Source: Pseudomonadota bacterium (GTDB taxonomy: Bacteria > Pseudomonadota > Gammaproteobacteria > Burkholderiales > Burkholderiaceae_D). From it: a DNA stretch of 36,011 nt. The notes beneath the pieces are model-generated. The model was not told the origin of the DNA. It was given only the letters and a program-made list of their open reading frames with translations, and made no database searches. The stretch covers positions 1 to 36,011 of the forward strand of contig JAKACN010000020.1 in assembly GCA_021821365.1 (NCBI GenBank), written 5' to 3'. This document shows positions 1 through 36,011 of the stretch, piece by piece. The position numbers and the translations under genes are program-made. Numbering within the stretch: the first letter of the stretch is position 1; every line of letters begins with the position of its first letter.

Positions 1-600
1 GCCTCGCAAGGCGGCCCGTTCGTTTTTCTCGGCGGGGCGCAGTCACGGCCGGAGGAGGTGGAGTTTGCGCGCGCACTCGGTGTGCGCGATTTCGTCTGCG
101 GATGGGCCGATGCGTTCGGCAGTGGCGGAAAGGGCGGCGACAAGGAGTCGCAAGGGACGACCGAATATGCGCGTGCCAACGGTGCGCTCGCGGTGACGCT
201 GGAATGCGGGCACCACCACAACGCCGATGCGGCCGACGTCGGGTATCGCGCCATTCTTCGTGCGCTGGCGCATCTCGGCATGCTCGCACCCGATTGTGAA
301 GCGGCGCGTTCGCTGAATACCGGCGTGACGCCTGAATCGCAACGTTGCGTCTGGATGAAAAGCGTCTTCTACAAGGAGGCGGAAGTCGCCTTCGTCAAGC
401 CATGGCAGCATTTCGATCGCGTTGCGCGCGGTGAGGTCATCGCAAGCGGGGCCAAAGGCGACCTCGTCGCCCCGGAGGATGGGCACATCATCTTGCCGAA
501 GGCGAGTGCGGCGTCAGGGGATGAATGGTTCTTTTTCGGTACGCCAGGTGCGTTTCCGGGGCAGGCGGCGGGCGACGAGCATGCCGCAGGGATGGCCTGA
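1..600 (+). CDS. Aspartoacylase / succinylglutamate desuccinylase family protein (3' part)
   Basis: The reading frame is open from base 1, so the gene starts outside the window; 199 codons are visible. The family are zinc-dependent carboxypeptidase-fold amidohydrolases that remove acyl groups from amino acids or related amides. The segment ALAVTLECGHH matches the family's strand carrying the catalytic Glu (E in LECG), and the last ~80 residues (SVFYKEAEVAFVKPW onward, ending in EWFFFG) fit the small C-terminal beta domain. The zinc ligands would lie upstream and cannot be checked. Assignment to the superfamily is fairly safe; the substrate is not known. No neighbour on the right is co-directional within 275 bp, so it probably ends its own transcription unit. 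Confidence 0.75.
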   Translation, partial: ASQGGPFVFLGGAQSRPEEVEFARALGVRDFVCGWADAFGSGGKGGDKESQGTTEYARANGALAVTLECGHHHNADAADVGYRAILRALAHLGMLAPDCEAARSLNTGVTPESQRCVWMKSVFYKEAEVAFVKPWQHFDRVARGEVIASGAKGDLVAPEDGHIILPKASAASGDEWFFFGTPGAFPGQAAGDEHAAGMA

Positions 601-878
601 ACGGGTGATGCCGGCGAATCAAGGCTGCCCAGGAATTGTGCATGATGCGAGGGCCGTGACGAGCGCGAGCCGAGAGAAAATACAGCTTTTCGCTCCGATG
701 AAAGAGTTGTATTGTTCCCTTCTCTATTTGCTATGCAGCAAGGCTTTGATACGATCGACACCAGGGCAATGAAATGAAAGGTCAGGCCTGCCATGTCAAT
801 CATTCATGGTTGCTGCTTAAACAAGTTGCAAATAAATAAAGTCGCAACACGAGTCTTTGCATAAAAGGGGCTGGGCGA

Positions 879-1595
879 ATGAATACATCGCATATCGCGA
901 CAGAATCGGACGGCGTGTCATCACCCCGGAGCGATGCAAGTCCGCAGGATAAAAGCATTACGGACGATGCCCACTTGTTAACAGAAGCCTTTCTTAAGGG
1001 GGCGGGTTTGCCGGCAGCAGCGCTTCCCTCCGGGCTGACACCGGAGCTGATGGAACTCGTTGGGCAGCTACTGAAGACGTCCATCACCAGTACTCTTGCG
1101 CTGAGCAAGCTGCGCGCAACAGTAAAGAGGGAGGCGCACGCAGAAGTCACCATGGTCGTCGTGCGCAATAACAACCCGCTGAAGTTCTTTTCTGACAGCG
1201 AGACCGTGCTCACGCAAATGCTGCGCAAGAAGATGCCCGGCTTCATGAGCCCGATAGAGGCAATGGACGATGCGCATGAAGACATCAAGGCACATCAACT
1301 GGCGCTCATGGCCGGCCTGCGCGAAGAGATGCGTGCCTTGATCGACTCCTTTAATCCGGCTGTTCTTGAAAAGGATGTGCCTGTCAGGCCGCTGATGGAT
1401 GCGGTGCAGCCCTCCGCTCGCAAGGCACGCGCCTGGGACAAATTTCACGACGTCTTTGACCATATCAAGCGCAGGCATGACGGCGATGTACAGGCTGTCT
1501 TTGGCCAGGCGTTTCTAGACGCATACGAGAAAGAAACTGAACGCGTCAAGAGCGCGGCAGCGAGTTTGGCGGCGAGTGCAGCAACAAAAGAGTGA
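879..1595 (+). CDS. T6SS TagH-like C-terminal domain protein lacking the FHA domain
   Basis: The 238-residue protein resembles the C-terminal region of TagH/Fha proteins of type VI secretion: a helical segment (LMELVGQLLKTSITSTLAL), then NNNPLKFFSDSE, then GFMSPIEAMDDAHEDIKAHQLALMAG, an arrangement typical of that domain. TagH normally begins with a ~100-residue FHA phosphothreonine-binding domain; here the first ~55 residues are low-complexity and no FHA motif is present, nor does one appear in the 278 bases upstream. AGGGG about nine bases ahead supports the ATG at 879. It overlaps the phosphatase gene by 4 bp (GTGA), so the two are probably translationally coupled. In the known T6SS system the FHA protein is the target of the PpkA kinase and PppA phosphatase encoded next door. 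Family assignment is by recognised motifs; function without an FHA domain is unknown. Confidence 0.65.
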   Translation: MNTSHIATESDGVSSPRSDASPQDKSITDDAHLLTEAFLKGAGLPAAALPSGLTPELMELVGQLLKTSITSTLALSKLRATVKREAHAEVTMVVVRNNNPLKFFSDSETVLTQMLRKKMPGFMSPIEAMDDAHEDIKAHQLALMAGLREEMRALIDSFNPAVLEKDVPVRPLMDAVQPSARKARAWDKFHDVFDHIKRRHDGDVQAVFGQAFLDAYEKETERVKSAAASLAASAATKE

Positions 1596-2398
1596 ATCAA
1601 TTGCCTGAATCGGTCGCCATCCTCAAGCCTCGCCTCGCGTTGCGCTACGCCGCAATCACGAATACAGGCGGCCGTGCCAATAACGAAGACGCCTATCGCC
1701 TTTCCGTGCGTGATGCGAGGGCTTGTTTCGTCGTGTCGGACGGCGTGGGCGGTGAAAATGGCGGCCAGATTGCCTCGCATGCGATTGTGAATACCGTCGT
1801 GACGCATTTCGAACAGCAGAACGCCGCCAGCGACGCGGCGCTGCTTGCCTGCCTCGGCGCCGCCAAAGCGGAAGTCGCGCGCTTGCAGGCAACGGATGCG
1901 GCTTTGAAAAAAATGAGTGCCACCGTCGCCATGCTGCTGCTCGACTGCGAGCGGAGAGAGGCACAATGGGGCCATCTTGGCGACAGCAGGATCTATCAGT
2001 TTCGCGATCAAAAAATCTGTCGGGTGACAAAGGACCACAGCGCCGTGCAGCAGCTCGTCGAAGCAGGTTATTGCACCGCGGACGAGTTGCGCGCTCACCC
2101 GCTGCGCAGCAGCCTGCTTGGTGCGATAGGCGTGTCCGACGCCGAGGCCGCAGACCCTGTCCGGGCGTCGAGCGAGTTCGCAAGCGGTGACGCCTTCCTC
2201 CTGTGCACCGATGGATTCTGGGAATGGATTGCAGAGAATCAGATGGAGGCCGCCCTGCAAGGCGCAAGTTCAGTAGAACTCTGGCTCGATGCGCTGGAAA
2301 AGATCGCCGGCGACAGCGCGCTTTCTTCGCCCGCCGCGCGCGATAATTACACTGCAATCGCCATCTGGATAGCAGATCCGGAACCACCCTCTGACTAG
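1592..2398 (+). CDS. PP2C-type Ser/Thr protein phosphatase (PppA/Stp-like)
   Basis: Metal-dependent phosphatase that would remove phosphate from Ser/Thr residues, here most likely opposing the kinase encoded 8 bp downstream. All core PP2C motifs are visible: NNEDAY (residues 30-35), VSDGVGGENGG (48-58; D50 metal ligand), WGHLGDSRIYQF (126-137), TKDHSAVQQLV (146-156), LLCTDGFWEW (203-212; D207) and ARDNYTA (249-255; D251). At 268 residues it is the usual length of a single-domain bacterial PP2C with no membrane segment, so it should be cytoplasmic. The start is GTG at 1592, overlapping the preceding stop. The order TagH-like, PP2C, kinase is that of T6SS threonine-phosphorylation modules. Confidence 0.9.
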   Translation: MNQLPESVAILKPRLALRYAAITNTGGRANNEDAYRLSVRDARACFVVSDGVGGENGGQIASHAIVNTVVTHFEQQNAASDAALLACLGAAKAEVARLQATDAALKKMSATVAMLLLDCERREAQWGHLGDSRIYQFRDQKICRVTKDHSAVQQLVEAGYCTADELRAHPLRSSLLGAIGVSDAEAADPVRASSEFASGDAFLLCTDGFWEWIAENQMEAALQGASSVELWLDALEKIAGDSALSSPAARDNYTAIAIWIADPEPPSD

Positions 2399-2405
2399 GC
2401 ACCGT

Positions 2406-4034
2406 GTGAATCAGTCCGTCATCCATTCGAGCACGCAAAACACGTCGCAGTTATCGGAGAATTGCCTCGCCGTCGGGGCGCGTCTTGCAGAATTCGAGAT
2501 CCGCAGCGTCATTGGCGAAGGTGGCTTCGGCATTGTCTATCTCGCATTCGACCACTCGCTGCAGCGCACCGTCGCGATCAAGGAATACATGCCTGCCTTG
2601 CTGGCCGGCCGCGGCAAGGACGATAGCGTGACCATCCGCGCCAAGCAGCACCAGCAGACCTTTGAAAAAGGCTTGAAAAGCTTTATCAATGAGGCACGGC
2701 TGCTAGCCCAGTTCGACCATCCTGCGCTGATCAAGGTCTATCGCTTCTGGGAGCAGAACAACACCGCCTATATGGCGATGCGGTATTACGAAGGCCGGAC
2801 GTTGAAAACGATCCTGAGCGAAAACCCCGCCATCATCACCGAAGCCTGGCTGAAGTCGATACTCGCTCCCGTGCTGGAAGCGCTCGAGGCGCTCTATCAG
2901 GTCAACATCCTGCATCGTGACATCTCGCCCGACAACATCATGGTGCAGAATGACGGGCAGGCAGTGCTGCTCGATTTTGGTTCTGCGCGGCAGATCATCA
3001 GCGACATCACGCAATCGCTGACAGTGATTCTCAAGCCCGGCTATGCACCGGTCGAACAGTACGCCGACGAGCAATTCAGCGACGATGCCGCCATGATGCA
3101 AGGTCCGTGGACCGATATTTACTCGCTCTCGGCCGTCATCTATTTGCTGATCACAAAATCGCCCCCACCGGTATCCGTCGGCCGCATGATCAAAGACCCG
3201 ATAGCGACACTGGAGACCGGGGATTATCCGGGATTCAGCAAGCCATTCCTTACAGTGATCGATAAGGGGCTGCGTGTACAGCCGCAGGAACGTCCGCAGT
3301 CAATCGACGAGTTTCGTCGCTTGCTCGGTCTGCAGACTGGTGCGCGGAGTCAGAACCCGCCATCAAGTCAGGCATTGCCGGCATATAGTGCATCGATCCC
3401 CGCCAAGGCAGAAGTAGCGAACAGAACAGGCCCGAAAAAGAGTTCAACTGAAAGCGCGGCAGAATCCCCGGCGCCAAAAGCAAAATGGCCGTGGATCGCA
3501 GCAGCGCTCGTCCTTGCCATTGCCGTAACGAGTGGCCTGCTCGTTCGCGGCAAGCAGAAAGCGGGAGAGAGCATTGTCGCTGCCGGCGCAGAGGCATCGG
3601 CTGACACCGAGACCAGCGAATGGGACAAGCTCAAGGACAACAAGGATGCCACGCCCGCTGCAATCAGGGCCTATCTCAACCGCTACCCCAATGGGAAATT
3701 CGCGCAAGTTGCTGAAACCAGACTGGCGATGGTGCAGGAGCAGGAACTCATCAAGCGGATAGAAAACTCCGGTGAGACGACGTCAAGGCCAGCGAAGGAT
3801 AAACAGCCGGAAGGCGCGCCTGGCGATGTGAAGCTGATTATTGTCCCATGGGGAACGGTATCGGTCGACGGCGTGGAGAAGGGCGTCAGTCCCCCGTTGA
3901 AGCATCTCTCGCTGCCTGAAGGCAAGCATCGAATCAAGATTGAGAACCCGGCATTCAAAGCGCATGTCATCGATGTCGAGATTCATCCTAAAAAGCGACT
4001 GACCATCGAGCATCATTTTTCGGCTAATCCATGA
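2406..4034 (+). CDS. Membrane Ser/Thr protein kinase with C-terminal PEGA domain (PpkA-like)
   Basis: Hanks-type kinase of 542 residues. The catalytic domain spans about residues 31-308: glycine loop GEGGFGIVY (37-45), VAIKEY with K59, HRDISPDNI (170-178; D172), DFGSAR (190-195), GYAPVEQY (212-219) and WTDIYSLSAVIYLL (235-248). A Pro/Ser-rich linker leads to one transmembrane helix (about 361-380), then a helical segment resembling a single repeat (WDKLKDNKDATPAAIRAYLNRYPNG), then a PEGA domain (about 475-540; VSVDGVEKGVSPP). Kinase inside, PEGA in the periplasm. GTG start eight bases after the phosphatase stop; ATGA overlap with the lipoprotein gene. PEGA tails usually act in sensing or binding at the envelope, so it may read a periplasmic signal and phosphorylate the neighbouring TagH-like protein; the target is inference. 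Confidence 0.9.
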   Translation: MNQSVIHSSTQNTSQLSENCLAVGARLAEFEIRSVIGEGGFGIVYLAFDHSLQRTVAIKEYMPALLAGRGKDDSVTIRAKQHQQTFEKGLKSFINEARLLAQFDHPALIKVYRFWEQNNTAYMAMRYYEGRTLKTILSENPAIITEAWLKSILAPVLEALEALYQVNILHRDISPDNIMVQNDGQAVLLDFGSARQIISDITQSLTVILKPGYAPVEQYADEQFSDDAAMMQGPWTDIYSLSAVIYLLITKSPPPVSVGRMIKDPIATLETGDYPGFSKPFLTVIDKGLRVQPQERPQSIDEFRRLLGLQTGARSQNPPSSQALPAYSASIPAKAEVANRTGPKKSSTESAAESPAPKAKWPWIAAALVLAIAVTSGLLVRGKQKAGESIVAAGAEASADTETSEWDKLKDNKDATPAAIRAYLNRYPNGKFAQVAETRLAMVQEQELIKRIENSGETTSRPAKDKQPEGAPGDVKLIIVPWGTVSVDGVEKGVSPPLKHLSLPEGKHRIKIENPAFKAHVIDVEIHPKKRLTIEHHFSANP

Positions 4035-4518
4035 ATCGACTTCCCCGTTTTTTACTCCTGGTGTTGTCTGCCGGTTCTTTGCTGATGGCGGGATGTACCA
4101 CGCTGCAGAACGTAATCCACAATGAGCCAGCCCCCAAGCCTGACGCGGAAAAGGCGTCGCCACCACCGAAGGCAAGCGTTGAAAAATCAGCCGTAGCGGA
4201 AAAGAAGCCGCACCCTTCTGAACGGACATCGTCCGCTTCCGAGATGGCGTTAAGCGAGGGAATCGCCCTGTACAACGATGGCGATTTCAACGGCGCGATC
4301 AGGAAGCTGAACACCGTCAAGGGTGCAGAAAAGCCAGTCCAGTTATCGGCATACAAGTACAGCGCTTTCAGTTACTGCGTGACCGGACGAAAGGTCGCAT
4401 GCAGGCACCAGTTTGAAAGGCGTTAAAACTCGACCCGAACTTCGACCTTGAGCCGGGTGAAAAGGGGCATCCGCTATGGGGGCCGGTGTTTGCGCGCGTT
4501 AAGGCCAAGAAGAAGTGA
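4031..4518 (+). pseudogene. Frameshifted TPR-like lipoprotein of the kinase module
   Basis: Starts with ATG overlapping the kinase stop. The lipoprotein signal is clear: MNRLPRFLLLVLSAGSLLMAGC, lipobox Cys at residue 22. A Pro/Lys/Ala linker follows, then a TPR-like segment (SEGIALYNDGDFNGAIRKL). The frame stops at 4424-4426 after CRHQFERR (131 residues). Shifting frame at 4418-4420 continues sensibly as ALKLDPNFDLEPGEKGHP, then LWGPVFARVKAKKK, with a TGA at 4516-4518, giving about 162 residues. One base appears to be missing (GAA-AxG-GCG would read E-K-A). The restored Leu-Asp-Pro-x-Phe-Asp-Leu turn is what a TPR repeat end looks like. It is either a real one-base deletion or a sequencing error; programmed frameshifting is less likely since no slippery heptamer is evident. 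Confidence 0.7.
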
Positions 4519-4530
4519 TCGGATAGCAGC

Positions 4531-4556
4531 GGTTAATGGGATCGGTTAATGGGATC
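4531..4556. repeat. 13-bp tandem duplication
   Basis: GGTTAATGGGATC occurs twice head to tail (4531-4543 and 4544-4556), just after the end of the frameshifted lipoprotein gene. It adjoins the degenerate repeats at 4572-4687 and is probably part of the same non-coding repeat patch. Confidence 0.85.
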
Positions 4557-4571
4557 AAGTCTGACAATCCA

Positions 4572-4687
4572 GCGTGCGTGATTGCAAGACCTAGCCCCGT
4601 TCGGTGGCCCGCATGTTGGATTGCAAGACCTGACCCCATTTGCTCCGCACAATCATGCATGTTGGATTGCAAGACTTGACCCCACGC
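4572..4687. repeat. Three degenerate copies of a ~28-bp repeat
   Basis: Copies begin at 4572, 4611 and 4657 and share the core GATTGCAAGACCTGACCCC; the first has CTAGCCCC and the third ACTTGACCCC. Copies two and three also share the preceding GCATGTTG. Spacing is 39 and 46 bp, so this is not a regular array. The patch lies in the non-coding gap between the kinase module and the 3' end of the HEPN gene (4519-4728), where no gene is seen. It resembles scattered extragenic repeat families of Betaproteobacteria, but the family cannot be named from sequence alone. Confidence 0.8.
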
Positions 4688-4728
4688 ATCCTTCAGGACA
4701 GGATCAGAAATGACGTGCGGAGTGCATC

Positions 4729-5268
4729 CTACGCTTGCTTTTGGTGAGAGAATTTTTGTTTCAAATAATCAAGAAACTTTAGAGCACTTTGAAAAAGTGC
4801 ATAAAGGTCCTCAGAGGATTTTTCAGCAGAAAAAATAGCGTAGTTTTGATGGACAATATGGTTTCGCAGGCGGCCCAACTCTAAAAACGCTTTGATTGCC
4901 TCAGACAACTCGATGCTTTGCTTGAGATCCGCATCAACCCGTGCCTTAAATTCCTCACCGAATAGACCGAAGAATGAGTTCGCGTTTGTTCCTTTCTCCC
5001 AGTCGAAGAGAGTGTGATACTGGCGTTTGAGGGCCTTATTTCGAACAAATGAGGTGAGCGGCTCGCATCGATTACTTTGTGCGTCTGCATACTTACACAA
5101 CAAATCAGTTATTTCATTCTCAAAATAGCTCGCAGCAGCGAGCGCAAAGTTTTTTCGAAATGAATCCTCTACGTCTTGAAGAAACGAAATTTCTTTGCTT
5201 TTAGAAAGAAAGTCCTTGAGGGCTGCTTGACGCTTATAGAATTCTTCGACAACTGTGGTCATGGTCAA
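4729..5268 (-). CDS. HEPN-domain protein, probable RNase partner of DUF262
   Basis: A 179-residue, mostly helical protein with the HEPN signature R-x4-H at RNHIVH (residues 135-140), the active-site motif of HEPN ribonucleases. The N-terminal part (YKRQAALKDFLSKSKEISFL) and FALAAASYFENEI resemble the MAE_28990/RiboL-PSP type of HEPN nuclease, which is often found beside DUF262 genes. Its ATG overlaps the DUF262 stop by 4 bp (ATGA), so the two are made together. The pair is visibly more AT-rich than the flanking genes, which suggests acquisition. The likely role is abortive-infection-style RNA cleavage controlled by the DUF262 partner; the family link is by motif and context, the role is inference. 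Confidence 0.7.
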   Translation of the reverse strand: MTMTTVVEEFYKRQAALKDFLSKSKEISFLQDVEDSFRKNFALAAASYFENEITDLLCKYADAQSNRCEPLTSFVRNKALKRQYHTLFDWEKGTNANSFFGLFGEEFKARVDADLKQSIELSEAIKAFLELGRLRNHIVHQNYAIFSAEKSSEDLYALFQSALKFLDYLKQKFSHQKQA

Positions 5269-6428
5269 GAAAATAAGATCTCTGCTGCTTTGGTTCGGCG
5301 CAGTTTTACATTCTCCGAACTCGCGGTATTTTTCTGGGTTGCTTCGCTAAACGATACGTCGATTTTTAGCTGGTCCAGCTTCGCGGGGTCGATCTTGAGA
5401 TCGACGAGTTGCTTGGCTTCGAAGAACGGCATGCAAGTTGCCGCGAATACCCCTTCGAATGTTGAAATATTAAATCGAGTGTTTTGTTTTCCTCTGAAGG
5501 CCCTTTGATCTAAGTTTTGGCAAGCGACCAAAAATGAATCGAAAAGCGATTCAAGGTACGCGATCGCTTCGTCGTTAAACGACTTAAATTTCCTTGAGCA
5601 TAGGTTTAAAAATTTAGTCATGGATGGTTTGTACTCATCCGAGAATACCAACATGGAAAATGCTCTTAAAATGATTTCCAAATCTTTGGCATTCAAATCA
5701 GGTTCAGTCAGCCCAAGCAATTTTCGCCATGCTGGCCGCAAATTCACTCGATCTATCATTTGATAGAACTTAGAGTGATACATGCTTACTCGAATCTCTT
5801 GGGGTGTGAGATTAACTCCGCCTGAATTTAGCCGATTAAATATTTCGTAAATTGATGTATCGGCTTCTTCCGTAGGAGAATTTTGCCGGATAACGACATT
5901 GCGAATTGTTCGCAAGTCGAATGTGGCTTGGTAGTCTCCTAGAGTCGAATAATTAAGTTTGTTAAATTTATTGGGTGAATTTGGTAAGGGCGATGCAAGG
6001 TGAAGATTGAAGTTCTGGAAGTATTCATCGTTATGAAGAAACTCATCAGGAATCTTTCCGTGCTCTTCAAAGATCTTGCGGATCGCAGGGCGCTTCTCTT
6101 CCTTTGGAAAACGTTGTTTCTTAAAATAATAAATAGACATTAGGCGCTGCTGGCCATCGATTACCAAGAAACTATTTCTAGATTCTTCATACAGAAATAT
6201 CTGTGGAATGGGTAATCCGATAATTAATGATTCGATTAATTTAGATGCGCGTTTTATGTCCCAAACATAGTTACGTTGAAATCCTGGAATCTTTACCAAT
6301 CCTGACTCAATGAAATCATAAATAGTCCGGACATTAAAGTCGTTGGGGGTTGCAGTAATGTCGTATTCTTGGACGGAAAAGTCCTCGTCCTCATGTTCGT
6401 CAACGTAGTACCAATCTTCCTTTTGCAT
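5265..6428 (-). CDS. DUF262 (ParB/GmrS-like nuclease fold) protein
   Basis: The 387-residue protein carries the DUF262 hallmarks: GFQRNYVWDIKRASKLIESLIIGLPIPQI split over residues 49-77 and the DGQQR motif at 91-95, preceded by SFLVI. DUF262 is the ParB/sulfiredoxin-like fold of GmrS and other defence proteins, with NTP-dependent nuclease or regulatory activity. The GmrD (DUF1524, HNH) half is absent; instead the next gene encodes a HEPN protein. The start at 6428 has a good AGGAG six bases upstream, which overlaps the glnS stop codon: only 10 bp separate the genes and no terminator lies between, so this pair is probably transcribed by read-through from glnS. Confidence 0.85.
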   Translation of the reverse strand: MQKEDWYYVDEHEDEDFSVQEYDITATPNDFNVRTIYDFIESGLVKIPGFQRNYVWDIKRASKLIESLIIGLPIPQIFLYEESRNSFLVIDGQQRLMSIYYFKKQRFPKEEKRPAIRKIFEEHGKIPDEFLHNDEYFQNFNLHLASPLPNSPNKFNKLNYSTLGDYQATFDLRTIRNVVIRQNSPTEEADTSIYEIFNRLNSGGVNLTPQEIRVSMYHSKFYQMIDRVNLRPAWRKLLGLTEPDLNAKDLEIILRAFSMLVFSDEYKPSMTKFLNLCSRKFKSFNDEAIAYLESLFDSFLVACQNLDQRAFRGKQNTRFNISTFEGVFAATCMPFFEAKQLVDLKIDPAKLDQLKIDVSFSEATQKNTASSENVKLRRTKAAEILFS

Positions 6429-6438
6429 TTTTAGCTCC

Positions 6439-8190
6439 TTATTTCCCCCACGAATCCTTCAACGTCACCCCCCGATTAAACACCGGCCTAGTCGCCGCAT
6501 GCTCCACCCGATCCGCCACAAAATACCCATGCCGCTCAAACTGGAACTTCTCATCCGCGAGCGCATGGCGCATGCCGGGTTCCAGGTACGCAGTAATCAC
6601 TTCCTTCGCATTCGGATTCAAGGCTGACTTGAAATCCTTTCCGCCCGCATCCGGATTCGGATCGGTGAACAGGCGATCATACAAACGCACTTCCGCTTCG
6701 AGCGCATGCGGCACGCTGACCCAGTGGATCGTGCCCTTGACCTTGTAATTCGCGCTGCCTTCGGTACCGCTCTTGGAGTCGGGGAAGTAGGTGCAGTGCA
6801 CGGCGATGACCTTGCCGTCTGCATCCTTGTCGCAGTGCGTGCATTCGACTACGTAGCCGTAGCGCAGGCGCACCTTGTTGCCGGGGAAGAGGCGGAAGTA
6901 GCCTTTCGTCGGGGTTTCCATGAAGTCGTCGGCTTCGATCCACACTTCCTTGGTGATCGGGAAAGTGCGGTGGCCGCGTTCCGGGTGGTGCGGGTGGACC
7001 GGGGCGGTGCAGTCGTCGGCGAGGTTGTCGGGGAAGTTGTCGATGATGAGCTTCAGGGGCTTCAGTACGGCGACGGCGCGTGGGGCCTTGGGGTCGAGGT
7101 CGTCGCGCAGGGCGCCTTCGAGGGTGCTCATGTCGATCCAGCTGTCGGCCTTGGCGACGCCGGCGCGTTCGCAGAAGAGCTGGATGGATTCGGGCGTGAA
7201 GCCGCGGCGGCGGATGCCGGCAATGGTGGGCATGCGCGGGTCGTCCCAGCCGTCGACGATTTTTTCTTCGACGAGTTGCAGCAGTTTGCGCTTGCTGGTG
7301 ATGGCGTAGGTGAGGTTCAGGCGCGCGAATTCGGTTTGCTGCGGCAGCGGCCTCTTGAAGAAGCCGCCTTCTGCGAGGCGTTCGAGCAGCCAGTCGTAGA
7401 AGGGGCGGTGGTCCTGGAATTCGAGCGTGCAGAAGCTGTGCGTGACGTATTCGATGGCGTCTTCGATCGGGTGCGCGAAGTCGTACATCGGGTAGATGCA
7501 CCACTTGTCGCCGGTGCGGTGGTGATGCGCGTGGCGAATGCGGTAGATCGCGGGGTCGCGCATGTTCATGTTGGGCGAGGCCATGTCGATCCTGGCGCGC
7601 AGGATGTGTTCGCCGTCCTTGAAGTCGCCGGCCCGCATGCGGCGGAACAGGGCGAGCGATTCGTCCGGCGCGCGGTCGCGGAAGGGCGAGTTCTTGCCCG
7701 GCTCACTGAAGCTGCCGCGGTTCTTCGCCATGTCTTCGGCACTCTGGCTGTCGACGTAGGCGTGGCCGGCGCTGATCAGGTATTCAGCCATCATGTACAT
7801 CTGGTCGAAGTAGTCGCTGGCGAAGTAGAGGTGGTCGCCGCCTTCGTCCTTCCAGTTGAAGCCGAGCCATTGCACCGCGTCGATGATGCTGTCGACGTAT
7901 TCCTGCTCTTCCTTGGTCGGGTTGGTGTCGTCGAAGCGCATCGTGCAGCGGCCGCCGTAGTCGCGCGCGAGGCCGAAGTTGAGGCAGATCGACTTGGCGT
8001 GGCCGATGTGCAGGTAACCGTTCGGTTCGGGCGGGAAGCGCGTGACGACGGCCGGCAACGGATGGCCGTTGGGATCGGTGCGCTGGGCGTTCTTGCCGGA
8101 GGCGAGGTCGCCTTCGATCAGGGCGCGCAGGAAGTTGGAGGCGGGCGCGTGGTTGTCGCTGGCGGCAGTGTTCTTGGCGTTGGTGCTCAT
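6439..8190 (-). CDS. glnS: Glutaminyl-tRNA synthetase
   Basis: Charges tRNA-Gln with glutamine in the cytoplasm. Class I motifs are plain: PPEPNGYLHIGHAKS (HIGH at residues 61-64) and the KMSKS equivalent ITSKRKLLQLV; RFDDTNP, WCIYPMYDFAHPIED and CTLEFQDHRPFYDWL are GlnRS-specific. At 583 residues it is close to the family length (E. coli 554) with a slightly longer N-terminus, and it ends in the expected LKDSWGK. The ATG at 8190 is followed by a short Ala/Asn-rich lead typical of beta-proteobacterial versions. Presence of GlnRS fits Beta/Gammaproteobacteria. A hairpin terminator separates it from the co-directional HxlR gene upstream, so it should have its own promoter in 8191-8258. Confidence 0.97.
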   Translation of the reverse strand: MSTNAKNTAASDNHAPASNFLRALIEGDLASGKNAQRTDPNGHPLPAVVTRFPPEPNGYLHIGHAKSICLNFGLARDYGGRCTMRFDDTNPTKEEQEYVDSIIDAVQWLGFNWKDEGGDHLYFASDYFDQMYMMAEYLISAGHAYVDSQSAEDMAKNRGSFSEPGKNSPFRDRAPDESLALFRRMRAGDFKDGEHILRARIDMASPNMNMRDPAIYRIRHAHHHRTGDKWCIYPMYDFAHPIEDAIEYVTHSFCTLEFQDHRPFYDWLLERLAEGGFFKRPLPQQTEFARLNLTYAITSKRKLLQLVEEKIVDGWDDPRMPTIAGIRRRGFTPESIQLFCERAGVAKADSWIDMSTLEGALRDDLDPKAPRAVAVLKPLKLIIDNFPDNLADDCTAPVHPHHPERGHRTFPITKEVWIEADDFMETPTKGYFRLFPGNKVRLRYGYVVECTHCDKDADGKVIAVHCTYFPDSKSGTEGSANYKVKGTIHWVSVPHALEAEVRLYDRLFTDPNPDAGGKDFKSALNPNAKEVITAYLEPGMRHALADEKFQFERHGYFVADRVEHAATRPVFNRGVTLKDSWGK

Positions 8191-8258
8191 GGGGAATTCT
8201 GGAATAGCGTTGTAAATGGCTTAACAGGACATTTTACCGTACAGGGGGAAGGCGGAGG

Positions 8259-8285
8259 AAAGCGGCGGAGGCGGGCCGCCGCTTT
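8259..8285 (-). terminator. Hairpin terminator of the HxlR gene
   Basis: Perfect 10-bp stem AAAGCGGCGG (8259-8268) / CCGCCGCTTT (8276-8285) with a 7-nt loop, starting six bases beyond the HxlR stop. Read on the minus strand the stem ends in TTTCC, a weak U-tract, so termination may be only partial. Confidence 0.6.
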
Positions 8286-8290
8286 TCGTT

Positions 8291-8689
8291 TCACCCTGCC
8301 GATTCACCCTGACTTTTCCGCGGCCGGGTGTAGCAGGCAAGATCCTCGCGCCCGACGCTGCGCGCCCAGTCGTCCGCCCACGAGGCGAGCGGGCCGAGCG
8401 CTTTCAGCAGGGTGTGGCCGGCCGGCGTCAGGCCGTACCCGCCAGCATCTTCCAGGTCGACGATGCCGGCATGGCGCAGTTCCTTCAGCCGCGTGTTCAG
8501 CGCGTTCGGGGAGGAAATCTGGCAGGTTTCCTGCAGGGCGCGAAACGACAGGCGCTCCCCGCTGCGCAGTTCCCACAGGACACGCAGGCCCCAGCGCCGT
8601 CCGAGCAGATCGAGCAGGGCCATGATGGCCTGTCCCGAACGGGAGTTGCGTACCGGTTTGCCCGGCTCGATGATTTTTCTGGTTGCCAT
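8291..8689 (-). CDS. HxlR-family winged-helix transcriptional regulator
   Basis: The 132-residue protein has the HxlR/MarR-like winged helix: LLGRRWGLRVLWELRSGER (about 28-46), recognition region ISSPNALNTRLKELRHAGIV and wing GGYGLTPAGHTLLKAL. HxlR proteins bind palindromic sites as dimers and often repress a divergent gene, sometimes in response to electrophiles or aromatics. Here it is divergent from a thioesterase gene, and the 96-bp gap holds two near-identical 17-bp palindromes suited to it. The ATG at 8689 is preceded by a GGAGG-like stretch (CCGGAGGTCAAGCAAATC on the minus strand). The ligand is unknown. Confidence 0.88.
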   Translation of the reverse strand: MATRKIIEPGKPVRNSRSGQAIMALLDLLGRRWGLRVLWELRSGERLSFRALQETCQISSPNALNTRLKELRHAGIVDLEDAGGYGLTPAGHTLLKALGPLASWADDWARSVGREDLACYTRPRKSQGESAG

Positions 8690-8729
8690 GATTTGCTTGA
8701 CCTCCGGCTTGACCTCTACAGGTTTACCC

Positions 8730-8765
8730 GCTATCTTTTTAATAGCGCGCTATCGTTTTAATAGC
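8730..8765. promoter_or_regulatory. Tandem palindromic operator between HxlR and thioesterase genes
   Basis: Two 17-bp sites, 8730-8746 (GCTATCTTTTTAATAGC) and 8749-8765 (GCTATCGTTTTAATAGC), differ at one base and are each an inverted repeat GCTAT-N7-ATAGC. Centres are 19 bp apart, about two helical turns, so two dimers would sit on the same face. They lie 20 bp before the thioesterase GTG and 41 bp before the regulator ATG, so binding would cover both promoters. Assigning them to the HxlR protein is inference from position. Confidence 0.7.
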
Positions 8766-8785
8766 ATACACTCCCGGAGACGCCT

Positions 8786-9208
8786 GTGAACGAACTTTTG
8801 CACTTTGCCAAGCAATCCCTGGATTCCCAGCCCTTCAGCCGCTTTCTCGGCGCGGAGATCGAGCATATCGACGGCACGGACGTGGCGATCCGCCTGCCCT
8901 TGCGCGAGGAGCTGAAGCAGCAGCACGGCTTTGCGCACGGCGGCGTGCTCAGTTACCTGGCTGACAACGCGCTGACCTTCGCCGGCGGCATGGCGCTCGG
9001 GCCGGCGGTGCTGACGGCGGAGTTCAAGATCAACTATGTACGCCCGGCAGTCGGCACGGCGCTGGTGGCGCGCGCCGGCGTCATCTATGCCGGCCGCAGC
9101 CAGGCGGTGTGCCGTTGCGATGTCTTCGCGCGGGATGCCGAATCGGAAAAGCTGGTGGCGACCGCGCAGGGCACGATCAGCAAGGTGGAGAGCCTGAAGC
9201 GCGAATAA
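8786..9208 (+). CDS. PaaI-like hotdog-fold thioesterase
   Basis: 140 residues, the usual length of a single hotdog domain. The core HGFAHGGVLSYLADNALTFAGG matches the HGG-x(n)-D signature of the PaaI/4HBT thioesterase family, where the Gly-Gly turn and the Asp in LADNA act on the acyl-CoA thioester. The rest, VLTAEFKINYVRPAVGTALVARA, is the usual second half of the fold. The start is GTG at 8786 with CGGAG eight bases ahead; no better ATG exists in frame. It is divergent from the HxlR regulator and probably controlled by it through the twin operator. The acyl-CoA substrate cannot be told. Confidence 0.88.
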   Translation: MNELLHFAKQSLDSQPFSRFLGAEIEHIDGTDVAIRLPLREELKQQHGFAHGGVLSYLADNALTFAGGMALGPAVLTAEFKINYVRPAVGTALVARAGVIYAGRSQAVCRCDVFARDAESEKLVATAQGTISKVESLKRE

Positions 9209-9327
9209 GGTATCGCATGGCGAGGCCGCGCGTTGCGGATCGCGATGCCTTGCACTGCGTCACCATGTCTTCACTGAAATACAGGTACAGTGAGCGAGTT
9301 GCCTTCTCCCATCCCGGAGCGCAAGCC

Positions 9328-10407
9328 ATGATGCTCACACGCGAAGACCTGCAAGCCGCCGCCGATGCCGGCGCACTCGACCCGAGGGAAATCGACGGAC
9401 TGCTTTCCTTCCTGGCCGAGCGGGAGAGGCTGGCGCAGCGCGGCACCGTCCGCTTTTCCGCGACGCATATCCTGTACTACCTCGGTGGCATGCTGGCGAT
9501 CGGTGCGGCATCGTTGTTCACCACGCTGGCCGTCGAAGCGCTCGGCATGGGTGCCTTGCTGGTGCTGTCCGTGCTGTACGCTGTCGCGGCCATCGGCATC
9601 GCGGCGATGCTGGAAAAGCGCGGGTTCGGCATCCCGGCCGGCATCTTCGCCACGCTGGCCATTGCCCTGGCACCGCTCGCGGTGTTTGCCTTGCAGCACG
9701 TGCTCGGTTTTTGGGCCGAGGGACCGCATACCGAACACTACCGCGACTACCACTACTACATCGACTGGCGCTGGCTGATGATGGAGCTCGCGACGCTTGT
9801 CGCCGGCGCATTGCTGTTGTGGCGCTTCCGCTATCCCTTCCTGACCATGCCGATCGCGGTCACGCTGTGGTACATGGGCATGGATATCGTGCCGGCGCTG
9901 ATGGTGCACGCGGGCATCGGCAGCGGGGAGTGGTATGTCGGCGCCGCCTCACAATTGCGCAAGCTGATCTCGCTCGTGTTCGGTCTCGCAATGCTGGCGC
10001 TCGCATTCGCCGTCGACCTGCGCACGCGCCGCGGCAAGGATTACGCATTCTGGCTCTACCTGTTCGGCCTGCTGACCTTCTGGGGCGCGCTGTCGATGCT
10101 GGGCTCCGGCAAGCTCGCGGGCAAGCTGGTTTACCTCGCGCTGAATTTCGTCCTGGTCTTCATCGGTGCGGTCCTCGGGCGCCGCGTGTTCGCGGTGTTC
10201 GGCGGCATCGGCATTGCGATCGTGCTCGGCGACCTGTCGTGGAACCTGTTCCGGGACAGCTTCGCCTTTGTGCTCGTGCTGACGCTGCTCGGCTTCGCAT
10301 TCATCGCGGCCGGCCTGTGGTGGAGCAAGCGCGAGGCGGAGCTCACCGCGCGCTTGCGCGCGATGCTGCCGGCGAGTTTGCGCGAACTTCTTGCGGCGCG
10401 TTCATAG
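9328..10407 (+). CDS. Multi-pass inner-membrane protein of unknown function (DUF2157-like)
   Basis: Start chosen at ATG 9328 (GGAG nine bases ahead; a second ATG follows at once), giving 359 residues; the frame is open further upstream but there it overlaps the thioesterase gene. A ~50-residue soluble lead (LTREDLQAAADAGALDPREIDGLLSFL) comes before about ten hydrophobic helices, including YYLGGMLAIGAASLFTTLAV, GIFATLAIALAPLAVFALQ and FAFVLVLTLLGFAFIAAGLWW, ending in a short basic tail. The layout resembles DUF2157-type membrane proteins but I am not certain of the family. A shortened relative of its first half lies at 10866-11285. No function can be assigned. Confidence 0.75.
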   Translation: MMLTREDLQAAADAGALDPREIDGLLSFLAERERLAQRGTVRFSATHILYYLGGMLAIGAASLFTTLAVEALGMGALLVLSVLYAVAAIGIAAMLEKRGFGIPAGIFATLAIALAPLAVFALQHVLGFWAEGPHTEHYRDYHYYIDWRWLMMELATLVAGALLLWRFRYPFLTMPIAVTLWYMGMDIVPALMVHAGIGSGEWYVGAASQLRKLISLVFGLAMLALAFAVDLRTRRGKDYAFWLYLFGLLTFWGALSMLGSGKLAGKLVYLALNFVLVFIGAVLGRRVFAVFGGIGIAIVLGDLSWNLFRDSFAFVLVLTLLGFAFIAAGLWWSKREAELTARLRAMLPASLRELLAARS

Positions 10408-10865
10408 CGTTGCGGAACGCGTCGCGAGGAATGCCTTTCCTGCGTTCAATGTATCGAAAGCGTCTATTTGACATTGCATAAAAGCGGTGAATTTCAGTCG
10501 AACGCGCTTGATGTATATCTACGTGGCGTACCGTGAAAGCCTATTAAATAGGCAGCGAAGACGATATGGCAATACCTGCACGGGCGTTCCGAACACAGCG
10601 TTAATCCCATCCCGCCGACGCGCTCATGACAGAGGCGCACAGGCGGGCGATCCATTCCAACAATGCAAGCGCTCGCATCACGGCATGCCAGGGGAACGGC
10701 AGTCCGGCGTCTTTGGATAGTCCAGGCGGTTCTTCACACAGGCAGGCAAGACAGGTGCATCGCTTCCCTTCGCCAATGCATGCAGCGTGAACCACCGCCG
10801 CTCGAAAGCCCATCCCTGCCGGGAGAGGCTCTCAATCAACCAGAACAATAAACGAGGAGCGATGA
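10408..10865. other. 458-bp gap with no convincing gene
   Basis: No reading frame here has a protein-like composition. It contains a perfect 7-bp-arm palindrome GCCTATT-A-AATAGGC (10539-10553) and a TTGACA at 10468-10473 without a well-placed -10. AGGAG at 10855-10859 belongs to the next gene. The gap separates two related membrane-protein genes, so it may hold eroded remains of a duplication, but I see no matching remnant. Confidence 0.5.
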
Positions 10866-11285
10866 ATGACGATTAGACGCGACGACCTGGTGGCTGCGGC
10901 CTCCGTAGGCCTTTTGCAATACCGGCAGATCGATCCGCTGCTGGTATATCTCCTGCAGCGCGACGTGCGGCTCAAGCGCATGGCGCTGATCGCGCAGGCA
11001 CAGGCGCGGCAGCGCAGCGGGTTTCATGCCTTCCTGTCGAACGTGGCGGCACTGCTGGCGGTGATCACGGCTTCCCTGTTCGGCGTGCTGTTCACGACCC
11101 GCTCGGCACATGCGATGGGATTCGGGGCCATCGTGCTTTTCACGCTGCTCTACGGTTTCGGCGCACTCGCCCTTGCATTCTGGTTCAAGCAGCGCGGCTA
11201 CTGCGGACGATTCCGCGTGCTGTCGGCCTTGATTATGACGTCCGTGCCGCTGGCCGTGTTTGCGCTACAACAGGTCGCGAACTGA
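10866..11285 (+). CDS. Short membrane protein, truncated paralogue of the 9328-10407 protein
   Basis: 139 residues with AGGAG six bases before ATG 10866. It parallels the first 140 residues of the 359-residue protein upstream: MTIRRDDLVAAASVG against LTREDLQAAADAG, three membrane helices in the same spacing, and an ending VLSALIMTSVPLAVFALQQV against IFATLAIALAPLAVFALQHV. It then stops (TGA at 11283-11285) exactly where the longer protein goes on to its remaining helices. The stop is 24 bp from the convergent LytTR gene's end, so the missing part is not recoverable downstream. It could be a working half-length protein (good RBS, intact frame) or the stub of a duplicated gene. Confidence 0.65.
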   Translation: MTIRRDDLVAAASVGLLQYRQIDPLLVYLLQRDVRLKRMALIAQAQARQRSGFHAFLSNVAALLAVITASLFGVLFTTRSAHAMGFGAIVLFTLLYGFGALALAFWFKQRGYCGRFRVLSALIMTSVPLAVFALQQVAN

Positions 11286-11309
11286 TTTCATCGAGACTGC
11301 TCCGGGCCG

Positions 11310-12101
11310 TCACATCTGCTTGAACAGGTGCGCGAAGACTCTGCTCACGGCGAGGCATTCGGCGCGTCCGCGCAGCCTGACCGAGAGCTTGCCGGATTCA
11401 TCGCGAATCGCCGCTTCGATATGGCCGGCGTTGACGATCGTGCCGCGATGGATCTGCCAGAACTGATTGCGGTCCAGTTGCGGCAGCAATTCCTTCAGGC
11501 TGGTGCGAATCAGCGATTCGCTGTCGGCCGTTACCACGTTGACATATTTGTCCGCTGCCTCGAAGTACACCACATCCTCGACCGGAATCATGCGGATCTG
11601 GTTGCCGACCGCGGCGCGGATGATGGTCAGGCGTTCCGCAGCGACGGGGGCAGCCGGCACCAGCGCCCGCAATTGCCCGACGATGCGTTCGAGTTCATGG
11701 TTGCGATCATCGTCCCGCGCCAGCCGCGCCTTCAACCGTTCGACGGTCCGCGCCAGACGCGCATCGTTGACCGGTTTCAGCACATAGTCGGCCGCCGCCT
11801 GGTCGAATGCCTGCAGCGCGTATTCATCGTAGGCGGTGACGAACACCACCAGCGGAAAGGCGCGGTCGTCCGGCCATTCCTCGGCCAGTTCCTGCGCCGC
11901 CTCCAGCCCGGTCTTGCCGGGCATCTTGATGTCGAGGAACAGAATGTCCGGCCGCTGCGCCAGTGCTTCCTGCACGGCGGCCAGGCCGTTTTCCACCACG
12001 CTGCCGATCTGCAACTCCGGCCAGAGCCGCTGCAGCGCCTGCACCAGCGTATAGGCGAGGATGGGTTCGTCTTCGGCGACGAGGGCGCGGATGGTCGTCA
12101 T
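11310..12101 (-). CDS. LytTR-family response regulator
   Basis: 263 residues. Receiver domain at about 4-125: acidic pocket EDE (10-12), phospho-acceptor D57 in LFLDIKMPG, VTAYDEYALQAF and the K of VLKPVND. A linker leads to a LytTR DNA-binding domain (about 160-260: IRMIPVEDVVYFEAADKYVNVVT, LKELLPQLDRNQFWQIHRGTIVN). It is the output partner of the kinase encoded just upstream, whose stop overlaps this start by 4 bp (ATGA). LytTR regulators bind paired ~9-bp sites upstream of envelope or autolysis genes; the target is not visible here. With the transposon to the right removed, it would be the last gene of a four-gene operon. Confidence 0.93.
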   Translation of the reverse strand: MTTIRALVAEDEPILAYTLVQALQRLWPELQIGSVVENGLAAVQEALAQRPDILFLDIKMPGKTGLEAAQELAEEWPDDRAFPLVVFVTAYDEYALQAFDQAAADYVLKPVNDARLARTVERLKARLARDDDRNHELERIVGQLRALVPAAPVAAERLTIIRAAVGNQIRMIPVEDVVYFEAADKYVNVVTADSESLIRTSLKELLPQLDRNQFWQIHRGTIVNAGHIEAAIRDESGKLSVRLRGRAECLAVSRVFAHLFKQM

Positions 12102-13177
12102 AGCGGTAAAGTGATGCGCGCGATCACGCCGGACGGCGCGTTGGATTTCAGGGAGAACGCGGCGAGCGCGCCGTACAGCATCTGCAGCCGTTCGCGCACG
12201 TTCGCGACGCCGACGCAGGTGCCGGATGTTGCCGCGTCGACGTCCATGCCCAGGCCGGTATCGGCGACGGTCAGGTAAAGCGAATTGCCGTCGCGCTCGG
12301 CCTTGACGTCGATATGCCCGCCTTCAATCTTCGGTTCGATGCCGTGCTTGATCGCGTTTTCCACCAGCGGCTGCAGCAGCATCGGCGGAACCATTGAATT
12401 GCCCAATGCAGACGGCAGATGGAAGGCATACGACAGGCGCGATCCCATGCGGACCTTCATCAGCCCGAGGTAGGCGTCGAGCAGCGCGAACTCCTGCGCG
12501 AGCGAGGTCTTGTCGGTGCGCGACGCGGACAGCGTGGCGCGCAGATACTGGATCAACTGGTCGAGCATGTGCTGCGCGCGCGGCGGATCGACGGCGATCA
12601 GGCCCTGCAGGTTGGCGAGCGTATTGAACAGCATGTGCGGCTCGATCTGCGCCTGCAGCATCTGCAATTGCGCCTGCATCGCCTGTTTCTCGATGGCGGC
12701 GGCGCGCGCTTTCTCTGCTTCGGTCTCCGCTTTGAGGGTGGCCATACGTCCTCGACTCCAGAAGAACCAGATGATGAAAACGAATGTGACCCCGCTGCCG
12801 ATGAGCATGGCTGTTGCATGCCGAGATCGCTCGGCGTCGAAGACTGGCTCAGGTACGCCAAGGACAAAGGCCGCAATTTTGTAGCCGAGGTATTGAGCTA
12901 AAAAGAAGGACGCAAGCAGCAACGCGAAGAAAGGCAGCCTCGGCGGCGGACGTCGTTCGTGCCACAGCATGAGCCGAGCGCCGTCGATGAAGGTGACTGA
13001 CAAGGTTCCGATGCAGATGGAAGTCACCAGGTTGGCAAAGAAAGAATCTCCGGCGCGTACCACGTAGGTGACGAGAACCGCAATCACGAGGTTGAATACT
13101 TGTGTGATGGCGACATCAACGGCGAAACGACGCAGTCGCGGGTAGGTATAGCGGTTAACCGGAGACGCTTGAAGCAT
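12098..13177 (-). CDS. LytS/AlgZ-type membrane sensor histidine kinase
   Basis: 359 residues. Four hydrophobic helices lie in the first 140 residues (ITQVFNLVIAVLVTYVV, NLVTSICIGTLSVTFI, FFALLLASFFLAQYLG, MLIGSGVTFVFIIWFFW), then a coiled coil (150-178), the His_kinase box QIEPHMLFNTLANLQ with H181, and an HATPase domain (LLQPLVENAIKHGIEPK; DTGLGMDV). No extracytoplasmic domain of note, so it probably senses within the membrane. The start at 13177 has no strong Shine-Dalgarno; before the transposon inserted, the 2TM gene's stop codon lay 8 bp upstream, so translation was probably coupled to it. The insertion 48 bp upstream should have cut it off from its native promoter. Confidence 0.92.
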   Translation of the reverse strand: MLQASPVNRYTYPRLRRFAVDVAITQVFNLVIAVLVTYVVRAGDSFFANLVTSICIGTLSVTFIDGARLMLWHERRPPPRLPFFALLLASFFLAQYLGYKIAAFVLGVPEPVFDAERSRHATAMLIGSGVTFVFIIWFFWSRGRMATLKAETEAEKARAAAIEKQAMQAQLQMLQAQIEPHMLFNTLANLQGLIAVDPPRAQHMLDQLIQYLRATLSASRTDKTSLAQEFALLDAYLGLMKVRMGSRLSYAFHLPSALGNSMVPPMLLQPLVENAIKHGIEPKIEGGHIDVKAERDGNSLYLTVADTGLGMDVDAATSGTCVGVANVRERLQMLYGALAAFSLKSNAPSGVIARITLPL

Positions 13178-13224
13178 GTTGGATGTTATCGGTTGAGCTT
13201 GTTCAATTCATTGTCGATCATGCG

Positions 13225-13232
13225 TTGTTTCC
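13225..13232. repeat. Left target-site duplication TTGTTTCC
   Basis: Eight bases directly outside the left terminal inverted repeat, identical and in the same orientation as 22940-22947 outside the right one. An 8-bp duplication is what IS1595-family transposases produce. Confidence 0.9.
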
Positions 13233-13256
13233 CGGAATTATGTAGCAGCCGCACAA
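13233..13256 (+). repeat. Left terminal inverted repeat of the transposon
   Basis: Begins CGGAATTATGTAGCA and ends CCGCACAA. It matches the reverse complement of 22916-22939 at 23 of 24 positions (G/A difference at the sixteenth). Outer end is CGG. Similarity fades inward after CACAA. Confidence 0.9.
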
Positions 13257-13288
13257 AGCCTTTTGCTTCAACAACTTAGCCAAATCTC

Positions 13289-13471
13289 TTACTCAAGTTC
13301 AATATCAAGCGCGGCAAGCACGTCTTCAATTTCCGATGCAAGCGACGAATACGACATCGAATAAATTGGTGTTGGTGAGGCGGCATCGCTCAACATGCGC
13401 CTGGAACGCATCAACAGATCAGTCAAATATTGGGCCTGCTCTGCTGATAGTTGGCGAGGAATTGTATTCAT
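13289..13471 (-). CDS. Small hypothetical protein, last gene of the tcm operon
   Basis: 60 residues (MNTIPRQLSAEQAQYLTDLL... ending in DVLAALDIELE), probably two or three helices. It starts 4 bp after the exonuclease stop, on the same strand, with an AAGG-type ribosome site in the end of that gene, which supports it being real. No family is recognised. The acidic C-terminus and position could suit a small accessory or antitoxin-like partner, but nothing in the sequence shows that. Confidence 0.55.
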   Translation of the reverse strand: MNTIPRQLSAEQAQYLTDLLMRSRRMLSDAASPTPIYSMSYSSLASEIEDVLAALDIELE

Positions 13472-13475
13472 CAGT

Positions 13476-13967
13476 TTACCGAGCCTTTCTGAATTGCTTC
13501 AAATCGTTCTTGGCTTTCAACGGATCATAGGCATGCCGATTTGCCTTCGCATCATTGAGCGCATGATGATCTTTCAGGCCATGATCGATAAAAAACATTT
13601 GCAGCTTCACCGGATCGAGATGCGGGTAAATGTTCTGCCTGCCAAGCCAAGTCGGAATTTCATAATCCAAGGCCAAGCACAGCAATTGCCAGTCGCCGTT
13701 GAAATCGTAGCAGATCGTGGGCGATTTCCTGGCGAATGGGCGCAGCCATTGCAGCAGCCGTTCTTTCAATTCCGGTAGGGTGCAGTGCGCACCAGGCGCT
13801 TTGCCAAGCTGCGGCAAGACCGTCTTGATGACGAAATCGTTGCACTTCGCCTTGTTGACTGGAAGCTCCGCATAAAATTCATGCTGGCCGTCATCCGTCA
13901 CGAGACCGATGCTGATCAATTCCGTATCCGTGAAATCGGTGAACTCGGTATCGATGAAGATCAGCAT
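13476..13967 (-). CDS. DEDDh 3'-5' exonuclease (Rv2179c-like)
   Basis: 163 residues, a single RNase-T/Rv2179c-like fold. Exo I: IFIDTEFTD with D6 and E8; Exo II: ICYDFNGDWQLLCLAL; Exo III: HHALNDAKANRHAY, matching H-x-A-x-x-D. These four acidic residues and His form the two-metal site that removes nucleotides from 3' ends, RNA or DNA. It lies in an operon downstream of TcmP (14-bp gap) inside the transposon, so its probable job is nucleic-acid trimming in a defence or mobile-element function rather than housekeeping. Confidence 0.85.
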   Translation of the reverse strand: MLIFIDTEFTDFTDTELISIGLVTDDGQHEFYAELPVNKAKCNDFVIKTVLPQLGKAPGAHCTLPELKERLLQWLRPFARKSPTICYDFNGDWQLLCLALDYEIPTWLGRQNIYPHLDPVKLQMFFIDHGLKDHHALNDAKANRHAYDPLKAKNDLKQFRKAR

Positions 13968-13981
13968 GGCTGGGATCGCAT

Positions 13982-15247
13982 TCAGGTAAATAGCTTACGT
14001 TGTCGCGGTGGCAGGATACGATCCTCATCCTTGATCTGATTGGCGGATGTCTTATGCCGCCCATCTGGTGAAACGATGTCGATCTCCCCTTGCTTTGCGA
14101 GGCTGCCAAGCACTCCCTTGTAAATTCTTGCCGTGGCTGGAGAATCGTTACAGGTGGTTGCGTGCAAAGTCTCAAAGCTTTGCCCGTCTTCATTCGCATA
14201 GATCAAACGGGGAATATCAAGGTGCAGCTTTTCTTCGGTGCGCTTTCTCGCATCGTCGTCGAAGGTGTACCCAAGTTTCCCTTGTTGCGTAAACCGTTCG
14301 TCGGCGCTTGTGATATAGCCGATCTTGAACATGTCCAAGCCTTCGCCGCCGTAATGAATAAACGTATTGCTATGCTCCCAATGGACCTCTGTCATTACGT
14401 CACGCGCCTTCTGGTGCATCGAAAGATGCAGCAGCCAGAAATCACCATGCCCTTTAGCTGAACGAATAAAAAACGGGGTATGGAACCGCGACCCGGCTGA
14501 TCTGACGATATGCGGATAAAGTTGGCTCTGGATGTACGCACGCCAATCACGTTCGTTATTTTTGATGTCTTGCAGGCTCCGTCCTTGAAAGACATTCGGC
14601 AGGCCGATATTTTCCAATGGAGATCGCTCGCTTTTATCGCTCGCGTATGAGTTGAACGAATCGACGTTGAACGTCAGAATTACCTCAGCGCGTGGCAATG
14701 CCTGAAAGATTTTCGCAAGCAGAGACATCGGCACTTGCGTATAGCCGTACTGATCCAGAACGAAGATCGATCTGCCGCTGCGAGGCGTTTTCTTGTGGAC
14801 GTGCTCGATGATGTTATCGGCGTGCGTATTGAAATCCCCTTGGAGGAGCTGTACGTCCTTCCCCACGCGCAAGCCATAACCTTGTTCGTTGACAGTCTTT
14901 GCCAGATGGTTGGCCGCATCGCGGGACTTCTCGACGAAGATGTAATCAACATTAAAGCGAACCTTCTTGATTCGTTCCGAATGATTGATACGAGCCTCGG
15001 CCTCTTCCGCAGCCTGAAGACAAATGAAAGGGGAGCCGAGTATCAGTTCGCCCGTCGTGTTGTGCGTATACGCGCCACCCCCAGCGAAACCATCCACAAT
15101 GGTTAGGCGCAATTCCTCCTGGTGAGGCGAGCTGACGAGCGTAGGGAAGTAAGCGGATAAATAACTTCGGAGCAGGTTGTGCTTGGCGACGCTATGTTGT
15201 TCTAACTTCGCGGGTCCGTCTTTCCAATCATAATGCGACTTCGCCAT
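13982..15247 (-). CDS. tcmP: Three-Cys-motif partner protein TcmP
   Basis: 421 residues. The N-terminus (WKDGPAKLEQHSVAKHNLLRSYLSAYF) and LTIVDGFAGGGAY are characteristic of TcmP, a family named for its steady co-occurrence with three-Cys-motif proteins. The GFAGGG loop followed by VDYIFVEKS and a later IFVLDQYGYTQVP resembles a SAM-dependent methyltransferase-like Rossmann fold. It follows the three-Cys gene by 19 bp on the same strand, exactly the expected partnership. The start ATG at 15247 has GGGG five bases before it. Biochemical function of the family is unknown. Confidence 0.85.
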   Translation of the reverse strand: MAKSHYDWKDGPAKLEQHSVAKHNLLRSYLSAYFPTLVSSPHQEELRLTIVDGFAGGGAYTHNTTGELILGSPFICLQAAEEAEARINHSERIKKVRFNVDYIFVEKSRDAANHLAKTVNEQGYGLRVGKDVQLLQGDFNTHADNIIEHVHKKTPRSGRSIFVLDQYGYTQVPMSLLAKIFQALPRAEVILTFNVDSFNSYASDKSERSPLENIGLPNVFQGRSLQDIKNNERDWRAYIQSQLYPHIVRSAGSRFHTPFFIRSAKGHGDFWLLHLSMHQKARDVMTEVHWEHSNTFIHYGGEGLDMFKIGYITSADERFTQQGKLGYTFDDDARKRTEEKLHLDIPRLIYANEDGQSFETLHATTCNDSPATARIYKGVLGSLAKQGEIDIVSPDGRHKTSANQIKDEDRILPPRQRKLFT

Positions 15248-15266
15248 ATGCCCCCATGTTTATTAT

Positions 15267-16124
15267 TTATGCGACCATTGGAAACTCATCCCAAGTGGAG
15301 CCGCCCAGCACACGCCCGGATTTGGTCTTGCCGACTTTGACCATGCGAATCATTTCTCCCATTCGGCCGACCACCTCAATTCGCTGAGCACGCGCCGAAA
15401 TACCTTCCTTGATTATTTCTTCCGGCGCCCAATGCCCCCATTGCTTGAAGTGAAATGGTACACCAGCAGCACGGCATTGATCACGCAAACTTTCCGCCCA
15501 GATCGGGTTCATCGAACGTGCATGCGCACCGCTCTCGCCACCGGCAATGACCCAATTGATGCCTGAGCGGCGTGATTTCGGCTTCGCCAGCCATTGCGCG
15601 ATATCCAGCGGGCCAAGCAACGGTTCGGCAGAAACGAAGCGAACGACGACATCATGCGCCAACAGATGATCGACACGTTTCTCCAGCCAATTTTGTTTTT
15701 CCGTAGAAGTGCCAAGCCATATATTTCTCGGCCACTTTCCCTGCCAAGGAGCCAGCTTTTTGACGTGCTCGATTCGTTTTGTCAGCAGCAGCCAATCCAA
15801 ATGTGGCGTCGCCTCGATCAATCCCCACAGACGCTCACGCGAAGCATTCAAATCCTTGCGATTTTCAAACACGTCAGCCATTGAGGCGCAGAATACCCGT
15901 CGGCGCACACCGTCGGCAGCAGCTTCCTTGTCCCACTTGATTGGCTCCTGCCAATGCGCGTCTGTGAAGAATCGCCGCTCGGCCTTGCTACCCCATATAT
16001 CCGCACCCAGGCGCTTTGCCCAGGATTCGGCGTAGCAGAACTTGCAGGCTGGCGACACTCGAACACAACCCCACCACGGATTGAAGGTGTGGTGCGTCCA
16101 CTCGATTTTGCTTTCCTTGCCCAT
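15267..16124 (-). CDS. Three-Cys-motif protein, DUF5131 (phage Gp37/Gp68 family)
   Basis: 285 residues from the second of two adjacent ATGs (16124), which sits six bases after AGGAG; the frame is open further upstream but begins in the operator region. SKIEWTHHTFNPWWGC leads into the three cysteines C20, C27 and C30 (C-x6-C-x2-C followed by Y), the family hallmark. The fold is related to radical-SAM/photolyase-like TIM barrels and the Cys cluster may bind iron-sulfur; LLLTKRIEHV, IWLGTSTEKQ and GGESGAHARSM are the other conserved blocks. First gene of an operon with TcmP, the exonuclease and a small ORF; divergent from an HTH regulator. Family certain, function unknown. Confidence 0.88.
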   Translation of the reverse strand: MGKESKIEWTHHTFNPWWGCVRVSPACKFCYAESWAKRLGADIWGSKAERRFFTDAHWQEPIKWDKEAAADGVRRRVFCASMADVFENRKDLNASRERLWGLIEATPHLDWLLLTKRIEHVKKLAPWQGKWPRNIWLGTSTEKQNWLEKRVDHLLAHDVVVRFVSAEPLLGPLDIAQWLAKPKSRRSGINWVIAGGESGAHARSMNPIWAESLRDQCRAAGVPFHFKQWGHWAPEEIIKEGISARAQRIEVVGRMGEMIRMVKVGKTKSGRVLGGSTWDEFPMVA

Positions 16125-16170
16125 CATGCTCTCCTGATCGACATCATACCTTGCATTATAGATATTGCAC

Positions 16171-16200
16171 TTATGCATGTAAAGCATATACACTGCATAA
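16171..16200. promoter_or_regulatory. Nested palindrome, likely operator of the HTH gene and tcm operon
   Basis: TTATGCA (16171-16177) pairs with TGCATAA (16194-16200); just inside them TGTA (16178-16181) pairs with TACA (16189-16192), so the two arms are nested and off centre by one base. It lies between the divergent starts at 16124 and 16225. The obvious candidate binder is the HTH protein encoded at 16225, acting on both promoters. Confidence 0.55.
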
Positions 16201-16224
16201 ATTGTGAGAATTTAGACCAATATC

Positions 16225-16518
16225 ATGGCTTTATCCCCCAACGAAATCGTGCGGAAAGCATGGAAGCAAACCGGCTTGAATCAAAGCGAGTTTGCCTCTA
16301 AGCACGGCATTACTCAATACAACCTGTCGCGCTATGTAAATAAGAAGGTGAAACCGCCCGAGGAATTGCTTATGCAGTGTATGCATATTTTGGGCATGAT
16401 TAAGCAGGACGACATTAGCCCTCAAGAATTATCGGATTTGATTCGGAAGAAATTATCCCGTCCTGAGCAAGCGGTGGTGCGCCGCGCTGTTTATGACTTG
16501 CTTTCCAATTTTTCTTAA
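16225..16518 (+). CDS. Small helix-turn-helix (XRE-like) regulator
   Basis: 97 residues. The first half is a lambda-repressor-type HTH: EIVRKAWKQTGLNQSEFASKHGITQYNLSRYVNKK, followed by a fourth helix (EELLMQCMHILGMI). The second half (SPQELSDLIRKKLSRPEQAVVRRAVYDLLSNF) is helical and probably a dimerisation part. It is the only rightward gene in the left cargo block, divergent from the DUF5131-TcmP-exonuclease operon, with a nested palindrome in between; it most likely represses that operon and itself. No strong Shine-Dalgarno is seen before the ATG at 16225 (AATATC), so expression may be low or leaderless. Confidence 0.8.
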   Translation: MALSPNEIVRKAWKQTGLNQSEFASKHGITQYNLSRYVNKKVKPPEELLMQCMHILGMIKQDDISPQELSDLIRKKLSRPEQAVVRRAVYDLLSNFS

Positions 16519-16553
16519 GCGGACTCGTGTATTGAGCTAACGCGCCAGCCCTT

Positions 16554-16751
16554 TTAATTTTCAGAATCTCGGCGCGACTGGCGCTCCGCATTCACCATTT
16601 CCATGAACCCGTTCACAAAGGCGGCGTAGGCTTGCGTGCCAGGCGAATAGCCTTCCTGGAGCGCCTTATTGCCCGCCTGTTCAGCGGTATCCCCCACTTG
16701 GTAGAGCGCTTGGGCTTTCATCCATGCCATATCCGCCGCCGTCATTTGCAT
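16554..16751 (-). CDS. Small hypothetical protein at the end of the restriction operon
   Basis: 65 residues, helical (ADMAWMKAQALYQVGDTAEQAGNKALQEGY, then AFVNGFMEMVNAERQ), with GGGAGAG five bases before the ATG at 16751. It follows the VbhA-like gene by 37 bp on the same strand. No family is recognised. Its alternation of short helices and charged C-terminus would suit a small binding protein; nothing more can be said. Confidence 0.6.
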   Translation of the reverse strand: MQMTAADMAWMKAQALYQVGDTAEQAGNKALQEGYSPGTQAYAAFVNGFMEMVNAERQSRRDSEN

Positions 16752-16788
16752 TTATTCTCTCCCGATGCGCCGATGGCGCTCTCGTTGG

Positions 16789-17100
16789 TCAATATCCACA
16801 GCCGAGTTCGGCCATGCGCAGCGTCGTAATGTCCGCTTCGGCCTGCTTCAAGCGGGCGCTGTCAGTGATGCCGAGCTTGTTGGGGCTTGCGGCGTTGTCG
16901 CTCGCCGCCGCGCTTTTCTCAAGTTCTTGGTGATGCTGGATGACCAAAGATACCGCTTCATCCGCCGTCCAGTGCCCCACAATCCATTGATCGAAGATCG
17001 ACAGGCCGAATGCGCTTGGCTCAAAGCCGCTCAATGCATTATTAGCCTTGGCCTGCTCAATTGCTTTGCGCCGTAGCGCCGCATCGCTCTCATTGGTCAT
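16789..17100 (-). CDS. VbhA-like antitoxin-domain protein without a Fic partner
   Basis: 103 residues. RRKAIEQAKANNALSGFEPS followed by FDQWIVGHWTADEAVSLVIQHH matches the VbhA antitoxin domain layout: inhibitory helix, then a small helical bundle. VbhA holds the Fic AMP-transferase VbhT inactive with an S/T-x3-E-G/N motif. Here the matching spot reads N20-N-A-L-S24-G25, so the inhibitory Glu is a Ser. No Fic protein (HPFxxGNG) is encoded anywhere in the window. The C-terminal half (residues 55-103) is charged and helical. It sits 29 bp behind the restriction-methylase on the same strand, so it may now serve that system or be a remnant. Family call is moderate. Confidence 0.55.
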   Translation of the reverse strand: MTNESDAALRRKAIEQAKANNALSGFEPSAFGLSIFDQWIVGHWTADEAVSLVIQHHQELEKSAAASDNAASPNKLGITDSARLKQAEADITTLRMAELGCGY

Positions 17101-17129
17101 GATGATCCTTTGCGATGTGGATTATAAAG

Positions 17130-20100
17130 TCACGCGGCAAGCTTGCCGGATTTGATCGGCGGATGATTGATCCGCTCAAACAGCGTTTCGAGTTGATCGG
17201 AAATCTCTTGCCTGGTCTGCTTGATTTCCGCAAGCAGGCCCGCTACGCGCTGCTCCTCTTGGATGAGCAATGCAAGCGCCTTTTCCGCGAATTCTGGCTT
17301 GTCAGGAATGTACGGCTTTGCCAGCTCAATCTCGCCAAGCGTTGCCCCTTCGGGGAAGGTCAAGAATTGGCGGCGCAGCCATTCGATTGCCAGTTCCGGC
17401 TCAGAGGCGGCGATTTGCGCGACTTCCTGCTTGCCAGAGAATAGCCGGTGGCCGCTGCGCACCAGCTTATGCACCTTCGCCGCTGGCACGGAAATATGCA
17501 GTCCCCATTTGACTTGGGCGCGATCAAGCGCAAGCGTGGGAATGTTCGCCGGAATTTGCGCAGGCGCTTGCGCCATGTTGTCGTCGATCTTCCAGCCTGC
17601 TTTGCGCAACGGCAGCAGCATCTTTTGAATGCCGCTTGCCCGTTGCGCCAGGTGTGCGATTGAGGCCATGACTGCCGGATCGTCTGGAATGGGAATCGAA
17701 ATCTGCCGAAGGTCGTCAGGCTGCAAGCGTCCGGCAATGGCGCTGCGGTTGACGCCATCCAGCAAGGCGCGCATCTGCTGGCTATTCAGGAAGGCCAGCA
17801 CGTACCAAGGATCGATCTTGGCCGAATCCGCCTCCAGCATTTCGCGGATCGGTGCGCGATGGTCAAGCTGATTGCGAATCGATTTGTTGTCCACGCCCGC
17901 GAGATGACACCAGCGCATCAGCAAAAACACGGAGTGGTTGCACTTCAAGAATCCGGCATCGTCCCAAGTGCCATCGTCGTAAGCGAAGCCACCGAATTCC
18001 GCGACCATCAGCTTGGGGCGGTCATACAACTCAGGGAATGTCGGGCGGCTCAATTTTGCGGGAACCCGCGTACTGGAACCATATTCAAGATACCGGACGT
18101 TTCTAATGCCGAAATAATCGACATCCTTACTTCCGGCGAAGGCGGCGCAATGTACGCTGTCCGATGCGTCGGAAATCAGGTCTTCCATTTTGAACGCGCC
18201 CTTATTGGTCTTTTCGTCGGCGTTCAGAACCATTCCCTTGGAAATATAAAACACATCTTCAAGTGGAACCGCATTCACGTTCTGCGCCAAGGTTAGCGTC
18301 GGCAATTCCTGCCTGAACACGTTTTCCCTGTAGTGAGATTGCCGCAAGTTCTGGCTTCGAGCCTGCGACAGACTGCCCCACTTGGGCGCGGTCTCGTGCC
18401 AGAAGCGTTCCGTATGCGTGTGGCCGGTCGGCGCTCGGTTCGTGGCAACGGTGATGGTGTTTTGCACCATTGCGTCCTCGAACAATTTCACGCCAGGGAA
18501 GAAATGCACTTCATCGACGGTGGCGTGATTGACGAGCAATTCCCGCAAGCCATCGCAATAGGGCACCGTCTCGATGGCATTGCTGGTGATGATCGACATC
18601 TTTCCGGCGTTGCCATGCTCGGATTCTTGCTTGAGCAGGTTGAAACTTGCCGCAACGAACGGCACGAACAAATCCCACTTGAGAACCATCGTGCTGCGCA
18701 CGGCGTCGCTTGGATACTCGCGCTTGATGCGGTCGCGATAGGAAAGCATCGCGTCGCTTTCGTTCGCCTTCACATACGGCGGATTGCCGACGACGAAATC
18801 GAATTTATCCCGCCATTGCCCGATGCCCGCCTTGATTTGATCTTCCTTCGGTAGATCTTCATCGGGGAATGGCAATGTTCCGGCCTGACTTGCCAGTGTA
18901 TCGGCACTGAATGAGAGGCTATCGGAGTTGTAGATATGGAAGCGTTCAATAGTCGCAGGCTGATCGCCCTTGTGCGCAATGCTGAACAGGTCGATCACCT
19001 GAATCAGCAAATTGGTTTCTGCCAATGAGCATGCAAAAGGATTCAGATCGACGCCATGCAAGCAATCCCTGATTTCGTTCAGAACGGTTTGCACTTCCTC
19101 GGCGGGTACATGGCTATGGCCGCGCTTTTTCCAGTATTCCCGATAGGCGCTGACCAGGCGCGTTGCTGCTTCGACGAGGAAGCCGCCAGAGCCACACGAT
19201 AAGTCAATCAGCTTCTTGCCGATGATGTCGGTTCCTTTGTAGCCGATACGGTCAAGCATGAACGACACGACTTCGGGCGGCGTGAAATACATGCCGCTTT
19301 CATGCTTATGCTTAGCTTCGACGTACTGGTTATAGACCGTGCCGATGATGTCACGGTTAATGTCGCTTAGGTCGAAACCAGCAAGCTTATGAAGCACCCG
19401 TACCACGGCATTCCGGTCGGGTATGTACCAATCAAGAACGGTGCGCTCCGCGAAGAAATGCGCGTAGATATGCTGCGCAGAGGTATACGCCAATTCCAGC
19501 AGAAAGTCGGCGCTGCGGCCCATCGCGTGCTCCAGGTAGTGCGACTCCACTTGCCTGAACCAAAGCGACACGCCGCCATTGGTAAACATCCGGTTGACCA
19601 GCCCCTTATCTTCCATGATGCGCACCAGGAGGATACGGATGATGACCAGGTACGCCGTCTGCGCCAGAAATTCGCGCCGCAACAACTTGGCGTCGTCGGA
19701 CTGAAAGACGAGGGAAGCGGTCTTCTCTTTCCAGGTCTCGATATGGTGATAGACCTTGATGCTCTCCTTGTGCTGCGCCTCCAGCTTGGAGAGGTAACGG
19801 TAGCGCTTTTCGGTGTAAGCGCGAATCCGGCTCATCAAGGTGTAGATTGGGTCGCGCTCTGTGCCTTTGCCAGATTTGATTGCATGCAGTGCATACAAAC
19901 GTCGTTCAATTTGCTTCAATTCGCCCATCAAGACTTCGCCGCGCATGATCTTGCGCAGCAAACTTTCATCGTATTCCTTGGTCTCTTTGTCGGCGGCCAC
20001 CATCAATTGCATGGCGGTTTGAATGAGGTTGTCTTCCTGCTCTTGGAGCGTCGTGTTCTCGGTTGGTATCTTCCTCGCAGCATCCTTGTACGCATTGAAA

Positions 20101-20980
20101 TCCGTCTCAATGGCGGCAAGCTGCGCGTCGGCGTCATCCTCGAATTCCGAAATCAGTTCCTTGATAGCTTCGGTAAGTTGATCGGCATTGTCATGGGTAA
20201 CGGGAACGATGCGGAGACGGCAGTAGGCGTTCGTCCAGGTTTTGCCATTGGGCTTGTGCGGCTTATTGTTGCCATTCTCGTTTTGCAGCGTCAGATCGTC
20301 GATGAGATTGGATAGGCCCGCGAAACTGCCGCGCTGGAAGCGCCGCCATAGTGCGGAAAACCGCGCCATGTAGCCGCATATCTCAAGCGCATCGATCTTG
20401 GATTTGCCGTTGGCGAGTAAATCGCCGCCTGTCCACGCATGAACCGCCTGTGCCAAGGGAATCTCGATGGCGGGCGTGTGCAGACCGCCTTCCATCTGAT
20501 CGTAGACGAGAATTGCATGGCCGTTGACGAGCATGCCGCGTGATGCGCCGAATTGCGTCATGTAGCCTTGCAGTTGCGGACGGTGATCGCGAAGGCCTAG
20601 CGCGGTCGTGTTCTTGTCTTCGACGATGAAGCATGCCTGGCGCGGGTATTCCTTTATCTTGACGACGAAATCCGGGCGCTGCCGACCGGCCTGGGCGTTG
20701 TATTCGTATTCTTGTTCGCTGTAGCCTAGCGCTTCAATCAATGAAGCGGTGATGCGCATGTCAACGATACTGGCTTCGTCGCTCGTGCGTTGTTCCGGTG
20801 GCGTGGAGAGGTAGGCGTTTAGATTGCCCTCGGTGCTGAAACCGGCACTGGCGAGATGACCAAGGAAGCGCTCGAGGAACTTTTCAAACGAGGCATCTGG
20901 CGAAGGCTGCTGGCTGCTGGCTGCTGGCTGCTGGCTGCTGGCTGCTGGGTCATGCTGTCGCTATTCTCATTCTTGTCCAT
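17130..20980 (-). pseudogene. Type IIG (Eco57I-like) restriction-methylase, phase-OFF by heptamer repeat
   Basis: One protein combining cleavage and N6-adenine methylation. Counting from the Met at 20759: nuclease motif D30 ... E47-x-K49 (RPDF, FIVEDKN); a long helical linker; methylase motif GMYFTPPEVV, motif I DLSCGSGGF (about 19176-19206), HGVDLNPFACSLAETN, catalytic NPPY (about 18775-18790); then a C-terminal target-recognition region ending in ERINHPP. The true start is ATG 20980 (GGAGG seven bases ahead, ATGA overlap with the DUF6471 gene), but that frame stops at 20819 after 53 residues. Between, residues such as FEKFLERFLGHLASAGFS and LSTPPEQRTSDEAS are encoded in the main frame with no start codon of their own. 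The frames meet at six copies of a 7-bp repeat (20905-20946). Seven or four copies would join them (about 1285 residues with seven). A start at ATG 20759 is possible but has no ribosome site and would lose the conserved lead. Confidence 0.88.
20905..20948. repeat. Heptanucleotide repeat (6 copies), candidate phase-variation tract
   Basis: Six perfect head-to-tail copies of GGCTGCT (AGCAGCC on the coding strand) plus two further matching bases. As 7 is not a multiple of 3, each gain or loss shifts the restriction-methylase frame. The repeat reads Gln-Gln-Pro-Ala-Ala-Ser-Ser in every frame and has no stop in the coding direction, so it is tolerated as a linker. It starts 10 codons after the initiation codon. 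Copy numbers 4, 7 and 10 are in frame, 5, 6 and 8 are not. Confidence 0.95.
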
Positions 20981-21207
20981 CAGTTGTCCTCCAGCCGAAC
21001 CGTCTCGCGGCCAAGCGCTTTCATGCACTGCATAAAAAATACGAAGCTAAACGTGCCGCGATTGACCTTGGCGGCGATTCCCTTATAGGACTCTTCTACG
21101 CCAATTTCTTTGAGCTTGGCATTCAATTCTTCATAGCCAACGCCAGCGCGTGCCAATTCGGCTTTCAGCATCTTGGCGGCATGCTTGCTCCATTCATCGG
21201 GCGTCAT
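20980..21207 (-). CDS. DUF6471 small protein, probable controller of the restriction gene
   Basis: 75 residues from ATG 21207 (GGAG eight bases ahead); the open frame continues upstream through the operator region but has no ribosome site. DEWSKHAAKMLKAELARAGVGYEELNAKLKEIG, then YKGIAAKVNRGTFSFVFFMQCMKALG, is the DUF6471 pattern, which resembles a compact HTH. Its stop overlaps the restriction gene's start (ATGA), so it leads that operon. Restriction systems often carry a small controller protein in this place; two related 17- to 22-bp sites lie upstream. The family is recognised by motif, the controller role is inferred. Confidence 0.75.
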   Translation of the reverse strand: MTPDEWSKHAAKMLKAELARAGVGYEELNAKLKEIGVEESYKGIAAKVNRGTFSFVFFMQCMKALGRETVRLEDN

Positions 21208-21277
21208 GTTCTTACTCCGTGTCGTTAGTTGGCGCAGGATAGCATAAGGGTGCAGCTTTCTCTGCATTTTTAGCGAT

Positions 21278-21342
21278 ATATCTACAAATATGCATTGCAT
21301 CGATCTGCATTTATGCTAAAATATCTGCATATATGTAGATAT
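21278..21342. promoter_or_regulatory. Pair of related operator-like sites between DUF6471 and transposase genes
   Basis: Site B, 21321-21342, is a 22-bp palindrome with one mismatched pair (ATATCTGCATA / TATGTAGATAT). Site A starts at 21278 (ATATCTACAAATATGCA) and matches the reverse complement of site B at 16 of its first 17 positions. They lie between divergent starts at 21207 and 21355 in an AT-rich stretch full of TGCAT. Site B is only 13 bp ahead of the transposase ATG, so a bound protein would block transposase expression; site A is placed for the restriction operon. Confidence 0.6.
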
Positions 21343-21354
21343 TGCGAGGCTGCG

Positions 21355-22422
21355 ATGACCCACAAACAACACTTCCTGCTTTCCGCCAAGGCTCGCACGC
21401 TGTCCGTGCGCCAAGTCTTCGAGTTGACCGAGCAGCAGGCATTCGAGACGTTCCGGGAAGTGCGTTGGGGCGGTGGCGAGGCCGTGACGTGTCCGACATG
21501 CGGCACCATTGGCAAGCACTACTTCATCCGCGTGCGCCGCCAATGGCGCTGCAAGGACTGCAACCATACGTTCTCGGTCACGTCCGGCACCGTGTTTGCC
21601 TTCCACAAGCTGCCGCTCAAGGTATATCTGGCGGCGATCGCCATCTACACCAATGCGGTCAAAGGCATTTCGGCCTTGCAGCTTGGCCGCGATCTCGGCG
21701 TGCAGTACAAGACGGCTTTCGTGCTGGCGCATAAAATCCGCGAGTCCTTGATGGAACAGCGCGACGAAGCGCCGCTGTCCGGCGAAGTGCAGATCGATGG
21801 TGCGTATGTGAATGGGCATATCCGCCCGAAGAACAAGAAGGAGGATCGCATCGACCGCCGCTTGGCGATTCATCAGCGGCCAGGGAAGCGCTGCGTGCTG
21901 GTGTTCCGGCAGAAAGCGATTCCGGCTGCATTGCAGGCCGGTAGCGCCGCGAACGATAGCCGGAATGACTCAGCCATCGTCGGCGCAAATAAAACGCTCA
22001 CGTTCATCGTCAAAAGCGAGAATCAGGCTGACATCGTGAGTCTTGCGGATCGTGCCGTGAAGCGCGGCAGCATCGTATGCGCCGATGAGAATTCCGCCTA
22101 CGATCCTTTGCATGCGCGGTACGACACGCGCCGCGTGAATCATCAAGTCGAGTATGCCGCCGATGACGGCACCACGAACAATCTGGCCGAGAGCTACTTT
22201 GCGCGTTTCCGCCGCATGCAGTACGGCCAGATGCATAAATTCGGCAATCTGTATCTCGATAACTACGCCAACGAAGCGGCGTACCGTGAAGATACGCGCC
22301 GCTGGGCGAATGGAAAAATCTTTACCGACATCCTCGCCAAGTGCATGCGCACCCGCACGCATCATGACTGGTGCGGCTACTGGCAAGGGAACAAGCGCCA
22401 GGCCGAGCGGCTGGCCGCGTGA
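21355..22422 (+). CDS. IS1595-family (ISXO2-like) transposase
   Basis: 355 residues from ATG 21355 (GAGG about six bases ahead). N-terminal zinc ribbon: CPTCG ... WRCKDCNHTFSVTSGTVF. Then a helical segment (KLPLKVYLAAIAIYTNAVKGISALQLGRDLGVQYKTAF) and the DDE catalytic core: VQIDGAYVNGH (first Asp), IVCADENSAYD (second Asp) and NNLAESYFARFRRMQYGQ (Glu). All parts are intact and the length is normal, so it is probably active. The nearest inverted-repeat ends are not around this gene alone: the matching pair lies at 13233 and 22939, so the gene mobilises the whole 9.7-kb unit. Its promoter region holds an operator-like palindrome. Confidence 0.93.
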   Translation: MTHKQHFLLSAKARTLSVRQVFELTEQQAFETFREVRWGGGEAVTCPTCGTIGKHYFIRVRRQWRCKDCNHTFSVTSGTVFAFHKLPLKVYLAAIAIYTNAVKGISALQLGRDLGVQYKTAFVLAHKIRESLMEQRDEAPLSGEVQIDGAYVNGHIRPKNKKEDRIDRRLAIHQRPGKRCVLVFRQKAIPAALQAGSAANDSRNDSAIVGANKTLTFIVKSENQADIVSLADRAVKRGSIVCADENSAYDPLHARYDTRRVNHQVEYAADDGTTNNLAESYFARFRRMQYGQMHKFGNLYLDNYANEAAYREDTRRWANGKIFTDILAKCMRTRTHHDWCGYWQGNKRQAERLAA

Positions 22423-22425
22423 GAA

Positions 22426-22863
22426 TCAAACCAGCTTCCACTTCAAAGGTTCGCCGTCTCTCGCCACTTTCTTGACGGCTTTCTTCTTCTCCAGCCGGTG
22501 CAGCACGGCGAGGATATTCTTCTGGATGCGTGCAGCAACAGCGGCGTCCGGCGCAATGTCTTTGCGCTGCATGAGCGCGTCGGTAATCTCCCGGCTGCAA
22601 AGCAAGCCCTTTGCATCCCGCATGGTCTCCAACGTCATGCGCTGCGCTTCGCCTTGCGCGAAATATTGGTTGCGCTTACGCTTGACGCGAGATTTCACCT
22701 TGCGCAGATCGACTTCCGGCGCGAACAGTTTTATTGTGCAGTCCAGGTGCGATAATGCCGCGTGCAGGCGCTTGATTTCAGCTTGGTAGGATTCGAGTTG
22801 GCCGGTAATCTCGCCGCGCTTGGCGACCAGGCCGGATACGACATGTGATTGGGCCACGTGCAT
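22426..22863 (-). CDS. Hypothetical protein beside the transposase
   Basis: 145 residues, convergent with the transposase (3 bp between stops). The first 45 residues are a coiled coil (GEITGQLESYQAEIKRLHAALSHLDCTI); a basic segment follows (KVKSRVKRKRNQY), then a probable winged-helix region (MTLETMRDAKGLLCSREITDALMQRK ... NILAVLHRLEKKKAVKKV). It looks like a DNA-binding protein. The ATG at 22863 has GGAG only one base before it; GTG at 22857, seven bases after GGAG, may be the true start. It lies inside the right inverted repeat, so it travels with the element, either as a transposition helper or a passenger. Family not named. Confidence 0.7.
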   Translation of the reverse strand: MHVAQSHVVSGLVAKRGEITGQLESYQAEIKRLHAALSHLDCTIKLFAPEVDLRKVKSRVKRKRNQYFAQGEAQRMTLETMRDAKGLLCSREITDALMQRKDIAPDAAVAARIQKNILAVLHRLEKKKAVKKVARDGEPLKWKLV

Positions 22864-22903
22864 TCTCCATCTTGTTGATCATGGAGAAATGGTAGGCGTT
22901 AGG

Positions 22904-23170
22904 TCAGGCGGAAGCTTGTGCGGTTGCTACATAATTCCGTTGTTTCCAGCCGGATTGCGTTTCCTTCAACAGTACGGCGGAGGCATGGAATAGTAACCCG
23001 ATTCCCCAGCCGAACAATGGTGCGAGCGACCACCATTTTCCCGGATGGATAAAAAGGTTCAGCAGGACCAAGCTGGCATTGACGACAACGTACACTGCGG
23101 CATGAGTGTAAAGACCAATCTTGCGCTCGACGCGGCGCTTCGCTTCGCGATAGATGAAAGTGCTTTCCAT
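22904..23170 (-). CDS. 2TM-domain membrane protein, C-terminus replaced by the transposon
   Basis: 88 residues with a GAGGAGA ribosome site. Basic N-terminus (REAKRRVERKIG) and two membrane helices (HAAVYVVVNASLVLLNLFI and LAPLFGWGIGLLFHASAVLL) match the 2TM domain, which commonly accompanies LytS-type kinases. The last eleven residues, RNYVATAQASA, come mostly from the transposon's right inverted repeat. Without the element, translation would read W-K-Q-RMIDNELNKLNR and stop 8 bp before the kinase gene. So the host gene lost twelve residues and gained eleven foreign ones; the membrane part is intact and may still work. Confidence 0.85.
   Translation of the reverse strand: MESTFIYREAKRRVERKIGLYTHAAVYVVVNASLVLLNLFIHPGKWWSLAPLFGWGIGLLFHASAVLLKETQSGWKQRNYVATAQASA
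22916..22939 (-). repeat. Right terminal inverted repeat of the transposon
   Basis: Starts TTGTGCGGTTGC and ends ACATAATTCCG; 23 of 24 positions match the reverse complement of 13233-13256. It lies inside the coding end of the 2TM gene, encoding RNYVATAQ on the minus strand. Confidence 0.9.
22940..22947. repeat. Right target-site duplication TTGTTTCC
   Basis: Directly outside the right inverted repeat and identical to 13225-13232. On the coding strand it is GGAAACAA, within codons for W-K-Q of the 2TM gene. Confidence 0.9.
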
Positions 23171-23180
23171 GATGTTCTCC

Positions 23181-23561
23181 TCAGATCAGACCAACGGCGT
23201 GCCATACCAGATGCCCGAGCAGGCGTTGCGGCAGGAAGGTGAAAGCGCCGGCGACAAGCAGGCCAATATAGGCATTTGTCATGCCGCGACGGTGCGCCCG
23301 GATGCGGCCCTTGACGGCCGCGAACACCGACGCACTCACCGCCAGCAGTGTGAAAACGGACAGCAGGTGTATCCAGGAGAAATGCCCGCTGGTCCTGATG
23401 CCGAAGGACACCAGCGCTGCGGTAATCATCAGCACGACCCATGTGCGGCCGAATGCGCGATGCAGGGACGTGCCCTTTTTCATGCCCAGGGCGACGCCGC
23501 CGATGACGATGGCACCGATGGCGCTCAGCATGTGGATGAGGATGACGGGCGTGAATTCCAT
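23181..23561 (-). CDS. DUF2306-like four-helix membrane protein
   Basis: 126 residues with four hydrophobic helices: VILIHMLSAIGAIVIGGVAL, TWVVLMITAALVSFGI, WIHLLSVFTLLAVSASVFAAV and YIGLLVAGAFTFLPQRLLG. KKGTSLHRAFGRTWV between the first two and the His residues in the helices fit the DUF2306 pattern. AGGAG lies seven bases before ATG 23561. It precedes the 2TM gene by 10 bp on the same strand, and with the transposon removed would head an operon with 2TM, the LytS-type kinase and LytTR regulator. It may be a membrane partner of that sensor. Function unknown. Confidence 0.8.
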   Translation of the reverse strand: MEFTPVILIHMLSAIGAIVIGGVALGMKKGTSLHRAFGRTWVVLMITAALVSFGIRTSGHFSWIHLLSVFTLLAVSASVFAAVKGRIRAHRRGMTNAYIGLLVAGAFTFLPQRLLGHLVWHAVGLI

Positions 23562-23684
23562 GATGCGCTCCTGGAAGCTGGTTCGGTGGAGGCATTATTG
23601 AGAAGCCGCGCGGCCGGCGGAAGGGCGATGCGACGAAGATGCGCTTTGGTGGGGCGAGTGGGGGACTTTGCGGTGCGAACAGCG

Positions 23685-25283
23685 TCAGAAACCGACCGCC
23701 TGCCCGTCGCGCCGCGGGTCGCTGGCGGCGATATAGCCGTCCGCCGTTTTCCAGATGAACTGGCCAGCGCCGAAATCCATGTAACTGTCGGTAATGATTT
23801 CCACGCGGTGCCCGCGCGCCGCGAGCTCCTCGCAGACATCCTGCGGCATGGTGTGTTCGACGTCGACCGACAGGCCGCTCTTCACCTTCCAGCGCGGCGC
23901 GTCGCAAGCGGCCTGTGGCTGCTGCCCGTAGGCAAGCATGCGCACCAGCGTCTGCAGATGACCCTGCGGCTGCATGTTGCCGCCCATGACGCCGAAGCTC
24001 ATCAGCGGTTCGTCTTCCTTCGTCAGGAAGCCGGGGATGATGGTATGGAAGGGCCGTTTGCCCGGCGCGACGCAGTTTGGATGCTTCGGATCGGTGCTGA
24101 ACCCGAAACCGCGGTTCTGCATGCTGATGCCGGTCTCCGGCACCACCACGCCGGAGCCGAAGCCCATGTAATTGGACTGGATGAAGCTCACCATCGTGCC
24201 GTCCTCATCGGCCGTGGAGAGATAGACGGTGCCGCCCTTGGGCGGCGTGCCGTGCTTGAAGTCGCCGGCATGGCGCATGTCGATCATTTTCGCGCGCTCG
24301 GCGAGGTAGGCGTCGTTCAGCAGGTCGTCCACGCCGACTTTCGTCATCGCGTGCCCGTCGGCTACCCAGCGGTACGTGTCGGCAAAAGCGAGCTTCATCG
24401 CTTCGATCAGCAGATGATGGCTGTCGGCGGAATCGACCGGATAGCGCGTGATGTCGAGCTTGTCGACGATGCCGAGTGCGATCAGCGCCGCGATGCCTTG
24501 CCCGTTCGGCGGAATCTCGTGCAGCGTATGGCCGGCATAATCCTTGCGGATCGGCGTCACCCACTCGGGCCGATAGCCGTCGAGATCGTCGAGGGTCAGC
24601 GCGCCGCCGTTCGCATGCGCGTGCTGCACCATGGCTTCCGCCAGTTCGCCGCGATAGAAGGCTTCGCCGTGCGTTTCCGCGATGCGCGTCAGCGTGTGCG
24701 CCGCATCCGGGAAATGGAAGAGTTCACCGACTTTCGGCGCGCGCCGGCGCGGCATGAAGGCGCGCGCGAACCCCGGCTGGTCCTTCAGCAGGGGCAGCGC
24801 CGCCGCCCATTTGTGCTGCACGATGGGCGACACCATGTAACCGCGTTCGGCAAGCTCGACGGCAGGTTCGAACAGATCGGTGAAGGGCAGCTTGCCGAAA
24901 CGTTCCGACAACTCCACCCACGCCGCCACCATGCCCGGCACCGTCACCGAGTCCCAGCCGCGCTGCGGGATCTTGCCGCCGTGCTTGCGTGCAAAATAGG
25001 CTGGCGTCCACGCCGCGGGCGCGGGGCCGGAGGCATTCAGGCCGTGCAGCTCCTGGCCGTCCCACAACTGCGCAAAGGCGTCGCCGCCGAGCCCGCAGGC
25101 AACCGGTTCCACGATGGTGAGCGCGGCTGCTGCCGCAATCGCCGCATCGACCGCATTGCCGCCTTGCAGCATCATGCGCAACCCAGCCTGGGCGGCGAGC
25201 GGATGGGAAGTTGCCACGACATTGCGAGCAAACAGGGGAACGCGTACGCTCGGGTAGGGGTTGGCCCATTTGAAGGTCGTCAT
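23685..25283 (-). CDS. Gamma-glutamyltransferase family protein
   Basis: 532 residues, Ntn-hydrolase that makes itself active by cleaving before a Thr and then moves or hydrolyses gamma-glutamyl groups (glutathione and similar). The large part shows GGNAVDAAIAAAAALTIVEP (41-60), GLGGDAFA, and PPNGQGIAALIAL (258-270); the autocleavage Thr is T352 in PKGGTVYLSTAD, followed by DGTMVSFIQSNYMGFGSGVVVP and VMGGNMQPQGHLQ. No signal peptide is visible, so unlike classic periplasmic Ggt it appears cytoplasmic, as in the YwrD-like branch. It stands alone, divergent from the tldD gene. Confidence 0.92.
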   Translation of the reverse strand: MTTFKWANPYPSVRVPLFARNVVATSHPLAAQAGLRMMLQGGNAVDAAIAAAAALTIVEPVACGLGGDAFAQLWDGQELHGLNASGPAPAAWTPAYFARKHGGKIPQRGWDSVTVPGMVAAWVELSERFGKLPFTDLFEPAVELAERGYMVSPIVQHKWAAALPLLKDQPGFARAFMPRRRAPKVGELFHFPDAAHTLTRIAETHGEAFYRGELAEAMVQHAHANGGALTLDDLDGYRPEWVTPIRKDYAGHTLHEIPPNGQGIAALIALGIVDKLDITRYPVDSADSHHLLIEAMKLAFADTYRWVADGHAMTKVGVDDLLNDAYLAERAKMIDMRHAGDFKHGTPPKGGTVYLSTADEDGTMVSFIQSNYMGFGSGVVVPETGISMQNRGFGFSTDPKHPNCVAPGKRPFHTIIPGFLTKEDEPLMSFGVMGGNMQPQGHLQTLVRMLAYGQQPQAACDAPRWKVKSGLSVDVEHTMPQDVCEELAARGHRVEIITDSYMDFGAGQFIWKTADGYIAASDPRRDGQAVGF

Positions 25284-25510
25284 GGCGGCTTGCTTTCAAT
25301 GGAGGTTGACAGGCAACGCAATGCAGCCGAGGTATTTTACGTGTCAAACTTGCATGCGGCATTGATTTCTTTAATGAAAATGGTGCGTGGGCAAGGCGGC
25401 ACTAATTGCTTTCATGGCTATATCTTCACGTAAAAATGCCGTACATAAACGAACCACGCGCGCGGCGTGCGGTCATTGTTTGATCTGTTGTTGATTTCAA
25501 GAGGTGAACC

Positions 25511-26950
25511 TTGCCGGATTCGATCCGCAACCTGTTTCGGCGCCTCGCGCCCGCAGTCGATTTCTGTTCGCTGCGCACGGTGGAAGAGTGCAGCGAACAA
25601 CTGATGGTGCGCCAGGACGTGCTGCAACCGCTGACGACGCGCATCGACCGCGGCGCGATGGTGACTGTCGTGCATCGGGGCGGTTACGGCTACGCCGCGA
25701 CCAGCGACCTGAGTGGCGCCGGTCTGAAGGACGCGCTTGATCGCGCGCGCCGCTGGGCCGAGGCGAGCGCCGGGCGTTCGGTCGTCGACTATTCGCGCAT
25801 CGTGATGCCGACGCCGCAAGGACGTTACGCCGGTCCCGGGGTACAGGGCGACGACGCGCTCTCGCGCAGGGACCTGATCGATCTGCTGATGCGCGAATCG
25901 CAGGCCTGCCGCATCGACGGCCGCATCGTCGACTGGCACGCATCGCTCTGGCGCGTGACGACGTCGCAGCGCTACCTGACCGCCGATGGCGCCGATGCTG
26001 CGCAGGAATTCCGTTTTGTCGTGCCCAACCTGCAGGTCACCGCGCACGACGGTGCCGACACGCAGACCCGCAGCCTGGGCGGTCAGTACAACGGCTACTG
26101 CCGGCAGGGTGGGCTGGAAATCCTCGAACACGCGCGCTTCAACGGCGCAGGCAGGCGAGTCGCCGAACAGGCGCTGGAATTGCTCGCAGCGCCGAATTGT
26201 CCGAGTGACACGATGGACCTGCTGCTGATGCCGGAGCAGATGATGCTGCAGATCCACGAGTCGATCGGCCATCCGCTCGAACTCGACCGCATCCTCGGCG
26301 ACGAGCGCAATTTCGCCGGCACCAGCTTCGTCACCCTCGACATGTTCGGCCACTATCGCTACGGCTCGGCGTTGCTGAACGTGACCTATGACCCCGAGCG
26401 GACGGAGCAGTATGCAAGCTACCGCTGGGACGACGAAGGCAGCATCGCCGAACGCGCCTGCCTCATCTGCAACGGCATCCTCGAGCGTCCGCTCGGCGGC
26501 GTCGTCTCGCAGGCGCGCGCCGGCCTGCAGGGTGTGGCCAATGCGCGCGCCTGCAGCTGGAACCGCCCGCCGATCGATCGCATGGCCAACCTGAACATCG
26601 AGCCGGGCACTTCCAGCCTCGACGACATGGTCCGCTCCGTCGAACGCGGCGTGCTGATGGACACCAACGTATCATGGTCCATCGACGATTCGCGCAACAA
26701 GTTCCAGTTCGGCTGCGAATTTGGTCGTCTCATCGAAAACGGCGAGCTCAAAGGCGTCGTGAAGAATCCGAATTACCGCGGCACGTCGGCCACTTTCTGG
26801 CGCGCGTTGAAAGCCGTCGGCGACCTCAGCACCTTCAGCGTGATGGGCACGCCTTTCTGCGGCAAGGGCGAACCGTCGCAGGTGGTTCGTGTCGGCCATG
26901 CCTCGCCCGCCTGCCTGTTCGGCGATGTCGACGTGTTCGGAGGCGAATGA
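25511..26950 (+). CDS. tldD: TldD-family metalloprotease subunit
   Basis: 479 residues. The zinc motif HESIGHPLELDRIL (around residue 248) is the H-E-x3-H-x4-D-type signature of TldD, with the later conserved NLNIEPGTSSLDDM and GVLMDTNVSWSIDDSRNKFQFGCEFG blocks. TldD and TldE form a cylinder that degrades unfolded peptides and can trim ribosomal peptide precursors. The start is TTG at 25511 with GAGGTG six bases ahead; no ATG or GTG is suitably placed in frame. The following gene encodes the TldE/PmbA-type partner and overlaps by 4 bp, as expected for an obligate heterodimer. Compared with the core tldD this is a somewhat divergent version, so it may be a second, specialised pair. Confidence 0.85.
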   Translation: MPDSIRNLFRRLAPAVDFCSLRTVEECSEQLMVRQDVLQPLTTRIDRGAMVTVVHRGGYGYAATSDLSGAGLKDALDRARRWAEASAGRSVVDYSRIVMPTPQGRYAGPGVQGDDALSRRDLIDLLMRESQACRIDGRIVDWHASLWRVTTSQRYLTADGADAAQEFRFVVPNLQVTAHDGADTQTRSLGGQYNGYCRQGGLEILEHARFNGAGRRVAEQALELLAAPNCPSDTMDLLLMPEQMMLQIHESIGHPLELDRILGDERNFAGTSFVTLDMFGHYRYGSALLNVTYDPERTEQYASYRWDDEGSIAERACLICNGILERPLGGVVSQARAGLQGVANARACSWNRPPIDRMANLNIEPGTSSLDDMVRSVERGVLMDTNVSWSIDDSRNKFQFGCEFGRLIENGELKGVVKNPNYRGTSATFWRALKAVGDLSTFSVMGTPFCGKGEPSQVVRVGHASPACLFGDVDVFGGE

Positions 26951-28272
26951 TGCAAGCGTATTTTGACGAAGCCGCCGCCTTCCTCGGCACCTGCCTGCGC
27001 GGCAATGAACAATACAAGTGCTGGCTCTCGGCGGAAGAATCGGATTTCGTGCGCTTCAACCGCAGCGCGATCCGGCAACCCGGCCATGTGCGGCAGATTC
27101 ACCTGTCGCTCAGCCTCATCGATGGCATGCGGCATGCGAAATTCGCCATCACGCTGGCGGGGAATATGCATGCCGACCGTGCGCAACTCGCCGATGCCGT
27201 GAACCGGCTGCGCGAACAATTGCGCGACCTGCCGGAAGACCCGCACCTGCTGTATGCCACCGAAGTGCAATCGACGCAGCACGTCGTCGCGTCGCGCCTG
27301 CCGGAAAGCGGCACCATCGTCGATGAAGTGCTTGCCGTGGCGCAGGGGCACGACCTCGTGGGCATCCTCGCCGCGGGTCCCGTCTATCGCGGCTTCGCGA
27401 ATTCCTTCGGACAGCGCAACTGGCACGAGACGGCAAGTTTCAATCTCGACTGGAGCCTGTACCACGACGGCGACAAGGCGGTAAAAACCACCTATGCGGG
27501 ATTCGACTGGGACAACGCCGCCTTCACGGCGAAGTTCGGCAATGCGGCCGAACAGCTCGAACTCCTGCAGCGCGAGCCGGTCAGCATCCTGCCGGGGGAA
27601 TACCGCGCCTGTCTCACGCCGACGGCGCTCGGCGAGGTGATCGGCATGCTGAACTGGGACGGCGTGTCGGAGAAGGCATTGCGCACGCGCCAGAGCCCGT
27701 TGCGTCGCATGCGCGATGAAGGCGTGCGGTTGCATGAGGCAGTGAATCTGGTGGAAGACACGGCGAACGGCCTGGCACCGGCATTCCAGGCTGACGGCTT
27801 CATCAAGCCGGATCGCGTGGTGCTGCTTGACCATGGCGGACTCGCCGGCAGCCTGGTCTCGCCGCGCACCGCGAAGGAATACGGCATCGAAGCCAATGGC
27901 GCGGACGGCAGCGAAACCGCTTCCTCGCTCAGCCTCGCCGGGGGCGAATTGCCGATGTCGCGCGTACTCGACGAGCTCGATACGGGCGTGTTCGTCAGCA
28001 ATCTCTGGTACCTGAATTTTTCGGATCGCGCCAATTGCCGCCTGACCGGCATGACCCGCTTCGCCACCTTCTGGGTGGAAGGCGGCCGGATCAAGGCGCC
28101 GCTGAACGTGATGCGCTTCGACGATTCGCTGTTCCGCCTGCTCGGCGACAAGCTGCTGGGGCTGACGCGCGAAAGGGAATTGCTGATCGACAGCGATACC
28201 TATGGACAGCGCAGCACGGCAAGTTCCATGCTGCCGGGTGCGCTGGTGAAAGACCTGAGCTTCGTTCTGTAG
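26947..28272 (+). CDS. TldE/PmbA-like protease partner subunit
   Basis: 441 residues from ATG 26947, which overlaps the tldD stop (ATGA); the frame is open further back inside tldD but that part is out-of-frame tldD sequence. It shares the TldD/PmbA fold but lacks the H-E-x3-H zinc motif, as TldE does. Recognisable blocks: GGLAGSLVSPRTAKEYGIEANG and the C-terminal GVFVSNLWYLNFSDR, NCRLTGMTRFATFWVEGG. Its role is to complete the proteolytic chamber with TldD. No other genes follow in this operon; the next gene converges. Confidence 0.87.
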   Translation: MMQAYFDEAAAFLGTCLRGNEQYKCWLSAEESDFVRFNRSAIRQPGHVRQIHLSLSLIDGMRHAKFAITLAGNMHADRAQLADAVNRLREQLRDLPEDPHLLYATEVQSTQHVVASRLPESGTIVDEVLAVAQGHDLVGILAAGPVYRGFANSFGQRNWHETASFNLDWSLYHDGDKAVKTTYAGFDWDNAAFTAKFGNAAEQLELLQREPVSILPGEYRACLTPTALGEVIGMLNWDGVSEKALRTRQSPLRRMRDEGVRLHEAVNLVEDTANGLAPAFQADGFIKPDRVVLLDHGGLAGSLVSPRTAKEYGIEANGADGSETASSLSLAGGELPMSRVLDELDTGVFVSNLWYLNFSDRANCRLTGMTRFATFWVEGGRIKAPLNVMRFDDSLFRLLGDKLLGLTRERELLIDSDTYGQRSTASSMLPGALVKDLSFVL

Positions 28273-28296
28273 ACCGGCAAGCCCAGGTCAGGCACC

Positions 28297-29535
28297 TCAG
28301 ATCACGCCTTTTTCCCGCAAGGCCGTGATCTGTTCCTCGTTCTGCCCGAGCACATCGCGCAGGATCTCCTGCGTGTGCTGGCCCAGCATCGGCGGCGGCA
28401 TGTCGTAGCCCGGCGGCGTCTGTGACATCTTGATCGGGCTGCCGACCAGCTTCACGTCCCCGCCCGTCGGATGCGGCAGGTCGACGCGCATGCCGCGCGA
28501 CTGCACCTGCGGATTCTCGAACACTTCGTCCAGGTTGTTGATCGGCCCGCAGGGCACGCCGGCCGCTTCCAGCGCATCGATCCATTGCTGCTTGGTCTTT
28601 GTCTTCACCATCTCCGCGAGGATCGGCACCAGCGTGTCGCGATGCCGCACCCGCATCGGATTGGTGGCGAAGCGTTCGTCGAGCGCAAGTTCCGGACGGC
28701 CGCCGGCTTCCACGAAACGGCGGTACTGGCCGTCATTGCCGACCGCGACGATGATGTGCCCGTCGGCAGTGGGGAAGGTCTGGTAGGGCACGATATTCGG
28801 ATGCGCGTTGCCCCAGCGTTTCGGCGGATTGCCGCTGGCGAGGTAATTGGTATTCATGTTGGCCAGCATGGCGACCTGCACGTCGAGCAGCGCCATGTCG
28901 ATGTACTGGCCTTCGCCGGTGCGGTCGCGATGCGTCAGCGCGGACAGCACGGCGATCGTGGCATACATGCCGGTCATCAGGTCGGCGATCGCGACACCGG
29001 CCTTCTGCGGGCCGCCGCCGGGCAGGTCGTCGCGCTCGCCGGTGATCGACATGAAGCCGCCCATGCCCTGGATGATGAAATCGTAGCCGGGCCGCTGCGC
29101 ATACGGACCATCCTGCCCGAAGCCGGTGATCGAGCAGTACACGATGTCGGACTTCTCGCGCTTGAGCGAATCGTAGTCGAGACCGTACTTCTTCAATTGC
29201 CCGACCTTGTAGTTCTCCAGCACCACGTCGGCCTGGCGCGCCAGCCGGCGCACGACCTCCTGCCCTTCCGGGCTGGCGATGTCGATGGTGATCGAGCGCT
29301 TGCCGCGATTGGCCGCGAGATAGTAGGCCGCCTCGCTGGTGTCGCGGCCTTCCGCATCCTTCAGGTAGGGTGGCCCCCAGTGGCGGGTGTCGTCGCCAGC
29401 GCCGGGTCGCTCGACCTTGATGACGTCGGCGCCCATGTCCGCCAGGTTTTGCGCGCACCACGGTCCCGCCAGCACGCGGGTCAGATCAAGTACGCGAATA
29501 TGTCCAAGTGCCTTCTTCAGTGACGAACCAGCCAT
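28297..29535 (-). CDS. CaiB/BaiF class III acyl-CoA transferase
   Basis: 412 residues, transfers CoA between carboxylic acids by an Asp-bound mixed anhydride. N-terminal IRVLDLTRVLAGPWCAQNLADMGADVIKVE is standard; the catalytic Asp is D185 in VAIADLMTGMYA; FGQDGPYAQRPGYDFIIQGMGG and GEGQYIDMALLDVQVAML are also family blocks. Typical of formyl-CoA:oxalate or succinyl-CoA-type transferases, but the substrate pair cannot be told from sequence. Its start lies 19 bp inside the end of the upstream GGDEF-EAL gene, so the two are co-transcribed; there is no strong ribosome site, so its translation may depend on that of the upstream gene. Confidence 0.92.
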   Translation of the reverse strand: MAGSSLKKALGHIRVLDLTRVLAGPWCAQNLADMGADVIKVERPGAGDDTRHWGPPYLKDAEGRDTSEAAYYLAANRGKRSITIDIASPEGQEVVRRLARQADVVLENYKVGQLKKYGLDYDSLKREKSDIVYCSITGFGQDGPYAQRPGYDFIIQGMGGFMSITGERDDLPGGGPQKAGVAIADLMTGMYATIAVLSALTHRDRTGEGQYIDMALLDVQVAMLANMNTNYLASGNPPKRWGNAHPNIVPYQTFPTADGHIIVAVGNDGQYRRFVEAGGRPELALDERFATNPMRVRHRDTLVPILAEMVKTKTKQQWIDALEAAGVPCGPINNLDEVFENPQVQSRGMRVDLPHPTGGDVKLVGSPIKMSQTPPGYDMPPPMLGQHTQEILRDVLGQNEEQITALREKGVI

Positions 29536-32189
29536 GTTTCGAATTGTTCTGCAGTCAACGGTTGAGTATAGAAAAATCCCTGCGCGCTATGACAGCCGTG
29601 CTCGCGCAGGTAGGCGATCTGCTGCGGCGTCTCGACGCCTTCGGCCACCACGTCCAGCCCGAGCGGCTGCGCCATCGAAATGATGGCTTCCGTGACGGCG
29701 CGGTCGTCTCCCTCGGCCGGCAGGCCGCGGACGAGACTGCTGTCGATTTTAACCTTACGCACCGGATAGCGCCGGAGGTAGGCCAAATTCGAGTAGCCGG
29801 TGCCGAAATCGTCGATGCTCAACCTGATTTGCATGTCGCCCGCGCTGCTCAACATGGAAGATGCCATCGTGTTGTGCTGCATGGCCGTGCTCTCCTTGAT
29901 CTCCCATTCGAGGCGCTCGCCGGTGACGCCCGTTCTGTCGAGGGCATCTTCCAGCACCGGCAACAGCGCGCGATCCATCAACTGGCTGGCCGAGAGGTTG
30001 ATGGCGAGCGTGATCTCGTCCAGCCCGCGCGCGAGCCAGGCATTCAATTGCTCGCAGGCGTCGTTCATCACCCAGGTGCTGATGTCGTGAATCAGGCCGG
30101 CCTGCTCGGCGACCGGCAGGAAATGCGCGGGCAGCAGTATCCCGTGCTGCGGGTGCCGCCAGCGCAGCAGGGCCTCGACGCAGCGCACCTTGCCGGTGCG
30201 CAGGTCGACCTGCGGATGGTAGAAGTGCTGCAGTTCGCCTTCCTCGATCGCGCGCCGCAATTCATGCTCCAGCGCGCTGCGATTGGGCGCTATCTCGCGC
30301 AGGCGTGGCGCGAACATCTGGTACTGGTCGCGGCCGGCGGATTTTGCATGGTACATCGCGATGTCCGCTTTCTTCATCAGGGTATCGATGTCGGTGCCGT
30401 CGGCGGGATAGAGCGCGATGCCGACGCTGGCGGACATCCGCAGCTCGTTGCCCTGCAGGGAGAACGGGCCGCGCATGGTATCGACGATCTGCATCGCGAT
30501 GTCGTCGGCGATGCGCATGTCGGTCAGGTTGCGGGCAAGCAGCATGAATTCGTCCCCGCCCAGCCGCACCAGGATGTCGTTCTTGCGCACGACGTTCTTC
30601 AGACGCATTGCGGCTGCCTTGAGGAGTTCGTCGCCCAGCGCGTGTCCGAGCGAATCATTGACGTTCTTGAAGCCGTCGATGTCGATGAAAAACGCCGCCA
30701 GCGCATTCGCGCTGCCCGCCACTTTCGGGAAGAAATCCGCCGCCTGGTCGAACAGGTAATGCCGGTTGGGCAGCCCGGTCAGGCTGTCGTGGTGGGCGAG
30801 ATGCCGCAACTGCGCTTCCGCCTTGCCGCGCGCCACTTCGCTGAAAATCAGGGAGATCAGGCCCGCGACGTTGTTGGCGAATTCGGCTTCATCCTTGCGC
30901 CATTGGCGGGCCTGCCGGAGATGGTCCAGGATGAGCACGCCGCTGACCTTGTCGCCGTGCCGCACGGGCACCAGTATGGTCGCCTTGATCGCGTCGGAAT
31001 GAAAGTATTCGCAATAGATGGCGGCGCGCGGATCCTGGTCCACGTCGGCGATCACCAGTTGCCGCTCGTTGCGCACGACCCGCTGCACCATGGCATTGAA
31101 ACTTTCCGCCAGGGGAGGAGAGGGCGTTTCATCGACGTAGTTCTGCCGGATATCGTCATACGCCATCAGGCAGCGCGGTGTTGCGGCGTCGCCGCTCACT
31201 TCCCAATACGCGCAGCGATGCGCGCCAAGTGCCTTGGCGGATGCCTTCAGGATGACCATCAGTGCCGACGCCTGGTTGGCATGCGGCCGCTGGGCCATGC
31301 GGAACAGGCGATTGAGGTAATGCAGCATGCGCTTCCTGTCCGCGGTGGCCTGTTGCTGCCGCCGGACCTGTTCGGTGGTGTCGCGCGCGTTGAACAGGAT
31401 GCCGCCAACGTTCTCGTTTTCCTGCAGGTTGCGCGCGTGGCCGGCGAGATACCGCCACGGACCGTCGCCCTGCCTGATCCGGAAGGTGAACGGCACCAGT
31501 GCCGTCGACTCCGAGGTGGAAACCTTTGCCATGGTGGCGTCCAGTCGCCGCCGGTCGTCAGGATGCACCATGTCGCGCAGCGACTTGCCGGGCTGGCCGG
31601 CGATGGCGCCGAATGCGGGGTTGGTGAAGACAAGCCCGGTTTCCCTGTCGCTCACGAACACCATGTCCGGCAGCGCTTCGACGATGGAACGCAGGTATCC
31701 GGGCTCTTCGGCGCCGGCAAAGGTGCCGGCATTTTTTAACGGCTTCAACACCCAGATCGTGCAGCCCGCATCGGTCAGGGTATCGATGCGATTTTCGATC
31801 AGTTGGAAACCCAGCGGAGATCCGCTTTTGCCGAGCAGGGTGATCGCCGCGCCGTCGGCCGGGATGCGCTGCTCGCCGGGATGCGAAACATCATTGCCGG
31901 CCGGGAACAGCGATTCAAGCGGCCGCCCCGCGAGTTCGCCTTCCTCGTAGCCGAGCTGCTGCGCGAGCTGCGCATTCAGATGGATGATGGTTCCTTCGCG
32001 CACGAACAGCAGCCCCGTGTCCGCGCCGCCAAGCAGATCGGAAAGCGCATGCCATTCCTCGGGGAAAATAAATGTCGCCGTGTCGAAAGGCGCGGGATAA
32101 GAGGGCGCGGCTAAGGGCGCGGCTTGCGCGGGCGCGGGACGAGGGCGGTCTGATTGCATGGGCGCGCATGGCGGCGGCTCTGCCTTCAC
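29517..32189 (-). CDS. PAS-PAS-GAF-GGDEF-EAL cyclic-di-GMP enzyme
   Basis: 890 residues, no membrane helix. PAS-like segments at about 48-150 and 165-275, GAF at about 300-450, GGDEF at about 460-625, EAL at about 635-890. The cyclase motif GGDEF (544-548) is intact and is preceded by the inhibitory site R535-K-N-D538 at the standard five-residue spacing. The EAL half keeps E672 in VEALLRW, NLSASQL, IDDFGTGYSNL, KIDSSLV and AEGVET; ELTES is altered to EIKES. Both activities are therefore plausible. The GTG at 32189 is uncertain; ATG 32159 would shorten it by ten residues in a Pro/Ala-rich lead. The 3' end overlaps the CoA-transferase gene by 19 bp. Confidence 0.92.
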   Translation of the reverse strand: MKAEPPPCAPMQSDRPRPAPAQAAPLAAPSYPAPFDTATFIFPEEWHALSDLLGGADTGLLFVREGTIIHLNAQLAQQLGYEEGELAGRPLESLFPAGNDVSHPGEQRIPADGAAITLLGKSGSPLGFQLIENRIDTLTDAGCTIWVLKPLKNAGTFAGAEEPGYLRSIVEALPDMVFVSDRETGLVFTNPAFGAIAGQPGKSLRDMVHPDDRRRLDATMAKVSTSESTALVPFTFRIRQGDGPWRYLAGHARNLQENENVGGILFNARDTTEQVRRQQQATADRKRMLHYLNRLFRMAQRPHANQASALMVILKASAKALGAHRCAYWEVSGDAATPRCLMAYDDIRQNYVDETPSPPLAESFNAMVQRVVRNERQLVIADVDQDPRAAIYCEYFHSDAIKATILVPVRHGDKVSGVLILDHLRQARQWRKDEAEFANNVAGLISLIFSEVARGKAEAQLRHLAHHDSLTGLPNRHYLFDQAADFFPKVAGSANALAAFFIDIDGFKNVNDSLGHALGDELLKAAAMRLKNVVRKNDILVRLGGDEFMLLARNLTDMRIADDIAMQIVDTMRGPFSLQGNELRMSASVGIALYPADGTDIDTLMKKADIAMYHAKSAGRDQYQMFAPRLREIAPNRSALEHELRRAIEEGELQHFYHPQVDLRTGKVRCVEALLRWRHPQHGILLPAHFLPVAEQAGLIHDISTWVMNDACEQLNAWLARGLDEITLAINLSASQLMDRALLPVLEDALDRTGVTGERLEWEIKESTAMQHNTMASSMLSSAGDMQIRLSIDDFGTGYSNLAYLRRYPVRKVKIDSSLVRGLPAEGDDRAVTEAIISMAQPLGLDVVAEGVETPQQIAYLREHGCHSAQGFFYTQPLTAEQFETWLVRH

Positions 32190-32283
32190 CCGGCGCGGCG
32201 CAGGCCAAACCGTTTCGCCTTTGATTAACGATTGGCATTAGACTACGTATCGTTCAGGATCATTCCAAGAGAAAGATCAAATC

Positions 32284-33054
32284 ATGTGGATTTATCCGAA
32301 GATCATTGCGCATCGCGGCGGCGGAACGCTCGCCCCCGAGAACACGCTGGCGGGTATCCGCTGCGGCCTTGCGCACGGATTTCATGCCGTCGAGTTCGAC
32401 GTCATGCTATCCGCCGACCGCATTCCGGTCCTGATGCATGATCCGCAGTTCGGCCGTACCGTGCGCGGCGCGGGTAGCGTCAGCGAAACCACGGCGCGGC
32501 AGCTTGCGGCAATGGATGCCGGCGCATGGCGCGACGCGAGGTTTGCCGGCGAGCCGGTGCCCATGTATGAAGACGTGATGAATTTCTGCAAGTCAAGCAA
32601 CATCTGGATGAACGTCGAGATCAAGCCGGCACCCGGCTTTGACGCGGAAACCGGGCGTGTGGTTGCCGAACGAACCCGCCATCTGTTCTCCGGGGAGATC
32701 GCGGCCCGTGTGCGCCGCATCGATGATGCGACAGTGCCGCTCTTTTCCTCCTTTTCGTTCGATGCGCTGATGGCGGCCAGAGCGGCGGCGCCGGAAATTC
32801 CGCGCGGTTACCTGGTCGATGTCGTGCCGGCGGATTGGCGGGAACAATTGCGCGCACTGGACGCCGTCGCGCTGCACACTAACCACAAGAACCTGACGCC
32901 CCGCCTTGCGGGCGAGATCCGTCAGGAAGGCTACGGGCTGTTTTGCTATACGGTCAACACGCCCGAGAGGGCACGCGAAATCCTGCAGTGGGGCGTCGAT
33001 GCCTTCTGCACCGACCGCATCGACCTGATCGGACCCGATTTCGCAGGAACCTGA
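32284..33054 (+). CDS. ugpQ: Glycerophosphodiester phosphodiesterase (UgpQ-like)
   Basis: 256 residues, a GDPD-type TIM barrel that splits glycerophosphodiesters to glycerol-3-phosphate and an alcohol. Catalytic His and Arg H10-R11 in AHRGGG, APENT (18-21), metal ligands E37 and D39 in VEFDVMLSAD, and H52 in LMHDP are in place; WMNVEIKPAPG holds the later Glu, and YCYTVNTPE-type FCYTVNTPERARE and GVDAFCTDRIDL end the barrel. No signal peptide, so it is the cytoplasmic UgpQ form. It stands alone with no ugp transport genes next to it. Confidence 0.93.
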   Translation: MWIYPKIIAHRGGGTLAPENTLAGIRCGLAHGFHAVEFDVMLSADRIPVLMHDPQFGRTVRGAGSVSETTARQLAAMDAGAWRDARFAGEPVPMYEDVMNFCKSSNIWMNVEIKPAPGFDAETGRVVAERTRHLFSGEIAARVRRIDDATVPLFSSFSFDALMAARAAAPEIPRGYLVDVVPADWREQLRALDAVALHTNHKNLTPRLAGEIRQEGYGLFCYTVNTPERAREILQWGVDAFCTDRIDLIGPDFAGT

Positions 33055-33115
33055 GCGGCTTACGCCTCGTTACAAAGCTTACAGATCGCCTGTCGTCGCC
33101 TTCGGCTTCGCTGTC

Positions 33116-33156
33116 GTTGAAGGCAGCATGGGAATGTCGCCCATGACCTCTTCAAC
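33116..33156. promoter_or_regulatory. Nested two-stage hairpin just before the ribosome site of the next gene
   Basis: GTTGAAG (33116-33122) pairs with CTTCAAC (33150-33156), and inside CATGGG (33127-33132) pairs with CCCATG (33140-33145); the spacers GCAG and ACCT are each four bases. The whole is 41 nt and ends right at the Shine-Dalgarno region GAAAGGAAAG of the 33171 gene. There is no U-run, so it is more likely a leader structure affecting translation or RNA stability than a terminator of ugpQ. Confidence 0.5.
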
Positions 33157-33170
33157 GAAAGGAAAGCATC

Positions 33171-33758
33171 ATGAAAAAAACATCAATCATTACCGCTCTC
33201 CTGGCTGCGCTGCTTGCCGTGCCGGCCTTCGCGCAGAATGCCGCTACCACGGTGCAGCGCGACGTCAACCAGCAGCAACGCATCGAAAGCGGCTTGCAAT
33301 CAGGCCAACTGACCACGCGCGAAGCCGCGCGCCTCGAACGGGAAGAATCGCACGTCGATCGCGTCGAAGCGAAGGCGTTGCGCGACGGCAGCATGAGCGC
33401 CGCCGAAAAGCGCAACGTCACGCGCCTGCAGAACCAGGCCAGCCGCGACATCGCCGCCGAACGGCACGACGCGCGGACCGGCAATCCGGATTCCGCCTCC
33501 AGCAGGCGCATGCAGGCCGACGTGCAACGCAATGTCAACCAGCAGCAACGTGTCGAAAACGGCATCAAGTATGGTTCCCTGACCAACCATGAAGCAGCCA
33601 GGATGGAGCGCGGCCAGGCGAGGGTGAACCGGAAGGAATTCCGCGCCGGGCTCGACGGCCATGTCGGCGCTTTCGAGCAGGCGAGGGTGCAGCGCAGCGA
33701 AAACCATCAGTCGCGCCGCATTTTCCGCCAGCGGCATGATAGGCAGACGCGCGGTTGA
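33171..33758 (+). CDS. Exported protein made of two ~76-residue repeats
   Basis: 195 residues. Signal peptide MKKTSIITALLAALLAVPAFAQ with cleavage probably after AFA. The mature part is almost wholly two copies (about 28-103 and 118-193) offset by exactly 90 residues: VQRDVNQQQRIESGLQSGQLTTREAARLE against VQRNVNQQQRVENGIKYGSLTNHEAARME, both ending SR-x-I-x3-RHD. Very rich in Arg, Gln, Glu and Ala, so probably long helices, periplasmic. Similar exported proteins are found in Burkholderiales but I know no function. AGGAAAG lies eight bases before the ATG; a strong terminator follows. Confidence 0.85.
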   Translation: MKKTSIITALLAALLAVPAFAQNAATTVQRDVNQQQRIESGLQSGQLTTREAARLEREESHVDRVEAKALRDGSMSAAEKRNVTRLQNQASRDIAAERHDARTGNPDSASSRRMQADVQRNVNQQQRVENGIKYGSLTNHEAARMERGQARVNRKEFRAGLDGHVGAFEQARVQRSENHQSRRIFRQRHDRQTRG

Positions 33759-33789
33759 CCGCTTGTCAATCGCAAGTCGATGTCTTTGC

Positions 33790-33822
33790 AGGCCCGCCGG
33801 GTTGCCCCGGCGGGCCTGTTTC
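33790..33822 (+). terminator. Rho-independent terminator after the repeat protein gene
   Basis: Perfect 12-bp stem AGGCCCGCCGGG (33790-33801) / CCCGGCGGGCCT (33806-33817) with a TTGC loop, followed by GTTTCC. 32 bp past the stop codon. Confidence 0.8.
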
Positions 33823-33861
33823 CATTCTGCGAAGGGTGCTCATTGAAGAAGGCATATCACG

Positions 33862-33867
33862 TATAAT
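33862..33867 (+). promoter_or_regulatory. Consensus -10 box of alaS
   Basis: A perfect TATAAT lies 38 bp before the alaS ATG, within CGTATAATCAA. At the ideal 17-bp distance the -35 is poor (CTCATT at 33839); TTGAAG at 33843 is too close (13 bp). Nothing resembling a T-box or other riboswitch fits in the short leader. Confidence 0.5.
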
Positions 33868-33905
33868 CAACGGTTTGCAATGCATTCCCTTCTTTTTCGC
33901 CCAAC

Positions 33906-36011
<2,106 letters not shown>

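Follow-up and report, generated by a model that had tools for sequence, protein, structure and literature searches.

An apparently complete 9.7-kb IS1595-family transposon with a constant core and a probably exchangeable cassette of defence-type genes

The mobility of defence genes between bacteria is a live question, and many defence systems reside in islands without a visible vehicle. The window analyzed here, a stretch of 36,011 nucleotides from a bacterium of the order Burkholderiales (contig JAKACN010000020.1), contains an IS1595-family transposase close to restriction and other defence-type genes, and raises the question of whether these form a single mobile unit. The best explanation is that positions 13225-22947 are one complete IS1595 transposon, built from a constant core and an exchangeable defence-type cassette, a reading to which we assign a probability of about 0.86. 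The features are as follows.

12098-13177, minus strand: host sensor-kinase-like gene, next in the split operon
13225-13232: target-site duplication, left copy (TTGTTTCC)
13233-13256, plus strand: left terminal inverted repeat (cargo end), with 0-7 mismatches to the ends of other elements
13289-13471, minus strand: 60-aa open reading frame, weak
13476-13967, minus strand: DEDDh-type 3'-5' exonuclease-like protein (PADLOC DEDDh, 2e-5)
13982-15247, minus strand: TcmP, the three-Cys-motif partner, with a methyltransferase-like domain and a GMT-type winged helix
15267-16124, minus strand: DUF5131 three-Cys-motif protein, start set by comparison with relatives (the listed reading frame extends to 16193)
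16225-16518, plus strand: small HTH regulator, divergent from DUF5131 (Pfam HTH_3, 4.4e-5)
16554-16751, minus strand: 65-aa open reading frame
16789-17100, minus strand: VbhA-antitoxin-like small protein (Pfam VbhA, 6.6e-8)
17130-20980, minus strand: type IIG-like restriction-methyltransferase (body 17130-20759 plus an N-terminus across the 7-bp repeat), out of frame as assembled
20905-20948: tandem repeat of the heptanucleotide GGCTGCT, 6.3 copies, putative phase-variation tract
20980-21207, minus strand: DUF6471 regulator, divergent from the transposase (Pfam, 3.5e-26)
21278-21342: inverted repeat (21278-21294 / 21326-21342) between regulator and transposase, putative operator
21355-22422, plus strand: IS1595-family transposase, 355 aa, open frame
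22426-22863, minus strand: accessory protein of the core, predicted long helix plus winged helix
22916-22939, minus strand: right terminal inverted repeat (transposase end)
22940-22947: target-site duplication, right copy
22948-23170, minus strand: 5' part of the host 2TM-like gene, whose final codons are on the left side of the element

Ends, insertion site and core

The two 24-nt terminal repeats are 96% complementary (23/24), and the 8-bp duplication lies directly outside both of them, with 9,707 bp between its two copies. When positions 13000-23200 were shuffled 40 times under a first-order Markov model, the best inverted 24-mer reached 22 matches (mean 19.0), and the chance of an identical 8-mer outside both ends is about 4^-8. 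On these shuffles, together with an end-pattern control across genomes of the order (see below), a chance inverted repeat was rejected. The G+C content per bin is 0.50-0.57 in the element, compared with 0.60-0.65 at 7-13 and 23-36 kb.

In silico excision that leaves a single TTGTTTCC restores an 89-aa 2TM-like frame ahead of a response-regulator gene and the gene at 12098-13177, which we take to encode a sensor kinase. The joined 2TM-like protein is present in 10 of 15 genomes of the genus (its own genome counted), and in all nine relatives with a match its gene is the immediate neighbour of the kinase and regulator genes. In the nearest relative, L045, the sequence CTGGAAACAACGCATGAT runs uninterrupted at the DNA level and contains the 8 bp once only; relatives without the element miss the whole 9.7 kb and not the core alone. 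A preliminary description of this DNA had proposed the terminal repeats with their flanking 8-bp repeat, an intact IS1595 transposase between them, and the rebuilding of a host frame and operon by excision; the proposed ends were confirmed to the base, and the other two proposals also held. Predicted sigma-70 sites (5, against a shuffle mean of 7.0) and terminators (8, against 12.7) were fewer than in shuffled sequence, and these scans were therefore given no weight; that transcription of the cargo continues into the host's kinase gene is a guess.

The transposase matches Pfam DDE_Tnp_IS1595 (E=4.4e-44) and Zn_ribbon_IS1595 (3.6e-15) as well as NCBIfam IS1595 (3.1e-37), with the first and last of these exceeding the curated cut-offs. 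Residues D148, D244 and E279, presumably catalytic, and C46, C49, C66 and C69, presumably zinc-binding, are invariant across 22 aligned sequences. Members of the IS1595 family duplicate 8 bp of target, and the element thus has the family's DDE domain, N-terminal zinc ribbon and duplication length. The element would be moved by this transposase, which may still be active, and each insertion would generate the 8-bp duplication. Within the host assembly the end sequence occurs twice, once per orientation, and the transposase gene once; neither search found a second copy of the element, and so there is no sign of recent movement in that genome.

Beside the transposase lies the accessory gene, which the preliminary description had overlooked and which belongs to the core rather than to the cargo. 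Its product matched nothing in Pfam, PADLOC or NCBIfam, and has 41 open-reading-frame matches across the loci searched. The predicted model (pLDDT 87.4; fold matches weak, best E 5.9e-3) resembles a coiled-coil/winged-helix protein of a DNA-binding-like kind. Transposase, accessory protein and one inverted repeat together form the constant part, about 1.56 kb long, at the element's right end. Locus L014 is a bare 1.7-kb form consisting of the transposase and accessory gene, flanked by the duplication GGAAGAAC, so the core by itself suffices as an insertion sequence.

Related elements and the exchange of cargo

The same ends, sought elsewhere, were found around IS1595 transposases with 8-bp duplications; of 399 genomes searched in the order, 13 had the end pattern and one had the control pattern. 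Eighteen elements of 1.7-15.4 kb, including that of the window, were delimited by matching ends, each having both ends and a duplication of 8/8 (the window and 15 others) or 7/8 (two elements). Among one set of 26 loci, ten are included in the 18, seven have one end, four have no end, and L025 lies on the contig of L063; the other four have both ends and were excluded on their duplications (L024, 6/8; L033, 5/8; L036, none; L028, where the contig ends). In one genome, two elements lie in a repeated stem-loop, at an identical base position. Locus L088 has one end and cargo, with no transposase match. Among viral contigs the exact end pattern occurred in three stretches, and L097, fetched from these contigs by that pattern, encodes the transposase and accessory gene of this group; transposase and TcmP scans of the viral contigs confirmed no relative.

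Much of the cargo is defence-like when compared across these elements. Restriction genes, SspBCDE (L026) or a Mokosh-like (MkoC-like) gene (L064) are present in 12 of the 18, a count that leaves out one-end loci, and 11 of the 18 cargoes include a restriction gene. Two elements (L013, L039) have only weak defence candidates and four have no recognised defence-type gene: L014 has no cargo, L022 carries PAAR and amidase genes, and L031 and L037 hold small open reading frames without a Pfam match. Among the excluded loci, L024 (methyltransferase-Mrr) and L033 (type III) have defence-type cargo; L028 (trypsin-like) and L036 (P63C) do not. The amino-methyltransferase motif [ND]PP[YFW] occurs in 8 of 61 cargo reading frames versus 2 of 170 in the flanks (Fisher P=0.0005), and a stricter pattern gave 3/61 versus 1/170, which is not significant (P=0.057). 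A PADLOC scan of 132 of the 139 flank reading frames had type I restriction proteins among its matches, so some elements are located within or close to defence regions; its output consists of families rather than proteins and hence yields no clean enrichment figure.

The most direct comparison is with L027 of Herminiimonas sp. CN, which has nearly the same cargo between the same ends at another site, with the duplication GATCTCCT. Identity to the window is 93% for DUF5131, 92% for the HTH regulator, 88% for TcmP and 71% for both the exonuclease and the restriction gene, the last being identified in L027 through its similarity to the window's gene rather than through family models. That an ordinary short IS1595 element landed next to or inside a defence island, the distant left repeat being a solo end or remnant and the cargo not moved by the element, is most improbable. 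Such an arrangement would fit the bare L014 and the defence genes in some flanks, but here the 8-bp duplication flanks the two distant ends, the whole 9.7 kb is missing from relatives, L027 bounds the cargo in the same way, and a search of the window's own genome gave no further right-type end; the empty site in L045 contradicts a simple insertion sequence next to an island. Somewhat less remote, and still distinctly unlikely, is the possibility that the element is an ancient remnant, no longer mobile and retained for its cargo, whose cassettes turn over by host recombination and not by transposition. The single copy in the host genome agrees with this, as does a frameshifted transposase in the L002/L015 relative, which indicates that decay happens. 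However, the transposase of the window is open with its invariant motifs kept, its duplication is perfect, and duplications differ in sequence among the elements, which argues for separate insertions.

The complete-transposon reading is further supported by the way in which cargo changes behind the core. The transposases of the window and L027 fall in different starred clades. In L027 and L029 the cores, compared from the transposase ATG as far as the right end, are about 90% identical except for a 138-bp patch; outside the core their similarity is limited to one terminal repeat, and their cargo is unrelated. L018 and L019 are likewise 91.8% identical over the core and unlike upstream. The sequence upstream of the transposase start, namely regulator, promoter and defence genes, thus changes as a block. 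Of 23 loci examined, 14 (window included) have a DUF6471-like gene in this position, and regulator class co-varies with promoter (1 of 5000 permutations was as good, in a test that ignores kinship).

In the proposed model, the cassette would be everything from the transposase start codon to the left inverted repeat: a regulator divergent from the transposase, a shared promoter/operator, and defence-type genes reading toward the left end. The DUF6471 regulator may control the transposase, and recombination could swap cassettes between elements residing in one genome, with crossovers at the inverted repeat and close to the start of the transposase gene. This vehicle makes the exchange of cassettes by a transposon testable.

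Cargo of the window and a putative phase-variation tract

The cargo names in the preliminary description (a type IIG gene, a three-Cys/TcmP/exonuclease operon and two regulators) were borne out by Pfam, PADLOC and NCBIfam. The type IIG-like protein has an Eco57I-type N6-adenine methyltransferase domain (Pfam Eco57I 1.8e-18, N6_Mtase 1.2e-13) with NPPY at 659, numbered from 20759. Its PD (29-30) and E47-x-K49 residues are common to the window and L027, and Pfam gave no nuclease match. The best PADLOC match is PglX (9.8e-28), ahead of type IIG (1.2e-20), and PglX is also the best NCBIfam match, at 87.9 bits against a cut-off of 400; no BREX partner families were found among the scanned window proteins.

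The identity proposed for this gene stands; its start is probably not at 20759, and a tandem repeat had been missed. The non-triplet heptanucleotide repeat separates the start codon from the body, whose frame is open up to the repeat, and the ATG at 20980 overlaps the DUF6471 stop (TGATG); a repeat so placed argues that the gene probably begins at 20980. At the same place L027 has TGCTGGT in 14.7 copies, differing in both unit and copy number. The repeat could instead be an assembly or annotation artefact, with the enzyme simply starting at 20759, which is an ATG, and short-read assemblers do miscount tandem repeats. We consider this improbable: the frame continues open through 201 nt upstream of 20759 and resembles that of L027 (FEKFLERFLGHLASAGFSTEGNLNAYL versus FESFLTSFIGELASDHFSTDGCLASYL), L027 has no ATG at the corresponding codon, and in L088 the frame is kept across 28.5 copies of a 4-bp unit. 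Non-triplet arrays number seven in 168 kb of elements versus none in 270 kb of flanks, and are similarly placed in five elements besides the window. At six restriction or methyltransferase genes, of several enzyme types and with units of 4, 5 and 7 bp, the frame of the body stays open as far as the array or through it. The window's gene therefore looks phase-variable from its sequence, and slippage in the 7-bp repeat may switch the enzyme on and off; draft assemblies can misstate repeat length, which leaves the off state unsure. Carried on a mobile element, a phase-variable restriction enzyme may arrive switched off, which suggests a way round a known difficulty, the entry of a one-chain restriction enzyme into a host whose DNA is still unmodified.

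The second group of genes is led by the DUF5131 protein (Pfam 1e-80; PADLOC PDC-M41B/M30B 2.8e-56 / 8.8e-55), whose C-x6-C-x2-C motif is kept in 5/5 and whose PDB sequence match is at chance level only. TcmP matches NCBIfam TIGR04474 (1.1e-69), Pfam GMT-wHTH (3.9e-12) and PADLOC PDC-M30A (4.5e-21), and nothing in a PDB sequence search; its model is poor (pLDDT 66.8), with RlmJ as the nearest fold (TM-score 0.33 of query). The exonuclease has matches below cut-off to NCBIfam RNase AS (2.6e-8) and Pfam Rv2179c-like (2.1e-4) and weak PDB sequence matches to 3'-5' exoribonucleases. This operon, with its own regulator, is taken as a second defence system that would act on nucleic acid, and DUF5131/TcmP is a recurring cargo beside restriction enzymes of different types. 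Pfam searches of 10 window proteins revealed no relaxase or mobilization protein and no Tn7-type transposition protein, and a Tn7-like or mobilizable element was rejected on the element's own genes.

Role of the cargo and comparison with known systems

The cargo may protect against phages. It might alternatively serve the element, with restriction-modification as an addiction and maintenance module by which cells that lose the transposon are penalized; this is doubtful, though the two roles are not exclusive. Restriction-modification is described as addiction for integrative elements (PMC5704250). The frequency of restriction genes in these cargoes agrees with such a role, but a phase-variable enzyme able to be off would make a poor addiction module. 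Furthermore, SspBCDE and the MkoC-like gene are not known as classical addiction modules. A broader proposal, given somewhat better than even odds, is that a distinct IS1595 lineage specializes in carrying defence cassettes that are interchangeable and often phase-variable, with regulator and operator swapped too and movement falling under the control of the carried module. If so, unknown genes between such ends are candidate new defence systems. The sharp, searchable ends delimit cargo to the base, unlike diffuse islands, and this small vehicle offers a practical route to nominate defence genes, as in the unassigned cargo of L061, L062, L064, L028 and others.

Several parts of the element have known parallels. 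In phasevarions, a non-triplet tandem repeat immediately follows the start codon in a methyltransferase gene; the repeat type is shared here, but it is transposon-borne and has three unit lengths in several enzyme types. Both the DUF5131 protein and TcmP match the PADLOC candidates PDC-M30 / PDC-M41 (DUF5131 with a TcmP-like partner), whereas here a DEDDh exonuclease and an HTH regulator are added inside a transposon; both systems are putative. In Sinorhizobium meliloti, SMa2243, annotated as TcmP, is listed beside hna (SMa2245), and the table passage that gives this does not state joint action (PMC12445080); the neighbourhood shares TcmP with the window, where an Hna-like gene had no match.

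Tn7-like transposons are likewise carriers of many kinds of defence, and 26% of those delimited carry innate immune systems (PMC8649781); the present elements have a different transposase and are smaller, and their 12/18 with defence-type genes comes from other methods and a far smaller sample. A search of open-licence PubMed Central gave, among the matches listed, no title on IS1595 defence transposons. Carriers of passenger genes, mobilizable ones among them, are already on record in the IS1595 family, including the tIS elements ISNha5, MTnSag1/tISSag10 and tISCpe8, which resemble the present element in their IS1595 transposase and inverted repeats of about 25 bp; the cargo named for them in the cited passages comprises transcription regulators, lincomycin resistance and mobilization genes (PMC11891212, PMC5704250). 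The suggestion in the preliminary description of a defence transposon of an unfamiliar kind must therefore be narrowed, since passenger genes on IS1595 elements as such are known. Unlike the tIS elements, those described here carry 5-15 kb of restriction and other defence genes that change block-wise behind a constant core, and it is this defence cargo and its exchange that are new.

Boundaries and target sites of the element

The preliminary description placed an IS1595-family transposon at 13225-22947, bounded by 24-bp inverted repeats and an 8-bp direct duplication, and these positions proved to be exact. Two copies of the end sequence, oppositely oriented, are present in the host genome; when the inverted repeat was tested against shuffled sequence, 40 trials gave at best 22 of 24 matches. 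Excision had also been said to rebuild a host reading frame, and indeed the flanks joined with one copy of TTGTTTCC form an 89-aa frame, the last 12 codons of which are severed by the element. Among 15 genus genomes, counting the host's own, 10 have the restored gene, and in the nine relatives it lies next to the genes for the kinase and the response regulator, uninterrupted by any insert. In the nearest relative the junction is continuous at the DNA level, with the 8 bp in single copy; the five genus genomes with no match to the 89-aa gene carry no weight for or against an empty site.

The window transposase is a full-length IS1595 protein by family scans, is single-copy in its own genome, and retains the conserved acidic and cysteine residues that are invariant in an alignment of 22 relatives. 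Of 399 genomes from the order, 9 hold transposase relatives (E up to 1e-60), as do 2 of 369 from the class, own included (E up to 1e-90). The end pattern was found at 21 places in 13 of the 399 genomes of the order, versus one place for a reversed control pattern. When genome contigs were scanned, 26 loci emerged, with record titles nearly all from Beta- and Gammaproteobacteria (including Herminiimonas, Undibacterium, Methylomonas and Nitrosomonas) and single Anaerolineales and Synechococcales records.

From these loci, whole-genome stretches and plasmid records, 18 elements were delimited by both ends and the target duplication, which matches at 7 of 8 bases in L013 and L015/L016 (L-numbers denote the loci compared) and at 8 of 8 in all the others listed in the table below. 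The shortest, L014, measures 1,691 bp, has no genes but those for the transposase and the accessory protein, and lies between two pieces annotated DUF2254; the longest, L061, measures 15,396 bp. The L028 contig (1-5119) starts and finishes exactly at two inverted repeats, as expected of a multi-copy element in an assembly graph or of a circular form. L097, an IMG/VR contig filed as viral, has an element end, transposase and accessory gene at its edge (490-2125).

Two different elements in one genome, L062 (3911-3918) and L064 (16304-16311), have an identical insertion point and opposite orientations; the point falls within the loop of a recurring stem-loop, GTTACCTTTCTT-GGCAAGAC-AAGAAAGGTAAC. 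Judged by eye, L061 and L063 also lie in a similar stem-loop, and a target preference for REP-like repeats is possible.

Two features of the host DNA may be recorded here. Within the host 2TM-like gene, 26 bp at 22986-23011 (GGCTGGGGAATCGGGTTACTATTCCA, minus strand) are identical in seven of nine genus relatives, and an eighth differs by one base, despite only ~50-65% identity of the protein among relatives; this appears to be unusual conservation at synonymous sites. In 4001-6500, G+C drops to 0.42 in the 5001-6000 bin versus 0.60-0.65 further right, and the ORFs at 4729-5268 and 5265-6428 may represent a further acquisition.

A constant core and a variable cassette

L027 and L029 are 90% identical over a core that begins one base ahead of the transposase ATG and runs through the right repeat, a 138-bp patch excepted; outside this core, similarity is confined to one terminal repeat. 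The cargo is a type IIG/TcmP set in L027 and a HindV-like system in L029. The unaligned patch (11020-11157) falls at the winged-helix (3') end of the accessory gene, with 90% identity on both sides. Likewise, L018 and L019 are 91.8% identical from a point six bases ahead of the ATG through to the element's end, and unlike upstream. The converse is seen with the window and L027, whose cargo is up to 93% alike, yet whose transposases fall in different well-supported clades; their DNA identity is 74-85% over 14125-16524 and mostly 57-81% elsewhere.

The position divergent from the transposase is held by a small regulator, which is DUF6471-like in 14 of 23 loci and belongs to a different HTH type in 5. 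Promoter likeness follows regulator type rather than transposase kinship, which places both the regulator and its operator within the exchangeable part. For example, the L029 promoter is closest to that of L030 (score 60) and far from that of L027 (11); permuting regulator labels gave an equally good result once in 5000, kinship not being corrected for. Exchange would proceed through two short homologies, one provided by the inverted repeat and the other by conserved sequence where the transposase gene begins.

The accessory gene adjoins the transposase gene in nearly every element and is duplicated in L020, L021 and L061-L063. Its product is modelled (pLDDT 87.4) as a helix of 46 residues leading into a winged helix. 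All structure matches had E > 0.001; winged-helix DNA-binding domains ranked best. We take the protein for a putative helper of transposition.

Cargo and tandem repeats

Restriction genes, SspBCDE or an MkoC-like gene are carried by 12 of the 18 elements.

Table. Cargo of the 18 delimited elements
Window, L027, L030, L034, L063: type IIG-like restriction gene
L015/L016: type IIG-like gene and specificity subunit
L029: HindV-like type II restriction
L062: XamI-like type II restriction and WYL-domain protein
L061: type III restriction
L020: GmrSD/HNH enzyme, classed by PADLOC as a type II restriction enzyme
L026: complete SspBCDE set
L064: MkoC-like protein, 1,734 aa
L039: HTH/ImmA-like protein with PD-Lambda-2_B match (weaker candidate)
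L013 (Methylobacterium plasmid element): cyclase-NUDIX protein, 14198-15268 (weaker candidate)
L022: PAAR protein and amidase, 7923-9133; no anti-phage cargo
L014, L031, L037: no recognised cargo

The nucleotide-cyclase/NUDIX protein of L013 is possibly a signalling-type defence; the L022 pair is weapon-like, acting between bacteria rather than in phage defence. In a library-independent control, eight of 61 cargo ORFs, each from a different element, contained the amino-methyltransferase motif [ND]PP[YFW], versus 2 of 170 ORFs from the flanks (P=0.0005); with a stricter methyltransferase pattern the counts were 3/61 and 1/170 (P=0.057). DUF5131 is a repeated cargo, present in the window, L027, L061, L063 and L088 (a one-ended locus); all of these but L063 also have TcmP. 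The window DUF5131 protein has a C-x6-C-x2-C motif and weakly resembles radical-SAM families. At 5136-5627, L027 has a second DEDDh exonuclease copy, 42% identical to that of the window, where the window has its VbhA-like and 65-aa genes.

Some of the restriction genes also carry tandem repeats at their starts. In the window the features concerned are:
20980-21207, minus strand, DUF6471 regulator
17130-20980, minus strand, type IIG-like gene (20759, ATG of its body)

Between the regulator and the restriction body lies GGCTGCT x 6.3 (TGCTGGT x 14.7 in L027), and sequence from the repeat to 20759 is similar in the window and L027. The ATG overlapping the DUF6471 stop runs into the repeat, and the restriction body, open upstream across the repeat, is in a different frame from that ATG; the window gene is therefore out of frame as assembled. 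A scan of 23 loci for 4-12-bp non-triplet units in at least four copies found seven arrays in elements (168,173 bp) and none in flanks (270,136 bp). In six cases (window, L027, L034, L061, L024, L088) the array marks where a restriction or methyltransferase gene begins, and L088 alone is in frame as assembled; the seventh, in L020, has no tie to such a gene. The L061 array (6943-7274), ahead of the type III methyltransferase gene, has 47.4 copies of the 7-bp unit CCAGCAG.

Proposed working and relation to known transposons

We propose that the transposase and its helper would cut and insert the element via the 24-bp ends, generating the 8-bp duplications, and that the divergent regulator would repress the transposase promoter and its own operon. 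The restriction gene would be translated behind the regulator and switched by repeat slippage, which would allow the element to enter a new host while the enzyme is switched off. A second operon, equipped with a regulator of its own, consists of DUF5131, the methyltransferase-like TcmP and the DEDDh exonuclease; more likely than not, this operon modifies and degrades foreign nucleic acid.

Among the papers listed, our search of the open-access literature found nothing joining IS1595 with defence cargo or describing cassette exchange. IS1595 elements with passenger genes are already known (PMC11891212, PMC5704250), as are Tn7-like transposons with defence cargo (PMC8649781).
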